Assembly: GCF_001428805.1 (NCBI RefSeq)
Contig: NZ_LMIS01000001.1
Coordinates: 2,797,075 to 2,861,074 of the forward strand
Source: Aeromicrobium sp. Root236
GTDB lineage: Bacteria > Actinomycetota > Actinomycetes > Propionibacteriales > Nocardioidaceae
Reading direction: 5' to 3'
Length of the DNA stretch: 64,000 bases
Shown: piece by piece, positions 1 through 64,000 of the stretch
Layout: each line of letters begins with the position of its first letter
Position numbering within the stretch: the stretch's first letter is position 1
Program-made: the position numbers and the translations under genes
Notes under the pieces: generated by a model
What the model was told of the DNA's origin: nothing
Seen by the model: the letters and a program-made list of their open reading frames with translations, nothing else
Databases searched by the model: none

Positions 1-285
1 GCCCTTGCCCGGTTGCGTGCCGCGCTCACGCGCTGTCATTCGCGTGGGGACCTCGACAACGGTCAGCTTCGGGCTGGCGATGGCCAGGTGGATCGCGATC
101 GCGCGGCCGTAGCTTCCGGACCCTTCGATGCCAACACGAACCACGTCGTGATGGGCGAGCAGGTGCTCAAGTCGGGCGAAGCCGCTGTTGGTGTTGGGCA
201 CTTCATCAACGACTCTGGGCCGTCCGCAGTCGTCGATGATCGCCAGCGCGAGGGTGTCTTTGTGGGTGTCGATTCCTGCGAACAA
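1..285 (-). CDS. IS110-family transposase, N-terminal part (runs off the window edge)
   Basis: Reading leftward from a TTG at 285, 95 codons are open to the window edge. The protein begins LFAGIDTHKDTLALAIIDD and continues with EGSGSYGRAIAIHLA, the first part of the DEDD (RuvC-like) catalytic domain of IS110 transposases, including the first catalytic Asp in GIDTHKDT. A good ribosome site (GGAGGA) lies 6 bases before the TTG, which decided the start. IS110 elements recombine through a bridge RNA and leave no terminal inverted repeats, so none is expected upstream. Whether the element is intact cannot be judged because its C-terminal half is outside the window. Confidence 0.85.
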   Translation of the reverse strand, partial: MFAGIDTHKDTLALAIIDDCGRPRVVDEVPNTNSGFARLEHLLAHHDVVRVGIEGSGSYGRAIAIHLAIASPKLTVVEVPTRMTARERGTQPGKG

Positions 286-660
286 CGATGTTCCTCCATC
301 TCGGGAATGGTCCGCTGAGGACGGAGTGCGCAGGCATTTCTCGGGACGTTCCAAGCCTCTATTGAGCGTCACCCCCGACCACTGTCCGCCGCCGGGAGGC
401 AACCATTCTGAGAGCCACACCAGCCCGGTGGGCAGCAAGAGGTGGGGCCTTCCCGACGACGTCGCGGGCCCGCACAGATACGTACGGACGAAACGACCCT
501 CCCAGAAATGCAAGAGGTGTGTGGATGTTGGTTCGGTGTCTGGGCGCAGAGCAGCGCAGCTCGCGAATCGCATCGACACAGGTCTTCAACGGCAGGTCGA
601 GAAGTGATCGCGGTCAAGTTGAAAGCGTTGATGTGGCGTCCTTATGTTGGGGTGTAGGCG
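286..660. other. Intergenic stretch without a supported gene, upstream of the transposase
   Basis: No reading frame here has both recognisable protein sequence and a ribosome site. It lies upstream of the IS110-type transposase and would contain the element's left end and possibly its bridge RNA. I could not delimit either by eye. Confidence 0.5.
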
Positions 661-918
661 GCGGAGTTCGGCTTCGAAGGCCTTGCGTCCGCTTTCGTCG
701 CCGGCGAGGCGGGCGGTGGAGACCACGCCGATGTGGGTCAGAGCGCTGCGAACTTCCTCGTGGCCCTGCGCAAGCACGACATCCCCGTGCGGGTCTGGTT
801 CTACGGCAACGGCACTCACCCCGGCTCGACCCACGAAGAGAGACGCAAGTACGACTACGACGACCTTGTCCGGTTGCTCCCTCAAGCGATGCACGCCATG
901 AGGCCCAGCCGGCGTTGA
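661..918 (+). pseudogene. C-terminal fragment of an esterase / antigen-85-like alpha/beta hydrolase
   Basis: The frame is open from a TAG at 655-657 to a stop at 916-918 and has no convincing start. It encodes NFLVALRKHDIPVRVWFYG, then NGTH and a tail ending LLPQAMHAMRPSRR. This resembles the C-terminal end of esterase D/antigen 85-type hydrolases, where a short loop with the catalytic His (here in GNGTH) follows a strand like VRVWFYG. The catalytic Ser and Asp parts are absent, so this is a remnant. It lies next to a transposase gene, which fits local rearrangement. The family call is from the His-loop pattern only. Confidence 0.5.
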
Positions 919-1016
919 GCGTGTCCGAAACCGCGGACCGCGCTAACCCTGATCTCGACCAAGGAGCGGCCGCCGGTGCTGCGAGTGAGCATTCGGTGAT
1001 CCCGAAGCCTGCGCCC

Positions 1017-1679
1017 TCAACCGAAGAGGTCGGGGTGGCCAAGCGCTCTCGCCAGCGAGTTGCGGACGACGGCGCCAGCCTGCGCCCAGGTCAGCCCTGA
1101 AGCGTCCAACGACACCTGCACGCCGAGGCCGTCGCCAAGAGCGACGAGGCTGGTCGCGACCTCGGCCGCGTCCAGGTCTGAGGTGACGAGGCCCGCGGTC
1201 ACGCAGTCCTCGATTCCTCTGGCGACGAGGGCGACCCACTCGCGGTAGTTTCTCGCGGCCTCGGCACGGAGGTTGTCGTCGCGTAGGGCCGCGCGCCAGT
1301 ACTCGGTCCAGATGAACCACTCGGTTCCGGCAGCTTCATCGGAGGCAACGCCCGAGACCAGGCAGGATGCGATCCAGGCGAGCCGATCCACAGGATCCTC
1401 GATCGCCTCGGCCTCGCGGCTGACCTCGTCGAGAATCTGACGCGTCCGGTGCCCGAGCGCTGCTGCCATCATGCGTTCACGGTTGCCGAACTGGTACTGG
1501 AGGCTGCCGATGGCGATGTTCGCACGCTGGGCCACGTCAGTGTATCTCGTGCCTTCCCAACCTCGTTCGGCGATGACCTCGCAGACAGCATCGAGCACCG
1601 AGTCCTGGTTGACCCCGGCGCGCCGCCTGCGTGACCGGCTCGTCTCGGCAGGCTGCGGATCGCGGGCGGCCTCGGACAT
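1017..1679 (-). CDS. TetR-family transcriptional regulator (220 aa)
   Basis: The N-terminal TetR DNA-binding domain spans about residues 25-70, with NQDSVLDAVCEVIAERGWEG followed by helix-turn-helix YTDVAQRANIAIGSLQYQFG. The rest is a helical ligand-binding domain of usual length. The start at 1679 was chosen because AAGGAGGAG sits 6 bases upstream; an in-frame upstream extension is not supported. The gene follows the DAO-type oxidase (1812-3191) on the same strand, about 130 bases away, so they probably share a transcript. A natural target is the 30-bp palindrome at 3262-3291 between that oxidase and the divergent monoamine oxidase. The ligand may be an amine, by context. Confidence 0.9.
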   Translation of the reverse strand: MSEAARDPQPAETSRSRRRRAGVNQDSVLDAVCEVIAERGWEGTRYTDVAQRANIAIGSLQYQFGNRERMMAAALGHRTRQILDEVSREAEAIEDPVDRLAWIASCLVSGVASDEAAGTEWFIWTEYWRAALRDDNLRAEAARNYREWVALVARGIEDCVTAGLVTSDLDAAEVATSLVALGDGLGVQVSLDASGLTWAQAGAVVRNSLARALGHPDLFG

Positions 1680-1811
1680 CGTCGGCTCCTCCTTCGCTGA
1701 GACACGAGCGCCACGTATGTGCTGCGGCTGTGCCGAGAGTACAAGCGATGAGGATGGTCGACCGTGCCCCGATGGGATTCGACCATCAGGAAGCATCGAC
1801 CGGCAAAGCAG

Positions 1812-3191
1812 CTACTGGCGACCCGACACCGAGTTCGCGATCCTCGCCCACCGGGATGTACCCGGACGCCCACCCCACTCAGCGCGGTCAGCCGCCTTGT
1901 ATGCGCCGTATATCGACGAGACCCCGAGCCACCGAAGCGGCTCGGGCTCCCACCGGCGGGCTGTGTGTCCCACCCATGGCAGAGAGGTCAGCTCTGTCTG
2001 CCGCCCCAGCACCAGGTCACTCAAGGTTCGACCCGACAGGTTCGTGGTCGACACGCCGGTTCCGACATATCCGCCGGCGTGACCCAGACCGGTGACCGGA
2101 TCGTACGTAACCGTGGCCGACCAGTCTCGCGGGACGCCGAGGACTCCGGACCAGGCTCGATCGACGGGGATTCCCTTCGTCGTCGGGAAGAGGTCGTGAA
2201 GGACCTTGGTCAGCGTCTCGATCGTCGATCGCGGTGTGGCTCCGGCAGCGTCGAAGCGAGACCCGAACTTGTAGGGAACGCCACGACCGCCGATGGCGAT
2301 GCGGTCGTCCGCGGTGCGTTGAGCGTAGATGTACATGTGGGCTGAGTCGGCCAGCGCCTCGCCGGCCTTCCATCCGATGGTCTCCCAGTTGTGGGCATCC
2401 AAGGGAGCGGTGGCGATCATCGACGAGTTCATCGGCAGCCACGTCCGACGGTGTCCGGAGATCTGCGAGGTGAAGCCCTCGGTCGCACGGATGATCGATC
2501 GTGCCCTCACCGCGCCGGTAGTCGTCCGCACGATTCCCGGAGAGATGTCTTCGGCCGGACTGTTCTCGTAGATCGTCACGCCCCGTCGTTCGACCACCCG
2601 CGCCAGCCCACTGACCAGCTTTGCCGGGTGGAGCGTGGCGCAGTGAGGGTGCCACATCCCGCCGAGTGCGCCTCGAACCTGGATCTTGTCGCGCACCTCG
2701 TCGGCACTCCAGGCCTGCCAGTCGGTGCCGGGCCAGGAGGTGGCGTGCGCGAGATCGGCCTCGACTCGAGCGAGCTGGGCGGCGTTGCGTGCCACGATCA
2801 GCTCGCCCCCCTTCCTGATGTCGGCGGAGATCCCTTCGGTCGCGGCCACACGAATGACTTCGTCGACGCTCTGGTTCATGGCGGCCTGCTGTCGGGCAGC
2901 GGCAGCACGTCCGTGACGTGCGACGTATTGATCGACGCCGCCAGTCACCGAGTTGGTCAGCCATCCACCGTTGCGTCCGGACGCCCCGAACCCGGCGAAC
3001 TCGGCCTCGACCACGACGACTCGAAGTGAAGGATCGCGTTCCTTCAGGTAGTAGGCCGTCCACAAACCGGTGAGCCCGGCACCCACGATGCACACGTCAG
3101 CATCGATGCGCTCCTCGAGTCGCGGTCGGTCGACCATCGTGCCCAGGTCCTGCCACCAATGGGAGACGGCTTCGTCGTGCGATCGAGTCAT
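1812..3191 (-). CDS. DAO-family FAD-dependent amine oxidoreductase, PuuB-like (459 aa)
   Basis: An N-terminal leader of about 30 residues (with HWWQDLG) precedes an FAD-binding Rossmann motif GAGLTG at 37-42 and the DAO-family segment ASGRNGG at 70-76. This arrangement is typical of gamma-glutamylputrescine oxidase-like proteins, which oxidise an amine to imine/aldehyde plus H2O2. The start at 3191 has AGGA upstream; much longer in-frame extensions run antisense through the monoamine oxidase gene and are rejected. It is divergent from the monoamine oxidase at 3309 and probably co-transcribed with the TetR gene downstream. Family is certain; the substrate (putrescine-like amine or amino acid) is inferred. 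Confidence 0.85.
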   Translation of the reverse strand: MTRSHDEAVSHWWQDLGTMVDRPRLEERIDADVCIVGAGLTGLWTAYYLKERDPSLRVVVVEAEFAGFGASGRNGGWLTNSVTGGVDQYVARHGRAAAARQQAAMNQSVDEVIRVAATEGISADIRKGGELIVARNAAQLARVEADLAHATSWPGTDWQAWSADEVRDKIQVRGALGGMWHPHCATLHPAKLVSGLARVVERRGVTIYENSPAEDISPGIVRTTTGAVRARSIIRATEGFTSQISGHRRTWLPMNSSMIATAPLDAHNWETIGWKAGEALADSAHMYIYAQRTADDRIAIGGRGVPYKFGSRFDAAGATPRSTIETLTKVLHDLFPTTKGIPVDRAWSGVLGVPRDWSATVTYDPVTGLGHAGGYVGTGVSTTNLSGRTLSDLVLGRQTELTSLPWVGHTARRWEPEPLRWLGVSSIYGAYKAADRAEWGGRPGTSRWARIANSVSGRQ

Positions 3192-3261
3192 CGTCGTTCC
3201 TTGTCCATGGTTGCTCGCGGGATGATGCCTCGCTCGGGTCGCGCACGAGCGAATGTCTGTA

Positions 3262-3291
3262 TGGTATCGCCATACTAGTACGGCCATACCA
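3262..3291. promoter_or_regulatory. 30-bp imperfect palindrome, probable TetR operator between divergent oxidase genes
   Basis: Thirteen of 15 base pairs are symmetric about an ACTAGT centre at 3276/3277. The outer arms are GGTAT and ATACC and the inner arms GCCATACT and AGTACGGC. The site lies in the 117-bp space between the divergent genes starting at 3191 and 3309, about 18 bases from the latter start. Size and position suit a TetR dimer pair controlling both directions, most likely the regulator at 1017-1679. Confidence 0.65.
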
Positions 3292-3308
3292 AAGGATGCG
3301 GAGAAACA

Positions 3309-4700
3309 ATGAGCGACATCGAGCAGGACGTGGACGTGATCGTGGTCGGCGCGGGAGTGACCGGGCTGTCCTCTGCTGTGCGGCTCCGGGCGGGCGGGGC
3401 GTCGGTGCTCGTCCTCGAGGCTCGCGAGACCGTCGGAGGACGGCTGAGAACGACCACCATCGACGATGTGAGAGTGGAGCTCGGGGGGCAGTGGGTGTCG
3501 GCGGACCAGGACCAGGTTCTCGGACTGCTGGACGAGCTCGGCATCGAGACCTTCTCCCGCTACAGGCACGGCTCCAGCGTGTACGTCGACCGGGACGGTG
3601 ATCGGAACACCTATGACGGGGTCGCGCTGCCGGTCTCGAGCACCACGGCCATCGAGATCGACCGGTTGATCGACGTCCTGGACCAGTTGGCAGCATCGAT
3701 CGACCCGGCGGCGCCGTGGGAGAGCCCGCACGCTGCGGCCCTGGATCAGATCACGTTCGACGCCTGGATCGCGGATCACACCACTGACAGGGAGGCGCAC
3801 GACAACATCGCCGCGTGCGCTGGTCCGGCCATGCTCACCAAGCCGGCCTACTCGTTCTCCGCCCTCTCCGCCGTGACCCTGGCGGCAAGCGTGGGGAGCT
3901 TCAGCGCGCTGGCCGATGAGAACGTGGTCCTCGACTTCCGGGTTTCCGGCGGTCTGGCGCAGATACCGTCCCGCCTCGCGGAGGAGTTGGGCGATGCTGT
4001 CGTCTGCTCGGCGCCGGTCGCAAGGATCGAGTGGACATCCGAGGGTGCCACGGTCGTGGCGGGGGATCAGACTTATATGGCGCGGCGGGTCATCGTCGCC
4101 ACGCCACCCCACGTGGTCCGAGCGATGCGGTTCGTCCCCAGCCTCCCGCCGCTTCATCTGCAGCTCCGGGACCACCAGTCGATCGGCTCGGTCATCAAGA
4201 TCAATGCGGTGTATGCGACGCCGTTCTGGCGAGCCGCTGGCCTGTCGGGAACTGCCCAGAGCCCTTACGAGCTGGTCCACGAGGCGTACGACAACACGAA
4301 CGACGACATCGGTGACTCGCACGGAATCATCGTCGGATTCATCTCAGACGTGAACGTCGACAGCGTCGTCGACCTGTCACCGGCCGATCGCCAGGCAGCG
4401 GTCCTCGCGTCCTTGGCGTCGTACTTCGGACCGCAGGCGCTGGACCCCGTTGGCTATTCCGAGAGCCCATGGCTTGGCGAGGAGTGGACGGGGGGCGCCT
4501 ACGGCACGACGTTCGGCGTGGGCTCCCTGTCTCGCTTCGGTCATCTGGTCAACGAGCCGGTGGGCCCGATCAGGTTCGGAAGCAGCGATGTGGTGGGGCC
4601 CGGCTATCTTCACGTGGACGGGGGAATCCGGGTGGGTCGCCGGATGGCCGACGAGGTCCTGCTGGACCTTCGCGACGCGTCGACCGGTTTGCGACCCTGA
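3309..4700 (+). CDS. Flavin monoamine oxidase (463 aa)
   Basis: This is an FAD-dependent amine oxidase of the MAO/putrescine oxidase family. Features are the dinucleotide motif GAGVTG at 14-19, EARETVGGRLRT at 38-48 with the Arg typical of the family, GGQWV at 59-63, and the C-terminal FAD motif GPGYLHVDGG near 430-439. Length matches the family. It oxidatively deaminates a primary amine to an aldehyde with release of ammonia and H2O2. It is cytoplasmic, with no signal peptide. It is divergent from the DAO-type oxidase, and the shared operator suggests joint control. Exact substrate (putrescine, tyramine or other) is not readable. Confidence 0.88.
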   Translation: MSDIEQDVDVIVVGAGVTGLSSAVRLRAGGASVLVLEARETVGGRLRTTTIDDVRVELGGQWVSADQDQVLGLLDELGIETFSRYRHGSSVYVDRDGDRNTYDGVALPVSSTTAIEIDRLIDVLDQLAASIDPAAPWESPHAAALDQITFDAWIADHTTDREAHDNIAACAGPAMLTKPAYSFSALSAVTLAASVGSFSALADENVVLDFRVSGGLAQIPSRLAEELGDAVVCSAPVARIEWTSEGATVVAGDQTYMARRVIVATPPHVVRAMRFVPSLPPLHLQLRDHQSIGSVIKINAVYATPFWRAAGLSGTAQSPYELVHEAYDNTNDDIGDSHGIIVGFISDVNVDSVVDLSPADRQAAVLASLASYFGPQALDPVGYSESPWLGEEWTGGAYGTTFGVGSLSRFGHLVNEPVGPIRFGSSDVVGPGYLHVDGGIRVGRRMADEVLLDLRDASTGLRP

Positions 4701-4733
4701 GCGGGGGTGACAACCTGCTGATCGGCTCGCCCG

Positions 4734-5345
4734 TCAGGTCGAGACGACGGCGCCGGACTCTTGGACGAATGTGTCGATCAGTATCTCTGCGTAGCGGCGA
4801 GCTGCCAGCCGGCGCGATGCGGGGAACGGGAGGGCGCTCAGGCTGGACGAACCGATCGCCACGCTGAGAAGCGTGTATGCGACGTCCGTCGCGCGCTCCA
4901 GAGTGGCATCGGGCGCGGCCTTGCGAAGTGTTTGGGCCATGGCTTCCTCGATGCGCACCTGGGTGCCGTATAGGCGATCTCGAAGCGATGCATCCTTCAT
5001 GGCGCCGGTGGTCAGCGCATTGATGACTGCGTCGTCATCGTTGTGCTCCATCTCGGGCCCGAACAGGTAGTCGATCATTTCCGCCAGGGTGGCCGTCGGG
5101 TCTGCTCGGTCGCGAAAGTCCTCAGCTGCTTGGACGTACGGGGTGATGACGTAGTCCCAAACGGCCTCGATGAGGCTGTCGCGGTTCCCGACGTAGTGCC
5201 GAATGTGACTGCGGCTCAATCCGCAATCTTCGGCAATCCGTTCCTGGGTCGCGCCCTCGAGCCCGTACCTACCGATGGTCTTGGCCGCTTCCTCGATGAT
5301 CTGCGCTCGGCGCTCGTCCACCAGGCTCCGTCTGCCCATCTCCAT
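4734..5345 (-). CDS. TetR-family transcriptional regulator (up to 203 aa)
   Basis: The helix-turn-helix lies near the N-terminus: RRAQIIEEAAKTIGRYGLEG, then TQERIAEDCGLSRSHIRHYV. The remainder is a helical sensor domain with FGPEMEHNDDDAVINAL. The first ATG (5345) and a second ATG two codons later (5339) are equally plausible. The gene converges with the monoamine oxidase and is divergent from the CocE-like hydrolase at 5455. The repeated TTGTC/GACAA half-sites at 5372-5402 lie between them and are the likely operator, controlling itself and the hydrolase. Confidence 0.88.
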   Translation of the reverse strand: MEMGRRSLVDERRAQIIEEAAKTIGRYGLEGATQERIAEDCGLSRSHIRHYVGNRDSLIEAVWDYVITPYVQAAEDFRDRADPTATLAEMIDYLFGPEMEHNDDDAVINALTTGAMKDASLRDRLYGTQVRIEEAMAQTLRKAAPDATLERATDVAYTLLSVAIGSSSLSALPFPASRRLAARRYAEILIDTFVQESGAVVST

Positions 5346-5371
5346 CCCCTCTCATGACGAGGTCAGATTAC

Positions 5372-5425
5372 GACAAGTTAGTTTGTTTGTCGGTATTGAC
5401 AATCTACCGGAAGCGATGTCATCTT
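5372..5425 (+). promoter_or_regulatory. Promoter with overlapping repeated half-sites upstream of the CocE-like hydrolase
   Basis: A TTGACA -35 box lies at 5396-5401, with CATCTT at 5420-5425 as a possible -10 (18-bp spacing). The palindrome TTGTCGGTATTGACAA at 5387-5402 overlaps the -35 box. A further GACAA half-site sits at 5372-5376, giving three alternating half-sites. Binding of the divergent TetR here would block the promoter. Confidence 0.55.
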
Positions 5426-5454
5426 GGTCACTCCATTGCCGAAAGGAACCTCGA

Positions 5455-7113
5455 ATGCCAGGCCCGGTTGAAGCCCCTCCAGCACCGTTGTCTCCTGACG
5501 CGACGCAACACCTCGTGCCGATGCGTGATGGCATTCGCCTGGCCACCGACGTCTATCGACCAGTCGGAGTGCTGGCACCGTTGCCAGTCGTCTTGGTCCG
5601 ACTGCCGTACGACAAGAACAGTCCGTACGTCTTCATGGCAGAGGTGGCGGCCCGGCTCAACGCTCGCGGATACGTGGCCGTGGTCCAGGATGTTCGCGGG
5701 AAGTTTCGCTCCGAAGGAGTGGCTGTCGGCCCCGTGAGCGAGGTCAACGATGGCTACGACACGATCGACTGGATCGTCGGACAGGAATGGTCTGACGGCC
5801 GAGTCGGGATGTTCGGCGATTCATACTACGGTTTCACACAATGGGCTGCGCTCAGCTCGGGACATCCAGCGCTTCGGGCCATCGTGCCTCGCGTGACCAC
5901 CACGACGATTCCCAGTATGTGGTCGGGTGGAGAAGGTCCGGTCGAGGATGTCGACTGGCTCTGCGGAGCGCAGTACACGGCGCAGGTGTGGTCAGGAAAC
6001 CTGATCCGCGAGCACCCGATCAACTGGGACGCCGCGCCCTTGACCGAAGCTTTCGAGCAGTTTTTCGGCGACGTCGATAGCACGTCACCGTGGTTCGACG
6101 TGTCGGTCCCGCGGCAGGTGCCGCTGAGCATCTACACAAATGGCCACCCGTTCGCCCAGAAGCCCATCCCGGTCCTGCACTGTGTCGGGTGGTACGACAA
6201 CCTCCTCATCCCCTCCATGCGTGACTACATGGAATTGGTCTCTCGGCCCAACTGGGCGCCGTTGCAGTACCTTCACGCAGACTCGATCGATCACGAGAAC
6301 TATCACCTTCACCTGGCGCCGATCGGGGTTGAGGATGACCACAGCGCGTCGCCGGCCTCTCTCGATCGACTCATGTCCACCTATCTGCTCCCGGCGCTCG
6401 ATTTCTTCGATGTGTTCCTCGCGGGAAGTCGTCCGGTCGAGAGCCTCCCGAAGGTGCAGTGGCACCTGGGCCACGACGACTACCGAACGAGTGCAAGCTG
6501 GCCTCCCGCCGACGCTCACGTCCGAGACATGTTCTTGAATCCGGCGAGTGACGGATCGGTTGATCACGTTCTGACCTGGGAAAGGCCGAGTGGCAAAGCC
6601 GAAGTCGAGTGGCTCTACGACCCGGAGCATCTGGCTGCCTCGCCTGTCGAGAACTCGTTCGCATTCATCTTCGAGTACCCGGATGAACAGAGCGCTCGCA
6701 ACGACGAGACGACCGTGGTCTTCGACCAGGCCCCTGTGGAGACACCCTTGGACCTGGCGGGACCCATCGACCTACACGTCTGCGTCGACTCGAGCGCTCC
6801 AACGACCGACGTCTTCGCGCGGCTCCTCGACGTAGCTCCGTCAGGCGAAGCCCATCTGATTGCCAGGGGCCAAGGCATCCTGCTCAACCCTTCTGGCACT
6901 GAGGCCGTGCGCATCGAGATGGGGCACACGGGTTACCGCGTACGTGAAGGCCACAGCCTGCGTCTCGTCATCCGCAGCTCGGACTACCCGGAGTACGCAC
7001 CGAACTCCGGAGATGGCTCCAACAGGTGGACCGCTGCAGAGCGGCACCGCAGCACTCAGCGTCTCGTCACCGACGGGACGGCACCGGCTCGACTGGCTCT
7101 GACCTGCCTGTAG
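5455..7113 (+). CDS. CocE/NonD-family (X-Pro dipeptidyl-peptidase-like) serine hydrolase (552 aa)
   Basis: The N-terminal alpha/beta-hydrolase domain has VPMRDGIRLATDVYRP (21-36) and the nucleophile motif GDSYYG with Ser at 123. A C-terminal jelly-roll domain (about 380-552) shows VRIEMGHTGYRVREGHSLRL and RSSDYPEYAPN, the usual ending of the CocE family. These enzymes cleave esters or amides with bulky acyl groups, such as cocaine esterase or Xaa-Pro peptidases. No signal peptide is seen. ATG 5455 has AAAGGAAC upstream. The gene precedes a dipeptide-type ABC operon, so an imported peptide, amide or ester is a plausible substrate. Specific function is unknown. Confidence 0.85.
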   Translation: MPGPVEAPPAPLSPDATQHLVPMRDGIRLATDVYRPVGVLAPLPVVLVRLPYDKNSPYVFMAEVAARLNARGYVAVVQDVRGKFRSEGVAVGPVSEVNDGYDTIDWIVGQEWSDGRVGMFGDSYYGFTQWAALSSGHPALRAIVPRVTTTTIPSMWSGGEGPVEDVDWLCGAQYTAQVWSGNLIREHPINWDAAPLTEAFEQFFGDVDSTSPWFDVSVPRQVPLSIYTNGHPFAQKPIPVLHCVGWYDNLLIPSMRDYMELVSRPNWAPLQYLHADSIDHENYHLHLAPIGVEDDHSASPASLDRLMSTYLLPALDFFDVFLAGSRPVESLPKVQWHLGHDDYRTSASWPPADAHVRDMFLNPASDGSVDHVLTWERPSGKAEVEWLYDPEHLAASPVENSFAFIFEYPDEQSARNDETTVVFDQAPVETPLDLAGPIDLHVCVDSSAPTTDVFARLLDVAPSGEAHLIARGQGILLNPSGTEAVRIEMGHTGYRVREGHSLRLVIRSSDYPEYAPNSGDGSNRWTAAERHRSTQRLVTDGTAPARLALTCL

Positions 7114-7268
7114 TCGTCACTCGATCACAACTGGATGCATACGGAGATCAGCGAGCCAACGTGACTCGTCCTGGTCTCAGCTGAAAGCACGAAACGTGGG
7201 GTGGGTTGTCCACCGCTGCGAGGCAGGACGCTTCTTGTGAGAAGCGAAACCAGGAAAGAGGCTGGTCC

Positions 7269-8897
7269 GTGGACAGACTCAGTGTTGGACTCAAGACGGC
7301 GCTCGCCGCGACAACGTCACTGGCACTGCTTGCTGGGTGCAGCGGGGGGAGCAGCGATCCCGAAGGCTTCAAGCCCAAGATCACGACGTCAGTCCCGGCG
7401 GCGACGAAGGAGCTCAAACAAGTCACCTGGAACTTGCCGTCAGGCGAGCCCAACTCTCTCGACCCCGCTGCGTCTGCCGTCGAGTCCAACTCCACCGTTG
7501 TGAGCAACCTGTGCGAGAGCCTCTTCACTTGGGACGACAACTACCAGCAGCAGCCGGCTCTCGCCACCCGCGTCGACCACCCTGATGCGCTCACGTATGT
7601 CTTCACGCTTCGTGAAGGAGTCACGTTCTGGGACGGCAAACCCATGACCAGCGAGGACGTCGCCTACAGCATCAACCGGATCCTCGACCCGAAGCTGGCC
7701 TCATCGTGGGCCAGCTGGGCGGCCACCGCTGAGCCGACGATCGAGGCGACCGGTCCTCTCGAGGTCACGGTCAAGCTGAAGAAGCCTGACTCGATGCTCG
7801 CCAACTACTTCGCCACCCCAGCCTTCGAGGTCATCGAGAAGGACTTCACCGAGCAGGCCGGCAAGGCGTTCGGGACGTCCGCCAAGGGCGTCATGTGCAC
7901 CGGACCATACAAGTTCGGGTCCTGGAAGCCGGGTTCGTCCGTCACGATCGAACGTAACGATGCTTGGTGGAACACCGACAACAAGCCAAAGGTGGGGTCC
8001 GTCAAGTTCAGTTTTACGGTGGATCCGGCAGCCCAGATCGCCGCACTCGCAAGCGGCGACGTACAGGGCCAGTGGAGCTTGCCCACGTCCTCGTTGAAGC
8101 AGCTGGACAAGACGGGTGGGAGCCTGCTCTTTGCCCGGAGCCTCGCTCCAACCTTCCTGGGTGTGCTCAATGACAAGGGTGCGCTCTCGAACCTGAAGGT
8201 ACGAGAGGCACTCCAGGCCTCGATCAACTACGACGGAATCCAAAAGTCCGTGTACCTGGGAACGGGTGCACCGCTCCGGGCGCTCGTGCCGCCGGAAGCG
8301 TGGGGTTACGGCAAGAAGGTGTACCAGGACGCATGGGACGCGCTGCCAGCACCTGAGCAGAAGCTGGCCATGGCCAAGAAGCTCGTGGCCGCAGCGCCAG
8401 AGGCGGAGCAGCGGATCGTTCTGGCCTACAACACGTCGTCGGCCGAAGAGGTGAGCATCGCGACCGTCGTTGCCGACGGTGCCAAACAGGCGGGACTGAA
8501 CATCAAGCTCAAGCCGCTGACCGCTGAGCAGGGGGCTGCGGTGTTCTCCTCGGCCGAGGCTCGGAAAGGCATCGACCTCATGATGATCACGGGCTATCTC
8601 GACTTCGCCGACCCGGCCGAGTACTACGAGTACTTCACCACGACGAGCTACTACAACTTTGCCGGCTACTCGAACCCCGATTACGACAAGGCGATCGCTC
8701 AAGCCTTCGCGACCGAGGATCCGGACGGCAAGGCGGCCGCCGTGGTGAAGGCGCAAAGCATCCTTTCCGAGGAGAAGCCGGTGATCCCCATCGCGACCCG
8801 CGACCTCTCGCTCTACTACGGCAAGGGCTTGGCCGGCCTGGCTCCGCACCAGTCCTTCCTGTACAAGCCGTGGGCGGCGAAACTGGGCGGCAAGTAG
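7269..8897 (+). CDS. Peptide-type ABC transporter substrate-binding lipoprotein (542 aa)
   Basis: A short N-region, hydrophobic stretch and lipobox LLAGC (Cys 24) mark an exported lipoprotein. The body is an extracellular solute-binding protein family 5 domain, with LREGVTFWDGKPMTSEDVAY and the GPYKFGSW segment typical of DppA/OppA-like proteins. The start is a GTG at 7269 with GGAAAGAGG about 9 bases upstream. An upstream ATG would place an extra charged region before the signal and is less likely. It is the first gene of a SBP-permease-permease-ATPase-ATPase set. Ligand unknown: dipeptides, amines or small glycosides are all bound by this family. Confidence 0.9.
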   Translation: MDRLSVGLKTALAATTSLALLAGCSGGSSDPEGFKPKITTSVPAATKELKQVTWNLPSGEPNSLDPAASAVESNSTVVSNLCESLFTWDDNYQQQPALATRVDHPDALTYVFTLREGVTFWDGKPMTSEDVAYSINRILDPKLASSWASWAATAEPTIEATGPLEVTVKLKKPDSMLANYFATPAFEVIEKDFTEQAGKAFGTSAKGVMCTGPYKFGSWKPGSSVTIERNDAWWNTDNKPKVGSVKFSFTVDPAAQIAALASGDVQGQWSLPTSSLKQLDKTGGSLLFARSLAPTFLGVLNDKGALSNLKVREALQASINYDGIQKSVYLGTGAPLRALVPPEAWGYGKKVYQDAWDALPAPEQKLAMAKKLVAAAPEAEQRIVLAYNTSSAEEVSIATVVADGAKQAGLNIKLKPLTAEQGAAVFSSAEARKGIDLMMITGYLDFADPAEYYEYFTTTSYYNFAGYSNPDYDKAIAQAFATEDPDGKAAAVVKAQSILSEEKPVIPIATRDLSLYYGKGLAGLAPHQSFLYKPWAAKLGGK

Positions 8898-8977
8898 TCC
8901 GAGCACGTGTGGGGTCCAGCAGCCTGAGGGCATCTGGGCCCCACGATCCAAGACGAGAGCAGAAGGGAGCTGGGCTG

Positions 8978-9925
8978 GTGGCTCGATGGTTGGCATACCG
9001 CATCGGCGGGGCCGCGGTGACGCTGTTCGTCGCGTCCCTCGTCATCTACGGCGCGCTACAGCTGGTTCCTGGTGATCCGGTCATCGCGCTCTCGGGCGGC
9101 CGCCGACTCACCCCGGACCAGATCGAGACCCTTCGCGAGGAGTTCGGGTTGAACCGCTCGTTCGTGGGCGGGTATCTCCACTGGCTCGGCGGAGCGTTGC
9201 ACTTCGATTTCGGCAACTCCCTGCAGTACGGGTCGAGCGTCACTTCACTGCTGTCCAGCAGGTTGGCCGTGTCGGCCGTCCTGATCGCCTACTCGGCGAC
9301 GTTGACTGTCGTCATCGGCCTGGCGGTTGCTCTGATCAGTGCCGCCCGTGGTGGAGTCGCGGATCGCATCGGCCTGTACGTCAGCAGCATCACCTCCGCG
9401 ATGCCGCCGTTCGTGTCGGCTGTGGTGTTGCTCTCGGTCTTCTCCGTCAAGCTCGGCTGGTTCCCGGCAGTTGGCGGAGGTGAGGGGGCGGTGGATCGGA
9501 TCTACCACCTCACACTCCCCGCAGTGGCACTGGCTATCGGAAGCTTCGGAGTCCTGGCACGAATCGGGCGCGCCACTTTTTTGGAAGAACTCACGCGTGA
9601 GCACGTCGAGGTGGCCAGGAGCCGTGGGGTCAAGGAGTCGCAGATCCTCCGCAGGCATGTCTTCCGCAACTCGCTCGGACCGTTGGCGACGCTCATCGCG
9701 CTGCTGCTGTCGAGCCTGTTCGTCGGGACCGCAGTGGCTGAGACGGCGTTCGGGCTGAATGGCATCGGAGCGCTCCTCGTCCAATCCGTGGCACGTCGTG
9801 ACCTTCCTGTGGTGCAGGCCATCGCGCTGGTTGCCGTCGCGCTGTTCGTGGTCACCAGCACCGTCGTGGACCTTCTCATGCCGCTGATCGACCCGAGAGT
9901 CAAGATCCGGAAGGTCACATCGTGA
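8978..9925 (+). CDS. Dipeptide-type ABC transporter permease, DppB-like (315 aa)
   Basis: This inner-membrane permease has about six hydrophobic segments. The conserved N-terminal part VPGDPVIALSGG and cytoplasmic EAA loop (EHVEVARSRGVKESQILRR) identify the DppB/OppB type. The GTG start at 8978 has GAAGGGAG 9 bases upstream. The next permease starts inside its stop codon (GTGA overlap), showing translational coupling. Confidence 0.9.
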   Translation: MARWLAYRIGGAAVTLFVASLVIYGALQLVPGDPVIALSGGRRLTPDQIETLREEFGLNRSFVGGYLHWLGGALHFDFGNSLQYGSSVTSLLSSRLAVSAVLIAYSATLTVVIGLAVALISAARGGVADRIGLYVSSITSAMPPFVSAVVLLSVFSVKLGWFPAVGGGEGAVDRIYHLTLPAVALAIGSFGVLARIGRATFLEELTREHVEVARSRGVKESQILRRHVFRNSLGPLATLIALLLSSLFVGTAVAETAFGLNGIGALLVQSVARRDLPVVQAIALVAVALFVVTSTVVDLLMPLIDPRVKIRKVTS

Positions 9926-10785
9926 GCCTGCTGTTCGCTGGTCGTCGCGGTCGCGCCCGCTCGCGGCGCCGAGGAGTCTCGTTCTACGTGGCGTTGGGGA
10001 TCTTCGCGCTCGTCGTCGTCGCAGCTGCAGCTGCGCCGCTGCTGGCTCCGCACCAACCTGACACCACGGATCTCCTTGCGTCCAACGCCGGCCCCGGCAG
10101 CCCGGGGCACCTGCTGGGCACCGACTCCACCGGGCGAGACACCCTCGCAAGGCTGTTGTACGGGGCCAGGCTGAGCCTGCTGGCGCCGTTGTTCGTCGTC
10201 CTGATCTCCGGAGCGCTCGGCACCGCACTTGCCTTGGTGGCTGCGCGGCGTCGGGGCTGGGCCGATGCGCTCATCTCCCGCACCATGGACATGATCTTCG
10301 CGTTTCCTGCGCTGCTGTTGGCGATGCTCTCGGTCGCGGTCTTCGGCCCGGGTCTGATGGCCCCTATCCTTGCCCTGGCCCTGGCATACACGCCGTTCAT
10401 CGGCCGCGTCATTCGAAGCGTCGCCATGCAGGAAGAGGCGCGTCCCTATGTGGGTAGCTACGAGGTCATGGGGTTCGGGTCGGCCTTCATCGCCCTGAGG
10501 CACGTGCTTCCCAACGTTCTTCCCGTACTGATCGCGCAGTGTGCACTCTCCTTCGGTTACGCGATGGTGGACCTGGCCTCCCTGTCGTACCTGGGGCTCG
10601 GAGTTCAGCCTCCGTCGGCCGACTGGGGAGTGATGATCAACTCCAGCCAGGACTCCATCCTTCAAGGCAGCCCGTGGAGCGGGATCGTTCCCGGCCTCGC
10701 AGTGATGGTCACCGTCGTGTGCGTCAACATCATCGGTGAGCACCTTGGCGGGTCGACGCGCCGAGTCGAAAAGGCTGCCTCGTGA
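9922..10785 (+). CDS. Dipeptide-type ABC transporter permease, DppC-like (287 aa)
   Basis: A short basic N-terminus is followed by a first membrane span, then the periplasmic segment HLLGTDSTGRDTLARLLYG characteristic of DppC/OppC. Further spans and the EAA loop ending LRHVLPNVLPV complete the fold. The GTG start overlaps the stop of the DppB-like gene by 4 bases, and its own stop overlaps the ATPase start. It forms the membrane pore with the preceding permease. Confidence 0.9.
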   Translation: MSLLFAGRRGRARSRRRGVSFYVALGIFALVVVAAAAAPLLAPHQPDTTDLLASNAGPGSPGHLLGTDSTGRDTLARLLYGARLSLLAPLFVVLISGALGTALALVAARRRGWADALISRTMDMIFAFPALLLAMLSVAVFGPGLMAPILALALAYTPFIGRVIRSVAMQEEARPYVGSYEVMGFGSAFIALRHVLPNVLPVLIAQCALSFGYAMVDLASLSYLGLGVQPPSADWGVMINSSQDSILQGSPWSGIVPGLAVMVTVVCVNIIGEHLGGSTRRVEKAAS

Positions 10786-11801
10786 TGAAGATGACGAATC
10801 CTCGCCTCGCGACCACCGGCGTCGAGGCCCCACGTGATCAGGCGCTACTCATCGAGTCGCTGAGCATGGACATCGGCGACGGCGAGGGAGGCCGCCACCC
10901 CTTGCTCGACGACGTGCAGATCCGCGTTGGCCACGGCGAGACGGTCGGGTTGGTGGGCGAGTCCGGCTCGGGCAAGTCGCTGACCTCCCGCGCCGTGCTC
11001 GGCATGGTTCCCGCGGGCGCACGTGTCTCCGGCAGCGTCACGGTCGGCGCCACGGAGGTCGTAGGTGCGGTACCAGCAGCGTTGAGGGCTTTGCGACGCC
11101 ACGATGCGGCCATGATCTTCCAGGATGCGCGAGCGTCCATCAATCCCGTTCGCACGATCGGCGACTTTCTCACCGAGGGGCTGCGAGCAGGAGGGCAATC
11201 GGTCCGCGAAGCCAAGCAGACGTCGCTTCGCCTGCTCCAGGAAGTGGGCATCAGGGATCCAGAAGCAGCGCTGAAAAGCCATCCCCACGAGTTCTCGGGG
11301 GGCATGCTGCAGAGGGTCATGATCGCCGCCGCGCTGTCCATCGAGCCGAGTCTCCTTCTCGCGGACGAGGCGACCACGGCACTCGACGTCACCACGCAGG
11401 CAGAAGTCGTGATGCTCCTGAAGCGGCTCCAGGCCCAGCACCGTACGGGACTGCTGTTCGTCACCCATCAGCTCGACCTGGCCGCCGCCATCGCCGATCG
11501 CATCTACGTCATGTATGCCGGTCGCATCGTGGAGACGGCCACCAGCGAGTCCCTGTTCTCCCAGCCTGCGCATCCCTACACGGTCGGTCTTCTCGGCTCG
11601 AGCCCGTCATTGGATCCTGCGCGCACGCTGATCCCGATCGCGGGGCGGCCCCTTGCCCTCGCGGACGCACCTGGTGGGTGTGCCTTCAGGGACCGATGCT
11701 CTTGGGCGATCGGCGAGTGCGCCGTGTCCGTGCCGAAACTTCGAGACGTGAAGGGGACGCAGGTGGCCTGCATCCGCGCTGAGGAGGTGCAAGCCTCATG
11801 A
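10782..11801 (+). CDS. Dipeptide-type ABC transporter ATPase, DppD-like (339 aa)
   Basis: Walker A GESGSGKS is at 59-66, the signature is FSGGMLQRV, Walker B is LLLADEAT, and the switch His is in FVTHQ. The C-terminal oligopeptide-transporter domain with GGCAFRDRCSWAIGEC is present; in relatives such Cys clusters bind an Fe-S cluster. Start is GTG 10782 overlapping the permease stop, or the adjacent ATG 10785. It drives import together with the next ATPase. Confidence 0.9.
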   Translation: MMKMTNPRLATTGVEAPRDQALLIESLSMDIGDGEGGRHPLLDDVQIRVGHGETVGLVGESGSGKSLTSRAVLGMVPAGARVSGSVTVGATEVVGAVPAALRALRRHDAAMIFQDARASINPVRTIGDFLTEGLRAGGQSVREAKQTSLRLLQEVGIRDPEAALKSHPHEFSGGMLQRVMIAAALSIEPSLLLADEATTALDVTTQAEVVMLLKRLQAQHRTGLLFVTHQLDLAAAIADRIYVMYAGRIVETATSESLFSQPAHPYTVGLLGSSPSLDPARTLIPIAGRPLALADAPGGCAFRDRCSWAIGECAVSVPKLRDVKGTQVACIRAEEVQAS

Positions 11802-12646
11802 CTCGGCTGAACGAGGGGTTGCAGCCCGCCGACGCACGGAACCCCATCCTCGCCGTCAGTGGGCTGTGCAAGACCTTCGGAACCAAGGTCGCCGTCGACG
11901 ATGTCTCTTTCGACCTCTGTCGCGGCGAGTCCCTGGGCATCGTGGGCGAGTCGGGCTCTGGCAAGTCCACGACGGCGCGCATCCTGGTGGGGCTCGAGAC
12001 CAAGACTGCCGGTGAGATCTCGATCGAGACGGAGGCGGCACGGGGTCGCGCAGAAGCTCGCCGCGCTCGAGCCAGGGCCGTGCAGATGATCTTCCAGGAT
12101 CCGTACCAGTCGTTCGACCCCAAGATGCCCATCGGCGCGGCCATCGAAGAGCCTCTGCGCCTTCACACCGAGCTCACGAGAGCTCAGCGCGCACTGAAGG
12201 TTGCGGTCCTCCTCGACCAGGTCGGGCTGTCCGCCCGGCAAGGACTCGCCTTGCCGTCACAGCTGTCCGGCGGGCAGAGGCAGCGAGCCGCGATCGCCAG
12301 GGCTTTGGGCATCGAGCCCAAAGTCCTGGTCCTCGACGAGGCTGTTGCTGCTCTGGACGTATCGATCCAGGCGCAGATCCTGATGTTGCTGAACGAGATC
12401 CGAGAGCAGACCGGGGTGGCATACATCTTCGTCAGCCACGACTTGGCAGTCGTCCAGCACATGACCGATTCGGTCCTCGTGATGCGGCTCGGGAAGGTCG
12501 TCGAGTCGGGACAGACCCGATCGATTCTTTCGTCACCTGAACATCCCTACACACGTTTGCTGTTGGAATCGATTCCCCGCCGGGGGTGGGATCTCGACCG
12601 TCTCGCGCAGTCCCGTCGCGACCTCGAGTCACTCCTCGCCCAGTAG
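11798..12646 (+). CDS. Dipeptide-type ABC transporter ATPase, DppF-like, without the C-terminal oligopeptide domain (282 aa)
   Basis: Walker [11 protein letters not shown]-loop MIFQDPYQSFDP, signature LSGGQRQRA, Walker B VLVLDEAVAALD and switch VSHD are all present, so it should hydrolyse ATP. At 282 residues it ends soon after the nucleotide-binding domain and lacks the Cys-containing C-terminal extension of most DppF proteins. The ATG overlaps the DppD stop (ATGA). It closes the importer set; the acyl-CoA ligase follows after 34 bases and may be in the same operon. Confidence 0.88.
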   Translation: MTRLNEGLQPADARNPILAVSGLCKTFGTKVAVDDVSFDLCRGESLGIVGESGSGKSTTARILVGLETKTAGEISIETEAARGRAEARRARARAVQMIFQDPYQSFDPKMPIGAAIEEPLRLHTELTRAQRALKVAVLLDQVGLSARQGLALPSQLSGGQRQRAAIARALGIEPKVLVLDEAVAALDVSIQAQILMLLNEIREQTGVAYIFVSHDLAVVQHMTDSVLVMRLGKVVESGQTRSILSSPEHPYTRLLLESIPRRGWDLDRLAQSRRDLESLLAQ

Positions 12647-12680
12647 TCCCTGATCTCAACCGCACACCGAGGAGCCCCTG

Positions 12681-14198
12681 ATGTCGAATCTCGCAGGCCT
12701 GTTGGAGCACTCGACCGAGAAGTACGGCGACCGCACGGCCATCGTGTTCGGTGACACCCGGTTGACGTATGCGCAGGTCAACGGCGCTGCGAACCAGGTC
12801 GCGAACCTCCTGGTGTCGCGCGGAGTGCAGCCGGGCGACAAGGTCGCCCTGTCGTGCCCCAACCTGCCGTACTTCACGATCATCTACTTCGGCATCCTCA
12901 AGGCCGGCGCCACCGTCGTGCCGCTCAACGTGCTGCTCAAGGGTCGCGAGGTGGCCTATCACCTGGCCGACTCCGAGGCCAAGGCGTACTTCGCCTTCGA
13001 GGGCACACCGGATCTGCCGATCGGCGACGCAGCACGCGAAGCCGTCGTCGACGTGGGTGGTGTGGACCTGATCGAGGTCGCCGCTGCAGGAGCCGCACCA
13101 TGGGCGGAGCAGCTGCCGACGTTTGACTCGGTCGACATGGATGACGACGACACCGCGGTGATTCTGTACACGTCGGGCACGACGGGTCAGCCGAAGGGTG
13201 CGGAGCTGCGGCACCGCAACGTGCTGGACAACGCGCTCGCAGGCTCGGACCTCTTCAATTCCGATGAGACAACCCCGGACACCTATCTGTGTGTGCTGCC
13301 GTTGTTCCACTCGTTCGGCCAGGTCGTGATCCAGAACGGCGCCTTCGCCTTCGGCGGCACCGTCGTGATGCTGCCGAGATTCGAGGCCAAGCCGGCACTC
13401 GATCTCATGCTGAGGCACGGAGTCACCTTCTTTGGCGGTGTGCCGACGATGTATTGGGGACTGCTCGGCGCGCTCGACGAGACGACCGACGTCGAGGCAC
13501 TGGCGGCGAACTTGCGGGTCGCCGTCGCCGGCGGCGCGGCCTTGCCGGTCGACATTCACCGGCAGTTCAAGGAGCGGTTCGGGGTGACGATCCTGGAGGG
13601 TTATGGCCTGTCGGAGACGTCGCCGGTGGCGTCGTTCTCGCGGTTCGGTGAGGAGCCTCGGGTGGGTTCTATCGGGGTGCCGATCCCGGACGTGGAGATG
13701 AAGCTCATAAATGATGACTGGTCCGACGTCGAGCCGGGTCCGGATGCGGTCGGCGAGATCGCGATCAAGGGTCACAACGTCATGAAGGGCTACTACAACC
13801 GTCCTGAAGCGACGGCTGAGGCGATCCAGGATGGTTGGTTCCGCTCTGGTGACCTGGCCAAGAAGGACCACGACGGTTTCTACTACATCGTCGACCGGTC
13901 CAAGGACATGATCATCCGCGGCGGCTTCAACGTCTATCCGCGCGAGATCGAGGAGATCCTGATGGGGCATCCCGCGGTGTCGCTGGTCGCGGTGATCGGG
14001 GTGCCGCACGAGTCGCACGGTGAGGAGATCAAGGCCGTTGTGGTCAAGAACAAGGACCACGACGACGTCTCCGAGGACGATCTGGTGGCGTGGGGCAAGG
14101 AACAATTCGCGGCCTACAAGTACCCACGCGTCCTGGAGTTCCGCGACGAGCTGCCGATGACCGGCACCGGCAAGATCCTCAAGCGCGAGCTCTCCTGA
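12681..14198 (+). CDS. AMP-dependent long-chain acyl-CoA synthetase/ligase (505 aa)
   Basis: This adenylate-forming enzyme has the AMP-binding motif [11 protein letters not shown] at 163-173, GYGLSET in the middle, [12 protein letters not shown], and the C-terminal hinge and catalytic lysine region [14 protein letters not shown]. It activates a carboxylic acid to acyl-AMP and then acyl-CoA in the cytoplasm. Length is normal for fatty-acid or aromatic-acid CoA ligases. ATG 12681 has GAGGAG upstream. It sits between the importer and an amine-oxidising flavoprotein, so it could activate an acid formed from the imported compound. Acid specificity cannot be read. Confidence 0.9.
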
Positions 14199-14234
14199 AC
14201 CGCCCGGCCAGGCCCCCTTTGCGAAAGAAGACGT

Positions 14235-15650
14235 ATGACACACGCTCACCAGACCGTCTTTGAACGGGAAGCTGCCGACCCAGCCGCTGTCGCGCAGGCG
14301 TTGAAGGCATCGCAGCACAAGGTCTTCTGGCTCGACGGACTCGACTCGGATATGTACGCCCCGTTGGTGGGGCGTACCCATGCTGACCTCACGATTGTGG
14401 GCGGCGGGTACACGGGTCTCTGGACCGCCGTGCAGGCCAAGCGGAGGGATCCCGCGCGGCGTGTCGTGCTGCTCGAGGCGCAGGCGATCGGCTGGGCGGC
14501 ATCAGGCCGCAACGGCGGGTTCGCCGAGGCCAGTCTGACGCACGGTGAAGAGAACGGACGCTCCCGTTGGCCTGAGGAGTACGACACCCTGGAACGTCTT
14601 GGTCATGAGAATCTCGGTGGATTCGAGCGCGACATCACCGACCTGGGTCTCGATGCCGAGCTGGAGCGCACGGGCGTCCTCGCCGTGGCTTACGAGCCGC
14701 ACCAAGTGGGCTGGCTCAGGGAGATGGAGGGTGGAACGTGGCTCGACGAGGATGCTGTCAGGGCTGAGATCGACAGCCCCATCTTCCGCGCTGGCCGCTG
14801 GCGGAGCGACGAGTGCCTCCTGGTCCATCCAGGCAAGCTTGCCAAGGAGCTGGGCCGGGCTGCAGCTGAGCTCGGTGTCGAGATGCACGAGAACTCCACC
14901 GTGACCGGCGTCGATTCGCGCGGAGGCAGCGTCGAGGTCCGCACACCGCAGGGCGTCGTCGTCAGCGATCAGGTGGCGCTGTGCACGAACGTCTTCCGCC
15001 CGCTGCTACGCCGTACGCGGCTCATGACGGTTCCCGTCTATGACTACGTCCTGATGACCGAGCCGCTGACGGACGAGCAGATGGCGTCGATCGGGTGGCG
15101 CAACCGTCAGGGCGTGTCAGACCTGGCCAACCAGTTCCACTACTCACGCCTCACGGCTGACAACCGCATCCTCTACGGCGGGTACGACGCGATCTATCAC
15201 GCAGGGCGCAAGGTGCGTGCCGACTACGAGGATCGCCCGGAGACGTTCGCGAGGCTGGCTTCGCACTTTCTCACGACGTTCCCGCAGCTGGCGGGCATGC
15301 GTTTCAGCCATCGCTGGGCCGGTGCGATCGACACCTCGACCCAGTTCTGCGCATTTCACGGGCTCGCCCGGCGGGGGCGGGTTGCCTACGCCAGTGGTTT
15401 CACCGGACTGGGTGTCGGTGCGACGCGGTTCGCCGCTGATGTCATGTTGGATCGGCTCGCGGGTGTCGCGACAGAGAGGACACGCTTCGAAATGGTCCGC
15501 AAGAAGCCCTTGCCGTTCCCGCCGGAGCCCTTCGCCAAGCTGGGGATCGAGGCGGCCAAGTGGTCTCTGGACCGTGCGGACCACCGGGAAGGTCGCAGGA
15601 ACCTGCTGCTCCGCGCCCTGGACCGTATGGGACTGGGGTTCGACTCATGA
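14235..15650 (+). CDS. DAO-family FAD-dependent oxidoreductase (471 aa)
   Basis: A leader of about 50 residues precedes the FAD motif GGGYTG at 56-61, then AASGRNGGF, the same architecture as the oxidase at 1812-3191 but clearly diverged. The C-terminal half contains SHRWAGAIDTSTQFC and GFTGLGVGATRFAA, the second FAD-contact region. It probably oxidises an amine or N-methyl amino acid. ATG 14235 has GAAAGAAG upstream, and the following cupin gene overlaps its stop codon, indicating a coupled pair. Substrate unknown. Confidence 0.85.
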   Translation: MTHAHQTVFEREAADPAAVAQALKASQHKVFWLDGLDSDMYAPLVGRTHADLTIVGGGYTGLWTAVQAKRRDPARRVVLLEAQAIGWAASGRNGGFAEASLTHGEENGRSRWPEEYDTLERLGHENLGGFERDITDLGLDAELERTGVLAVAYEPHQVGWLREMEGGTWLDEDAVRAEIDSPIFRAGRWRSDECLLVHPGKLAKELGRAAAELGVEMHENSTVTGVDSRGGSVEVRTPQGVVVSDQVALCTNVFRPLLRRTRLMTVPVYDYVLMTEPLTDEQMASIGWRNRQGVSDLANQFHYSRLTADNRILYGGYDAIYHAGRKVRADYEDRPETFARLASHFLTTFPQLAGMRFSHRWAGAIDTSTQFCAFHGLARRGRVAYASGFTGLGVGATRFAADVMLDRLAGVATERTRFEMVRKKPLPFPPEPFAKLGIEAAKWSLDRADHREGRRNLLLRALDRMGLGFDS

Positions 15651-16006
15651 ACGAGCATCAGCAACCGTCGGCGCTTGTGGTCGGTGACGTGCGGACGCTG
15701 CCGCTGAGGCACGCCCCGATCGATGCAGCAGACGTCGTCGGCGGCGCTCCGACTGCAGGAGCGGAAACTCTCATCTCCCGAGGGGACGTCGAGGTCGGGA
15801 TCTGGGAGATCACCTCGGGGGTGGTGACCGACATCGAGGCCGACGAGGTCTTCATCGTCCTGTCCGGTCGCGGCCGGGTCGAGTTCGAGAACGGCGACAG
15901 TATCGCGCTGTCAGCCGGGAGTGCGGTTCGACTTCAAGCTGGTGACCGTACGACGTGGGTCATCTACGAGACCTTGCGGAAGGTCTACGTCCTGCTTCCA
16001 CACTGA
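15647..16006 (+). CDS. Cupin-domain protein (119 aa)
   Basis: The small protein carries one cupin fold, with EVGIWEITSGVVTDIEADEV (about 46-65) and VLSGRGRVEFENGD (about 68-81), resembling the EutQ/DUF861-type cupins. Metal-binding histidines of motif 1 are replaced (E and D predominate), so it may not be an enzyme. Its ATG overlaps the stop of the DAO-type oxidase. This oxidase-plus-cupin pairing is common in amine-utilisation clusters; a role in metabolite binding or as a helper is an inference. Confidence 0.8.
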   Translation: MNEHQQPSALVVGDVRTLPLRHAPIDAADVVGGAPTAGAETLISRGDVEVGIWEITSGVVTDIEADEVFIVLSGRGRVEFENGDSIALSAGSAVRLQAGDRTTWVIYETLRKVYVLLPH

Positions 16007-16008
16007 TC

Positions 16009-16032
16009 CTCAACAGGGGCCGCGCGGTTGAG
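16009..16032 (+). terminator. Weak hairpin after the cupin gene
   Basis: CTCAAC at 16009-16014 pairs with GTTGAG at 16027-16032 around a 12-base loop, and flanking GAT/ATC can add pairs with one bulged base. No T-run follows. It may end the operon or be chance. Confidence 0.3.
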
Positions 16033-16322
16033 ATCGAGGCGAGGCACGGACCCCTGCTCTCGGCCGAGATGACTCTCGATTCCGATGCCGCTCCACCCAC
16101 CCGTCTGTCCCTCGCGTAGGGCGTCCTGAACGGAGCCGCAGCATTGACGCGAATGCAGCAACAATTACTCGTCGCAATCGCACCAACGATCCCTAGGTCG
16201 ACAGGTTGTGCCGCGGGTAGCGTCTGAGCCTGTTCGGGCACCGCTCACCAGTTAGGTGACGTGGTCAGGTGCGGGGGGCGGACTCACCCGAAATCTCCGT
16301 TGTTGTCACAGGAAGACTGGCC

Positions 16323-17801
16323 ATGACCGCTGAAAACATTGACCGATCGACGGGCCACGAGCTGGATTCAGAGGTCGGCCAGGCGCAATCTTCTCGACTG
16401 CATGGGGACATGGGTGTCGGCGAGCTGGTGATGAGCGTTCTCGCGTTTTCTGCTCCGCTGACGACCGTTGCCGGCTTCATCCCGGTGCTGCTGTCGTTCA
16501 GCGGGAGCACGGCCCCGGCGATCTACCTGGCTGTGACGGGATTGCTCATCGCATTTTCCATCGGATTCACTGCGATGGGTCGAGTTGTGTTGAACCCCGG
16601 TGGCTTCTACTCATTCGTCACTGCGGGTCTGGGCCGTCCCGCCGGCCTTGGCGGCGCCTTCCTGGCGACCTTTGGCTACATGGTCATCGGCCTCTTCGCC
16701 CCGCCCTTCTTTGCTATCACCATCCAGAGATTCATCACCGATACCCTGAACGGCCCGCACATCGCTTGGTATTGGTTTGCCCTCGGGATCATCACGGTGA
16801 CAACGTCCTTGGCGTATCGTCGTATCGACCTGTCGGCGAAGGTCCTGACCTTGGTCATGCTCCTTGAGGTCGTTGTGGTGATCGCCTTTGACGTGTTCGC
16901 CTTCGCTCACGGGGGGCCCGCCGGTGGGGGCGGGGCAGGTTTCACGCTGCCGCGGGTGACAGACAGCAACGTCGGCCTCGCGGTGCTCTTCGTCGTCGGC
17001 AATTTCTTGGGCTTTGAGGCGACCGTGATCTATCGGGACGAGGTGAGGGACCCGAAGAAGACCATTCCGCGGGCCACGTATCTCGCCGTCGCCGGAATCG
17101 GCGTCTTCTATGCCATTGCCGCGTGGGCGTACCTGGCCTTTTTCGGGGCCGCTTCAGCTCAAGCAGATGCAGGAGCAGATACCGCCGGGTTGTTCAACTC
17201 TGCGATTTCAGAGCTCTTCGGGAAGACCGTGGTCGACGTCGTGACGATCCTGTTGATCACTTCGACGTTGGCGTGCATGCTCTCCATACAGAATGTGTCC
17301 GCCCGCTACCTGTTCTCGCTGGGCGGCGATCGGGTGCTGCCCGAGGTGCTCGGCAAGGTGCATCCCAAACACGGCTCACCATCAGTCGCGGCGTCGACGG
17401 TTGGCTTCGTGTGGGCGATGTCCGTTGTGCTCTTTGCGGTCGGCGGTATGGCGCCGGAGCCCCTGTACGCGAAAGCCAGTGGCGCGGGCACCTTCGCGAT
17501 TCTCCTCCTCATGTTCGCGGCCAGCATCGCCGTCCTGGCGTACTTCGCGAGAGGACAGTCCTCGATTGCGATCGCGCCATGGAAGACGATCCTTGCGCCC
17601 GCGGTGTCCGTTGCCGGCCTCGGCGGAGTGGCGTGGCTGGCTTTCGCGAATTACTCGGACCTGCTTGGAGAAGATGGACCAATCGCCACGATACTGCTCG
17701 GTGTGACCTTCGGGCTCTTCGTTGTCGGACTCGTGCTCGGCGACATCCTGAGACGTACGAAGCCGGAAGTCTACGAACGCATCGGCCGGCAAGGTCTCTA
17801 G
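16323..17801 (+). CDS. APC-superfamily amino acid/amine permease (492 aa)
   Basis: About 12 hydrophobic segments follow a hydrophilic N-terminus of about 40 residues. The segments VLSFSGSTAPAIYLAVTGLL and NPGGFYSFVTAGLGRP match the first helices of the amino acid-polyamine-organocation family, and YRDEVRDPKKTIPRATYLAV is the conserved loop of such permeases. ATG 16323 is preceded by AGGAAGA. A 316-base spacer separates it from the oxidase-cupin pair, so it may have its own promoter; TCACC-AGTTA-GGTGA at 16249-16263 is a small inverted repeat there. It likely imports an amino acid or amine used by the nearby oxidases. Confidence 0.88.
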   Translation: MTAENIDRSTGHELDSEVGQAQSSRLHGDMGVGELVMSVLAFSAPLTTVAGFIPVLLSFSGSTAPAIYLAVTGLLIAFSIGFTAMGRVVLNPGGFYSFVTAGLGRPAGLGGAFLATFGYMVIGLFAPPFFAITIQRFITDTLNGPHIAWYWFALGIITVTTSLAYRRIDLSAKVLTLVMLLEVVVVIAFDVFAFAHGGPAGGGGAGFTLPRVTDSNVGLAVLFVVGNFLGFEATVIYRDEVRDPKKTIPRATYLAVAGIGVFYAIAAWAYLAFFGAASAQADAGADTAGLFNSAISELFGKTVVDVVTILLITSTLACMLSIQNVSARYLFSLGGDRVLPEVLGKVHPKHGSPSVAASTVGFVWAMSVVLFAVGGMAPEPLYAKASGAGTFAILLLMFAASIAVLAYFARGQSSIAIAPWKTILAPAVSVAGLGGVAWLAFANYSDLLGEDGPIATILLGVTFGLFVVGLVLGDILRRTKPEVYERIGRQGL

Positions 17802-17817
17802 CCGCGATCCAATCTGA

Positions 17818-17848
17818 ACGGCCCGCCCCCACTATCGGGGCGGGCCGT
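17818..17848 (+). terminator. Strong GC-rich hairpin terminator after the APC permease
   Basis: ACGGCCCGCCCC (17818-17829) pairs perfectly with GGGGCGGGCCGT (17837-17848) around a 7-base loop, 16 bases after the permease stop. Confidence 0.85.
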
Positions 17849-18181
17849 CTGCAGTCGTGGCAGGCAACCTCGCCGCGGAGGCCGGTGTCTCGAAAGTGCC
17901 GTGCCTCAGGGTGAGCCGCAGACGGTAGTCCAGGGTCAGTGTTCCCTGAATCATCGGCCGGCGAGGCCGTGCGCCGGCTGGGCCACGGCCGGCTCCGTGA
18001 GGAGAGTCGTCGATGTCGATGTCGATGTCGATGTCGACGTCGGAGGGATGTCGCGGTCACTCAATATGGGAGCGTCGCTAAGGCAGCGTCCCGGAATCTC
18101 TATCCGTCGGCGCCCCCTACGGTGCACGTAGCCCGACAACCGGTCGGCGTACTGGTGGGTGCGACGTCGCCATCTCGGAGA
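17849..18181. other. Non-coding spacer between two terminators
   Basis: No reading frame with a ribosome site or recognisable product was found. It includes a short TCGATG tandem repeat (18010-18039) and lies between the 3' ends of two converging transcripts. Confidence 0.6.
18010..18039. repeat. Five-unit TCGATG hexamer tandem repeat
   Basis: Four exact TCGATG units are followed by one TCGACG unit, and a partial TCGG. It is in the spacer between converging genes and may be a slippage-prone simple repeat. Confidence 0.8.
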
Positions 18182-18214
18182 CTCCGACCCAGCGTTGTCT
18201 GCGCTGGGTCGGAG
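18182..18214 (-). terminator. Perfect 13-bp hairpin terminator of the sugar-type ABC operon 1
   Basis: CTCCGACCCAGCG (18182-18194) pairs perfectly with CGCTGGGTCGGAG (18202-18214) around a 7-base loop, just beyond the stop of the minus-strand binding-protein gene. Confidence 0.85.
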
Positions 18215-18233
18215 CGGCCGTCATATCGCCTGA

Positions 18234-19187
18234 CTACTGGAAGTCGGCGAGGTTCTCCTTTGTCACGAGCTTGAACGGGATGATGTTCTGCTTCGCCACG
18301 GTCTCGCCCTTCAGGATCTTTGCTGCCGTCTCAATCGCCTGGGTTCCCTGACCGATTGCGTCCTGAAAAACTGTTGCTGTGAGAGCTCCGTCCTGCACAC
18401 CGTTGAGCCCGGCCTCTGAGCCGTCAACTCCGACGACGATCTTGAACTCGTCCTGGCGCCCCGCTTCCTTGATCGCAGCGGCTGCGCCGATGGCCATCTC
18501 GTCATTCTGGGCTACGACACCTTCGACCTCACCCGACTTGTACTTGCGAAGAAGGTCCTCCATGACGTTCTTGCCCTGGGCCCGGTCGCCCTTGGCCTGT
18601 ACCTCTGACACGATCTTGAAGTTGTCGTGCAGGTTCCCCATGAACCCCTTCTTTCGAAGGTCCGTCCACGAGGTCCCGTAGACCCCGACGAGGTAGATGA
18701 GCTTGCCCCCGTCCGGGAGTGTCTTGTTCACATAGTCAGCCTGGATCTCGCCAGCGTTGGTGTCATCGGATCCGACATAGGCGTCATACTTCATGGCGGC
18801 ATCCGCAGGTAGGCTCTGATTGACGATGATCAGCGGAATCTTGGCATCGTTGATCTTCCTCATCGCCGCCTGGCTGTTCTTCGGATCCACCGGGATCATC
18901 ACGATGGCATCGACGTTCCTCGTGATCAGGTCCTCAACCTGCGCAAGTTCAGTAGCAACGCTCCCGCGAGGATCGGTGCTGACGTACTTCAGGCCAAGCT
19001 TCTTGGCCGTCTTCTGGGCAGCATCCTTGATCTTGACCTGGAAGGGGTACTCGAGGCTGAACGTCGTCTGCCCTACTGTCCCGCCACTGCCGTCGCCGCC
19101 TCCAGAACTGCCGCAGGCGGCGAGAGAGATCACCAAAAGCGAACCGGCGAGACCGCAGATCACCTTCCGCGTGGGATGGAAAGTCAT
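18234..19187 (-). CDS. Sugar-type ABC transporter substrate-binding lipoprotein, RbsB-like (317 aa)
   Basis: A signal peptide with lipobox SLAAC (Cys 25) is followed by a Gly/Ser linker and a Peripla_BP_4 domain. Conserved pieces include VEDLITRNVDAIVMIPVD, YVGSDDTNAGEIQADYV and QNDEMAIGAAAAI, typical of ribose/inositol/galactose-type binding proteins. The start at 19187 has AAGGAG 7 bases upstream. It is the last gene of a minus-strand ATPase-permease-SBP operon. It is clearly paralogous to the protein at 39480-40451 (shared VNK-LPDGGKLIY, VMEDLLR and the DEMA(I/L)GAA segments). Ligand unknown: a sugar or cyclitol fits best. Confidence 0.92.
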   Translation of the reverse strand: MTFHPTRKVICGLAGSLLVISLAACGSSGGGDGSGGTVGQTTFSLEYPFQVKIKDAAQKTAKKLGLKYVSTDPRGSVATELAQVEDLITRNVDAIVMIPVDPKNSQAAMRKINDAKIPLIIVNQSLPADAAMKYDAYVGSDDTNAGEIQADYVNKTLPDGGKLIYLVGVYGTSWTDLRKKGFMGNLHDNFKIVSEVQAKGDRAQGKNVMEDLLRKYKSGEVEGVVAQNDEMAIGAAAAIKEAGRQDEFKIVVGVDGSEAGLNGVQDGALTATVFQDAIGQGTQAIETAAKILKGETVAKQNIIPFKLVTKENLADFQ

Positions 19188-19261
19188 GCCTCTACTCCTT
19201 CGTTCGTGAACATTCACTGCTCCTTCGTTTAGTTGCAACGTGGAATTTCGGGACGCGGTCG

Positions 19262-20248
19262 TCAGTCCGAGCGCCAACCATTCAAGATCACGGCAAAGAT
19301 GAGAATGAGCCCCTGGACGCCCTGCTGGTAGTAGCCTGAGACGTTCAGCAGGTTGAGTCCGTTGAGCATGATCCCGAGGAGCAACACGCCGAGCACGGTT
19401 CCGCGGATCGACCCTTTGCCGCCGAAGAGGCTCGTGCCTCCGATGACGACCGCGGCGATGGCCTGCAGCTCATACCCGGTTCCGACCAGAGGGTCCGCGC
19501 CATTCACACGCGCCGCCAAGACGACCCCTCCGATCGCCGCCATCACGCCGGCGATGAGGTAGACCACGATGACAACCCGTTTGACCCGGATACCCACCAT
19601 TTGCGCGGACTCTACGTCCCCGCCGACCGCGTACACATGCTTCCCGAATTGCGTCTTGCTGAGGACCACCTCCATCAGGAGGGCAGCCAGACCGAACAAG
19701 GCCACGGGAACTGGAATGGGTCCCAGCATCCCCGTGCCCAGCCATGCGAAGGTCGTGTTGAGATCGAACAGGGGCTGTCCGTTGGTGTAGATGAGGCAGG
19801 CGCTGCGTACGACGGCCATGGTTGCCAAGGTCGCCAGAAACGGCAGGATGCCGGCACGGATGATGAGGTTCGCGTTGACCAGCCCGACCAGTGCTCCGGC
19901 GGCGAGTCCGATCACGATCGGGAGAATGAAGGCCGTCGATCCTCCGTCGGCGAGCGAGGCTGCCGTTATCGACGCCAAACCGACCACAGAACCGACTGAC
20001 AGATCGATGCCTGCCGTGATCATGACGAAGGTCATTCCAAGAGCGACGAATCCGACGATTGAGGACTGGCGGATCACATTGATGAGGTTGTCCGCCGACA
20101 GGAACGTCGAGGTGGCGACACTGAAGTAGGCCATCACCGCTATCAGGACGATCACGATCCCGTAGTCCCCGATGATGTTCTTGGCTCTGACTGACCTGCT
20201 GCCGTGAACATCGGGATCGTGAAGGCGGAGCTTCATTGAATCAAGCAT
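19262..20248 (-). CDS. Sugar-type ABC transporter permease, RbsC-like (328 aa)
   Basis: A hydrophobic protein of about 8-10 membrane segments. Its conserved ALGMTFVMITAGIDLSVGS and AAVVIGGTSLFGGKGSIRGT segments define CUT2-type sugar permeases. The start at 20248 overlaps the ATPase stop by 8 bases; a further upstream ATG would overlap the ATPase much more and is not needed. It probably homodimerises to form the pore. Close paralogue of the permease at 38423-39418, sharing most of these motifs. Confidence 0.92.
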   Translation of the reverse strand: MLDSMKLRLHDPDVHGSRSVRAKNIIGDYGIVIVLIAVMAYFSVATSTFLSADNLINVIRQSSIVGFVALGMTFVMITAGIDLSVGSVVGLASITAASLADGGSTAFILPIVIGLAAGALVGLVNANLIIRAGILPFLATLATMAVVRSACLIYTNGQPLFDLNTTFAWLGTGMLGPIPVPVALFGLAALLMEVVLSKTQFGKHVYAVGGDVESAQMVGIRVKRVVIVVYLIAGVMAAIGGVVLAARVNGADPLVGTGYELQAIAAVVIGGTSLFGGKGSIRGTVLGVLLLGIMLNGLNLLNVSGYYQQGVQGLILIFAVILNGWRSD

Positions 20249-21098
20249 CGTCACGCTCCAAATCCGTTGCAGTCCCAGCTGCCTTTGCCAAGCGGGCCTT
20301 TCGCCTTGTGCTCCCGATGGCACGTCGCTCCTGCTCAGCCAAGCTGGGCTCCAGCAGACCCGTGGAAATGAGGTGTGCGACCTGTGTCTCGGTGACTTCG
20401 GAGGTATGGAACCGGCCGACCACCTCGCCGTGGCGCATCACTGCCATACGGTCGGCCACGGCGAATGCCTCATCGAGCCGGTGGGTAATGATGATGACGG
20501 CGATCCCAAGCTGCTTGAGTCGCTCGGTGACCTCCAGCAACTTGTCGACCTTCGCGACGGACAGATTTGCCGTGGGCTCATCCATGATGATGAGGCGCGC
20601 ATCGAACGCCAGGGCTCGACCGATTGCGACGGCTTGCCGTTGTCCACCGGACAGTCGGCGTACCTTCAGCCGCGGGTTGACCTTGATCTCCAGGGATTCG
20701 AGAACTCGCCGCGTCTCGCGCTCCATCTTCTTGTTGTCCAGGACTCGGAACAGGGGGCCGAGCACACTTCGCTTCAGCTCCCGCCCGAGGAAAATGTTCG
20801 ACCTGACATCGAGGTTGTCTGCCAGCGCGAAGTCTTGGTAGATCATCTCGATTCCTTGCGCACGCGAGTCACCGGGCGTGTGAAAATGCGTTGGAGTACC
20901 GTCCAGCTCGATCGTTCCGCGATCGGGTCGATGCACGCCCGTGAGCACTTTCATCAATGTGGACTTTCCAGCGGCGTTGTCGCCGAGCAGCGCGAACGTC
21001 TCTCCGGGCATGACATCGATGCTGACGCCGCGTAAAGACTTCACGGCCCCGAATGTCTTGTGGATGTTCCGCATTTCGACCAGCGGCGTAGCCGTCAT
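20241..21098 (-). CDS. Single-domain sugar-type ABC transporter ATPase (285 aa)
   Basis: Walker A GDNAAGKST is at 39-47, Q-loop YQDFALADNL, signature LSGGQRQ, Walker B LIIMDEPTAN and switch ITHRLD. CUT2 ATPases such as RbsA usually have two nucleotide-binding domains (about 500 aa). This one has a single domain and must act as a homodimer. The start at 21098 has AAAGG upstream. A long in-frame extension (to 21506) lacks a ribosome site and recognisable sequence. First gene of operon 1 and paralogue of the ATPase at 37566. Confidence 0.9.
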   Translation of the reverse strand: MTATPLVEMRNIHKTFGAVKSLRGVSIDVMPGETFALLGDNAAGKSTLMKVLTGVHRPDRGTIELDGTPTHFHTPGDSRAQGIEMIYQDFALADNLDVRSNIFLGRELKRSVLGPLFRVLDNKKMERETRRVLESLEIKVNPRLKVRRLSGGQRQAVAIGRALAFDARLIIMDEPTANLSVAKVDKLLEVTERLKQLGIAVIIITHRLDEAFAVADRMAVMRHGEVVGRFHTSEVTETQVAHLISTGLLEPSLAEQERRAIGSTRRKARLAKAAGTATDLERDDA

Positions 21099-21120
21099 GG
21101 GTAGGCACCTTTCCGTGCTT

Positions 21121-21165
21121 GGCTGCGTTTCGCAGCCCTGGAATGTGAGAGGGAAAACGTTCACA
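21121..21165 (-). promoter_or_regulatory. Leader hairpin and inverted repeat upstream of ABC operon 1
   Basis: GGCTGCG-TTT-CGCAGCC (21121-21137) forms a perfect 7-bp stem about 23 bases before the ATPase start, so it would lie in the mRNA leader. Just upstream, TGTGA (21144-21148) and TCACA (21161-21165) form an inverted repeat with a 12-base spacer containing AACGT. The second element may be an operator for a LacI-type regulator. Confidence 0.35.
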
Positions 21166-21530
21166 CGTACTGGGGTGGGTTCGCCGGTCTGGCGGCGTTG
21201 GAAACCTAGTTTGGATACCGGCGAAGCGTCCATGACCAAGCCGTATTGCGAATCAATTGGCATCACAGTCATGTCGGGATCGGAATAATCACGCGACGAC
21301 GGCCTGGCTCTCGGCGACGTTCGATGGCGATGGGGATCCGCCGTCGCGGGCTCGGGCAGTCGCCCCCACCTACGGCGGGTTCGCCAACCAGCCCGCACGG
21401 GACGGGAGATGTCGCGTCGGTGATCGATGCGTTCAGACAGGGCGACATTCCCGCCGCCCACGAACGACACCGGCAACCTGCCCGACGCCTCAGAACAACG
21501 AGTCACCGGACACGCCGCGAGGTCTCATGA
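21166..21530. other. Spacer between ABC operon 1 and the hydroxyacid dehydrogenase gene
   Basis: About 365 bases without a supported gene. It should contain the promoter of ABC operon 1 (leftward) and the 3' end region of the dehydrogenase gene. Short frames here lack ribosome sites and known sequence. Confidence 0.5.
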
Positions 21531-22511
21531 TCAGGTGACGAGATCAGACAGCGGCTGCCCGGTGAGTGCTTGACGGGCCCGTAGGACGACGGCCTCTTGC
21601 AGGGTCTCGAGGGCACGATCGGAACGCCACGCGACGTGGGGCGTCAGGATGGTGTTGGGAGCGTCACGCAAGGGTGAATTCCCCGCCAACGGCTCGCCCG
21701 TGAACGTGTCCAGGCCGGCGCCGGCGAGATGGCCCGATGCGAGGGCACCTGCGAGGGCAGCCTCGTCGATGAGCCCGCCACGGGAGACGTTGACGACCAC
21801 CGCTCCGCGCCGCATACGGCTGAGGGTGTCGGCAGAGATGAAGTTGCGCGTCTCGTCGGTCAAGGGGATGTGAAGCGAAACGACGTCAGACTGCTCCAGG
21901 ACTTCCTCCAAGGGGGCGGCGGCGAAGTCCTCGAAGGTGATGAACGGGTCGTAGGCGTGCACATGGCAGCCGACCGCGTGATACCACTCGGCCACCTGAC
22001 GGCCGATGCGCCCCATCCCGACGACCCCCACCTGTAGGGCCGAGAACCGAGGCGCGTCCAGCCCGATGCTGCCCGCCCAGCCGCTGGAAGCTATTGAAGC
22101 CTGACCAGCTGGTATCCGGCGGGCCAGGGCCAGGCCCATCGTGAAAGCGTGCGACGCGACTTCCTCGGTCGCAGCGCCGGGCACGATCGACACCGGGATG
22201 CCCGCCCGGCGCGCGGCTGTGACGTCGATGTTGTCGTAGCCGATCCCGTAACGGATCACGGCGACGCACCGCTTCATCGCCGCAAAGTCCTGCTCTTCCA
22301 CGCGTGCGTACGGCGTGACGAGAATCAGCTTCGCATCGGGAATGGCTGCCCGGAACGACTCGACGTCGGGAGCGACGAGCAGCTCCACACCGAACTCTTC
22401 GGCGAGGCGCCTTTCGCGCTCGACCTCGGGGAACTGGTGAGGGGCGACGAGGATCGTTCCTGCGGTCTCGCGAATGCCCTGTGCGGTGGGTGCGGCTGTG
22501 CTGATGGACAT
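21531..22511 (-). CDS. D-isomer specific 2-hydroxyacid dehydrogenase (326 aa)
   Basis: The NAD-binding domain has VGVVGMGRIGRQVAEWYHAV and ends in NVSRGGLIDEAAL. The catalytic domain provides the Arg region (IRYGIGYDNID), Glu, and His in LTPHVAW. It resembles the phosphoglycerate dehydrogenase/CtBP-like branch and reduces or oxidises a 2-keto/2-hydroxy acid with NAD(P)H in the cytoplasm. The start at 22511 has AGAAGG upstream. It is divergent from the LysR gene, which makes it a natural target of that regulator. Substrate unknown. Confidence 0.9.
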   Translation of the reverse strand: MSISTAAPTAQGIRETAGTILVAPHQFPEVERERRLAEEFGVELLVAPDVESFRAAIPDAKLILVTPYARVEEQDFAAMKRCVAVIRYGIGYDNIDVTAARRAGIPVSIVPGAATEEVASHAFTMGLALARRIPAGQASIASSGWAGSIGLDAPRFSALQVGVVGMGRIGRQVAEWYHAVGCHVHAYDPFITFEDFAAAPLEEVLEQSDVVSLHIPLTDETRNFISADTLSRMRRGAVVVNVSRGGLIDEAALAGALASGHLAGAGLDTFTGEPLAGNSPLRDAPNTILTPHVAWRSDRALETLQEAVVLRARQALTGQPLSDLVT

Positions 22512-22789
22512 GTCACCTTCTGGTCTGGGGGCGAACCAGCGGCGCCGCGGCGGCGCGCCGGCTCACGTGTTCTCATTCCGGGCAGATTGCACATCGGAAC
22601 CTCAACCGGAACGTAACCGCGCGCTTCCGAGGGCGTCAACGGTTTGGAGGTGCGGGGTGAGGCCATGTCGCAAACAGGAGCACAGCGGTGCTGGATATGG
22701 ATCAATCCTCGAGCGGGCCGACGCCTGGCTTGAACGGCCGCGCGGCTCATTCTGGTTGCTCCTGCAGGAGAAAATCTTCGGTCAAAGAG
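22512..22789. other. Divergent promoter region between the hydroxyacid dehydrogenase and LysR genes
   Basis: This 278-base region and the adjoining operator (22790-22809) separate two divergent genes. I see no coding frame. It should hold the LysR-controlled promoter of the dehydrogenase; no clear T-N11-A box stood out. Confidence 0.4.
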
Positions 22790-22809
22790 CCTAACTAACG
22801 CTCGTATGC
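22790..22809. promoter_or_regulatory. Candidate LacI-type operator upstream of the LysR gene
   Basis: The 20-mer CCTAACTAACGCTCGTATGC matches the reverse complement of the palindrome at 40553-40572 at 16 of 20 positions, including an unbroken 11-base block (CCTAACTAACG). It ends 36 bases before the LysR start, so bound protein would overlap the promoter. Confidence 0.5.
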
Positions 22810-22845
22810 TGTACGCTCGAGGGTCATTAGGACAGGAGAGTGCGG

Positions 22846-23796
22846 GTGGACGTACGTCAGCTCGAAGCGTTCCTCGCGGTGGCAGAGCATCTCCATTTCG
22901 GACACGCTGCGGAGCAGCTCTTCATGGCGCCGGCTCCACTCAGCCGGACGATCCAAAGCCTCGAGAAGGACCTTGGCGCCAAGTTGTTCATCCGCAACAC
23001 TCGCACCGTTGTCCTGACCCCTGCGGGTTATGCACTCATCCATCCCGCACGCGAGGTAATAGATGCGGTGCAGCGCGCCGAGGAGATCGTCCAGGCGGCT
23101 GTCACGGGTGAGATCGGATCCGTTCGCATCGAGTTCAGCGGGCTCGCTTCCCGTCCCATCGTCGCCGAACTGGCTCGGAGAATGCGTTCGGACCATGCCG
23201 GCATCAAGCTCGAGCTGTCATCGCTGCCGCTGTCACGACCGTCCATGCAGCGGCTCGTCGTGGAGAAGATCGACATCGCTCTTGGCCGGTGGGACCAGGT
23301 CCCGCCTGGAGTGTCGACACAAATCTTGCAGAACGACTCTCTGGCAATCGTCCTCCCACGGGGTCACCGTCTGGCCGCGGCCGAGTTCCTGTCGTTTCGA
23401 CAGGTCGCAGACGAACCGTTCGTCTCGCTCCCGTACGTGGGCGGCTCCGTGACCACCGACCGCTTGTGGCGGCTGGGCTACGCGCACGGCGTCAAGATCA
23501 ACAATGTGCAGTTCGCCCCCGACACCCAGTCGTGCATCGCCTTGGTCAGTGCCGAGGTCGGCTGCCACCTCGCCCTCGGCTCCGTCGGTCGATGGACCTC
23601 CAATGATGACGTCGTGTTCGTTCCCCTCGACCCTGCCGACAGCGAGCGGGTTCCCGATGTCCATCTGCGCACGGCGTGGCGAGCCAATGGCGCAACGCTT
23701 GCTGTCCAGGCCGCGCTCGCTCACCTGGTGAAACTCGCTGAGCCAGACGTCGTGGTCTCCGCGGCGCTCGTCGCGCAGGACTATCCCGAAAACTGA
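22846..23796 (+). CDS. LysR-family transcriptional regulator (316 aa)
   Basis: The protein starts MDVRQLEAFLAVAEHLHFG, followed by the winged-helix motif AAEQLFMAPAPLSRTIQSLE, the classical LysR N-terminus, and a substrate-binding domain of normal length. GTG 22846 is preferred to GTG 22840 because AGGAG then lies about 7 bases upstream and the family start is matched exactly. It is divergent from the hydroxyacid dehydrogenase and upstream of the Baeyer-Villiger monooxygenase, either of which it may activate. Confidence 0.9.
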   Translation: MDVRQLEAFLAVAEHLHFGHAAEQLFMAPAPLSRTIQSLEKDLGAKLFIRNTRTVVLTPAGYALIHPAREVIDAVQRAEEIVQAAVTGEIGSVRIEFSGLASRPIVAELARRMRSDHAGIKLELSSLPLSRPSMQRLVVEKIDIALGRWDQVPPGVSTQILQNDSLAIVLPRGHRLAAAEFLSFRQVADEPFVSLPYVGGSVTTDRLWRLGYAHGVKINNVQFAPDTQSCIALVSAEVGCHLALGSVGRWTSNDDVVFVPLDPADSERVPDVHLRTAWRANGATLAVQAALAHLVKLAEPDVVVSAALVAQDYPEN

Positions 23797-23899
23797 AACA
23801 GTCGCCGAGGCTCTTCGCATCAATGATCTATGGCTCTCTTCCGCCGGCGCCCGTAGCGTCGAATTGGCCGCAGACGGGTTCCGGAGCAGGAGATAAAAC

Positions 23900-25522
23900 A
23901 TGGTTGAAAGAGATCAAATGCGCGAGGTTGACGCGCTCGTCGTCGGTGCCGGCATGGGCGGGATCATGGCCCTGCGCGAGCTCACCAACGAGCTGGGCCT
24001 CGACGCGATTCTCATCGACAAGGCACCTGGCATCGGGGGCACCTGGTTCTGGAACCGCTATCCCGGCGCCCTGTCCGACACGCAGAGCTTCATGTACCAG
24101 CTTCCGTTCGACAAGGAGTTGTACCAGCAGGTCGACTGGAAGACCAGGTACGTCCAGGGTCCCGAGATCCGGAAATATCTGGAGCAGGCCGTCGACTTCT
24201 GGGCGCTTCGAGGGCGAATCCAGCTCGAGACGGCGCTGCTCCGCGCCGATTTCGACGAAGCAGCCGCACGGTGGGACGTCGAGACCGATCAGGGGCACTT
24301 CCGCGTCCGCTTCCTCATCACCTCCGTTGGACTGCTCTCACAGATCAATGTTCCGAAATTTCCGGGCATCGATCAATTCGGAGGCAGGATCGTCCACACC
24401 GGCGCATGGCCGGATGACCTGGACATCGCGGGCATGCGCCTCGGTGTGATCGGCAACGGCTCGACCGGTGTGCAGTTCATGACCGAGGCCGCGAAGACCG
24501 TCGAGCACCTGACGTCCTTCCAGCGCACGCCGCAGTACACGGTCCCCGCAGGCAACCGTGAGTGGACCGACGCCGAGCTGCAGCACTTCAAGGACACGAT
24601 CGAAGACCGATGGGAGGAGTTCAAGACCTCGAAGATCGGGTTCGGCGTCGACGAGACCACGCGGCTCATGTCGGACGTGACGGCTGAGGAGCGTGAAGCC
24701 ATCTTCGAGTGGGCCTGGCAGAAGGGTGGCAACTACACGTTCGCCACCGAGACCTTCGCCGACGTGACCGCAAACCATGAGTCGAACCAGCATGCGGCGG
24801 ACTTCATCCGCGGCAAGATCAGGCAGATCGTCAATGACCCGGAGACGGCCCGCAAGCTCATTCCGTCGGAGATCTATGCTCGCCGGCCCATCTGCGATTC
24901 CGGTTATTACGAGATGTTCAATCGGTCGAACGTCGAGCTGGTGAGCACACGCGAGAACCCAATCAAGGAGTTCGTTGCCGAGGGCATCGTCACTGACGAT
25001 GGCGCCCTCCACAAGATCGACGTACTCGTGATGGCGACCGGTTTCGATGCCGTCGAGGGCAGCTACCGTGCCTTCGACATACACGGCCGCGGCGGCGAGA
25101 CTCTCAAGGAGCACTGGGGTGACGCGCCCAGGAGTCATCTCGGGATCGCGGTCAGCGGGTTTCCGAACATGTTCATGATCCTCGGCCCGAACGGTCCCTT
25201 CGTGAACAATCCAACGGCCATCGGCGTGCAGGCAAAGTGGATCACCAAGGCGATCGCGGCTGTCGTGGAGACGCCCGATGGTTCGATCGAGCTGCGCCCA
25301 GAGGCAGAGGAAGCGTGGCTCGATGAGTGTCTCTACGAGCTCGACGGGTCGTTGTTCCTTGAGACCGGATCCTGGATCTTCGGCTCCAACATCCCCGGCA
25401 AGCGGAAGCCTCGGACCGCCAACTTCTACGTCGGCGGCCTGGACAAGTACCTCCAGATCTCTGGAGCTGAGGCGGACGGCGGTTTCCCCAGCTACGTCGT
25501 TCGCGTCACGTCTGCTGTCTGA
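23900..25522 (+). CDS. Baeyer-Villiger monooxygenase, flavin-containing type I (540 aa)
   Basis: Two Rossmann motifs (GAGMGG at 16-21 for FAD, GNGSTG at 185-190 for NADPH) flank the fingerprint FGGRIVHTGAWPDD at 160-173, matching FxGxxxHTxxWP. GTWFWNRYPG at 47-56 is also typical of cyclohexanone monooxygenase-like enzymes. It inserts one oxygen next to a ketone using NADPH and O2, making an ester or lactone. ATG 23900 has AGGAGAT upstream. It is followed after 31 bases by an aldehyde dehydrogenase and then an FAH-family hydrolase, suggesting a ketone-to-acid pathway. Ketone unknown: cyclic terpenoid, cyclitol ketone or steroid-like are all possible. Confidence 0.92.
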   Translation: MVERDQMREVDALVVGAGMGGIMALRELTNELGLDAILIDKAPGIGGTWFWNRYPGALSDTQSFMYQLPFDKELYQQVDWKTRYVQGPEIRKYLEQAVDFWALRGRIQLETALLRADFDEAAARWDVETDQGHFRVRFLITSVGLLSQINVPKFPGIDQFGGRIVHTGAWPDDLDIAGMRLGVIGNGSTGVQFMTEAAKTVEHLTSFQRTPQYTVPAGNREWTDAELQHFKDTIEDRWEEFKTSKIGFGVDETTRLMSDVTAEEREAIFEWAWQKGGNYTFATETFADVTANHESNQHAADFIRGKIRQIVNDPETARKLIPSEIYARRPICDSGYYEMFNRSNVELVSTRENPIKEFVAEGIVTDDGALHKIDVLVMATGFDAVEGSYRAFDIHGRGGETLKEHWGDAPRSHLGIAVSGFPNMFMILGPNGPFVNNPTAIGVQAKWITKAIAAVVETPDGSIELRPEAEEAWLDECLYELDGSLFLETGSWIFGSNIPGKRKPRTANFYVGGLDKYLQISGAEADGGFPSYVVRVTSAV

Positions 25523-25553
25523 AGACCATCCCTCGACTCGCAGGAGCACCACT

Positions 25554-26921
25554 ATGCCGACATTCACGACGACCAACCCTCGAACCGGCGATGCCATCGA
25601 GGAGTTCACCTTGATGAGCGATGCCGAGGCCGAGGCGGCGTTGGCCCGAGTCGCCGATGGCTACCGCGCATGGAGCCGCAGGCCGATCGAGGAGCGCGCT
25701 GCCTACCTGACCCGGGTGGCCGAGCTGCACCGCGAGCGTCGGGATGAACTGGCCAGGACCATGGCGGCCGAGATGGGCAAGCCGGTGGCACAAGCGGCCG
25801 GCGAGATCGAGCTATCCGCGTCGATCTTCGACTACTACGCCAAGGAGGGGGCGAGCCTTCTGGCTGATGAAGAGCTAGAGGTGCCCGGTGGGCGGGCGAT
25901 CGTGCGCACGAGTCCCACGGGCCCGGTGCTCGGCATCATGCCGTGGAACTTCCCGCTCTACCAAGTGGCTCGCTTCGTCGCCCCCAACCTCATCCTGGGC
26001 AACACGATCCTTCTCAAGCACGCCCGCGCCTGCACGCGCACCTCCATCCTCATCGAGTCGATCCTCCGCGACGCCGATGTCCCGGATGGCGTCTACGAGA
26101 ACCTCATCATCTCGGGCGGCCAGACGGGTGCGCTGATCGCGGATCCGCGCCTGCACGGCGTGTCTTTGACCGGATCGGAGGAAGCGGGGCGCACGGTCGC
26201 GGCACAGGCCGGCCAGCACCTCAAGAAGTGCGTCCTCGAGCTCGGCGGCTCAGACCCATTCATCGTCTTGCCAGATGCGGATCTGGAGGAGGCCCTGACC
26301 TTTGCCGAGAACGGCAGGTTCGGCAACGCTGGCCAGTCCTGCACCTCCTCCAAACGAATGATCATTCACGCTGACATCTGGGACGAGTTCCTCGACTCCT
26401 TTGTCGCGAGAGCCAAGGCCTGGACCGTTGGGGACCCTCTCGACGAAGCCACGAAGCTGGGCCCGATGGCGTCGGTGTCCGGTCGACAGGAGATCGTCGA
26501 GCAGGTGGACGACGCCCTGTCGAAGGGCGCGACACTGCACCTGGGCGGTGCCGTTCCGGATCGGCCGGGCGCCTACTATCCGGCGACGGTCATCTCGGGC
26601 GTCACACCCGACATGCGCGCCTATGCAGAGGAGCTCTTCGGGCCGGTCGCGGTCCTGTACCGCGTGGAGTCTGTCGAAGAGGCGCTCAAGCTCGCCAACG
26701 ACTCACGTTTCGGGCTGTCATCGGCGGTCTTCACGCAAGACGCTGACGTCGCAGCAGACGTGGCTGACCGCCTTGAGGTCGGGATGGTGGGCCTGAACAT
26801 GTTGGTCCGCAGCCAGGCCAATCTGCCGTTCGGTGGCGTGAAGGCGTCGGGCATCGGTCGCGAGCTCGGGTCACTCGGACTCAACGAGTTCGCCAACAAG
26901 AAGCTCCTCCGGATCGCCTGA
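25554..26921 (+). CDS. NAD(P)-dependent aldehyde dehydrogenase, succinate-semialdehyde dehydrogenase-like (455 aa)
   Basis: The catalytic Cys 263 is in GNAGQSCTSSKR and the general base Glu 229 in VLELGGSDP; MPWNFPLYQ at 129-137 is the cofactor-site segment. It ends with FGGVKASGIGRELG. The length of 455 residues matches the short GabD-like group. ATG 25554 has AGGAG 9 bases upstream; longer frames overlap the monooxygenase and are rejected. It should oxidise an aldehyde formed after lactone or ester hydrolysis. GabD-like specificity for semialdehydes is a family-level inference. Confidence 0.9.
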   Translation: MPTFTTTNPRTGDAIEEFTLMSDAEAEAALARVADGYRAWSRRPIEERAAYLTRVAELHRERRDELARTMAAEMGKPVAQAAGEIELSASIFDYYAKEGASLLADEELEVPGGRAIVRTSPTGPVLGIMPWNFPLYQVARFVAPNLILGNTILLKHARACTRTSILIESILRDADVPDGVYENLIISGGQTGALIADPRLHGVSLTGSEEAGRTVAAQAGQHLKKCVLELGGSDPFIVLPDADLEEALTFAENGRFGNAGQSCTSSKRMIIHADIWDEFLDSFVARAKAWTVGDPLDEATKLGPMASVSGRQEIVEQVDDALSKGATLHLGGAVPDRPGAYYPATVISGVTPDMRAYAEELFGPVAVLYRVESVEEALKLANDSRFGLSSAVFTQDADVAADVADRLEVGMVGLNMLVRSQANLPFGGVKASGIGRELGSLGLNEFANKKLLRIA

Positions 26922-26954
26922 GCCGATCCGTTTCCCCCACCGAAGGAGAGTTCA

Positions 26955-27842
26955 TTGCGTCTCGTCAGCTACGGCAGCAAGGCATCGTGGTCAGCCGGCA
27001 TCGTCCTCGAGGACGACGTCATCGACTTGAATGAGGCACTGTCTGCCACCGGCGATTTCCACGGTCAGTCGTTCGGGTCGGTCCGGGAGTTCCTGGAGGC
27101 GGCAGGTGGTCGGCTCGAGGACGTGGCAACCGCCATCGATCGGGCCGCAATCCACTCCACGCTTCCGGTGGTCGGGTCGGTCTCGTCGGTTCGCCTGGGT
27201 CCGCCGGTCCCTGACCCCAGCAAAGTCCTGTGCATCGGTCTGAACTATGCCGACCACGTGGGAGAGACGGGGCGGCAGCTTCCGTCCCATCCAGATGTGT
27301 TCTCCAAGTTCGACACCAGTCTGATCGGACCGACAGACGTGATCGCCGGGACCGACATCACAGAGAACCTCGACTTCGAGGGGGAGCTGGCGATCGTCAT
27401 CGGGCGGGTATGCAGTCGCGTGGATGAGTCCGAAGCACTGGGCTACGTGGCCGGCCTGACTGTCCTCAACGACATCACCGCTAGAGATCTGCAACACCGG
27501 GGCACCCAGTGGCTCGCGGGGAAGGCCTTGGACGACGCCACACCGTGCGGTCCTTTCCTGGTGACCCTCGATGAGGTCGGAGATCCGCAGACGCTCGACA
27601 TCCGCACCACCGTCAATGGCGTGGAGGTGCAGAGCTCCAACACCAAGAACATGATCTTCTCGGTCGCCAACGTCGTTGCGTACGTCAGCCAGTTCCTGAC
27701 GCTGCGCCCGGGGGACATCATCGCCACTGGGACACCTGAGGGCATCGGCGCGAAGCGGCAGCCTCCCCAGTGGCTGCAGGTTGGGGACGTCGTGACGGTC
27801 GAGCTCGAGCGCGTCGGAGTTCTCACGAACAGGGTTGGCTGA
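26955..27842 (+). CDS. Fumarylacetoacetate hydrolase (FAH) family protein (295 aa)
   Basis: An N-terminal domain of about 80 residues starts with RLVSYGSKASWSAGI. The FAH fold follows, with LCIGLNYADHVGETGR, metal-ligand region ENLDFEGELAIVIG and DITARDLQHRG, and ends GDIIATGTPEGIG. The family includes C-C bond hydrolases, decarboxylases and lactone-type ring openers acting with Mg2+. The TTG start at 26955 has AAGGAGAG 5 bases upstream. It belongs to the BVMO-ALDH operon and probably cleaves a downstream acylpyruvate or ring-opened acid. Confidence 0.9.
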   Translation: MRLVSYGSKASWSAGIVLEDDVIDLNEALSATGDFHGQSFGSVREFLEAAGGRLEDVATAIDRAAIHSTLPVVGSVSSVRLGPPVPDPSKVLCIGLNYADHVGETGRQLPSHPDVFSKFDTSLIGPTDVIAGTDITENLDFEGELAIVIGRVCSRVDESEALGYVAGLTVLNDITARDLQHRGTQWLAGKALDDATPCGPFLVTLDEVGDPQTLDIRTTVNGVEVQSSNTKNMIFSVANVVAYVSQFLTLRPGDIIATGTPEGIGAKRQPPQWLQVGDVVTVELERVGVLTNRVG

Positions 27843-27998
27843 TCGCGGTGGCCTGGGAGCGCGAGATCAGCATCGGACTCGCGCTGGCGTCGACGCGCGA
27901 TCAAGCCGAAGTCGACGAGACCTCCGAGTCGCCGACTCTGGTGGAGGTGTTTCGCCGGCGCCGGCGAGCTCGCTCCGCACGTCTCCGTCGGCACCGCG

Positions 27999-28018
27999 CC
28001 TCACGAACGTAAGCACGG
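27999..28018. promoter_or_regulatory. Weak match to the CCTWAC-type operator upstream of the TetR gene
   Basis: CCTCACGAACGTAAGCACGG matches the site at 40553-40572 at 14 of 20 positions, but only five of ten base pairs are symmetric. It lies about 77 bases before the TetR start. It may be chance. Confidence 0.2.
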
Positions 28019-28094
28019 AGCGGATGTAGGGTTGATTCCACCTACCGACCCTTGCGGGAATTCATGGACCACCCGCCGACCGCTGACGGACAAC

Positions 28095-28745
28095 ATGCCA
28101 TCTGATGAGAGGTTCGCTGCGCGCGACGCGCTCGAAGAACATTTGAGCACGTTCGACTGGTCTTCCCAGTCGCCCACCAAGGTTCGGATCCTCGAGGCCT
28201 TCCTCAAGCTGACGACTGCCCACGGTTTCGATGCTGTCTCGATGCGGATGATCGCGAAGATGGTCAACATCAAGCCGCCCAGCATCTACAGCCACTACGA
28301 GGACGGGAAGGATGAGATCGTCAGGGAGGCGCTGCGCTGGTACTTCTACCAGTTCGGGTGCGCGCTGTTCGAAGCGGTGGACGAGGCCGAGGATGCGGAT
28401 CAGTTCTGGGATGCGATGGTTCGTGTCCACTTCACCCGTCAGGTCACGTTGCCCGAGAGCAATTTGTGGGACCTGCTCGTCGCGACCGACCGTATGGTGG
28501 GGATCCTTCCAGCACCCGTCAGGGCCGAGGTCTACGTCTGGATCGACCTCTATGAAGACATGTATGGCACGACCGCCCGTGATCTTGGATTCTCTGACTC
28601 GGGCAATGCCGTCAAGGTGGTGATTGCTCTGCTGGAGAGCGCCACCCGATGGGCGGACTGGGACGGCACCGAAGCGAACCTGACCAAGCAGGCGGAGTGG
28701 TCGATTGCGCTGTCCCGCTCGATCCTGCGCGACCAGTCCGGCTAA
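28095..28745 (+). CDS. TetR-family transcriptional regulator (216 aa)
   Basis: The DNA-binding domain includes KVRILEAFLKLTTAHGFDAV and MRMIAKMVNIKPPSIYSHYE, where helix 3 is followed by the usual Tyr-His contact pattern. The sensor domain has an aromatic-rich stretch (LRWYFYQFGCALF). ATG 28095 was chosen; a TTG at 28032 would add 21 residues not seen in the family. It follows the BVMO-ALDH-FAH operon and ends tail-to-tail with the ABM gene (4-base overlap). It may repress the ketone-degradation genes. Confidence 0.85.
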   Translation: MPSDERFAARDALEEHLSTFDWSSQSPTKVRILEAFLKLTTAHGFDAVSMRMIAKMVNIKPPSIYSHYEDGKDEIVREALRWYFYQFGCALFEAVDEAEDADQFWDAMVRVHFTRQVTLPESNLWDLLVATDRMVGILPAPVRAEVYVWIDLYEDMYGTTARDLGFSDSGNAVKVVIALLESATRWADWDGTEANLTKQAEWSIALSRSILRDQSG

Positions 28746-29059
28746 CCCGTGACGAGCTGCCCCCGCTGAGCTGCGCCTGCGGCAATTGCGGTGCCGATCA
28801 CCAGTGTCGGAGGCTCCATCAAGCTACCCATGATGGCGTCCTGCACACGACGTATTGTGCTTCCCTTGGCGTGGTTGTCCAGCGCATCTTGGGAGGCCCA
28901 CTGCTCGACGAAGAACAAGGCGGCACCTGCCTGGTACAGGGCGTACAGCTCACACCTCACTTCATCGTGAACCGCCGGGATCGAATAGACCAGGGCCGCT
29001 CGTACTTCAGCGAGATGATCGGGCTTGGGGACGATCGTGGCGACAACGACGACAGACAT
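28742..29059 (-). CDS. Antibiotic biosynthesis monooxygenase (ABM) domain protein (105 aa)
   Basis: The dimeric ferredoxin-like ABM fold is shown by VVVVATIVPKPDHLAEVRAA, then CELYALYQAGAALFFVEQWA and DALDNHAKG. This is the pattern of putative quinol monooxygenases and heme- or polyketide-related small enzymes. The start at 29059 was chosen over one 17 codons upstream, which would overlap nothing conserved. It may be the last gene of the minus-strand operon beginning at 31262, since only about 60 bases separate it from the isomerase. Role unknown. Confidence 0.8.
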   Translation of the reverse strand: MSVVVVATIVPKPDHLAEVRAALVYSIPAVHDEVRCELYALYQAGAALFFVEQWASQDALDNHAKGSTIRRVQDAIMGSLMEPPTLVIGTAIAAGAAQRGQLVTG

Positions 29060-29118
29060 CGGGCTCCAGGGGTTTGTTGATGGGTGACCCGACAGAGGAA
29101 GCCGGGTCACCCATTCGA

Positions 29119-30123
29119 CTAGCGGTGTATGTGCGCGAGTTCTTTGCGGAAGTACTCCAGCGACGCGCGGATCTCACCTCGAGGGTCAGGCGACATGTCG
29201 ATCTCCGCGATTCCCCAGCCGTGCCAGTCGGTATCGCGCAGGGCGTTCGTCCATGCCGTCCAGTCGACAACTCCACCACCAAGGATCTTGAAGTAGGTGA
29301 GCATCGTGTCGTGGCGGATCATGTACGGACCGGTCAGCGAGTGCGGCGCAAGAGTGCCGGTGCAGTCCTTCCAGTGCAGGACCGGAGCACGGTCAGCGTG
29401 CCGTCGAAGGATCTCCACAGGGTCGCCGCCGTCGAGTGCGACGTGTCCGGCGTCGACGCACAGGAGCACGGTCTCGGGGTCCGTCAAGGACATGAACTGA
29501 TCGACGTCATCCGTGCGTGAGCACAGAGAGTATGCATCGGTGTGGATCGCGAGACGTACGCCCTCTCGGCCGACGAGTTCGCCCATCCGGTTGAAGTGCT
29601 CTGCCGACCGCTTCATCAGCTGCTCGTCGATCGGGCCGTCGAACGCGGCCCGGGAGGCCTCGACGCCGATGGTGTCAGGGAACCCCCCGCGCGGGGGAGT
29701 GCCGGTCACGATGGTGTCGCACCCGAGTGACTTCACCAACGCGGCGTGCCTCGCCATGTCTTCGTCTGCGGTGCGCTGGGCGGCCGCTGCGGCGTCGGCG
29801 TCGGGTGCCTCGAGGATGTCGGTGAGCCAACCGCCGAGGGCGATGCTCGACGACAAGGAGAGTCCGCGTGACGCGAGCGCAGCGGCGACACCTTCCGCAT
29901 CGCCGTAAGCGCGCAGAACGTTCACCCACCCACCCGGCGACGGGCCGAGCTCGATGGCTTCGAGCCCGACCTCTGCGACCTCATCGAGCATCCGGTTGAA
30001 GAAGCGCCGCGGGTCGTGGGCGAACTCGGCCTCCCAGTCGACGTAGGCGATGTCGGCGGGCAATCCCCAGTACGCTGGATCGTAGAAAGTGACGAGGTCG
30101 GTTCCCCAGCGGATGTTGCTCAT
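29119..30123 (-). CDS. Sugar phosphate isomerase/epimerase family protein, IolE-like TIM barrel (334 aa)
   Basis: A xylose isomerase-like TIM barrel: EVGLEAIELGPSPGGW near the N-terminus, then metal-ligand regions in AIHTDAYSLCSRTDDVDQF, LCVDAGHVAL and GWGIAEIDMS. Relatives include inosose dehydratase IolE, hydroxypyruvate isomerase and ketose epimerases. The start at 30123 overlaps the stop of the Gfo/Idh/MocA gene by 4 bases, so the pair is coupled. A dehydrogenase plus IolE-like partner is the core of inositol-like catabolism: oxidise a hydroxyl, then dehydrate or isomerise the ketone. Confidence 0.85.
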   Translation of the reverse strand: MSNIRWGTDLVTFYDPAYWGLPADIAYVDWEAEFAHDPRRFFNRMLDEVAEVGLEAIELGPSPGGWVNVLRAYGDAEGVAAALASRGLSLSSSIALGGWLTDILEAPDADAAAAAQRTADEDMARHAALVKSLGCDTIVTGTPPRGGFPDTIGVEASRAAFDGPIDEQLMKRSAEHFNRMGELVGREGVRLAIHTDAYSLCSRTDDVDQFMSLTDPETVLLCVDAGHVALDGGDPVEILRRHADRAPVLHWKDCTGTLAPHSLTGPYMIRHDTMLTYFKILGGGVVDWTAWTNALRDTDWHGWGIAEIDMSPDPRGEIRASLEYFRKELAHIHR

Positions 30124-31262
30124 CGTGTCCTCCGCTCGACATCGACCCAGTTGCCGGTCTGGGCCGACTCCATGACGGCGCCGATCACCTGCTGCACGTG
30201 AGTTGCGTCAGCGAAGTCAGCCGCGGGCACGTCCTCGCCGCGGATCGACCGAACGAAGCGCTGAAAGAGAATGGCGGTGCCATCGACGTATCCGGTGCCC
30301 ATGCCGCCGACCGGCCACCAGATGTCCTCGTGCTGGTCGCTCAGGACGATCGTTCTCAGGCCTTCTTGATCTGCGGGGTCCGACTTGAGGCTGATCTTGA
30401 CCTCCTCCCGATGGTTCCAGTCGAACTCGACTGTTCCGAGGGTCGTCTCGAGAACGAAGAACAGGCGGTTCTTTCGGCCGGCCGAATACATGCTGGCTGC
30501 GAACGAGCCGATGGCTCCGTTGTCGAACTCCGCGAGCCAGAGAGCAGCATCTTCAAGCAGATCCTGCTCGACACGGTCAGCCTCGGGCGCCCATCCCACA
30601 TCCGTGCCGGGAGCCTTGCTTCGAGCCAGCGCATTCGTTCGGACCACGTCACCGACGAGGTATTCCGCGAGGTCGATGATGTGCGAACCGGTATCGCCGA
30701 CGACGCCGGAGCCGCCAGCGCTCTTCTTCGACCGCCAACCCGAGAGCTCAACCCGACCGAGGCGCTGGTCCTGAAGGTAGTGGCCCCGGAACTGTAGAGG
30801 CAGGCCCAGAGTGCCGTCGTCCAGGAGGCGCTTGATGAAGGTCACGGCTGGGGTGTGCCGGTAGTTGAACCCCACGTGGGCAACGACTCCGGCCTTCTCG
30901 GCAGCCTGGACCATCGCGAAGGCGTCGTCGGTGTCGTTGGTGATGGGCTTCTCAACGATCACATGCTTGCCGGCAGCGATGGCGGCGAGAGCGATCTCAG
31001 CGTGTGAGTCGGGTGGGGTGGTGATGTCGACGATGTCGATGTCATCTCGGGTGACGACCTCGCGCCAGTCCGTGCTCCACTTATCCCAACCGAATCGGGC
31101 CGCCGAGCTGGCAGCGCGATCCTCATCCGCGTCGACCAGCACGCTCTTGCGCACGGTGCCGCCGATGTCGTTGGCGATCGGTGCCAATGCCCATCCGAGG
31201 CTGTGGGCATAACCCATGAATCCGGCGCCGCCGACAATGGCGACTCGCAGCTCTTTCGTCAT
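30120..31262 (-). CDS. Gfo/Idh/MocA-family oxidoreductase (380 aa)
   Basis: The NAD(P)-binding motif VGGAGFMG is at the N-terminus, the family EKP motif (HVIVEKP) at 104-106, and the catalytic-domain pieces GDTGSHIIDLAEYLVGD provide the Asp and His of the active site. Members oxidise a sugar or cyclitol hydroxyl to a ketone. AGGAG precedes the start at 31262. It is divergent from another Gfo/Idh/MocA gene at 31535 and coupled to the IolE-like gene. An IolG-like role is inferred from context. Confidence 0.88.
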   Translation of the reverse strand: MTKELRVAIVGGAGFMGYAHSLGWALAPIANDIGGTVRKSVLVDADEDRAASSAARFGWDKWSTDWREVVTRDDIDIVDITTPPDSHAEIALAAIAAGKHVIVEKPITNDTDDAFAMVQAAEKAGVVAHVGFNYRHTPAVTFIKRLLDDGTLGLPLQFRGHYLQDQRLGRVELSGWRSKKSAGGSGVVGDTGSHIIDLAEYLVGDVVRTNALARSKAPGTDVGWAPEADRVEQDLLEDAALWLAEFDNGAIGSFAASMYSAGRKNRLFFVLETTLGTVEFDWNHREEVKISLKSDPADQEGLRTIVLSDQHEDIWWPVGGMGTGYVDGTAILFQRFVRSIRGEDVPAADFADATHVQQVIGAVMESAQTGNWVDVERRTR

Positions 31263-31534
31263 TTTTCTCCTGTGTCAACGATGAGTCGATCTCGCGATGC
31301 GACGTGTCCACGGTTGTGTGGCCACTGATCCTTCATGACGGTAGTGAAGGGCCGCGGATGGTTCTTGTGCTTCTCAGCCCGGTTAGTTGAATGTCCACGC
31401 CATCGCCGGTGCCTCGACACTTCGGCACTCAGGTGCAAGTTGAGGGCAGGAACGAACTAGCGGACGTTAGGCAACGATATTACGCTTCGAGGCATGAATC
31501 TGATCCTGATGCGAATGACCGGAGGTTGGCTCTG
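31263..31534. promoter_or_regulatory. Divergent promoter region between two Gfo/Idh/MocA genes
   Basis: This 272-base region must hold both promoters. It contains ACGTTAG at 31463-31469, the core of the operator at 40553-40572, but only about 11 of 20 flanking positions agree. No coding frame is supported. Confidence 0.35.
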
Positions 31535-32416
31535 ATGGTGGCGCTGCGTGTGGGACTGGTGGGTGCTGGACCGTGGGCCAAGTTGTTTCACGGCCCGATG
31601 GTCACTGGAGGCCCCGAGACAGAGCTGGTTGCGGTGTGGGCCAGGAGAGCCGACGCGGCGCAAGAGCTCGCCTCGGACCTCGGATCCAAAGCCGTCGACT
31701 CGTACGACGAGCTGCTCGATCAGGTTGACGCCGTGGTCTTCGCGGTGCCGCCAGATGCACAGGCGGACTACGCGATCAAGGCAGCGGAGGCAGGTAAGGC
31801 ACTACTGCTGGAGAAGCCCCTGGGTCTGAGCCTCAAGCGGGCTGAAGAGGTTGCTGACGCCGTGAACGCCTCCGGCGTGGTCAACCAGATCATGTTCACG
31901 AACCGTTACACCGATCACGTTCGTGCATTCTTGGCGGAAGCGTCGTCGAGGACACCGATCGGTGCCATGGCCAACTTCATCAACGGAGCGTGTCTTCCGG
32001 GCGGCACATTCGCAACCCCTTGGCGAATCGAGCTCGGTGCAATCCTCGACCTCGGCCCTCACGTCTTCGATCTCCTCGATGCCGCGGTTGGTCCCATCGC
32101 CGAGATCAGGGCCGCGGGCGATCCGCGGCGCTGGGTGGCGGTCACCGCCGAGCACGAGAACGGTGCGGTCAGTCAGGCAGGCCTGTCGCTGAACAGCACG
32201 GTGCAATCGGACGTGACCGACGTGCGACTCTTCACCGAGCAGGGCGAGCTCAGCACCTCGTTCGTCGCGGCTGACACCGGGCCCAACACGCCCGGGACGA
32301 TTCGCTCGGAATTCGCGGCCGCCGTTGCGTCCGGCACGCCGCACGAGCTGGATGTCAACCGGGCGCTCTACCTTCAGCGGCTCATTGACCAGGCAGCCCG
32401 CTCGTTGACCAACTGA
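31535..32416 (+). CDS. Gfo/Idh/MocA-family oxidoreductase, short form (293 aa)
   Basis: It begins MVALRVGLVGAGPWAKLFHG with the dinucleotide fold, has LLEKPLG (EKP at 93-95), and LGPHVFDLLDAAVGP with the catalytic His region. At 293 residues it is shorter than the 330-390 usual for the family, and most of the loss is in the C-terminal sheet domain. ATG 31535 has GGAGG 9 bases upstream; upstream in-frame sequence is not conserved. It ends at a strong bidirectional hairpin. Probably a second cyclitol or sugar dehydrogenase. Confidence 0.85.
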   Translation: MVALRVGLVGAGPWAKLFHGPMVTGGPETELVAVWARRADAAQELASDLGSKAVDSYDELLDQVDAVVFAVPPDAQADYAIKAAEAGKALLLEKPLGLSLKRAEEVADAVNASGVVNQIMFTNRYTDHVRAFLAEASSRTPIGAMANFINGACLPGGTFATPWRIELGAILDLGPHVFDLLDAAVGPIAEIRAAGDPRRWVAVTAEHENGAVSQAGLSLNSTVQSDVTDVRLFTEQGELSTSFVAADTGPNTPGTIRSEFAAAVASGTPHELDVNRALYLQRLIDQAARSLTN

Positions 32417-32419
32417 GCT

Positions 32420-32456
32420 GACTGGTCCGTCGGCAGGTCTTGCCGACGGACCAGTC
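32420..32456. terminator. Perfect 16-bp bidirectional hairpin terminator
   Basis: GACTGGTCCGTCGGCA (32420-32435) pairs perfectly with TGCCGACGGACCAGTC (32441-32456) around a 5-base loop. It separates two converging genes, the dehydrogenase ending at 32416 and the GntR gene ending at 32484. Confidence 0.9.
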
Positions 32457-32483
32457 GCCTCCGAGTCCGGGGCCGCCCTCTAC

Positions 32484-33284
32484 TCAGGCGAGGAGCGTTC
32501 CGGCTCGCAACGAGGTGCCGCGAAGATCTGATTGCAGCTCGACGCCCTCCGGGTAGACGATGTGGGCATACTCCACGCCTCGTCCTTGAGTGTCGAAGGC
32601 GACGCGGTGAGCGACCATGACCGGTGCTGCGGCCTCGATTCCCAGGTGGGTGGCCTCGCTGGCGGTCGCTTGACGAACGCTCACGCGTTGCTGGCCGCCG
32701 ACAAGCTCGACACCGCAAACTTGGTGGAGAAGGTTGTAGAGGCCGTCCTTCTCGAGCTGCTCGCGGGTGAGATGGGCATCGTCGGGCAGCGCCAGGTACG
32801 TGTAGATCATCACGAGCGGTTGGCCATCGGCGTAGCGAACCCGTTTGACATGAAAGAGCTTGCGGCCCGGCTCGAGATTGAGCTCCTCGGTGATGGGCGA
32901 CTGGGCGGCGAGCGTCTCGATGAGGAGCACCTTGGTCGAGGGGCTTCGCCCACTGCTCAAAAGGTCACGATGCAAGCTGCTGAGTCCAACGCCGCGGGTG
33001 ATCCCGGTGCGCAGCGCGAAGGCGCCGACCCCGCGCTGCGAATGCACGACGCCCTCTGCGGACAGGCGCTTCATGGCTTGACGCAGGGTGGGGCGGCTGA
33101 CGCCGAGTGCCTTGGCCATGTCGTTCTCGGGCGGCAAGGGGACGCCGGGCGGGTAGTGCAGCTCCTGTATGAGCTGTCGCAAGGTTTCTCCGCACTGCCA
33201 ATGAAGTGCCGTCGCTCCCGATCGAGTCAAGGGGACGTCAGCCAGCCGGGCCAGGAGCTCGGCTTGCGCGTTCAGGGCACTCAC
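32484..33284 (-). CDS. GntR-family regulator with UTRA domain, HutC subfamily (about 266 aa)
   Basis: The winged helix-turn-helix covers HYPPGVPLPPENDMAKALGVS and RPTLRQAMKRLSAEGVV. The UTRA ligand domain follows, with LEPGRKLFHVKRVRYADGQP and LVMIYTYLALPD. The start is uncertain: GTG at 33284, or ATGs at 33311 and 33329, and none has a clear ribosome site, so the message may be leaderless. It is divergent from the cyclase-kinase-AraC operon, whose promoter overlaps a CATCTTG direct repeat, its likely target. Confidence 0.88.
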   Translation of the reverse strand: MSALNAQAELLARLADVPLTRSGATALHWQCGETLRQLIQELHYPPGVPLPPENDMAKALGVSRPTLRQAMKRLSAEGVVHSQRGVGAFALRTGITRGVGLSSLHRDLLSSGRSPSTKVLLIETLAAQSPITEELNLEPGRKLFHVKRVRYADGQPLVMIYTYLALPDDAHLTREQLEKDGLYNLLHQVCGVELVGGQQRVSVRQATASEATHLGIEAAAPVMVAHRVAFDTQGRGVEYAHIVYPEGVELQSDLRGTSLRAGTLLA

Positions 33285-33318
33285 CGGGACACAATAACAT
33301 CTGGGAAGCATGTGCGTA

Positions 33319-33351
33319 CATCTTGACATCTTGTAAAGGTCTGCCTAGTGT
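33319..33351 (+). promoter_or_regulatory. Consensus-like promoter with overlapping direct repeat, before the cyclase gene
   Basis: TTGACA (33323-33328) and TAGTGT (33346-33351) are spaced by exactly 17 bases. CATCTTG occurs twice in 8-base register (33319-33325 and 33327-33333), overlapping the -35 box. This would place a regulator, probably the divergent GntR protein, on the promoter. Confidence 0.6.
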
Positions 33352-33419
33352 CCTGGGTCATACGGCTGGAGCGATGGAGTTCGCCGCAGCATTGGACACC
33401 ACGTACTGAGGAGCCACTC

Positions 33420-34391
33420 GTGAATGATCAGGGTCCCCGCACGATCGCTGACTTGCTGGGTTCGGCGCCCCTGAGCAATTGGGGCAAGTGGGGTCCTGAC
33501 GATGAAGTCGGGAGCCTCAACTACCTCACGCCGTCCGAGGTGCTCCGTGGCGTGGCGAGCGTGGTGAGCGGTGAGGTCTTCACTCTCCAGACTCCGGTAG
33601 GCATCCCTGCCGAGGCGGGCGAGCCCGTCTGGCCTGACCGGAGCCGGGCCGTTCGTACCCAGGTTGTCGACGAGTCGTCCTTCGTGCGCGGAGACAAGGA
33701 GACTCCGTCCAGCGGGCACCACTGGGCCGACGACAAGATCGAAATGTTCCTTCAAGGCTCGACGCAGTACGACGCGCTGGGGCATGTCTGGTACGACGAT
33801 CAGATCTGGAACGGGTACTCCGCAGACACCACGATCGGAGGCCTGTCAAAGGCGTCGGTCCTCCCGATCGGGCAGAGGGGCGTTGCAGGCCGTGGAGTGC
33901 TGATCGACATGGCGCGGCATCGCGGCAAGGCAGTTCTTGATCGTGGCGAGGCATTCGATCACGAGGATCTGCTGGAGGCCGCGGCGGCTCAAGGCGTCGT
34001 CGTCGAGAAGCACGACATCTTGATGATTCGTACGGGGTGGATCGGCTCCTACTACTCGCGCACTCGGGAGGACTTCTACCAAGACTGGACCGAGCCGGGG
34101 CTCGTCTACAGCCGGGAGCTTGTGTCGTGGTTCAAGAACCTTGAGATCCCCAACCTCGTCACCGACACGATGGCGAACGAACGTAGTCGCGACCCGGGGA
34201 CCGAGATCGAGATTCCCCTTCACTCGGCGTTGATGCGAAACCTGGGTATCGCGATGACAGAGCTGTGCCTGCTCGAGGACCTGGCTGACGCGTGCGCGGA
34301 GGACAACCGCTGGACGTTCCTCTATACCGCCGCGCCGCTCAAGGTGGCTGGGGCGAGCGGCGCGCCGGTCAACCCTGTCGTGATCCGCTGA
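33420..34391 (+). CDS. Cyclase-family (kynurenine formamidase-like) metal-dependent hydrolase (323 aa)
   Basis: PF04199-type features are GKWGPDDEVGSLNYL near the N-terminus and the metal-binding stretch TQYDALGHVWYDD (about 115-127), a variant of HxGTHxD typical of the large COG1878 proteins. RGVLIDMARHRG and MIRTGWIG follow. These enzymes hydrolyse amides, lactones or ring systems with a divalent metal. GTG 33420 has GAGGAG upstream. It is followed one base later by the IolC-like kinase, so it acts in the same pathway. A ring-opening or lactonase step replacing IolD is an appealing but unproven idea. Confidence 0.85.
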   Translation: MNDQGPRTIADLLGSAPLSNWGKWGPDDEVGSLNYLTPSEVLRGVASVVSGEVFTLQTPVGIPAEAGEPVWPDRSRAVRTQVVDESSFVRGDKETPSSGHHWADDKIEMFLQGSTQYDALGHVWYDDQIWNGYSADTTIGGLSKASVLPIGQRGVAGRGVLIDMARHRGKAVLDRGEAFDHEDLLEAAAAQGVVVEKHDILMIRTGWIGSYYSRTREDFYQDWTEPGLVYSRELVSWFKNLEIPNLVTDTMANERSRDPGTEIEIPLHSALMRNLGIAMTELCLLEDLADACAEDNRWTFLYTAAPLKVAGASGAPVNPVVIR

Positions 34392-34392
34392 C

Positions 34393-35337
34393 ATGGATGT
34401 CATGGTCGCCGGCCGAGTCTGCATCGACCTCTACCCGCAACAGGTTGGGGTTTCCCTGGCGGACGTGACCTCGTTCAGCAAGTCGATCGGTGGTAGCGCG
34501 GCGAACGTCGCTGTAGCCGTCGCCAGGCACGGCCGCGATGTCGCGCTCCTGACGCGCACCGGCGCGGATGCCTTCGGCGCCTACGCAGAGCGAGAGCTCC
34601 GCGGGCTCGGAGTCGACACGACCTGGGTCACACCTGTGAACGGGATGAACTCGGTGCTGACGTTCTGCGAGATGTTCCCACCGGATGATTTCCCTCTCCA
34701 CATCTTCCGCAATCCCACCGCGCCGGACATGTTCCTGACGACTGATGACATCCCACTCGATCTGGTGGCCGACGTGCCTGTCTACTTCGCGACCGCTACG
34801 GGGCTGTCACGGGAGCCTTCGCGGTCGGCGCATCATGCGGCCTGGGCGAGCCGAGGCCGGCGGGCCAACACGATCCTCGACCTCGACTACCGGCCGGGCT
34901 TCTGGGCCAGCGAGGAGGAGGCCTCGGTCGCCGTGAGCGAGGCGTTGGCGCATGTGACGGTCGCGATCGGCAACCTTGAGGAGTGCCGAGTCGCCGTTGG
35001 GGAGACCGAGCCCGACCGCGCGGCGGAGGCGCTGCTTGACCGCGGGGTGGAGATCGCTGTGGTGAAGATGGGGCCGCGGGGGGTGTTGGCCTGGACACGC
35101 GAGGAACGAGTCGAGGTCGCGCCGCTCTCGATTGACGTCGTCAACGGACTCGGAGCTGGGGACGCGTTCGGAGGAGCGTTCTGCCACGGCTTGCTCGAAA
35201 ATTGGAGTCTCGATCGAACGCTCCAGTTCGCCAACGGCGCCGGCGCTCTTGTCGCGACTCAGTTCGAGTGCTCGACGGCGATGCCGACGTCGGCTGCTGT
35301 CGAGGAATTTCTTCGTACATCTGGAGTGGCGAGCTGA
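34393..35337 (+). CDS. PfkB-family carbohydrate kinase, IolC-like (314 aa)
   Basis: PfkB signature 1 is GGSAANVAVA at 33-42. Signature 2 is GLGAGDAFGG near 252-261, with the catalytic Asp. DYRPGFW at 165-171 followed by ASEEEA matches 5-dehydro-2-deoxygluconokinase (IolC) more than ribo- or fructokinases. It phosphorylates a sugar acid or deoxy-keto acid with ATP in the cytoplasm. The start lies immediately after the cyclase stop, and the stop overlaps the AraC start (TGATG). IolC identity is from motif recognition and context; 2-keto-3-deoxygluconate kinase is the alternative. Confidence 0.8.
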   Translation: MDVMVAGRVCIDLYPQQVGVSLADVTSFSKSIGGSAANVAVAVARHGRDVALLTRTGADAFGAYAERELRGLGVDTTWVTPVNGMNSVLTFCEMFPPDDFPLHIFRNPTAPDMFLTTDDIPLDLVADVPVYFATATGLSREPSRSAHHAAWASRGRRANTILDLDYRPGFWASEEEASVAVSEALAHVTVAIGNLEECRVAVGETEPDRAAEALLDRGVEIAVVKMGPRGVLAWTREERVEVAPLSIDVVNGLGAGDAFGGAFCHGLLENWSLDRTLQFANGAGALVATQFECSTAMPTSAAVEEFLRTSGVAS

Positions 35338-36224
35338 TGTCTGCCGCCATGATCGATGTCGCGCGCCATCCCGCCCCAGTACCGACTCCGCAGGTGCGCC
35401 GACGCTTCGACGAGCTGCTGATCTCGCGCTGGCTCGGGGCATCGACCCGGGTGATCGCTGAGCCAACCCGGGTGCACGCGCAACGGTGGCCCTTCCTGGT
35501 TCTCTACGTCATGGTTGGTCCGGTCCGAGTGGAGCAGACCTCGACGCCGACCGATCTGCGCGCCGGGGAGATCGTCCTCCTCTCGAACACGGAGGAACTG
35601 CGCATCGAGTGCGCCGAGAATGCCGCGCTGCTCCTCGTGAACGTGCCGATCGGAGCGGTCGGGCCGTACGGCCACGCACTGGAGTCAGCGGTCGGCCGCG
35701 TGTTCGATACGCGGGAGGGAACCCCCCACCTCGTGGCGCGGATGCTCGACGGTCTTGCCGCCGACCTTGACGTCATCGCGCCGATGCACCCCGGCCAGCT
35801 TGCTCGTCACCTGGTCGGCTTCGTCGCTCTGGCGTGCGAGGACGGACACGTCGACGGGCGTTCACGGGATCCGAACATCGGCCGAGCCAAGGAATACATC
35901 GAGCTCAACCTCAGGGACTTCGAGCTGGGGCCGAACCAGGTCGCACGATGTCTCAACGTCTCGATCCGTACGCTCCATCGAGCTTTCGAGCGCGAGTCCT
36001 TGTCGGTCGCCGGATGGATCAGGTGGCGTCGCCTGGAGCACTGCCGCTCGGAGCTGGCCGATCGGGGATTCGACCACGATTCCGTTAGCGTCATAGGTGC
36101 GCGATGGGGATTCTGGGATGCGGCGCACTTCAGCAAGCTGTTCAAGACCCAGTACGCGGCATCCCCTCGGGCCTACCGTGCGCAGAGCGCACGCCAGGAC
36201 ATCGCCAACGCTGCTTCCGCCTGA
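35337..36224 (+). CDS. AraC-family transcriptional regulator (295 aa)
   Basis: The C-terminal AraC DNA-binding domain (about 200-290) shows AKEYIELNLRDFELGPNQVA, RCLNVSIRTLHRAFERE and SKLFKTQYAASPRAYRAQ, the two helix-turn-helix units. The N-terminal part resembles an AraC-binding-like cupin (VMVGPVRVEQTSTPTDLRAG). The ATG overlaps the kinase stop. It probably activates the surrounding cyclitol/sugar genes in response to a pathway compound. Confidence 0.88.
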   Translation: MSAAMIDVARHPAPVPTPQVRRRFDELLISRWLGASTRVIAEPTRVHAQRWPFLVLYVMVGPVRVEQTSTPTDLRAGEIVLLSNTEELRIECAENAALLLVNVPIGAVGPYGHALESAVGRVFDTREGTPHLVARMLDGLAADLDVIAPMHPGQLARHLVGFVALACEDGHVDGRSRDPNIGRAKEYIELNLRDFELGPNQVARCLNVSIRTLHRAFERESLSVAGWIRWRRLEHCRSELADRGFDHDSVSVIGARWGFWDAAHFSKLFKTQYAASPRAYRAQSARQDIANAASA

Positions 36225-36390
36225 CATCAGCACAGGTTGTGGTGCGGCGTGCAGGTGCAAATTGTGGGCCTTGACGGACAAGCATCCGTATCGGTGTTCG
36301 TCCTACCGTCGAGTTGGCCGAGCTTTCCGGGCCAGGTTCAGATCATCCATCAAATCGCTGCACGAGCGCGTACGACTTGAAGGGCATCCC

Positions 36391-37275
36391 TTGGCTTCCA
36401 CGACGAACTCCGCCGCACCGGTCGACCACCTGCGTGACGAAAACGGGTTCTTCTCCATGGTCGCAGTGGACCAACGGGGATCACTGAGAGCCATGCTCGC
36501 GGAGCAGGCAGGTGGACAGGACGTCAGCGATGAGGACCTCGTCCAGTTCAAGGTTGATGTCGCTACAGAGCTGGCGCCTGGTGCCAGTGGTCTGCTGCTT
36601 GATCGCGATTTCGGGTTCCGCGCCGCCGCCGCTTCTCTTTGTCCAGTCATCCTTGCTGCTGACGTCTTGACCGCTTCCGTCCCGGGTGGCCCGGTGGACC
36701 AAGCGACGATCGATCAAGGCCTGACTCCGGAGATCGCCTACGAGTTCAACGCGCAGGCACTGAAGATGCTCGTGCCGTGGAGCTACGACATTCGATCGGA
36801 AGCCGTCGATCTGGCCCACGAGTTCATGGGCGTCGCGAGGGGGATGGGCTTGCCCGGAATCGTGGAAGGTGTGGTCCGACCCCCCGACTTCGCGAGCTGG
36901 TCGATTCCACGGCGCAACGAGGCGTTGATTGCGGCTGCCCAGGACCTCGCCGCCACGGCCCCTGACCTGTACAAGGCCGAGGTCGTCTATACCTCCCCTG
37001 AGCATCACGAGCTCGCGACGGAGGCTTCGAAGGGAATCACGGAGGCGCTGTCCGTTCCTTGGGTCATTTTGTCGTCCGGAGTGCCGGGCGAGTACTTCGG
37101 CGATGCGCTGTCGGCCGCTGTCGCCGGAGGTGCTCAGGGCTTCCTGGCCGGACGCGCACTCTGGGCGGACGCTTGTGGAGCCGCGGATGCAGCGGCATTC
37201 CTGCGCACCACGTCGAGCAGTCGACTGGCGACATTGGCCGCTCGTGTTCCCGCAGAGGCGGCGCCACGCACCTGA
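36391..37275 (+). CDS. Class I aldolase, LacD/tagatose-bisphosphate aldolase-like (294 aa)
   Basis: MVAVDQRGSLRAML at 23-36 is the LacD-family start of the barrel. Lys 195 in DLYKAEVVYT is the expected Schiff-base lysine, and Lys 125 in LKMLVPW matches a second conserved lysine. The family cleaves ketose (bis)phosphates, or sulfofructose-phosphate in YihT. The TTG start at 36391 has AAGG 8 bases upstream. Next to an IolC-like kinase, it could cleave 2-deoxy-5-keto-gluconate 6-phosphate, the job usually done by IolJ. This would be a non-homologous replacement and is an inference. Confidence 0.85.
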   Translation: MASTTNSAAPVDHLRDENGFFSMVAVDQRGSLRAMLAEQAGGQDVSDEDLVQFKVDVATELAPGASGLLLDRDFGFRAAAASLCPVILAADVLTASVPGGPVDQATIDQGLTPEIAYEFNAQALKMLVPWSYDIRSEAVDLAHEFMGVARGMGLPGIVEGVVRPPDFASWSIPRRNEALIAAAQDLAATAPDLYKAEVVYTSPEHHELATEASKGITEALSVPWVILSSGVPGEYFGDALSAAVAGGAQGFLAGRALWADACGAADAAAFLRTTSSSRLATLAARVPAEAAPRT

Positions 37276-37407
37276 CCGAGTCCGAAATTCCCCAGCACCA
37301 CCGAGCGATTCTCGGCGGGTAGCAAACACAACAGGATTCACCGAAGCCGACTGTTTCTTTCTGCAACCGCACAAGTTTCTGCATTGGCAACATTTACGCA
37401 ACCTCTT

Positions 37408-37427
37408 CCTTACGAACGCACGTTAGG
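37408..37427. promoter_or_regulatory. Candidate LacI-type operator upstream of ABC operon 2
   Basis: CCTTACGAACGCACGTTAGG is identical to the site at 40553-40572 at 16 of 20 positions and symmetric at 7 of 10 pairs (CCTTAC and GTTAGG half-sites, 8-base spacer). It is 44 bases before the small ORF that leads the operon. Confidence 0.6.
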
Positions 37428-37470
37428 TTAAGGTGTGGCGCAAGTCACCCCGACTGAAAGGCAGCACCCC

Positions 37471-37569
37471 ATGACGAACCGACTCTTCACGAACGACGGG
37501 AGCAACCCGCCTCGGGTGACGCCGACACCGGGTTTCGGCGACCGACTCAATGATGGTGCGGCCTCGTGA
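37471..37569 (+). CDS. Small ORF (32 aa) translationally coupled to the ABC ATPase
   Basis: ATG 37471 is preceded by AAAGG and reads 32 codons: MTNRLFTNDGSNPPRVTPTP, then GFGDRLNDGAAS. Its TGA overlaps the GTG of the ATPase gene (GTGA), the same coupling used between other genes here. It has no hydrophobic segment and no recognised domain. It may be a leader peptide that controls ATPase translation, a small partner protein, or a truncated relic of a longer gene. The proline-rich centre could slow ribosomes. Not recognised as a known family. Confidence 0.55.
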   Translation: MTNRLFTNDGSNPPRVTPTPGFGDRLNDGAAS

Positions 37570-38426
37570 CCACCCCGCTGGTTTCGCTCAACGGCATCCG
37601 GAAGTCCTTTGGCGCTGTCGTGTCACTCAAGGGAGTGAGCATCGACGTCATGCCTGGCGAGACGTTCGCGCTCCTGGGGGACAATGCAGCGGGCAAGTCG
37701 ACGTTGATGAAAGTGCTCACGGGTGTCTACCAGCCGGACGCCGGCACCATCGAATTCGACGGGAAGCCGATCGCGTTCCCCAGTCCGTCGGTCTCCCGGA
37801 GCAAGGGGATCGAGATGATCTACCAGGACTTCGCGCTGGCAGACAACCTCGACGTCCGCTCGAACATCTTCTTGGGCCGTGAACCTCGCAAGAATCTCTT
37901 GGGGCCGCTGGTCCGGATCGTCGACACCAAGACGATGGAGCGCGAGACGCAAAGAGTGCTCGACACGCTGGACATTCCGATCAACCCGCGGCTCAAGGTT
38001 CGCCGACTGTCCGGCGGACAGCGCCAGGCCGTGGCCATCGGACGCGCGCTCGCCTTCGACGCACGACTGGTCATCATGGATGAGCCGACCGCGAACCTGT
38101 CCGTCGCGAAGGTCGACAAGCTGATCGAGGTCACCCAGCGCCTGAAGGACCTCGGGATCGCGGTCATCATCATCACTCACCGACTGGATGAGGCGTTCGC
38201 CGTGGCCGACCGGTTCGCCGTGATGCGTCAGGGCGAGGTCGTCGGGCGGTTCGCCAACGGCGAGGTCTCGGAGTCGCAGGTCGCCCACCTGATCTCAACC
38301 GGTGAGCTCTGCGAGCCCAGTCATCCGTCGAAGGAACGCCGGCTCATCGGCAGCACGTCATCGCCCGCGGCAAAAGCAGCGGCGCAGCCAGTCACGTTTG
38401 CAGCACAGGAGGTTCTCGAATCATGA
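37566..38426 (+). CDS. Single-domain sugar-type ABC transporter ATPase 2 (286 aa)
   Basis: Walker A GDNAAGKST (38-46), Q-loop YQDFALADNL, signature LSGGQRQ, Walker B LVIMDEPTAN and switch ITHRLDEA are intact. As in ATPase 1 (20241-21098), there is one nucleotide-binding domain instead of the two usual for CUT2 importers, and long stretches such as VSIDVMPGETFALLGD are shared. GTG start overlaps the 32-codon ORF stop; the stop overlaps the permease start. Likely works as a homodimer. Confidence 0.9.
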   Translation: MTTPLVSLNGIRKSFGAVVSLKGVSIDVMPGETFALLGDNAAGKSTLMKVLTGVYQPDAGTIEFDGKPIAFPSPSVSRSKGIEMIYQDFALADNLDVRSNIFLGREPRKNLLGPLVRIVDTKTMERETQRVLDTLDIPINPRLKVRRLSGGQRQAVAIGRALAFDARLVIMDEPTANLSVAKVDKLIEVTQRLKDLGIAVIIITHRLDEAFAVADRFAVMRQGEVVGRFANGEVSESQVAHLISTGELCEPSHPSKERRLIGSTSSPAAKAAAQPVTFAAQEVLES

Positions 38427-39418
38427 GCAGCACATTGCAGGCGGCGGCCCCGAGCAGGCTCGGCACCGAGGATTCGCTCTCGATCACCACCAAGCTCAGA
38501 TACTTCACTGGTGACTACGGCATCGGATTGATCTTCACCGTGGTCGTCGTCTATCTGAGCGTCACAGCTCCGAACTTTCTCACGGTCGACAACTTGGTCA
38601 ACGTGGTTCGGCAGTCCTCGGTGGTTGGACTCGTCGCGCTCGGCATGACCTTCGTCATGATCACGGCCGGCATCGATCTGTCTGTGGGATCGGTCCTCGG
38701 GTTGTCCGGTATCGGCATGGCGATGGCAGCGCCCGGGAGTGGTTCGGCGTTCATCGTTCCGATCCTCATAGGTCTCGCTGTGGGGGCGGCGGTCGGCTAC
38801 ATCAGCGCGGCGATGGTCACCTGGGGCGCGATCATGCCGTTCCTCGCCACGCTGGCAATGATGGCAGTCGCGCGCAGCGCCGCACTGGTCCTGACCGACG
38901 GCGAGGTGGTGTCGGACGTGAGCGACCCGATCCAATGGTTGGGCAGCGGCTACATCGGGCCGATCCCGGTGCCGGTGTTGCTCTTCTTCGGATTCGCTCT
39001 CATTTCCGACTTCGTGCTCTCGCGTACCAAGTTCGGTTACCACGTGTACGCGGTGGGTGGCAGCGAGGAGTCTGCTCGCAAGGTCGGCATCTCCTCACGA
39101 CGCGTTCTGATCGCCGTCTACATGATCTCGGCACTGTTCGCTGCCATTGCGGGCATGGTTTTGACGGCTCGCCTGGACGGGGCTGCGCCGCTCAACGGCA
39201 CGGGATATGAGCTGCAGGCGATCGCTGCAGTGGTCATCGGGGGAACCAGTTTGTTCGGCGGCATCGGCACGATCCGCGGGACCGTGATGGGTGTGCTGCT
39301 GTTGGGCGTCGTCCTGAACGGTCTCAATCTGCTCAACGTCTCGTCGTACTACCAGCAGGGAGTGCAGGGACTGATCTTGGTCCTTGCTGTGCTTCTCAAC
39401 CGCTGGAAGACCCCATGA
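38423..39418 (+). CDS. Sugar-type ABC transporter permease 2, RbsC-like (331 aa)
   Basis: A multi-spanning membrane protein with ALGMTFVMITAGIDLSVGS, VIGGTSLFGGIGTIRGT and the C-terminal NGLNLLNVSSYYQQGVQGL, nearly the same as in permease 1 (19262-20248). The ATG overlaps the ATPase stop. The upstream operator suggests induction together with the P450 operon, so it may import the P450 substrate. Confidence 0.92.
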   Translation: MSSTLQAAAPSRLGTEDSLSITTKLRYFTGDYGIGLIFTVVVVYLSVTAPNFLTVDNLVNVVRQSSVVGLVALGMTFVMITAGIDLSVGSVLGLSGIGMAMAAPGSGSAFIVPILIGLAVGAAVGYISAAMVTWGAIMPFLATLAMMAVARSAALVLTDGEVVSDVSDPIQWLGSGYIGPIPVPVLLFFGFALISDFVLSRTKFGYHVYAVGGSEESARKVGISSRRVLIAVYMISALFAAIAGMVLTARLDGAAPLNGTGYELQAIAAVVIGGTSLFGGIGTIRGTVMGVLLLGVVLNGLNLLNVSSYYQQGVQGLILVLAVLLNRWKTP

Positions 39419-39479
39419 TCGCCGACGGCTTGCCCCTCGGCCAGCAGCACCACACCCCCACCTCGAAGGAGTAACTTCC

Positions 39480-40451
39480 ATGCAGCACTTTGTTAGACGC
39501 CGAGTCTTCGGCATCGCGGCGGCCGTCACGGCCGTGGCCCTCACGACAACCGCTTGTGCCAGTGGGTCGGGCAGCGGCGGATCGGACGGCGACTCCTTCA
39601 CGGTCGGTGTGTCCATGCTCAATCTGCGTGATCCCGATCTTGCGGCGATGAGCGCGGCCATGAAGAAGCAGGCAAAATCGTCCGGCATCAACTTGGTCAC
39701 TGTGGACGCCAAGGGAGATGTGGCCACAGAGCTGAACCAGGTCGAGGACCTGACAACTCGCAAGGTCGACGCCATCATCATGATGCCGATCGACGGCAAG
39801 ACGAGTCAGAGTGCCGCCAAGCTCGCCAACAGCGCTGACATCCCGTTGTTCATCCTGAGCACCGCGTTCGAGAAGGGCAGCAGCGTCAAGGAGGCGAGCT
39901 ACATCGGTGTCGACGACACCGAGGCCGGACGGATCCAGGCTGAGTACGTCAACAAAATGCTGCCGGACGGCGGCAAGCTGATCTACATCGTCGGCACATA
40001 CGGCGCTTCGTGGACGGATAGGCGCAAAGCCGGCTTCGAGGAGAAGAAGGATGCCAATCTGAAGGTTGCCACGGAGATCCAGGCGAACGGTTCTCGTGAC
40101 GAGGCGAAGCGGGTCATGGAGGACCTGCTCCGTCGGTACTCGAAGAAGGGCGAGATCTCCGGACTCGTCACGCACAATGACGAGATGGCCCTCGGTGCCG
40201 CTTCGGCCATCAAGGAAGCCGGGCGAATGGACGAGTTCAAGGTCATCGTCGGTGTCGATGGCACACCAACCGGTATGAAAGCCATCTCGGACGGCCTGAT
40301 GACCGCTACCGTCAAACAGAACTCTGCCGAGCAGGGGATCAAGGCCGTTGACGTGGTCAAGTCATTCTTGGACGGCAAGAAGGTTGACGCGGCCTACAAC
40401 TTGCCCTTCACGTTGGTCACGAAGGACAACGTGGCTGAGTACCTCAAGTAG
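39480..40451 (+). CDS. Sugar-type ABC transporter substrate-binding lipoprotein 2, RbsB-like (323 aa)
   Basis: The signal peptide has an Arg-rich start (VRRRVF) and lipobox TTAC (Cys 26), then a Gly/Ser linker. The Peripla_BP_4 body has VEDLTTRKVDAIIMMPIDGK, YIGVDDTEAGRIQAEYV and THNDEMALGAASAI, parallel to the protein at 18234-19187. AAGGAG precedes ATG 39480. It is the last gene of ABC operon 2, followed by a terminator hairpin. The ligand would be a sugar, cyclitol or similar polyol, by family. Confidence 0.92.
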   Translation: MQHFVRRRVFGIAAAVTAVALTTTACASGSGSGGSDGDSFTVGVSMLNLRDPDLAAMSAAMKKQAKSSGINLVTVDAKGDVATELNQVEDLTTRKVDAIIMMPIDGKTSQSAAKLANSADIPLFILSTAFEKGSSVKEASYIGVDDTEAGRIQAEYVNKMLPDGGKLIYIVGTYGASWTDRRKAGFEEKKDANLKVATEIQANGSRDEAKRVMEDLLRRYSKKGEISGLVTHNDEMALGAASAIKEAGRMDEFKVIVGVDGTPTGMKAISDGLMTATVKQNSAEQGIKAVDVVKSFLDGKKVDAAYNLPFTLVTKDNVAEYLK

Positions 40452-40459
40452 CTCGTCAC

Positions 40460-40489
40460 GTGGGGTGGGTCGCCTTCGGCCCGCCCCAC
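40460..40489 (+). terminator. Hairpin terminator after ABC operon 2
   Basis: GTGGGGTGGG (40460-40469) pairs with CCCGCCCCAC (40480-40489) around a 10-base loop, with one T-G wobble, 9 bases after the binding-protein stop. Confidence 0.8.
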
Positions 40490-40552
40490 ATGGCGTGCCT
40501 TCGGGGATCGCGTCTCTGATTCGTATGCGAGTCAAAGTCATATATGGTTGTA

Positions 40553-40572
40553 CCTTACAAACGTTAGTTAGG
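40553..40572. promoter_or_regulatory. 20-bp LacI-type operator in front of the P450 operon
   Basis: CCTTACAAACGTTAGTTAGG is symmetric at 8 of 10 pairs about a central CG, the classical geometry of LacI-family operators. It ends 19 bases before the ATG of the reductase gene. The last gene of that operon encodes a LacI-family protein, so autoregulation is likely. Related 20-mers lie at 37408-37427 and 22790-22809. Confidence 0.7.
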
Positions 40573-40591
40573 GTTCGCGGGAGGTGATCCG

Positions 40592-41863
40592 ATGAGAGCG
40601 GAACGGACGATTGAGTCCGATGGACCAGTGCACGTGGCCGTCGTCGGAGGGGGACCGTCGGGTTGCTACACCGCGGCGGCTCTGCGCAAGGTGCTTCCCG
40701 GCGTCCAGATCAGTGTCTTCGACTCGCGCCCTGCGCCCTTCGGACTGATCCGATATGGCGTCGCCCCAGACCACCAGGGGATGAAGAACGTGGCGCGGCA
40801 GTTCGAACGCCTCTTCGCGTCCGGTGGCACGGAGTTCTTCGGAGGCGTGACGGTGGGCGCAGACCTCTCTCTGGAGGAGCTCACCGACAACTACCACGTC
40901 GTCGTGATGGCAACGGGGCTCGCGCAGGACCGACCTCTGGGCATCCCGGTCGACCCCTACGCGGCGCTCTTCGGTGCCGGAGAAGTCATGCGATACCTCA
41001 ACTCAGACCCTGACGAGCGCCTGCGTGCCTGGTCCGACGATCCCTCGCGCCGACTGGGCCAGGATGTCCTCATCATCGGTGCGGGCAACGTCGCCCTGGA
41101 CGTCGCTCGGCTCCTCGCCAAGACCGACGAGGAGTTGATCGGTTCCGACATCGACGACACGGCGCGAGCGTCCCTCGAGATCCCGCGCATTGAATCGATC
41201 CGAATCCTGGGAAGAGGCCCCCGTGAGAAGGCGCGCTGGGACGCCGTGATGCTCACCGAGTTGTGCGCGCTGCCTTCCACGGAGGTGTGGATCGACGGAG
41301 AGCGGGTAACTGCGAGCGATCAAGAGACCCCGACCACGATCGAGATCGAGTTCACTCGAACGCCCTTGCGGGTTGATCATGTGGACGAGCGGAGTGTGCT
41401 CGTGGCTGCCGACTCGGCGGGATCCGGAGCCGAGCACGTCTATGTCGTCGACAGCATCGTCACCGCCACGGGGTTCGTGGCAGCCGATCCGCAGGGGCCC
41501 CATACGTCCTTCGACGGTTCGCTCCCTGTCGTCCGCATCGGCGGATGCTCGTCCGGTGTCCTCGGGAATTTGGCCGAGAATCGCGCGCTGGCGAAAGCTG
41601 CAGCGGCCGAAGTGGTGACCCTTGTCGACCAGAAGACGCGGCGTGCAGGTGCCGATGGAATCCGTCCTCTGATGGACGCGGCCGTCTTGTCATACGACGA
41701 CTGGCTCGCCGTCGATGCCGAGGAAGTTCGCCGGGCCGGCCCGGGCCGGTGTCGGCAGAAGATTTCGTCGCTTCCGGAGATGCATGTCGTCGTGGACGCG
41801 CACCGCCGAGCGGCACATTCCCGCGCCGGTTCGGATGCGACCAGGCAGCAACTGAGCTTGTGA
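40592..41863 (+). CDS. FprA-like NAD(P)H:ferredoxin/flavodoxin reductase (423 aa)
   Basis: An adrenodoxin reductase-type flavoprotein: FAD motif VVGGGPSGCYTAAAL near 18-32, RYGVAPDHQGMKNVARQFER, and NADP motif IIGAGNVALDVARLLAK. The C-terminal part keeps the NLAENRALAKAAA region but is shorter and diverged after RCRQK. GGGAGGTGAT precedes ATG 40592. It is followed by flavodoxin and P450 genes with 14-15 base gaps, so it should pass electrons from NAD(P)H to the flavodoxin. Use of a flavodoxin in place of a ferredoxin partner is unusual for FprA relatives. Confidence 0.9.
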   Translation: MRAERTIESDGPVHVAVVGGGPSGCYTAAALRKVLPGVQISVFDSRPAPFGLIRYGVAPDHQGMKNVARQFERLFASGGTEFFGGVTVGADLSLEELTDNYHVVVMATGLAQDRPLGIPVDPYAALFGAGEVMRYLNSDPDERLRAWSDDPSRRLGQDVLIIGAGNVALDVARLLAKTDEELIGSDIDDTARASLEIPRIESIRILGRGPREKARWDAVMLTELCALPSTEVWIDGERVTASDQETPTTIEIEFTRTPLRVDHVDERSVLVAADSAGSGAEHVYVVDSIVTATGFVAADPQGPHTSFDGSLPVVRIGGCSSGVLGNLAENRALAKAAAAEVVTLVDQKTRRAGADGIRPLMDAAVLSYDDWLAVDAEEVRRAGPGRCRQKISSLPEMHVVVDAHRRAAHSRAGSDATRQQLSL

Positions 41864-41877
41864 GAGAGGAGATGGAT

Positions 41878-42342
41878 ATGACAGAGGTGAACGTCCTTTT
41901 CGGGACGGAGTCGGGAAATGCCGAGATGGTCGCCGACGAGATCGCCGAGGTGATGACCACCGCTGGGCTAGGCGCTGTGGTGACCGAGCTGACGGATGTT
42001 GACATTCCGGATCTCGGTTCTGGAGACGTAGTGGTTCTGATCTCCTCGACGTACGGCGAAGGCGGCCTGTCCGCATCGGCCGAGCCATTCTATGAAGCAC
42101 TCGCCGACGATCGCCCCGCGCTGGACGGGCTCCGCTTCGCAGCATTCGGTCTGGGAGACAGCTCGTATGAGAACTACAACCGCGCCATCGACACGTTGAG
42201 TGCGCTGTTGGTCGAGCTGGGCGCGGAACAGATCGGGATGACCGGGCGCCATGACGCCACGAGCGGGACGTCTCCAGTTGACGTCGCGGTCGATTGGGCG
42301 AACGAGCTTGTCGCCGACCTCCAGCCGTCAATCAACGTCTGA
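41878..42342 (+). CDS. Flavodoxin-like FMN protein, probable P450 electron donor (154 aa)
   Basis: The FMN phosphate loop is LFGTESGNAEMVADEI (7-22). The 50s loop is SSTYGEGGLS (56-65), and FGLGDSSYENYN supplies the 90s loop. It resembles cindoxin and the FMN domains of diflavin reductases. ATG 41878 is preferred over 41872 because AGAGGAG is then 6 bases away. It lies between the FprA-like reductase and the P450 and should shuttle single electrons to the P450. Confidence 0.9.
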   Translation: MTEVNVLFGTESGNAEMVADEIAEVMTTAGLGAVVTELTDVDIPDLGSGDVVVLISSTYGEGGLSASAEPFYEALADDRPALDGLRFAAFGLGDSSYENYNRAIDTLSALLVELGAEQIGMTGRHDATSGTSPVDVAVDWANELVADLQPSINV

Positions 42343-42357
42343 CCCAGAAGGAGCACC

Positions 42358-43548
42358 ATGTCGTCCACGGCTTACACGAGCAAAGAGCTGTTCCCTTGGA
42401 ACAGCGAGGAGTTCCGCACCAACCCTTATCCTTGGTATGCGCGAGCGAGGGATTTGGCGCCGGTTCACCAGACCGACGAACACAGCTTTGTGGTCACGGG
42501 ATACTCGGACGCGATGCACTTTGCCAAGCTGCCCATCATGAGCATCCGTGAGGCCGACTGGGTCAGCCCGGGCCCATGGGCGGCGTTCGAGAACACCGTC
42601 CTCTCGCAGGACCCGCCGATACACACCGCCAAGCGGCGGCTGTTCTCGCGTTGGTTCACTCCAAAGCTGATGAAGCAATGGGTCGAGCTGACCCGTGAGT
42701 CGACTCTGAGCGTGCTCGACGCCTACTCGCCGGGTGACACCATCGACGCGCATTTCGACCTGGGTGTGGTCCCGACCCATTTCACGATGTCACACGTCCT
42801 GGACCTGCCGTTCGGAGATGTGGAGCCACTGTTCTGGGCGCTTTGGGACGCGATGCTGATCCAGGCCAGTGACCCTGTGCCGGGCACGCGCGAGAAGTCG
42901 ATCGCAGGACTCGACTACATGTTCAACACGACGGCTGCCCTGCTCGACGAGAAGTTGGCGAACCCGGGCAACGGTCTGGCCGACGAGCTCATTGCTCTTC
43001 ATCAGAAGGGCGAGATCTCCTGGCGGGACGTGCTGGAGAATGTCGTGCTCTTCTACATGTCCGGAGCCCCCAATCCCGCCTACCTGATCGGGTCGGCCTT
43101 CGAGGTCTTCGCCGAGCACCCGTACGTCATGACGGACTTCCGTGACAAGCCAGAATATCGGGACCGGATCATCAACGAGGTCGCTCGTCTCAACCCGGTC
43201 GAGCTCATCATCACCCGTTTCCCCACCGAGGACGTGGAGATCAGCGGCGTCCACATCCCGGCCGGGTCGCGCGTGCAATTCCCGATCGGCGCGGCCAACC
43301 GGGATCCCGCCGTGTTCTCCAACCCCGACGAGTTTGACTATGACCGGCCGATTGACGCCAGTCGAAATCTGACGTTCGGCCTTGGGACGCACGCGTGCGC
43401 TGGGCAACTGATCTCCCGGTCCGAGACCGAGATGATCCTGTCGATCGTGGCCGAGCGGTACTCGTCGGTGTCGCTTGCCGGCACTCCGAAGCAGGTCCGC
43501 ACGGATCGGCTGGCCGCATATGAGTCCCTTCCTGTGTCCCTGTCGTAA
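42358..43548 (+). CDS. Cytochrome P450 with atypical I-helix, P450cin-like redox set (396 aa)
   Basis: The heme Cys 347 is in FGLGTHACAG (340-349) and the ExxR motif is EVAR (274-277), so the fold is intact. The I-helix motif, normally A/G-G-x-D/E-T, reads SGAPN at 235-239: Pro 238 replaces the acid and Asn 239 the threonine. P450cin likewise has Asn in place of this Thr and uses a flavodoxin. The enzyme hydroxylates or O-dealkylates a small molecule with O2. AGGAG precedes ATG 42358. Operon context (reductase, flavodoxin, LacI; sugar-type importer upstream) suggests a terpene ether or an O-alkyl polyol; the substrate is not readable. Confidence 0.92.
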   Translation: MSSTAYTSKELFPWNSEEFRTNPYPWYARARDLAPVHQTDEHSFVVTGYSDAMHFAKLPIMSIREADWVSPGPWAAFENTVLSQDPPIHTAKRRLFSRWFTPKLMKQWVELTRESTLSVLDAYSPGDTIDAHFDLGVVPTHFTMSHVLDLPFGDVEPLFWALWDAMLIQASDPVPGTREKSIAGLDYMFNTTAALLDEKLANPGNGLADELIALHQKGEISWRDVLENVVLFYMSGAPNPAYLIGSAFEVFAEHPYVMTDFRDKPEYRDRIINEVARLNPVELIITRFPTEDVEISGVHIPAGSRVQFPIGAANRDPAVFSNPDEFDYDRPIDASRNLTFGLGTHACAGQLISRSETEMILSIVAERYSSVSLAGTPKQVRTDRLAAYESLPVSLS

Positions 43549-43566
43549 GCACGCGGAGGTGCCCGA

Positions 43567-44598
43567 ATGGCAAGGAAACAAGGCGAGCGGGGAAGGCGTC
43601 CGACGCTTGACGACGTCGCTGCGCTTGCCAACGTCGGGCGCGGCACAGCCTCTCGAGTGCTGAACGGATCACCACAGGTTTCGGAGTCCACGAAAGAAGC
43701 CGTGCTGGCTGCCGTCAAGTCTCTGAGCTACATGCCCAATCAGGCTGCTCGGTCCCTGGTCGCGGGACGAACGGGGGCGGTGGCCCTCGTCATTTCGGAG
43801 TCTGAGGAGCGCATCTTCAACGAGCCGTTCTTCGGCGCTGTGGTGAAAGGAATCTCCGAGGGTCTCAGCCAGGCGTCTCGACACCTTGTGCTGCACTTGG
43901 CGCCGGCCAGAACTCGAACGGCGAACATCCTCGACTTCCTCGGCAGCAACCAGGTGGATGGCGTGCTGACCATGTCGCTGCGAGAAGGTGACGACCTCCC
44001 GACGGCCGTGGCAGAACGTGGAGTCCCGGTCGTGGGAGGCGGTCGGTCGTCAGCCTCACTCGACGGGTCATGGGTCGATGTCGACAACCGCGCGGGCGGT
44101 CGTTTGGCAGCGAGCCACCTGATCGACCGCGGGCGCGGAGTCATCGCTTCAATCACAGGACCGCGCGACATGCGGTCCGGCCGGGAGCGTTTGGCCGGAT
44201 TCGTTGAGGTGCTGGAGGCGTCTTCGATCCGGCCGGACCAGTCCTTGATCGTGGAGGGTGACTTCACCGAAGGCTCGGGCTATCGAGGTATGCTCGCCCT
44301 GCTGGACCGCCGGCCTGACACCGTCGCGGTGTTCGCAGCGAGCGACATGATGGCCCTTGGCGCGATCAGGGCGATTCGCGAGAGTGAGCGCACAGTTGGG
44401 GGCGACATTGCTGTTGTGGGCTTCGACGACTCACGTGAGGCAGCCACAGCCGTTCCTCGGCTGACGACCATTCGCCAGCCCGCTCGAGACATGGGGTGGT
44501 GCATGGCCAGCTCGATCATCCGCCTCATCGACGAGCCGGGCATTCCACCGATTCAGATCGTTCTGCCCGTAGAACTTGTCGTGCGAGATACCTCGTGA
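43567..44598 (+). CDS. LacI-family transcriptional regulator (343 aa)
   Basis: The N-terminal LacI helix-turn-helix is TLDDVAALANVGRGTASRVL, followed by NGSPQVSESTKEAVLAAVKS and the hinge helix NQAARSLVAGRTG. The periplasmic-binding-protein-like sensor domain follows, with DVDNRAGGRLAASHLIDRG and ASDMMALGAI. ATG 43567 is 18 bases after the P450 stop with GGAGG upstream, so it is co-transcribed. Its likely operator is the 20-bp palindrome at 40553-40572 and relatives. LacI sensors usually bind sugars or polyols, which supports a sugar-like inducer. Confidence 0.93.
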   Translation: MARKQGERGRRPTLDDVAALANVGRGTASRVLNGSPQVSESTKEAVLAAVKSLSYMPNQAARSLVAGRTGAVALVISESEERIFNEPFFGAVVKGISEGLSQASRHLVLHLAPARTRTANILDFLGSNQVDGVLTMSLREGDDLPTAVAERGVPVVGGGRSSASLDGSWVDVDNRAGGRLAASHLIDRGRGVIASITGPRDMRSGRERLAGFVEVLEASSIRPDQSLIVEGDFTEGSGYRGMLALLDRRPDTVAVFAASDMMALGAIRAIRESERTVGGDIAVVGFDDSREAATAVPRLTTIRQPARDMGWCMASSIIRLIDEPGIPPIQIVLPVELVVRDTS

Positions 44599-44659
44599 CC
44601 GCGTGCATCGGCTGTCCAGCAGTCGTGGAGGCTCGCGCCCATCCCCGAGGGCCGAAAGT

Positions 44660-45238
44660 TCAACTAGTGATCGCAGGATGCTCCTCGGCATAGGGCCGCA
44701 GCAGGGTGCTGAGCCCAAGGACCACATGCTCGCGCAGGTCTTCGTCAGGAACGTCGGAGAAGTCTTGCAGCACGGCGCCCAGGGCGCCGAAGATCGCCAG
44801 CATGGCGGTGATCTGTGCAGCGGGATCGACACGACCGGCGGTCAGCGCCGCAGGCAGGAAGGCGCCGGCTCGGACGAGGGGTGCCATCGCCTCCTCTTCC
44901 ATGAGTCTGGGCAGGTCGAGCCGAAGGATGCCTGCCAAGCGTCGTCGACGCACGAGCAGATCGACGTACTCGGCAACGACCACTGACTGCGCTTCGGATG
45001 GTTCCAGATCTGCGATGCGGCTGCGGATGGCGTTGTAATCGTCCACGACTGGGGACATCAGCTCCCCGAGGATGTCGACCTTGGTCTTGAAGTGGTAGAG
45101 CACTGTGCCCTTCGAGCAACCGGCGGCTGAGGCAATGTCGCTCAACGCCACGGCGTCGTAGCCCCGAGCGGTGAACAAAGACGCGGCGGCGTCCAGCACC
45201 AGCTGACGGGTCTCGCGCCCTACGCGGTATGTCGGCAT
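44660..45238 (-). CDS. TetR-family transcriptional regulator (192 aa)
   Basis: The DNA-binding domain includes RQLVLDAAASLFTARGYDAV and LSDIASAAGCSKGTVLYHFK. The sensor domain is of TetR_C type with RRRRLAGILRLDLPRLMEEE. The start at 45238 is preferred; a TTG at 45256 adds six residues. It converges with the LacI gene and is divergent from the GH106-like gene. A perfect TGACCG-C-CGGTCA palindrome sits 30 bases upstream of its start, its likely operator. Confidence 0.9.
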   Translation of the reverse strand: MPTYRVGRETRQLVLDAAASLFTARGYDAVALSDIASAAGCSKGTVLYHFKTKVDILGELMSPVVDDYNAIRSRIADLEPSEAQSVVVAEYVDLLVRRRRLAGILRLDLPRLMEEEAMAPLVRAGAFLPAALTAGRVDPAAQITAMLAIFGALGAVLQDFSDVPDEDLREHVVLGLSTLLRPYAEEHPAITS

Positions 45239-45267
45239 GCCGAAAATATAGGTCAACGCGAGAAATC

Positions 45268-45311
45268 TGACCGCCGGTCAAAATTATTTAGCCAAATTGT
45301 TGCGCCGGTCA
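45268..45311. promoter_or_regulatory. TetR operator and second half-site between TetR and GH106-like genes
   Basis: TGACCGCCGGTCA at 45268-45280 is a perfect 13-bp palindrome. The half CGCCGGTCA recurs exactly at 45303-45311, 31 bases downstream (about three helical turns). Both lie in the divergent promoter region. Confidence 0.65.
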
Positions 45312-45367
45312 CACTGGACGGGGCAGGATCGACTCGACACTGGATTAAAACGATTCAAGGAGTTCGT

Positions 45368-48352
45368 ATGTCTGCTCGGCCCCGCCGCCAGATTCGCCGT
45401 GTTGCTGTGCTGGGCGCCGTCGCAGCGGTGGTGGTTGGCGTAGTCGGCTCAGCCGTGCCGGTCTATGCGGGCGGCCAGAATTTCGCGGGTACGGCGGTGT
45501 CCACGGGTCTGACGATGACGACCCAGACGGCCAAGGGGTTCAGTCATCCAGACGACAGCTATCGACCCAAGACGCGTTGGTGGTGGACGTGCGGAGAGAT
45601 CACCGCTGGCGAGATCAAGAAGGAGATGGCCTCGATCGCCGCTGCCGGGTTCGGGGGCGTGGAGATCCTCTGCATGTTCGCGGCGGATCCCGCGACGCAA
45701 GGCTGGGGATCGGCGGCGATGCAAGATCGCATGCAGGTCGCGCTGGACACCGGCAAGAGGCTCGGTCTCGATGTCGATTTCACGGTCGGACCGGCCTGGC
45801 CACTCGCAGTGCCTGGTGTCACGCCGGACAGTCCCGATGCAGCGCAGGAGCTCGCGGTCGGGACCGCAACGGTTGCCGGCGGCAAGGCGTACACGGGAGC
45901 GGCTCCGGCGGCTCCCGAAGCGGCATCTGGCGTCACCAAGCAGACGCTGGTGGCTGCGCAGGCGGTGAAGTGCGCGAGCACTTGCAAAGCAGGATCCGGC
46001 TCGATCGCCCTCAAGGATTCATCGGTCGACCTGACCGCCGACGCCGCCGACGGGTCGATCAGCTGGACTGCCCCGGAGGGTGGCGAGTGGCAGGTCTTCG
46101 GTTTCTGGCGCCGCGGCACCGGACAGGCCACGGTCGTCGGCGCCGACGGGGCATCTGGGAAGCCGGCGTACGTGGTCGACCACTTCGCGAAGTCAGGAGC
46201 CGACGCGGCGATCGACTTCTGGCAGAAGTCGGTGCTGACATCGCAAATGAAGGCGTCGTTGCGGAAAGCCGGTGGAGACCTGTTCGAGGACTCCCTCGAG
46301 CTCGACTCGGCCCTGCACTGGACGCCCGACTTCCTCGCTGAGTTCAAGCACCGCCGCGGGTATGATCTTCGCCCATTCCTGCCGGTGCTCACGATCGATC
46401 GCCTGCACCGCCAGTACAGCCCGGTGTCTGTCGAGGACCTCGCGGACTACGTCTTCAGTGCCAACACAGATCGACGAGTGCGAGAGGACTACTACCAGAC
46501 CCTCACCGACCTCTACGTGGCGAATCACGTCGAGCCACTGAAGCGATTCGCCCACCAGCTGGGCTTGCAGTACCGCGCACAGCCGTACGCCGAGACGACC
46601 GAGATCGGCCAGGTCGGTCTGGCGATCGACGTGCCGGAGACGGAAGGCCTCGTCACCTCACTCAGTGCCGCCTCCACCGAACGGCTGCAGCAGTACCGGA
46701 TCCAAGCGGGAGCCGCCCACCTCGGCCACAAGCCGATCTACTCCACCGAGTGCTGCGCCGTCCTGGGCGGAGCCTACGGACAGACCTGGGAGGACCTGCT
46801 GGGTCGCTTCTCTGCCAGCTTCGTGGGCGGTGTCAACCAGGTGGTGCTCCACGGCTTCGCCTACGAGAACGGTCTCGGGATGGGTGCTTGGCCCGGCTTC
46901 TCGCCGTTCACGCTCGGCGGCGGAAACGGGTTCTCCGAGGCATTCGGCCCACGCCAGGCAACCTGGGCGGACACCCCGCAGATCACAGATTGGCTGAGCC
47001 GCATGCAGTATGTGCTGCGCCAAGGACGTCCACGTGTCGATGTCGCGATCTATCGCCAGAGCATGGATCGCAGCTTGTCCGACGCGATCTTCAAGGACCC
47101 GAATCTGTCCCGTGCCGGCTACAGCTCCGACTATGTCTCATCCTCGCTGATCGACCTGCCCACGAGCGTGGTGAAGGATCGTCGGCTGGACCCGTCCGGG
47201 CCTGGCTACCGAGCGCTGGTGCTCGACAACCAGCGTGCGATCTCGGTGAACGCCGCTCGACGGGTGTTGTCGTTCGCCAAGGCCGGCCTGCCGGTGGTCG
47301 TGGTCGGCGACGCCCCGTCCCGTACGTCCGGCGCGCTCGAAAGGGGGGTCTCCGATCGCGAAGTCACCCGGCTCATGGACTCGGTGCTCACGCAACGTTC
47401 GGTGCGTACGGTGGGCGACGAGTCGAAGGTGCCGGCGATGCTGGCCAAGCTTGGCGCACGTCCCGCGCTGGAGTCTGCGGAGCCCACCGGCCTGCTCTCG
47501 ACGCGGCGAAGCACGAGGGATGGCGACGTTTACGTCATCTACAACCCCAGTGACGACGAGGTCTCCACCGACGTGGCACTCGAAGGCGATGGCAGTCCTG
47601 CAGAGCTGAACCCCTGGACCGGCGACATCGCCGCCATCGGTGAATGGAACAGGCGCGCGGGACGCACGATCGTGTCCATCGCCGTTGCTCCACATCAGAC
47701 CCGTGTCATCGGAGTAGGGAACTTCGCCCACGCTCCGGTCAACCACGCCCTGAGCTCGGAGGCGGAGGTCGCCGTCGACGGTGGTCGATTGGTAATTCGT
47801 TCGAATGCCAGCGGTACGTTCCGTACGGTTCTCAGCACGGGGAGAACGGTGAAGACCGTGCTACCCAAGGTCCCGGCGGCGCGGACACTGGATCGGTGGC
47901 ACCTTGCTGTCAGCGACTGGCACCGCGGCGCCGACGGGGCGCTGGAGAAGACCGATCACGAACTGGAAGTCAGCAGGCTCGAGCCGTGGTCGCAGATCCC
48001 AGAGCTCCAGGACGTCTCGGGTGTGGGCACCTACACCACGACGATGCACGCGCCTCAAGGCTGGACGGGCGGACGACACGCTCGACTCTCGCTGGGCGAC
48101 GTGTTCGACACGTTCCGGGTCAAGGTCAACGGCGAGCCGATACCCGCGGTTGACCAGGTCACGGGGTCGGTCGACATCTCGCGTTACCTCAAGGGCGGAA
48201 GCAACACGATCGAGGTGCGGGTTGCGACGACGCTGCGCAATCGGCTGCGCGTGACGCCCGGGTTCCCCGGGCAGGCGTCAGAAGCACGCCAGGACTACGG
48301 GCTGATCGGGCCCGTCACGGTGACGCCGTATGGCCAGGCCGCCCTTCGCTGA
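45368..48352 (+). CDS. Secreted glycoside hydrolase, GH106-like (alpha-L-rhamnosidase type) (994 aa)
   Basis: A basic N-terminus, hydrophobic segment and cleavage site near VYA-GG (residue 34) mark secretion. FSHPDDSYRPKTRWWW, then EITAGEIKKEMASIAAAGFG and GVEI, are typical of the GH106 N-terminal catalytic region. A C-terminal beta-sandwich with LSLGDVFDTFRVKVNGEPI resembles a galactose-binding-like module. Length is normal for GH106. AAGGAG precedes ATG 45368. It is followed by a GntR gene and a dipeptide-type importer with sulfatase, so it may release a (sulfated) rhamnoside or glycan fragment for uptake. Rhamnose specificity is inferred from the family. Confidence 0.8.
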   Translation: MSARPRRQIRRVAVLGAVAAVVVGVVGSAVPVYAGGQNFAGTAVSTGLTMTTQTAKGFSHPDDSYRPKTRWWWTCGEITAGEIKKEMASIAAAGFGGVEILCMFAADPATQGWGSAAMQDRMQVALDTGKRLGLDVDFTVGPAWPLAVPGVTPDSPDAAQELAVGTATVAGGKAYTGAAPAAPEAASGVTKQTLVAAQAVKCASTCKAGSGSIALKDSSVDLTADAADGSISWTAPEGGEWQVFGFWRRGTGQATVVGADGASGKPAYVVDHFAKSGADAAIDFWQKSVLTSQMKASLRKAGGDLFEDSLELDSALHWTPDFLAEFKHRRGYDLRPFLPVLTIDRLHRQYSPVSVEDLADYVFSANTDRRVREDYYQTLTDLYVANHVEPLKRFAHQLGLQYRAQPYAETTEIGQVGLAIDVPETEGLVTSLSAASTERLQQYRIQAGAAHLGHKPIYSTECCAVLGGAYGQTWEDLLGRFSASFVGGVNQVVLHGFAYENGLGMGAWPGFSPFTLGGGNGFSEAFGPRQATWADTPQITDWLSRMQYVLRQGRPRVDVAIYRQSMDRSLSDAIFKDPNLSRAGYSSDYVSSSLIDLPTSVVKDRRLDPSGPGYRALVLDNQRAISVNAARRVLSFAKAGLPVVVVGDAPSRTSGALERGVSDREVTRLMDSVLTQRSVRTVGDESKVPAMLAKLGARPALESAEPTGLLSTRRSTRDGDVYVIYNPSDDEVSTDVALEGDGSPAELNPWTGDIAAIGEWNRRAGRTIVSIAVAPHQTRVIGVGNFAHAPVNHALSSEAEVAVDGGRLVIRSNASGTFRTVLSTGRTVKTVLPKVPAARTLDRWHLAVSDWHRGADGALEKTDHELEVSRLEPWSQIPELQDVSGVGTYTTTMHAPQGWTGGRHARLSLGDVFDTFRVKVNGEPIPAVDQVTGSVDISRYLKGGSNTIEVRVATTLRNRLRVTPGFPGQASEARQDYGLIGPVTVTPYGQAALR

Positions 48353-48391
48353 TGTGGCCGGCAGTCCCTCACCTCATGTCATGACAAACCA

Positions 48392-48429
48392 TTGACAGAG
48401 TGATGGGCGTCACTTATATTGGTCAGACC
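48392..48429 (+). promoter_or_regulatory. Consensus promoter with GGTC-A-GACC operator before the GntR gene
   Basis: TTGACA (48392-48397) and TATATT (48415-48420) are separated by 17 bases, close to the sigma-A consensus. GGTCAGACC (48421-48429) follows at once, a perfect 4+1+4 palindrome of the kind bound by UTRA-type GntR proteins. Autoregulation by the next gene is likely. Confidence 0.7.
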
Positions 48430-48456
48430 TTCGGACCTCAGACGAAAGGGTGACCT

Positions 48457-49191
48457 ATGGAACTGCACAGCCGGTTGTCAGATCGTGTGGCGGCGCTGCT
48501 CCGAGCCAGGATCGCTGACTCCTACGAGCCCGGCGAAAAACTCCCGCCGGAGACGGTTCTCGCTGAGGAGCTCAACGTCAGCCGAGCCAGCATGCGTGAG
48601 GCCCTGAAGCAGCTCTACGCCGAAGGGCTCGTCGACCGCCGGTGGGGTGCGGGGACGTTCGTGCGCGAACGCGGCGAGCCGGTGACGTTCGACCTGTCAC
48701 ACGTCTCCACCACCCGCGAGGTGATCCGGTCCGCCGGGCACGAGCCGACCTTGAGCTACGCCGACATCACGTTGGGCGGGGCGGACGAGGCCGTCAGGGA
48801 GTCACTGGGACTCGACTCCGCGACGCAGGTCTGGCGGGTCGAGCGTGTGTTCGCCATCGACGGCGCACCTGCCGTGTTGATCGTCGACCACCTGGCACCT
48901 GTGATCAACGGAGTCGAGATCGACCCGACGCCGTTGAAGGACGTCAACCTCGACATGATGACGTTCCTGCGGCGCGAGGCCGGAACCTACATCGCGAGCT
49001 CTGAAGGCGTGATCGACGCCGTCGCGGCGTCCGAGCTGGTGGCTGAGCGACTCGGACTGGCTGAAGGCGCGCCGGTGCTGCACCAGACGCTCATGAACAT
49101 CGGGCCGGACGAGGAGCAGCTGGTGACGTCCGAGTCGTACCACCGAAGCGACATCGCTTCCTTCAGACTGCTGCGTCACAACAAAGCATGA
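48457..49191 (+). CDS. GntR-family regulator with UTRA domain (244 aa)
   Basis: The winged helix region covers ARIADSYEPGEKLPPETVLA and EELNVSRASMREALKQLYAE, followed by DRRWGAGTFVRE. The UTRA sensor domain has GLDSATQVWRVERVFAIDG and ends VTSESYHRSDIASFRLLR. ATG 48457 follows an AAAGG site. Its stop overlaps the next ATPase start, so regulator and transporter are one operon, probably controlled by the GGTCAGACC operator. Confidence 0.9.
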   Translation: MELHSRLSDRVAALLRARIADSYEPGEKLPPETVLAEELNVSRASMREALKQLYAEGLVDRRWGAGTFVRERGEPVTFDLSHVSTTREVIRSAGHEPTLSYADITLGGADEAVRESLGLDSATQVWRVERVFAIDGAPAVLIVDHLAPVINGVEIDPTPLKDVNLDMMTFLRREAGTYIASSEGVIDAVAASELVAERLGLAEGAPVLHQTLMNIGPDEEQLVTSESYHRSDIASFRLLRHNKA

Positions 49192-50261
49192 TCACGATGT
49201 CCGAGTCCTCCCGAAACGTTCGCCGGTCAAGAGCCGCATCGTCGGCGTCCGAGCTCGGCGAGAAGGTCGACACCGCCACCCTGCTGGAGGTGCGCGACCT
49301 GCATGTCGAGTTCTCCACCCGTTCGGGCGTCGCCAAAGCGCTCAACGGCGTGAGCTGGGGTGTGGCCCGCGGCCAGACCCTGGCCATCCTCGGCGAGTCC
49401 GGGTCGGGCAAGAGCGTGACGGCTCAAGCGATCATGGGCATCCTCGACACCCCGCCGGCGCGCGTGACCGGTGGGCAGGTCCTCTTCGATGGCCGCGATC
49501 TGCTCAGCCTGAGCGACGACGAGCGGAGGGCGGTGCGCGGTTCGGGTGTCGCGATGATCTTCCAGGACGCCTTGTCAGCGCTCAACCCGGTGTTCCCGGT
49601 CGGCTGGCAGATCACCGAGGCGCTCCGCGTCAGGCAGGGGATGTCACGCAAGGACTCGCGGATCAAGGCTGTCGAGCTCCTCGATCGCGTACGGATCCCG
49701 GCCGCATCCGCGCGCGTCGACGACTACCCACACCAGTTTTCCGGCGGTATGCGGCAGCGGGTGATGATCGCCATGGCCCTCTCGCTCGACCCGCAGGTGC
49801 TGATCGCGGACGAGCCCACGACGGCCCTCGACGTCACGGTTCAGGCGCAGATCATGCAGCTGCTGTCGGACCTGCAGCGCGAGTCCGACATGGGCCTGGT
49901 CCTCATCACTCACGATCTCGGCGTGGTCGCCCAGGTCGCCGACGACATCGCGGTCATGTACGCGGGGCGAGTCGTCGAGCGGGGCCCAGCGGCTGACCTC
50001 TACCGTCGACCGGGCCACCCGTACACCCGCGGCCTTCTGCAGTCGATCCCGTCGCTGGAGGACAAGGGCAAGGCACTTCGTGCGATTCCCGGCCTGCCAC
50101 CCACACTGACTGACCTGCCCAAGGGGTGTGCGTTCCAACCACGGTGCGGGTACGCGAACCAGGAGCGGTGCGTCACCGAGCAGCCCGTGCTGCAGATCAT
50201 CGACGCCGGCCGAGAGGCCGCATGCCATCACACGAAGCGGGTGCTCGATGACCAGCTCTGA
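49188..50261 (+). CDS. Dipeptide-type ABC transporter ATPase, DppD-like (357 aa)
   Basis: Walker [10 protein letters not shown]-loop [12 protein letters not shown], signature FSGGMRQRV, Walker [13 protein letters not shown] and switch ITHD are intact. The C-terminal Cys region [17 protein letters not shown] is present. The ATG overlaps the GntR stop (ATGA); an ATG three codons later is an alternative. Second importer set of this type in the window, here in the order D-F-A-B-C rather than A-B-C-D-F. Confidence 0.9.
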
Positions 50262-51327
50262 GGTTCGAACGTCGGCAGAGCCCATCCTCGAGGTGCGGGA
50301 TGTCGTCAAGCACTACCCCGTGTCGTCCGGCCTACGCCGGAGCGGCAACCGGGTCGTCAAAGCGGTCGACGGAGTGTCGTTCGAGCTGCGTCGCGGCGAG
50401 ACCCTCGGGCTCGTGGGGGAGTCGGGATGCGGCAAGTCCACCTTGGCCAAGCTCCTGATGCTGCTCGAGGAGCCCATCTCTGGAGCCGCACTGTTCGAGG
50501 GTCAGGACATGTTCGCGACGCGGGGCAAGCAGCGCAAGGCGTTGCGCCGTGACGTTCAGCTGATCATGCAGGACCCGTACGGATCGCTCAATCCGCGGAT
50601 GACTGTGGAGCAGATCGTCGGTGAGCCGTTCGAGATCCACTCCGAGGTCGCCCCACGTGGTGATCGGAAGCGTCGGATCCAGGAGCTGCTCGAGGTGGTC
50701 GGGATGAATCCGGAGCACCTGCGTCGCTATCCCAGCCAGTTCTCCGGCGGGCAGCGCCAACGCATCGGGATCGCCCGGGCGCTGGCGCTCAAGCCCAAGC
50801 TGATCGTGTGCGACGAACCGGTCTCGGCTCTCGACGTCTCCATCCAGGCCCAGGTCCTCAACCTGCTCAGCAGCCTGCAGCAGGAGCTCGGGCTGTCGTA
50901 CGTGTTCATCGGTCACGATCTGTCCGTCGTACGGCATCTGGCCGATCGCGTGGCCGTCATGTACCTGGGGCAGGTCGCCGAGCTGGGTGATGAGTCCGAG
51001 ATCTACGACCGCAGCACCCATCCGTACACGCAGGCGTTGCTGTCCGCCGTGCCTGACCCGTCTCCGGACCGCCGGTCGTCCGCGACGATGATCCAGCTCC
51101 ACGGCGACGTGCCCAGCCCGATCGATCCGCCGACCGGATGCCGCTTCCACACGCGGTGCTGGCTCCGTCAGCAGATCCGTGACCAGGACGGCGACGCGGC
51201 TGTCCTCCGGTGTGAGACCGAGTCGCCCGTCCTCCGCCCGCCGACACCCGTCGGCGCCGACCACTTGACTGCCTGCCACTTCGCTCGGGAAGCAACGCAG
51301 GAACCGCTGGCAACATCCCATCCCTGA
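50248..51327 (+). CDS. Dipeptide-type ABC transporter ATPase, DppF-like (359 aa)
   Basis: Walker [11 protein letters not shown]-loop [14 protein letters not shown], signature FSGGQRQRI, Walker [13 protein letters not shown] and switch IGHDL are present, with the C-terminal GCRFHTRCW segment. Unlike the first DppF-like protein (282 aa) it keeps the full C-terminal domain. ATG 50248 overlaps the previous gene by 14 bases. Works with the DppD-like ATPase. Confidence 0.9.
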
Positions 51328-51358
51328 GCGAACAAGCTCGCAAACGAAAGAAGTCGCC

Positions 51359-52888
51359 ATGACACACACAGATATGTCTCGCAGATCGTTCCTGGTGCTC
51401 TCGGCTGCCGCCACGGCAGTCCTGGCCTCGGGCTGCGCCACGAGCTCGGACGGCGGAAGCAGCAGGTCGACGACCATGACGCTGGCGCAGCCGGGCGAGC
51501 CCAACTTCGGCGCCGCGATGCAGGCCTTTGCCGGCAACAGCCTGTGGGAGCACCTGGTGTTCGACTACCTCACCGAGCTGGACGAGAATCACGAGCCACA
51601 GCCGCTCGTGGCGAAGTCGTGGAAGCAGAGTGACGACCTTCGGACCCTCACCCTCACGCTGCGCGATGACGTCGTGTTCCACTCCGGGCGCCCGCTGACC
51701 TCCGCCGACGTGAAGTACTCGCTGGAGCAGGCCGCGATCCCCGAGAACCTCTCCCAGCTGGCCGGCGTGGCCCAGTCGATCGCCTCGATGCGACCGACGG
51801 ACGATCACGGTCTGGTCATCACGCTCAAGCAGCCCAGCAACCGCCTGTTCGAGCTGTTCGAGATCACGCCGATGGTCGACAAGGAGACGTACAAGCAGGC
51901 TGCGGCTGGCAAGCTGGTCGTCGGCACGGGGCCGTTCTCGTGGGTCAACTACCGCGCCGGCAACGCCCTCAAGCTAAAGAAGAACCCGAAGTACTGGGGC
52001 GGTGAGTCCGAGCTCACGAGCGTCACGATCCTGATCATCAAGCAGTCGCAGGCGTTGATCGCCTCCGCGAGGTCGGGCCGGACCCAGCTGACCGACGGCC
52101 TCACCCCGCTCGACGCCGACACGATCGGCTCGAACGGCAAGCTGCGTGTCGAGTCCGTCGGCGGAGTCCAGTGCTACGTGGTCGGGCTCGACGCCTCGAC
52201 CAAGCCGTTCAATGACATCAAGGCACGTCAGGCCGTCGCCAAGGCACTCGACCGCGGCCGCATCGCCAAGCAGGTCTACAAGAACTCGGCGAGCCCGACG
52301 AACCTGTGGTGGCCCAAGAACACGCCGGGCTGGGACCAGAAGACCAACACGACCTGGACCTACGACCCGGACGCTGCCCGCGCCGAGCTCGACGCGCTCG
52401 GGCTGGTCGGGACCAGCATCCCGGTGACGGTCAACAGCAGCGACCTCATCGCGCTCGCGATCTTCGACATCGTCCGCAACAACCTGGAGGCGGCCGGCCT
52501 CAAGGTCAAGCCGCAGATCCTCGAGGGCGCCGCCTTCGTCGAGCGCAACGTCGCCGGCAAGCTCGGAACCTGCTTCGTCCACGCGACGGGATTCGGCAGC
52601 CTCTCGCCGGTCGCCTGCGCCAGCGCAACGGCGCACCTGAAGCCGGACGGCGGCACGCACTTCACGTCGCCGAAGTACCTGCAGCTGATCGCGGCTGCGG
52701 GCGCGGCCGACAAGGACCATGTCGCCGCCGCGAACGCCGCACTGGGGCAGTACCTCGTCGATCAGGCCTTCAACCTGCCTCTCGTCATGTCGCCGCCGCC
52801 ACTCGTGGTCTCCAAGGAAGTCGAGGGCAACGTCAAGGTCTCGACGGCATTCCACTACCTCGACCCGCAATCCCTCGCCTACCGCTGA
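51359..52888 (+). CDS. Peptide-type ABC transporter substrate-binding protein, Tat lipoprotein (509 aa)
   Basis: The signal has a twin-arginine motif SRRSFLVL (Arg 8-9) and lipobox ASGC (Cys 26), so it is probably exported folded by Tat and lipidated. The body is family 5 solute-binding protein, with LTLRDDVVFHSGRPLTSADV and GTGPFSWVNYRAGN. AAAGAAG precedes ATG 51359. A tat operon lies 8 kb downstream. The ligand is unknown; context with GH106-like enzyme and sulfatase suggests a glycoside or sulfated small molecule. Confidence 0.9.
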   Translation: MTHTDMSRRSFLVLSAAATAVLASGCATSSDGGSSRSTTMTLAQPGEPNFGAAMQAFAGNSLWEHLVFDYLTELDENHEPQPLVAKSWKQSDDLRTLTLTLRDDVVFHSGRPLTSADVKYSLEQAAIPENLSQLAGVAQSIASMRPTDDHGLVITLKQPSNRLFELFEITPMVDKETYKQAAAGKLVVGTGPFSWVNYRAGNALKLKKNPKYWGGESELTSVTILIIKQSQALIASARSGRTQLTDGLTPLDADTIGSNGKLRVESVGGVQCYVVGLDASTKPFNDIKARQAVAKALDRGRIAKQVYKNSASPTNLWWPKNTPGWDQKTNTTWTYDPDAARAELDALGLVGTSIPVTVNSSDLIALAIFDIVRNNLEAAGLKVKPQILEGAAFVERNVAGKLGTCFVHATGFGSLSPVACASATAHLKPDGGTHFTSPKYLQLIAAAGAADKDHVAAANAALGQYLVDQAFNLPLVMSPPPLVVSKEVEGNVKVSTAFHYLDPQSLAYR

Positions 52889-52896
52889 GGAGCATC

Positions 52897-53844
52897 ATGA
52901 CCGCATATCTGTTGCGTCGGGCGCCGGCCGCCCTGCTGACCGTCTGGGCGGCGTCCGTCATCATCTTCGTGCTGATGCGGATGGCACCGGGCAGTCCGGC
53001 GACCGTGCTGGCCGGCCCCGACGCGTCGGCGGCGACAGTCGCCTCGATCGAGAAGTCGCTGGGCCTGGATGCCTCACTGCCTGTGCAGTACGTCCATTGG
53101 CTCGGAGACCTGGCCACGGGGCGCCTCGGTGACTCGATCATCTATCAGCAGTCGATCGCCTCGCTGATCGGTGAACGGATGGAGAGCACGCTCGAGCTCG
53201 CGATCGCTGCGACGGTGCTCATGTGTCTGTTGGGAATCGGCCTCGGGGTGCTCGGCGGCTCGACCCGATCGGGCCGGGTCCGGGCCTTCCTCGACACCAC
53301 GTTCTCGGTCCTGCTCGCGCTGCCGACGTACGTGACCGCGGTGCTGTTGCTGGTGCTGTTCGGCGTCGTCTGGCCCGACATCCTCCCGGTGAGCGGCGAG
53401 ACCCTGGCGACCCACAGCCCCGTGGGTGCGTTCCAGAGCCTCGTCCTGCCGGCGATCACGTTGGCCATCCCCCATGGGGCGGTCATCGCTCGGATGCTGC
53501 AGAGCAGCATGCGCGAGGCGATGCACGAGGACTATGTCCGTGCCGCCAATGCCAAAGGCCTGACGCACCGCCGCGTGCTCTGGGTCCATGTCCTGCGCAA
53601 CTCGATGTCGACGGCGATCGTGGTGATCGGGATCCGCTTCGGAGGCCTCTTGGGTGGCGCGGTGCTCGTGGAGGCGTTGTTCGCCCGCAACGGCGTCGGC
53701 CAGCTGCTCGTCTCCAGCGTCCAGAGCCGCGACTACTTCGTCGTGCAGGACCTCATCCTGTTCGCGGTCGTCACGGCGATCGTCGTGCAACTGATCTCGG
53801 AGATCGTCCTTGCCGTCATCGACCCGCGAGTCCGACTCGTCTAG
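52897..53844 (+). CDS. Dipeptide-type ABC transporter permease, DppB-like (315 aa)
   Basis: N-terminal LLRRAPAALLTVWAASVIIF then MRMAPGSPATVLAG, and EAA loop HEDYVRAANAKGLTHRRVLW, mark the DppB-type permease with about six spans. GAGGAG lies 7 bases before ATG 52897. It is followed by the DppC-like gene 7 bases after its stop. Confidence 0.9.
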   Translation: MTAYLLRRAPAALLTVWAASVIIFVLMRMAPGSPATVLAGPDASAATVASIEKSLGLDASLPVQYVHWLGDLATGRLGDSIIYQQSIASLIGERMESTLELAIAATVLMCLLGIGLGVLGGSTRSGRVRAFLDTTFSVLLALPTYVTAVLLLVLFGVVWPDILPVSGETLATHSPVGAFQSLVLPAITLAIPHGAVIARMLQSSMREAMHEDYVRAANAKGLTHRRVLWVHVLRNSMSTAIVVIGIRFGGLLGGAVLVEALFARNGVGQLLVSSVQSRDYFVVQDLILFAVVTAIVVQLISEIVLAVIDPRVRLV

Positions 53845-53851
53845 GAGATCC

Positions 53852-54718
53852 ATGTCCGCCATCGCACAGAATCAGCCGCAGCCCGGGATGTTCACCGAGG
53901 CAGCAAGCCGGCTCAGGTCCTCCTGGCTGCTGTCGTCACGCGCCGGCATCGTCAGCTCCGTCATGGTGCTGGTCACCATCGTGGTGGTGGCGGCGGGACC
54001 ACTCCTCGTTCCGTACGGCTTGGACACGCAAGGACCTGACGCCTTCGCCGGTGCGAGCGGCTCTCACCTGTTGGGCACCGACGAGGTGGGTCGGGATCTG
54101 CTGTCGCGACTCACGTATGCCGTGCGGCTCGACATGCTGATCGCTCTCGCCGCGATCCCGATCGGCGGCATGATCGGAACACTGCTGGGCCTGACCGGTG
54201 TGCTCTCGCCCCGCCTCGGGCAAATCACCGCCCGCCTGTTCGACGTCATCATCGGGTTCCCGACGCTCGTGCTCGGCATCGCGATCGCCCTCGTCATGAC
54301 GCCCGGCACCTCTGCGGTGATCGTCGCGATCGCGGTCGTCAACGTACCGATCTTCGGTCGTCTGGCGCGTGGGGGAATGCTGAGTCAGCTGGGTCGTGAC
54401 TACGTGCTGGCGGCTCGGTCCCTCGGGGCCTCGCGCTGGCGCATCCTGCGTCGGCACGTGCTGCCGAACATCCGCTCGGCCCTGCTCGTGCAGAGTGCCA
54501 TCGCGATCGCCGATGCGGTGTTCATCGAGGGTGCGCTCAGCATCCTGGGTGTCGGCGTGCAGGCACCCAACGCCTCGCTGGGAAGCATCGTCCAGGCCGG
54601 GCTGCCCTACATCGCCGACAGCCCGCTGTACGTGCTCGCCCCGACGTTCGCTCTCGCGTGGGTCATCCTCGGGTTCGCCCTGATGGCCGACACGTTCAAC
54701 GCACGCATCACCCGGTGA
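53852..54718 (+). CDS. Dipeptide-type ABC transporter permease, DppC-like (288 aa)
   Basis: The characteristic SHLLGTDEVGRDLLSRLTYA segment follows the first span, and the EAA loop is RDYVLAARSLGASRWRILRR. TAGGAG precedes ATG 53852. It completes the second importer. The sulfatase gene starts 28 bases after its stop, so import and desulfation are probably one operon. Confidence 0.9.
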   Translation: MSAIAQNQPQPGMFTEAASRLRSSWLLSSRAGIVSSVMVLVTIVVVAAGPLLVPYGLDTQGPDAFAGASGSHLLGTDEVGRDLLSRLTYAVRLDMLIALAAIPIGGMIGTLLGLTGVLSPRLGQITARLFDVIIGFPTLVLGIAIALVMTPGTSAVIVAIAVVNVPIFGRLARGGMLSQLGRDYVLAARSLGASRWRILRRHVLPNIRSALLVQSAIAIADAVFIEGALSILGVGVQAPNASLGSIVQAGLPYIADSPLYVLAPTFALAWVILGFALMADTFNARITR

Positions 54719-54746
54719 CCCCGGGTCCAGGAAAGGAACTCAGCAG

Positions 54747-56357
54747 GTGACGAATGTCGTCCTGATCCTCGCCGATGACCTCGGCTACTCCGACATCGCG
54801 CCCTACGGCGGCGAGATCCGCACGCCCCACCTCGACCGGTTGGCCGCGGGAGGCGCGCGACTGACCCAGTTCTACAACACCGCCCGGTGCAGCCCCTCGC
54901 GCGCCTCGCTGCTGACCGGCCTGCACCCGCAGCAGACCGGCATCGGGATCCTCACGAACGACGAGAGCCCGACCGGCTATCCGGGCACCCTGAGCGTCGA
55001 CTGCCTGACCGCTGCGGAGGTGCTCGGGTCGCACGGGTTCCGTACGTTCCTCAGTGGCAAGTGGCACCTGAGCAACGATATCGATGCCCCGGGGGCAACC
55101 TGGCCGACCCGACGCGGCTTCGACCACTTCTTCGGCACGATGATCGGCTGCGGTAGCTACTACGAGCCGAAGACCCTCAAGCGCGACGAGGATGACGCCC
55201 AGGACGAGACCAAGGACCCCGACTTCTTCTACACCGACGCGGTCAGCGACGAAGCCGTCGAGTTCATCCGCACGAGCAGCGGCGGCGACCGGCCGTTCTT
55301 CCTCTACGCGGCCTTCACCGCCCCGCATTGGCCGTTGCACGCGCCGGAGGAGGACATCCGGGCGTACGACGGGGTGTTCGACGCGGGCTGGGACGTGCTG
55401 CGCGAGCAGCGCTTGGAGCGGATGGTGCGCATGGGGATCGTGGACCCCGCCACGACGCTGAGCATCCGCGACCCGACGCAGCCGGCCTGGGCTGACGAGA
55501 GCCGCAAGGCGTGGCAGCTGCGACGGATGCAGACGTACGCGGCTCAGGTGGAACGGATGGACACCGGGATCGGCCGGATCGTCGACGAGCTGGAGCGCCA
55601 GGGCGTCCTGGACGACACACTGATCATCTTCCTCTCCGACAACGGCGCCTCGAACGAGGACCTCCCGCAAGGGGACCCCGACCGGTTCAGGAGACGGACC
55701 GACATCTTGTCCCACGAGACGCGGGACGGCCGTCCCGTGCACATAGGCAACGACCCCGAGGTGGCGCCCGGTGGCGAGGAGACGTACGCGAGCTATGGGC
55801 AGGCGTGGGCGAACTTGTCGAACACGCCGTTCCGCTACTACAAGAAGTGGGTCCACGAGGGTGGTATCGCCGCCCCGTTCATCGCGCACTGGCCCGCCGG
55901 TGGAGTGCGGGCCAGCAGCATCGTGACTCAACCGTTCCAGCTCGTCGACGTCCTGCCGACCTTGCTGGAGGCCACCGGTACGACATACCCCTCCGACCGG
56001 TCGGCGCACTTGTTGACCGGACGCAGCATGCTGCCCACGTGGCAGGGGCACGAGGTGGCCGAGGGCGACCTGTTCTGGGAGCACTGCGGCAATGCCGCGA
56101 TGCGCCGCGACAGCTGGAAGCTCGTTCGCTCCTATCCCGACGCGTGGGAGCTGTACGACATCGACAACGACCGCACCGAGCTGCACGACCTGGCCGACCA
56201 GCACCCCGAGGTCGTCGACCAGCTCGTCGCCGCGTGGCGGAGCTGGGCCGACAGCATCGGGCTGATCCCCTTCGAGACCACGATCGACTTCTATCGGTCG
56301 AAGGGAATCCCTGAGCCCCGTGCCACGGCCATGGCTTCAGCCGAGGACTACCTGTGA
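54747..56357 (+). CDS. Cysteine-type sulfatase (arylsulfatase family), cytoplasmic (536 aa)
   Basis: NVVLILADDLGYSD at 3-16 gives the metal-binding Asp pair. Cys 48 in CSPSRASLLTG matches CxPSR, the site converted to formylglycine. SGKWHL and the late FLSDNGASNED region supply further active-site residues. There is no signal peptide, so it acts inside the cell on an imported sulfate ester, releasing sulfate. The GTG start at 54747 has GGAAAGGA upstream. The maturing enzyme FGE is encoded next, overlapping its stop. Substrate unknown. Confidence 0.93.
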   Translation: MTNVVLILADDLGYSDIAPYGGEIRTPHLDRLAAGGARLTQFYNTARCSPSRASLLTGLHPQQTGIGILTNDESPTGYPGTLSVDCLTAAEVLGSHGFRTFLSGKWHLSNDIDAPGATWPTRRGFDHFFGTMIGCGSYYEPKTLKRDEDDAQDETKDPDFFYTDAVSDEAVEFIRTSSGGDRPFFLYAAFTAPHWPLHAPEEDIRAYDGVFDAGWDVLREQRLERMVRMGIVDPATTLSIRDPTQPAWADESRKAWQLRRMQTYAAQVERMDTGIGRIVDELERQGVLDDTLIIFLSDNGASNEDLPQGDPDRFRRRTDILSHETRDGRPVHIGNDPEVAPGGEETYASYGQAWANLSNTPFRYYKKWVHEGGIAAPFIAHWPAGGVRASSIVTQPFQLVDVLPTLLEATGTTYPSDRSAHLLTGRSMLPTWQGHEVAEGDLFWEHCGNAAMRRDSWKLVRSYPDAWELYDIDNDRTELHDLADQHPEVVDQLVAAWRSWADSIGLIPFETTIDFYRSKGIPEPRATAMASAEDYL

Positions 56358-57289
56358 CCCATCGTGCATGCTGTGCTCCGTCCGGCGGCCCGACCCCGGT
56401 GGCGCTCAGGGTGCGCGACCAGTCGTTGCCACAGACTCCGGCAGCTCACACGCTCGAGCAGGTCGTGCTTTCCGGCGGCACCTATCGACGAGGCGACCAC
56501 CACGGCGACGGACACCCGTTGGACGGTGAGCGCCCCGTCCACGACGTGACCGTGCGGCCGTTCAGCGTCGATGCGGTGTCCGTGACGAACGCCCAGTTCG
56601 CCACCTTCGTCGACGCGACCGGGTACGTGACGGAAGCCGAGCGCTCGGGATTCAGCGCGGTGTTCCACCTCTACGTCGAGGCACCGGACAGCGACGTCCT
56701 GGGCCGGGCCTCCGGCACCCCCTGGTGGGTCACCGTGCGCGGCGCGGACTGGTGTCATCCGGAAGGCTCTGCCTCCGGAATCGGCGACCGTGATGAGCAC
56801 CCGGTCGTCCATGCCTCCTGGGGTGACGCGTCGGCGTACTGCTCCTGGACGGGACGTCGCCTTCCCACTGAGGCGGAGTGGGAGTTCGCTGCGCGCGGCG
56901 GTCTCGAAGGCGCACGCTATCCATGGGGCGACGAGCTCCTCGATGCTGATGGTCGCTGGCAGTGCAACATCTGGCAGGGCGAGTTCCCGCACCGCAATTC
57001 CGCCGACGACGGTTTCCACACGACTGCGCCGGTCAGGTCGTATGCACCGAACGGTTTCGGCCTGTGGCAAATGGTCGGCAACGTCTGGGAGTGGTGCGCC
57101 GACCGTTTCGACGCCCAGACCTACTCGCTCGAGCCGTCCTCGACCTTGGGGACCGACCGGGTCATAAGGGGCGGGTCCTACCTGTGCCACGACTCCTACT
57201 GCAATCGTTACCGCGTCGCGGCCCGGTCCGCGAACACCCCGACCTCGACGTCCGGCAACCTCGGATTCCGGACGGTACGAGATGCGTGA
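56354..57289 (+). CDS. Formylglycine-generating enzyme (FGE), sulfatase-modifying (311 aa)
   Basis: This is the oxygen- and copper-dependent enzyme that converts the sulfatase Cys to formylglycine. GGTYRRGDHHGDGHPLDGER begins the fold, LPTEAEWEFAARGG is the family signature, and the catalytic pair is Cys 278 and Cys 283 in GGSYLCHDSYCNRYR, the same spacing as in Streptomyces FGE. The GTG start overlaps the sulfatase stop by 4 bases (GTGA), strongly supporting that it matures that sulfatase. It has no signal peptide. Confidence 0.94.
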   Translation: MTHRACCAPSGGPTPVALRVRDQSLPQTPAAHTLEQVVLSGGTYRRGDHHGDGHPLDGERPVHDVTVRPFSVDAVSVTNAQFATFVDATGYVTEAERSGFSAVFHLYVEAPDSDVLGRASGTPWWVTVRGADWCHPEGSASGIGDRDEHPVVHASWGDASAYCSWTGRRLPTEAEWEFAARGGLEGARYPWGDELLDADGRWQCNIWQGEFPHRNSADDGFHTTAPVRSYAPNGFGLWQMVGNVWEWCADRFDAQTYSLEPSSTLGTDRVIRGGSYLCHDSYCNRYRVAARSANTPTSTSGNLGFRTVRDA

Positions 57290-57647
57290 GGACAGGACTC
57301 GCCGGCCGACGTCGGTGTTCGGCAGCGGCGACGAGCCGGACCCGCGGTTCAGCTTCGCGAACGAGCGGACCTATCTCGCCTGGATCCGGACGGCGCTGGC
57401 CTTCTTGGGAGCCGCCGTGGCACTCGATGTGCTCAAGTTGTCCGTACCGCACTGGCTCAGCATCACGGCGGCCGTGGCCATGGCTGGTCTGAGCGCCTTC
57501 GCGTCGATCGCCGCATGGACGCACTGGGCAGCCTCCGAGCACGCCCTCCGGCACTCCGAGCCACTCCCCGGTCCGCGCCTGTCCCTGGTCACGGTGGGCC
57601 TCGCCATGGTTGCGGTGGCGATCGTGGTGGGGATCGTATGGCCATGA
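57282..57647 (+). CDS. DUF202/YidH-family small membrane protein (121 aa)
   Basis: FSFANERTYLAWIRTALAFL at about 28-47 is the DUF202 hallmark, followed by three hydrophobic segments. Function of the family is unknown. The ATG overlaps the FGE stop by 8 bases and its stop overlaps the next DUF202 gene, so both are co-translated with the sulfatase operon. Whether they serve sulfate or substrate export is not known. Confidence 0.85.
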   Translation: MREDRTRRPTSVFGSGDEPDPRFSFANERTYLAWIRTALAFLGAAVALDVLKLSVPHWLSITAAVAMAGLSAFASIAAWTHWAASEHALRHSEPLPGPRLSLVTVGLAMVAVAIVVGIVWP

Positions 57648-57937
57648 GTCGCCAGGATCCTGGCCTGCAACCCGAACGTACGGCGCTCGCCTGGCGCCGC
57701 ACCGAGCTGTCATTGCTGGTCGCCGCGGTGGTGGTGAGCAGGCTCGGCGCAACGAGCCTCGATGGAAGGCTGCTGTGGCTGATGGCAGCGATCCCGATGT
57801 CGGTCGTCGTCGTACGTTCCGCCGGGCGATCCCGGAAGCCGGACAAACCGCTGACCGACGGGTGGCCGATCGCGGCCGTCTCGGGAGCCGTGTGTGTGTT
57901 GGCGGTGCTCGAGATGTGTGGAGCGATCGCGTCCTGA
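57644..57937 (+). CDS. DUF202-family small membrane protein (97 aa)
   Basis: QPERTALAWRRTELSLLVAA carries the RTxLAWxRT-like DUF202 motif, and three hydrophobic segments follow. ATG 57644 overlaps the previous stop; an ATG two codons upstream is possible. Such tandem DUF202 pairs probably form a hetero-oligomer. It ends the operon, with a strong hairpin after it. Confidence 0.82.
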   Translation: MSRQDPGLQPERTALAWRRTELSLLVAAVVVSRLGATSLDGRLLWLMAAIPMSVVVVRSAGRSRKPDKPLTDGWPIAAVSGAVCVLAVLEMCGAIAS

Positions 57938-57959
57938 TGAAGTGTTGGGCACCAAGACT

Positions 57960-58005
57960 CGTGGTGGGCGGCGGCACGTGGTGGTGTTCCTCGCCGCCCA
58001 CCACG
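57960..58005 (+). terminator. Perfect 14-bp hairpin terminator after the sulfatase operon
   Basis: CGTGGTGGGCGGCG (57960-57973) pairs perfectly with CGCCGCCCACCACG (57992-58005) around an 18-base loop, 23 bases after the last DUF202 stop. Confidence 0.8.
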
Positions 58006-58093
58006 ACAAACATGCTGTCAGAAGTCCGGCGACCACGGCGCCGAAATTTTAGAGCAAACCCGGCCATACGTGCCGCTACCAGAGAGGTGCCCG

Positions 58094-58945
58094 ATGCCTG
58101 AGATGACCAAGACAGACGAGGGAGTGATCTTCTACGACGTTCGCGGGCCGGTCGGCGGTCCGTCCATCGTCTTCATCGAGGGCCGCAGCGCACACTTGCT
58201 GGGCTGGCGCGATGGTTTCTGCCAGGCCTTCATCGACGCGGGGTTCCAAGTGGTCCGTCTCGACAACCGCGATGCGGGTCTGTCGCAACACTACCCCGGC
58301 CAGGCGTACGGGCTCCGTGACATGGCAGGCGACGTGCACGAGCTCATCCAACACCTCGGCATCGCGCCGGCCCATGTGGTCGGACAGTCCATGGGCGGGA
58401 TGGTGGCGCAGCACCTGGTCGTCCGACATCCGGACGACGTGGCAAGCCTGACTCTCCTCTATTCGGCGGCTTCGGCGCGGCATTTCGCTGCATCCGATGG
58501 AGGGGTTGATGCTCTCCATCGGTGCCCGCGGGCGTCGACGCGTGATGAGGCGATAAGCATTCACCTCCAGCGGGCTCAGCTCGGTGCTTCGCAGAGATAC
58601 TCGTTCGATGAGGCGTGGAAGCGAGAGCTCGGTGGGCTGATGTGGGACCGCTGCTATGACCCTGATGGGGTCATTCGGCAGTCCCGAGCCTTGGCCAGTG
58701 ACCCCGTTGACCTGGATGCACTTGCGAAGGTCTCGGTGCCTTCGCTCGTGATGCACGGCTGCGTAGACAAGGTTATCAGGCACACAGGATCCGTCGAGCT
58801 GAGTCAGGTGATACCCGACAGCGAGCTGTGGTTGATAGAAGGGTTGGGGCACGACCTCCCTATGGAGCTGTGGCCGGACATCACTGGGCGCATCTTGGCC
58901 AACATCGACCGGGTACGTGGCTCAGGCGAGACCAGGTCGGTCTAG
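58094..58945 (+). CDS. Alpha/beta-fold hydrolase (283 aa)
   Basis: The nucleophile elbow is GQSMGG with Ser 99. VVRLDNRDAGLSQHY (53-67) is the segment often found in lipase/esterase or epoxide hydrolase-like members, and the catalytic His region is EGLGHDLP near the end. ATG 58094 has AGAGAGGTG upstream. No signal peptide. Substrate unknown. A decayed threonine dehydratase follows directly. Confidence 0.85.
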   Translation: MPEMTKTDEGVIFYDVRGPVGGPSIVFIEGRSAHLLGWRDGFCQAFIDAGFQVVRLDNRDAGLSQHYPGQAYGLRDMAGDVHELIQHLGIAPAHVVGQSMGGMVAQHLVVRHPDDVASLTLLYSAASARHFAASDGGVDALHRCPRASTRDEAISIHLQRAQLGASQRYSFDEAWKRELGGLMWDRCYDPDGVIRQSRALASDPVDLDALAKVSVPSLVMHGCVDKVIRHTGSVELSQVIPDSELWLIEGLGHDLPMELWPDITGRILANIDRVRGSGETRSV

Positions 58946-59444
58946 GTGTCGGCCTTGAACACGGCGGGGCTGGGCCTGCCGATCGACCCACAGACCGCGG
59001 CTGACTTCGCGCACCTCGAAGGGCTCGACTCCTATGCGGAGGTGTGCGTTGAGCCATCGGCGATGCCGCGGCTCGGTCAATCGATCGAGGCGGGTCACCG
59101 AGTGACGGTGCCCTTCGCCCTGACCATTGCCGACGCATCGCCGACGCCCTCACCAGGTGAGCTGACGTTCGCCATCAACTCCGCGTCGGTCCACACCACG
59201 CTCGTGTTCGGCGACGTCGCGATGCTCGAATCAGTGGAGACGCTCTTGGACCTGATGAAGATCGCCTCCGAATCGAGTGGGACGAGTGCCCTCGCTGCCT
59301 TGATCGCCAATTCTGAGCGATTCGCCGGACGAACTGTCGGCGTCATCATCTCTCGGGGAAAACATCGGGCTCGCCGATCTCATCGGTCGGCGAGCCAACG
59401 TCCACGACGCGGCGACCGTCGGGTCGTCAACAGGAAGGAACTGA
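58946..59444 (+). pseudogene. Truncated, frameshifted threonine dehydratase C-terminal part
   Basis: From 58946 the frame encodes CVEPSAMPRLGQSIEAGHRV, then TIADA and PGELTF, and [20 protein letters not shown] with GVIIS. This matches the C-terminal half of the PLP-dependent serine/threonine dehydratase fold. After GVIISRG the frame is lost at a GGGGAAAAC run (about 59356-59364). Shifting by one base restores [19 protein letters not shown] and a stop at 59442-59444. The N-terminal half with the PLP lysine is absent. It lies 5' of tatA, whose start is at 59446. Sequencing error could explain the shift but not the missing half. Confidence 0.75.
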
Positions 59445-59445
59445 C

Positions 59446-59664
59446 ATGTTCAGACAATTGGGACCAACGGAGATCTTGATCATCCTGGGCGTCGTGCTGC
59501 TGCTGTTCGGCGGCAAGAAGCTGCCGGACCTTGCGCGAGGATCAGGCCAGGCACTCCGGATCTTCAAGACCGAGGTCAAGAGTCTGTCCGAGGACGCGGC
59601 TGAGCCAGCGACGGACGCGACCGAGGATGTCGTGCCGGCGAAGCAGATCCCGCGCGAGGTTTGA
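59446..59664 (+). CDS. tatA: Twin-arginine translocase subunit TatA (72 aa)
   Basis: A single N-terminal membrane helix ([17 protein letters not shown]) is followed by the amphipathic helix with the motif [20 protein letters not shown], the TatA/E signature, and a short acidic tail. AGGAAGGA lies 7 bases before the ATG. It forms the pore for folded proteins with the TatC and TatB encoded next. Confidence 0.92.
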
Positions 59665-59669
59665 AGCCG

Positions 59670-60485
59670 ATGCCTCGTCGCACACGGAACTCGGCTGATG
59701 GCAGCATGCCGCTCGTCGAGCACCTCCGAGAGCTGCGACGAAGGCTGACGATCAGCGCTGCGGCGGTCGCGATTGCGACCATCGCGGGCTGGTTCTTGTT
59801 CGACCCGATTTTCACCTTGATCACCGATCCCTACGTCAAGGGGATCGCACCGCTGGTCGAAGGGAAGAACGTCGACGCGCAGATCGTCATCAGCGGTGGT
59901 GTGGGTGCGGCCTTCAACGTTCGCATCAAGCTGGCCGTGGCGATCGGGGTGGTCGTCGCCAGTCCGGTGTGGATCAACCAGGCTTGGCGCTTCATCCTGC
60001 CGGCGCTGCATCGTCGCGAGAAGCGCTGGGCATACCTGATGACCGCGACGGGCGCGCCCTTGTTCATTGGTGGCGCCTTCATCGGGTACCTAGTGCTGCC
60101 GAAGGGCATCGAGGTGCTCATCGGATTCATCCCGGACTCGATCGCGTCCCTCACGTCGCTCGACGACTACCTCAGCTTCGTGCTGCGGACGATGCTGGTC
60201 TTCGGGATCGCGGCGGAGATTCCGCTGGTCGTCGTGATGCTCAATCGCCTCGGTCTCGTGAGCCCTCGTCAGCTCGCCTCTGCCCGGCCGTGGACGGTCA
60301 TCGGAATCTTCGTGTTCGCGGCCATCGCGACGCCCTCGACGGACCCCCTCACGATGCTGATCCTCGCAGCGCCGATGACCGTGCTCTACCTCATCGCGGA
60401 GATCATCGCGCGAGTTGTCGATCGCCGTCGAGCGTCCGTCGTAGACGAGGCTCTTGCGGACGACGAGCTGTCCCGCATCGATTGA
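59670..60485 (+). CDS. tatC: Twin-arginine translocase subunit TatC (271 aa)
   Basis: SMPLVEHLRELRRRLTISAA near the N-terminus is the conserved cytoplasmic TatC segment. Six membrane spans follow, with SFVLRTMLVFGIAAEIPLVV and FAAIATPSTDPLTMLILAAP, typical of TatC. ATG 59670 is chosen; a TTG at 59661, overlapping the tatA stop, is an alternative. TatC recognises twin-arginine signals together with TatB. Confidence 0.93.
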   Translation: MPRRTRNSADGSMPLVEHLRELRRRLTISAAAVAIATIAGWFLFDPIFTLITDPYVKGIAPLVEGKNVDAQIVISGGVGAAFNVRIKLAVAIGVVVASPVWINQAWRFILPALHRREKRWAYLMTATGAPLFIGGAFIGYLVLPKGIEVLIGFIPDSIASLTSLDDYLSFVLRTMLVFGIAAEIPLVVVMLNRLGLVSPRQLASARPWTVIGIFVFAAIATPSTDPLTMLILAAPMTVLYLIAEIIARVVDRRRASVVDEALADDELSRID

Positions 60486-60495
60486 TTGGACTGTC

Positions 60496-60837
60496 ATGTT
60501 CGGAATGGGTTGGCCAGAGATGTTCGTCATCGCTGTCGTGGCAATGCTCGTGTTCGGGCCCGACAAGCTGCCAGGACTCGCGCAGCAGGCGGGCGGGTTC
60601 GTCCGTACCGTCCGAAAGATGGCCGAGAACGCCAAGGCCGAGCTTGGTGCTGAGCTCGGCGGAGTCGATCTCAAGGATCTCGACCCGCGTGAGGTCGTGC
60701 GACGAGCGTTCGAGGAGGAACCTGTCGATGCCGACGGCCCGACTGTGACCTACCTCGAGAATTCTGAGGAAGAGGCGAACGACGACCGGCCGACGGTGAC
60801 CTATCTCGACGGCGATGCCGGTAGGGAGACGGCGTGA
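60496..60837 (+). CDS. tatB: Twin-arginine translocase subunit TatB (113 aa)
   Basis: One N-terminal helix (WPEMFVIAVVAMLVFGPDKL) with the FGPDKLPG motif of TatB, then a long amphipathic helix and an acidic tail carrying two repeats of (P)TVTYL. It starts 10 bases after tatC. Order tatA-tatC-tatB is unusual: actinobacteria normally have tatA-tatC together and tatB elsewhere. Confidence 0.85.
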   Translation: MFGMGWPEMFVIAVVAMLVFGPDKLPGLAQQAGGFVRTVRKMAENAKAELGAELGGVDLKDLDPREVVRRAFEEEPVDADGPTVTYLENSEEEANDDRPTVTYLDGDAGRETA

Positions 60838-61409
60838 TCATTGACCCGTCGCATGAGGAGTCTCGCGAGCTGACGATGACGATCCTCATGACGCCGGAGA
60901 TGGTCAACTTCGCGGGCAACGTTCGTGGTGGCCTGATCTTGAAATACCTCGACCAGGTTGCTTACACCTGTGCGAGTCGATTCACGCGGCCGTACATGGT
61001 GACAGCCTCAGTCGACCAGGTCTGCTTTCGCAGCGCGCTGCACAACGGCGATGTCGTCACCTTTCTCGCTTCGGTGAACCACACCGGACGTACGTCGCTC
61101 GAAGTCGGGATCCGCGTCGAGGCCGAGGACGTGACCAGTGGTGCGCGACGGCATACGAACAGCTGCTACTTCACGATGGTCGCCGTCGACGGCGGCAGGC
61201 CTTGCGCGGTACGGCAGGTGATCCCGGCCGCTCCCGAGCAACTTCGTCGCTGGGCTGACGCCGAGGCACGTAGGGGTCTCAGACGACTGCGCTCGAGGAG
61301 GTCCTCCGACTGGAGGATGCCCGGTTCGGTGCCATCTTGGGCTGCGGCTGGGACGCCTTCGAGAGCTGCTGCCACCCCGATCTTCGCTACACGCACGCAA
61401 ATGGCGTGA
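60834..61409 (+). CDS. Acyl-CoA thioesterase, hotdog fold, with unusual tail (191 aa)
   Basis: The single hotdog domain covers about residues 10-130. MTILMTPEMVNFAGNVRGG, LKYLDQVAYTCASRFTRPYM and VDQVCFRSALHNGDVVTFLA are typical of BACH/YciA-like acyl-CoA thioesterases. GTG 60834 overlaps the tatB stop. After about residue 155 the reading frame runs over the coding frame of the next SnoaL-like gene and the Arg/Ser/Ala-rich tail looks non-native, so the true stop was probably lost by a frameshift near 61290. Confidence 0.8.
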   Translation: MIIDPSHEESRELTMTILMTPEMVNFAGNVRGGLILKYLDQVAYTCASRFTRPYMVTASVDQVCFRSALHNGDVVTFLASVNHTGRTSLEVGIRVEAEDVTSGARRHTNSCYFTMVAVDGGRPCAVRQVIPAAPEQLRRWADAEARRGLRRLRSRRSSDWRMPGSVPSWAAAGTPSRAAATPIFATRTQMA

Positions 61410-61641
61410 TGGACACGTTGGACACGTACGCAGCGAAGCTGCGATCCGGCTTCTACGACTATCACTGGATAGAGCACCCGATCGACCACGCTTGGGTTGG
61501 TGACGAGTGCGTGCTCGTCTGGGCGCGCATGATGGCGACTCTCCTTGCCGGAGAACATACGAAGACGATCGACAATCGGACCCTTTCGGTGTGGGTCCAG
61601 TCCGCTGGCTGTTGATCGGCCAGCAACCGACCGTTGTGTGA
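61274..61641 (+). pseudogene. SnoaL/DUF4440-like small protein gene, frameshifted
   Basis: The frame after a TAG at 61271 reads ALEEVLRLEDARFGAILGCG, then WDAFESCCHPDLRYTHANG, HWIEHPIDHAWVGDECVLVW and TIDNRTLSVWV, an NTF2-like fold. There is no in-frame ATG/GTG before the conserved part (a TTG at 61337 is too late). After SVWV the expected ending WLLIGQQPTVV is found in another frame, ending at 61639-61641. So both ends are damaged. Real decay or one-base assembly errors in this GC-rich tract are both possible. Confidence 0.65.
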
Positions 61642-61658
61642 CGTGAGGGAGATCGGCA

Positions 61659-61822
61659 CGCGCACCCCCGGCGCACCCCGACAGTGAAATCTGTCGCCCG
61701 TGAGCCACGAATGCAACTGAAATGACAGGCACAATCTGCACCGCCAGTCACTTGCAGTGAGAATGTCAGGGTCGCATATGGTCCAGCACTCTTGGCTTGG
61801 GCGCGCGCCCCCGGCGCGCCCC
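61659..61822. repeat. Pair of GC-rich direct repeats beside the att site
   Basis: CGCGCACCCCCGGCGCACCCC (61659-61679) recurs as a copy with two A-to-G changes at 61802-61822. Each copy is itself two 9-base units of GCGC(A/G)CCCC in 11-base register, giving four units. They lie in a 250-base spacer without genes, next to a truncated tRNA gene. Confidence 0.7.
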
Positions 61823-61859
61823 CAGGGTAAGAATCGATGCAATCAGAGGCATGCATGGG

Positions 61860-61873
61860 CCTGCAATTGCAGG
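61860..61873. promoter_or_regulatory. Perfect 14-bp palindrome CCTGCAATTGCAGG near the att site
   Basis: It is fully symmetric and lies 22 bases before the tRNA-like segment. Related TGCAA/TTGCA words recur around 61712-61870. It could be a protein-binding site for an integrase or excisionase; this is only a guess. Confidence 0.35.
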
Positions 61874-61894
61874 GAGAAATGAGGCTGCCAACCT

Positions 61895-61936
61895 CTCGTA
61901 ATGAAAAGGTCGTCAGTTCGATTCTGACAAGCGGCT
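61895..61936 (+). other. 3' fragment of a tRNA-Thr(CGU) gene, probable attachment site
   Basis: The segment reads as a tRNA from the anticodon loop onward: loop CT-CGT-AA (61895-61901), variable region, T-stem GTCAG/CTGAC around TTCGATT (61912-61928), and acceptor strand AAGCGGC plus T (61929-61936). The anticodon is CGU (Thr). Sequence before it has no D-arm, no pairing 5' anticodon stem and no 5' acceptor strand, so this is not a working gene. A tRNA 3' end without its 5' half is what an integrative element leaves at one boundary. Confidence 0.8.
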
Positions 61937-61971
61937 CAACGAAAAATTGACCTTGGGAGCTTGGCTCCCGC

Positions 61972-62991
61972 TCAAGACGATGCAGGCGGACTCACGTGTA
62001 CGGTCGCCCGGATCAGCTTCGGCACGTCTCGGCGAAGATGAGCTTCTGCGTCGTGTGCGATGTCGTGGGCCGCGTGGAGGTCAAGAGCCCCGTTGACCTC
62101 GACGCTGGTCTCGGCGTGCAGCTCGTGACCGATCCAGCGCAGCCGGACCGAGTCGACACCGAGGACTCCCGGAGTGCCGAGCAGTGCCTGCTCGGCATGG
62201 TCGACGAGCGCTGGGTCGACACCGTCGAGCAGTCGGCGGAAGACCTCGGTGACAGCGCCCTTGAGGACGACCAGGATGGCCACCGTGATGAGCAGTCCCA
62301 CGATCGGGTCGGCCAGCGGGAACCCGGCCAGGACGCCGATAGCGCCCAGCGCCACGGCGAGGGACGTGAACCCGTCGGTGCGGGCGTGGAGCCCGTCAGC
62401 GACGAGTGCGGCAGACGCGATCTTGCGGCCGACCCGGATGCGATAGACGGCGACGAGCTCATTGCCGGCGAAGCCGATGATGCCGGCAGCGAGCACCACC
62501 CACGGGTGGGCGATGTCGCGTGGATCGATCAGTCGATGGATGGACTCATATCCGGCGACGACCGCTGACAGCGCGATCATCAGCACGATGAACAGCCCGG
62601 CGATGTCCTCGACGCGGCCGAGGCCGTAGGTGAATCGGCGAGTGGGCGGTCGCCGGACCAGGACGAAGGCGATCCACAACGGCACGGCGGTGAGCGCGTC
62701 GGAGAAGTTGTGGATCGTGTCGGCCAGCAACGCCACGGAGCCGGTCAGGATGACGATCACCAGCTGCGCGATCGCGGTGGCCAGCAGCACCAAGAGGCTG
62801 ATCTTCAGCGCCCGTATGCCCTCTGTGCTGGACTCGAGCTCGGAGTCGATCGAGTCGGCTGCGTCGTGGCTGTGCGGCTGGAAGATCGAGAGGAAGAATC
62901 CCCTCAGCCCACTCGGATGGGCGTGATCATGCGGGTGATCGTGATCGTGATCGTGCGAGTGATGCTCGTGAGGACGGTGGGTCGTCATCAA
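61972..62991 (-). CDS. Cation diffusion facilitator (CDF) metal exporter (339 aa)
   Basis: A His-rich cytoplasmic N-terminus (HEHHSHDHDHDHPHDHAH) precedes six membrane spans. The metal site motifs include LLADTIHNFSDA in span 2 and DGLHARTDGFTSL in span 5 (HxxxD type), followed by the cytoplasmic C-terminal domain. It exports divalent metals such as Zn, Co or Ni by proton antiport. The start overlaps the stop of the ArsR gene (4 bases), so the pair is one metal-induced operon. Confidence 0.92.
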   Translation of the reverse strand: MMTTHRPHEHHSHDHDHDHPHDHAHPSGLRGFFLSIFQPHSHDAADSIDSELESSTEGIRALKISLLVLLATAIAQLVIVILTGSVALLADTIHNFSDALTAVPLWIAFVLVRRPPTRRFTYGLGRVEDIAGLFIVLMIALSAVVAGYESIHRLIDPRDIAHPWVVLAAGIIGFAGNELVAVYRIRVGRKIASAALVADGLHARTDGFTSLAVALGAIGVLAGFPLADPIVGLLITVAILVVLKGAVTEVFRRLLDGVDPALVDHAEQALLGTPGVLGVDSVRLRWIGHELHAETSVEVNGALDLHAAHDIAHDAEAHLRRDVPKLIRATVHVSPPASS

Positions 62992-63377
62992 CGCGACTCG
63001 GCGGAGGTGGGCAGCTGACTGATCGCCGCGCCGCTTCGGTGGTGTGCCGGCACGTCCGGCCCTTGGTGCTCAGCGTGCCGGATCCCGTCGAGCACCAGCT
63101 GGCGGGCGTGATCGTTCTCGAGCCGGTAGTAGATCGTGTTGCCGTCACGGCGCGTCTGCACGAGTCGAGCCAACCTCAGCTTGGCCAGGTGCTGCGACAC
63201 CGCTGACGGCGCCTTGCCGACGGTCGAGGCAAGCTGACCGACGGACAGCTCCCGGTCGACGAGGCACCAGAGCAGGCTCAAGCGCGTCCCGTCTGAGAGC
63301 ATGCGGAACACCTCGCTGGCGAGATCGATCTCGTCGGGGGAGGGCAGCTCGATCTGACTATCTGCATTCATACGCAT
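62988..63377 (-). CDS. ArsR/SmtB-family metal-sensing repressor (129 aa)
   Basis: The winged helix covers LASTVGKAPSAVSQHLAKLR with a wing at TRRDGNTIYYRLEN. In the alpha-5 helix, His 90, His 101 and His 104 form H-x10-H-x2-H preceded by Asn-Asp, a variant of the D-x-H-x10-H-x2-H site of NmtR/CzrA-type Zn/Ni/Co sensors. The first two Met codons are close and no ribosome site is seen; TAGTAT lies just upstream, so the message may be leaderless. It controls the CDF exporter that follows. Confidence 0.9.
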   Translation of the reverse strand: MRMNADSQIELPSPDEIDLASEVFRMLSDGTRLSLLWCLVDRELSVGQLASTVGKAPSAVSQHLAKLRLARLVQTRRDGNTIYYRLENDHARQLVLDGIRHAEHQGPDVPAHHRSGAAISQLPTSAESR

Positions 63378-63479
63378 ATACTATCGCTTTGTGAACCGGC
63401 AGACCGCGTTGGTTGCGGATCGTGGCGGGGTCGGGCTAGAGTCGCCGCGATCGTGATCCATCGGCAGGAGGTGAGACCC

Positions 63480-63533
63480 ATGTACGCAACATCCCAGTGG
63501 GCGCTCCCCTGCAGTCCACGATCGCGCGACTGA
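63480..63533 (+). CDS. Very small ORF (17 aa) with strong ribosome site, before the patatin gene
   Basis: ATG 63480 follows CAGGAGGTGA at optimal distance and encodes MYATSQWALPCSPRSRD before a TGA. It is 49 bases upstream of the patatin-like gene. A ribosome site this strong on so short a frame suggests a translated leader peptide, perhaps regulating the downstream gene. No family recognised. Confidence 0.4.
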   Translation: MYATSQWALPCSPRSRD

Positions 63534-63582
63534 CGCAGTCGCCGCCCGGAGCGCCCCGCCGCATCTTGCGAAAGGCACTCCT

Positions 63583-64000
63583 ATGAACATTTCATCTGCT
63601 TCACCCCTGCACACCCCCACGACCGCAGCTGCCGGGTCCGGCGGAGGCGAGCGAGCCCTCGTCCTCGGTGGCGGCGGGTCGACCGGCAACGCGTGGCTGA
63701 TCGGCGTCATCGCCGGGCTGCACGAGGCCGGCGTCGACGTGACAACGGCCGACCTGACGATCGGTACGTCCGCGGGTTCGACGGCCGCCGCCCAGATCGT
63801 CGGCGCGACGCCGGCCGAGCTGCTGGACATGACCCTTGCGGCCGTTCCTCCGCAACGGGTCGGATCACCGGGTCCTGCCGAAGGACGGGGTCCGAGCCGG
63901 CTGATGTCCGACCATCTCGACCGGTTCCTCGCGATCATCGCCTCCTCCGAGGACGTGGTGGACATGCGCCGCAGGATGGGCGCAGCGGCGCTCGCCAAGG
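63583..64000 (+). CDS. Patatin-like phospholipase (RssA-like), N-terminal part, cut by window end
   Basis: From ATG 63583 (AAAGG upstream) the frame is open to the window end, 139 codons. ALVLGGGGSTGNAW (25-38) contains the oxyanion glycine loop GGGGSTG and IGTSAGS (60-66) the nucleophile Ser 63 of GxSxG. The Asp of the catalytic dyad should lie beyond the window. It is a lipid acyl hydrolase, cytoplasmic, with unknown substrate. The long frame on the opposite strand here is a shadow. Confidence 0.88.
   Translation, partial: MNISSASPLHTPTTAAAGSGGGERALVLGGGGSTGNAWLIGVIAGLHEAGVDVTTADLTIGTSAGSTAAAQIVGATPAELLDMTLAAVPPQRVGSPGPAEGRGPSRLMSDHLDRFLAIIASSEDVVDMRRRMGAAALAK

Follow-up and report, generated by a model that had tools for sequence, protein, structure and literature searches.

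The window, the whole 64,000-nucleotide stretch of Aeromicrobium sp. Root236, carries four consecutive genes on the forward strand (40592-44598), whose order, reading frames and spacing agreed with the initial annotation. The first encodes an FprA/XplB-like FAD-dependent NAD(P)H reductase (40592..41863; Pyr_redox_2; 49% identity to the reductase of Rhodococcus erythropolis R138). It is followed by a free flavodoxin (41878..42342, +; Flavodoxin_1, 3.2e-27; an alternative in-frame ATG start lies at 41872), by an XplA-like, CYP177-like cytochrome P450 (42358..43548, +) and by a LacI-family regulator (43567..44598, +; LacI 1.9e-16, Peripla_BP_3), with intergenic gaps of 14, 15 and 18 bases respectively.

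The ExxR motif (E274-R277) and the haem loop (FGLGTHACAG from residue 340, Cys347) of the P450 are normal, while the I helix carries SGAPNP at residues 235-240 (43060..43077, +) in place of AGx[D/E]T, extending the SGAPN originally read at 235-239. The motif was aligned with relatives and with P450s encoded elsewhere in this genome; of the eight other genes six were used, one having been lost to the motif filter and one having no locus. In these six canonical enzymes the columns of P238-N239 read E-T, D-T, E-T, E-T, D-T and E-A. As P238-N239 falls on the D/E-T columns, no normal acid-Thr pair is hidden elsewhere in the I helix, the possibility that the initial annotation had left for alignment to decide. 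An AlphaFold2 helix break at the motif was set aside, the model being based on four sequences with a mean pLDDT of 58.9 and values below 50 at residues 235-238.

A phmmer search of the PDB returned XplA (2wiv) as the best solved relative of the P450, at an E-value of 1.5e-117, the next enzyme reaching 5.2e-71. Identity was 46.4%, over 99% of the query, to XplA of both Gordonia KTR9 and a plasmid of Rhodococcus DN22. In P450 nomenclature, enzymes sharing about 40% or more identity belong to the same family and those below 55% to different subfamilies. Its identity would thus place the window P450 in the CYP177 family, in another subfamily than XplA, and, as is characteristic of CYP177, its I helix has no acid-alcohol pair. 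A CYP177E subfamily already appears in a table of PMC7998510, and a passage of PMC10820124 states that DN22 XplA is 100% identical to that of strain 11Y.

Each of the three redox components has a counterpart in XplA/XplB (CYP177A1; Rhodococcus 11Y/DN22, Gordonia KTR9), which likewise lacks the acid-Thr pair and combines a flavodoxin with an adrenodoxin-reductase-like partner. The flavodoxin is homologous to the N-terminal domain of XplA (51%, and 60% to the corresponding R138 domain), and the reductase is of the XplB type, showing 35% identity to XplB of KTR9 and lying next to the flavodoxin gene. The two systems differ in that the window flavodoxin is a separate gene, with a stop before the P450, rather than fused to it as in XplA proper; in the motif, Pro-Asn-Pro against Met-Ala-Ile; and in the catabolic genes around the window operon, which are of another kind. 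The absence of the pair from XplA is already discussed in the part of PMC8081977 consulted, so that the loss, though unusual, has a precedent.

The database comparison proposed at the outset recovered a Pro/His-Asn pair in 14 of the 22 XplA-type relatives read, their hosts being Actinomycetota and Proteobacteria. Since these 14 P450s were grouped by motif, their all carrying it is no test of kinship, which the tree provides instead. With the motif columns masked, the window P450 and those of R138, L009, L010 and L011 formed one group with 100/100 support, and all five are Pro-Asn, which argues against chance as the source of the motif; three further relatives (59-64%), found later, are also Pro-Asn. 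Support for one origin of the 11 Pro/His-Asn P450s then available was 97/95 and dropped to 79/82 on masking, so that these sequences make a single gain likely but not firm. The masked tree requires two separate changes for the fusion to flavodoxin (R138 and XplA); one fusion followed by splits in several lines could also account for the pattern. Relatives, own genome included, were counted in 1 of 396 genomes of a phylum sample, 3 of 394 for the class, 2 of 293 for the order, 8 of 294 for the family and 2 of 49 for the genus, and in 3 of 295 for the genus of L009, the L009 genome included; each sample had its own threshold, the top few candidates were scored in the larger ones, and several of the matches have 32-38% identity and no Pro/His-Asn pair.

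The P450 belongs to a region of some 28 kb that also includes catabolic genes. An APC-family permease (16269..17801, +; AA_permease) is 62-64% identical to permeases of L009, L010, L056 and L057. Three genes have counterparts in five P450 loci: a 2-hydroxyacid dehydrogenase (21531..22511, -; 2-Hacid_dh_C; 63-71%), which also occurs at 60% or more in 10 of 72,556 plasmids, a LysR regulator (22840..23796, +; 57-67%) and a cyclohexanone-monooxygenase-like Baeyer-Villiger enzyme (23900..25522, +; 69-74%; 4e-177 to 7v8o). The fingerprint of Type I Baeyer-Villiger monooxygenases is FxGxxxHxxxW[P/D], and it is intact in the island enzyme as FGGRIVHTGAWP at residue 160. There follow an SSADH-like aldehyde dehydrogenase (25554..26921, +; start inferred within the ORF 25278-26921; Aldedh 2.6e-137, SSADH models scoring best but below cut-off), a FAH-family hydrolase (26955..27842, +; FAA_hydrolase 6.1e-72; at least 57.8% in the 10 plasmids that have the dehydrogenase) and a TetR regulator (28032..28745, +) common to 9 of the 12 other P450 loci and to plasmid pRM41A, with matches at E<=1e-25 in 23 of 72,556 plasmids.

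A second group of genes is of inositol type, and all six have counterparts in R138: an IolE-like isomerase/dehydratase (29119..30123, -; 53%), two Gfo/Idh/MocA dehydrogenases (30120..31262, -; 62%, and 31391..32416, +; 61%), a PF04199 cyclase-family hydrolase (33348..34391, +; 67%), an IolC-like kinase (34393..35337, +; IolC_N 358 bits against a cut-off of 300; 67%) and a DeoC/LacD-type aldolase whose true start lies inside its ORF (36097..37275, +; DeoC 1.3e-19; 49%). As the island genes occupy both strands across 28 kb, their belonging to one pathway is an assumption.

The surroundings were compared across 13 loci with a Pro/His-Asn P450, window included; for genome G507 the neighbouring GHMDV P450 was scored, its Pro/His-Asn P450 (L027) being 37% identical. 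Flavodoxin and XplB-like reductase were each present in 11 of 13 loci, TetR and the APC permease each in 10 (the permease in 9 of 12 without the window), and the block of 2-hydroxyacid dehydrogenase, LysR, Baeyer-Villiger enzyme, aldehyde dehydrogenase and FAH hydrolase in 6, of which two were added by P450 searches carried out once the pattern had been noticed. The permease, TetR and the four enzymes of this block, or most of them, are again neighbours of P450s of this kind in Streptomyces, Nocardia and Modestobacter. The clusters of Streptomyces, Nocardia vaccinii and Modestobacter (L009, L010, L011, L056, L057) share the free flavodoxin, the XplB-like reductase and the complete block, and their P450s read SGGPNP (59-60%); they differ from the window in that the inositol-type block, LacI and sugar importer are unmatched in the stretches compared. 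Plasmid pLRE138 of R138 (L013) has the P450 of highest identity (67.8%), also SGAPNP and with the reductase upstream, and shares TetR with the window, but its P450 is fused to flavodoxin, its APC permease is only 39% identical and the 29 kb read contain no Baeyer-Villiger/FAH block. Since each of the two blocks is thus found without the other, they may serve different substrates.

Other loci retain less. G1330 (64%) has P450, flavodoxin, reductase, TetR and an MFS gene, with neither block nor APC permease in 53 kb, and no flavodoxin match was found near the Sphingobium and S. chiapasense P450s in the stretches compared. Close relatives of the APC permease occur on two plasmids without a P450 match (StoSoilB13, Caballeronia). 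A relative of the cyclase gene was present in 65 plasmid records, four of which were examined besides R138: the annotation of the Blastomonas and Corynebacterium plasmids contained no related cluster, and in the unannotated Cupriavidus and Paraburkholderia stretches only the cyclase, of the window genes queried, matched strongly. The Klebsiella operon had no close copy in E. coli genomes.

The LacI gene adjoins the P450, as initially described, and its control of the operon is suggested by this position; no counterpart above 29% identity occurs in any of the 12 other Pro/His-Asn P450 loci, and by this comparison the gene is local to the window genome and outside the conserved unit. An imperfect palindrome, ACAAACGTTAGT, lies 5' of the reductase (40557..40568, +) as the sole full match in the window. 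In all, 3 matches were counted, two of them this palindrome read on either strand, where 0.88 were expected, and 5 of 100 shuffles gave counts as high; the palindrome may possibly hint at a LacI operator, weakly. Promoter and terminator scans gave nothing firm. The sugar-type ABC importer placed beside the operon is present (37566..40451, +; ATPase, permease and Peripla_BP_4 binding protein by Pfam, RbsB-like below cut-off), but it is one of two in the window and neither recurs with the P450 family, the transporter that does being the APC permease.

Taken together, the gene content supports the flavodoxin-fed P450 in a catabolic setting first proposed, and we give an even chance to an unfused XplA/XplB system that opens the catabolism of a small plant-derived, amine-bearing cyclic compound by O2-dependent oxidation. 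Electrons would pass from NAD(P)H through the FAD reductase and the flavodoxin to the P450, as three separate components. The APC permease might import the substrate, an alkaloid or amino-cyclitol, although the breadth of this family makes it no proof of an amine. The P450 would most likely start the pathway by attack next to a heteroatom, with either removal of a methyl group as formaldehyde or hydroxylation beside nitrogen; of these, demethylation is probably the reaction. Some related loci show amine or one-carbon signs: a GcvT-like gene together with FolD and PurU some 14 kb away from the G507 GHMDV P450; FolD and PurU again, roughly 6 kb from the P450 of S. canus; S-(hydroxymethyl)glutathione dehydrogenase adjoining the Sphingobium P450 and the Caballeronia APC gene; and a caprolactamase-like HyuA, scoring below cut-off, near the P450-flavodoxin operon of G507. 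FolD and PurU, though, also serve as housekeeping genes, and the family-library scan of 32 window proteins recognised no gene for formaldehyde or one-carbon metabolism. Ring breakdown would then fall to the dehydrogenases, the Baeyer-Villiger enzyme, the aldehyde dehydrogenase and the FAH hydrolase, joined here by the inositol-type enzymes. With Pro/His-Asn replacing the acid-Thr pair, proton delivery would have to take another route, for instance via Asn239, through ordered water or by way of polar groups on the substrate.

Demethylation of a cyclitol-like compound, as first suggested, is possible, the R138 relative adjoining IolE-, MocA- and IolC-like genes, and methylated cyclitols are a possible substrate class. 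A tentative alternative, clearly behind an amine-bearing substrate, is that a methylated inositol or sugar (e.g., pinitol or a rhizopine-like O-methyl-inosamine) has its O-methyl group removed by the P450 and that the cyclitol then passes to the MocA/IolE/cyclase/IolC/aldolase block for degradation. Of the loci compared, R138, which carries the fused P450 most closely related to that of the window, is the only other one to have the inositol-type block; the single plasmid, of 72,556, with a MocA homologue at E<=1e-60 is that of R138, the kinase exceeds the IolC cut-off and sugar-type importers are nearby. However, the block is found in only 2 of the 13 loci, window included, no IolD or IolB was recognised among the 32 proteins scanned, and the APC permease and the Baeyer-Villiger and FAH block are left unexplained.

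A reductive P450, removing an O- or N-containing leaving group under air as the missing pair would allow, appears unlikely. It would have the redox chain of XplA, which denitrates RDX reductively, and the review PMC8081977, in the part consulted, ties loss of the pair to reductive chemistry in air; RDX is man-made, though, and the literature found states no natural XplA substrate. The catabolic neighbours fit oxidation better, as do the one-carbon genes of certain related loci, and the scan of 32 window proteins recognised no gene related to nitro compounds or nitrite.

Hydroxylation of cineole or another terpene followed by Baeyer-Villiger cleavage is very improbable: like the window P450, P450cin (CYP176A1) is paired with a flavodoxin, cindoxin, and has Asn in place of the usual Thr, and the island has a cyclohexanone-monooxygenase-like enzyme, but polar-solute importers and inositol-type enzymes ill suit a volatile ether, and P450cin, once taken as the guide, is not named among the best 60 of 330 PDB matches. 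Nothing specific speaks for cineole.

For the amine-bearing plant metabolite, tropane and nortropane alkaloids are the most specific candidates, as a lead suggested by gene comparison. Plasmid pRM41A (pRme41a) of Sinorhizobium meliloti Rm41 is credited with calystegine use in a passage of PMC3556828. It encodes relatives of the island 2-hydroxyacid dehydrogenase (63%), FAH hydrolase (59%) and TetR (42%), but many other catabolic genes are aboard, the literature found does not place the calystegine genes on it and it gave no match to a P450 of the window type. Among CC-licensed PMC papers on calystegine or tropane catabolic genes, P450cin-like Baeyer-Villiger clusters and XplA homologues, none was recognised as describing the system.

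More speculatively, and somewhat doubtfully, the XplA line may have arisen in TetR/APC-permease catabolic islands of rhizosphere bacteria, from enzymes that demethylated tropane/nortropane-like alkaloids or attacked their rings oxidatively, with the pair lost long before RDX and flavodoxin fused more than once; the explosive chemistry of XplA would then be a by-product of an older design. XplA is in use for work on cleaning explosive-contaminated land. Its natural role is not stated in the literature found, and the unfused relatives, set in conserved islands of plant-metabolite type, give testable candidate substrates and a hint of its origin. Lack of the acid-Thr pair is not peculiar to the RDX enzyme but a stable trait across a wider group, and this group offers a natural series for how P450s activate, or avoid activating, oxygen without the usual proton relay.

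The genome is a single contig of 3,919,167 bases, of which the window covers positions 2,797,075-2,861,074, and four intact, tightly spaced and co-directional genes were read at 40592-44598, in agreement with the initial annotation. They encode a reductase (40592-41863, +; Pfam Pyr_redox_2), a flavodoxin (41878-42342, +; Flavodoxin_1), a P450 (42358-43548, +) and a LacI regulator (43567-44598, +; LacI/Peripla_BP_3). The P450 showed the ExxR motif as E274xxR277, Cys347 within FGLGTHACAG and SGAPNP at residues 235-240, SGAPN at 235-239 having been read correctly before. When the protein was aligned with those of six of the genome's eight other P450 genes, P238 and N239 fell exactly on columns occupied by E-T, D-T, E-T, E-T, D-T and E-A, so that the acid-Thr pair is missing and not displaced; a normal D/E-T pair elsewhere in the I-helix, the objection that the annotation had raised against its own reading, did not appear.

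The best solved relative was XplA, the RDX-degrading P450 CYP177A1 (2wiv, 1.5e-117; 4ep6, 2.6e-117), with the next one, 'CYP107B1' (8q5j, 5.2e-71), far behind. In a plasmid search the XplA proteins of Gordonia KTR9 and Rhodococcus DN22 were each 46.4% identical to the window P450; PMC10820124 gives the DN22 proteins as identical to their strain 11Y counterparts, and a P450 survey tabulates a CYP177E subfamily in Gammaproteobacteria (PMC7998510). The earlier interpretation, guided by P450cin, has to be rebuilt on XplA. Homology shows the reductase, flavodoxin and P450 to be a predicted electron chain of the type formed by XplA and its reductase XplB. XplA has its flavodoxin fused at the N-terminus, with the reductase gene immediately upstream, whereas the window flavodoxin is free.

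The database search for Pro-Asn P450s proposed in the annotation was carried out on XplA-type relatives, and Pro or His followed by Asn occupied the pair positions in 14 of the 22 read, the window included. Pro-Asn was found in 11 (the window, Rhodococcus erythropolis R138, L009, L010, L011, L056, L057, L058, the near-copies of Klebsiella and Enterobacter, and the second S. chiapasense copy) and His-Asn in three (the first S. chiapasense copy, Sphingobium and the sampled genome G507), Pro240 being conserved in 13 of the 14; three more Klebsiella matches, H6-H8, lie outside the 22. The other eight have Met-Ala (XplA), Met-Asp or Leu-Asp, and the standard pair therefore occurs in none of the 22. 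Since grouping by motif is partly circular, a tree with masked motif columns was used as a test: support for one group of the 11 [P/H]-N P450s then in hand was 97/95 with these columns and 79/82 without. In a masked tree of 18 P450s, the window protein paired (100/99) with the closest protein found, the SGAPNP P450 of R138 on pLRE138 (67.8% identity), inside a five-member group (100/100) that leaves XplA outside. The R138 P450 is flavodoxin-fused, as is XplA, unlike that of the window. Fusion requires two changes on this tree, and two separate fusions are the simplest reading, though a fused ancestor may instead have split.

Partners were then counted in 13 [P/H]-N loci, including the window, over stretches of 13 to 67 kb with near-copies counted, a variation in length that makes absences weak. 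Flavodoxin and an XplB-like reductase were each present in 11, TetR and an APC (amino-acid-permease-type) transporter in 10, and LacI in one, G1330 giving only generic matches at 29%. The 44% entry for G507 refers to a neighbouring GHMDV P450, its own Pro/His-Asn P450 giving 37%. The association of APC, reductase and flavodoxin with the P450 reaches beyond the group, to the GHMDA P450 of G1464. Counter to the pattern, in G1330 an MFS gene joins the P450, flavodoxin, reductase and TetR, and within 53 kb there is neither an APC gene nor Set 2 nor Set 3 (the two gene blocks described below); none of the partners matched in the Sphingobium stretch compared. Plasmids of Klebsiella grimontii (L016:10219-16983) and Enterobacter hormaechei (L017), one carrying a VIM plasmid name, share one unit of reductase, flavodoxin, SGSPNP P450, MFS transporter, TetR and divergent APC permease. 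On the 11.5 Mb contig of G1113, P450s with identical scores lie at 0.33 and 11.2 Mb (L051/L056 and L053), near its two ends, the arrangement expected if a linear Streptomyces chromosome carries terminal repeats.

Two more gene blocks of the window are found again alongside such P450s. Set 2 comprises a 2-hydroxyacid dehydrogenase (21531-22511), LysR (22840-23796), a cyclohexanone-monooxygenase-like enzyme with an intact fingerprint (23900-25522; 4e-177 to 7v8o), an aldehyde dehydrogenase (about 25554-26921) and an FAH hydrolase (26955-27842). The full block occurs in six of the 13 loci, recurring beside the P450 at 57-74% in Streptomyces RP5T, Nocardia vaccinii, Modestobacter and two further genomes of the Streptomyces sample, G1113 and G1121. 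The APC permease (16269-17801) accompanies it at 62-64% in four of these five, and was not found in the Modestobacter stretch compared. Set 3 (29119-37275), present in two of the 13, encodes an IolE-like protein, two Gfo/Idh/MocA dehydrogenases, a cyclase-family hydrolase, an IolC-like kinase and a LacD-like aldolase, and among the loci compared was seen again, at 49-67%, only beside the R138 P450. Within the stretches compared, the window alone of the 13 loci unites both sets. The region immediately preceding the permease (5275-15650) may belong to the same island; it holds a CocE/NonD-type hydrolase (282.6 bits, cut-off 66.3), an oligopeptide-type ABC importer (about 7206-12646, represented in the scan by its binding protein), an AMP-dependent ligase (12681-14198) and a DAO-family oxidoreductase (14235-15650). 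Two related sugar-type importers (18234-21506, -; 37566-40451, +) both match, at 45-80% identity, an Arthrobacter StoSoilB13 operon (L034:10221-13120) flanked by two APC genes resembling that of the window. A GH106 alpha-L-rhamnosidase-like protein (45368-48352, 1e-56) adjoins a TetR gene, and an annotated alpha-L-rhamnosidase lies about 11 kb from the R138 P450.

Among 72,556 plasmid records, the 2-hydroxyacid dehydrogenase was found at 60% or more in ten, each of which also has the FAH hydrolase at no less than 57.8%, including S. meliloti Rm41 pRM41A, potato-rhizosphere Ochrobactrum quorumnocens, Arthrobacter StoSoilB13 and S. chiapasense pB, the last also bearing two Pro/His-Asn P450s. The TetR of the island (28032-28745; E<=1e-25) was present in 23 records, among them eight of these ten and seven of the eight plasmids that carry a P450 from this group, five of the seven being a single Klebsiella/Enterobacter lineage, with Klebsiella H6-H8 assigned by identity alone. 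The Rm41 genome paper credits pRM41A with calystegine use (PMC3556828); the position of the calystegine genes on it was sought and not found. All 246,023 bases of pRM41A gave no P450, flavodoxin or reductase match (E<=1e-12 over half the query), as expected if the P450 strips an N-methyl group, which calystegines lack; an unrelated common step would fit equally well. A cluster ordered gloA, 2-hydroxyacid dehydrogenase, GMC oxidoreductase, class III aminotransferase, HyuA/HyuB, NTF2, GMC and FAH is 74-96% alike between an Agrobacterium plasmid and three other Hyphomicrobiales plasmids (L043:4653-18933; pRM41A 139886-153312; L042; L044), and is a candidate for a calystegine or related alkaloid pathway.

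Related loci give hints of amine and one-carbon chemistry. In G507, FolD and PurU (above curated cut-offs) and a GcvT/TMAO-demethylase-like gene (below) stand in a row at L045:206-3078, some 14 kb away from its GHMDV P450, which suggests one-carbon capture from demethylation. FolD and PurU are common genes. S. canus has FolD above cut-off about 6 kb from the P450 and PurU by annotation, and an S-(hydroxymethyl)glutathione dehydrogenase above cut-off adjoins the Sphingobium P450 and also a Caballeronia APC gene. The G507 operon with the Pro/His-Asn P450 sits amid HyuA/HyuB-like genes, HyuA matching caprolactamase alpha best, below cut-off. A scan of 32 window proteins recognised no such one-carbon gene.

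We give about even chances to an amine-bearing cyclic substrate under oxidative attack. Either the APC permease or a sugar-type importer, of which the window has two, would bring the compound into the cell. Oxidation by the P450, most likely a demethylation or a hydroxylation next to a heteroatom, would follow, and later enzymes would oxidise, cleave and split the ring. The Asn in place of Thr, with prolines on either side, may mould the oxygen pocket, protons arriving by another route. A methylated cyclitol or sugar, with IolE- and IolC-like proteins nearby and no emphasis on an amine, is a rather unlikely substrate; the stress formerly laid on LacI and a sugar importer proved local to the window genome. 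XplA-like reductive chemistry appears improbable, even if a review connects loss of the Asp/Glu-Thr motif in XplA with reductive denitration in air (PMC8081977). Cineole, suggested by the P450cin parallel, is hardly credible. The value of the system lies in giving XplA an unfused relative in natural surroundings, together with testable candidate substrates.
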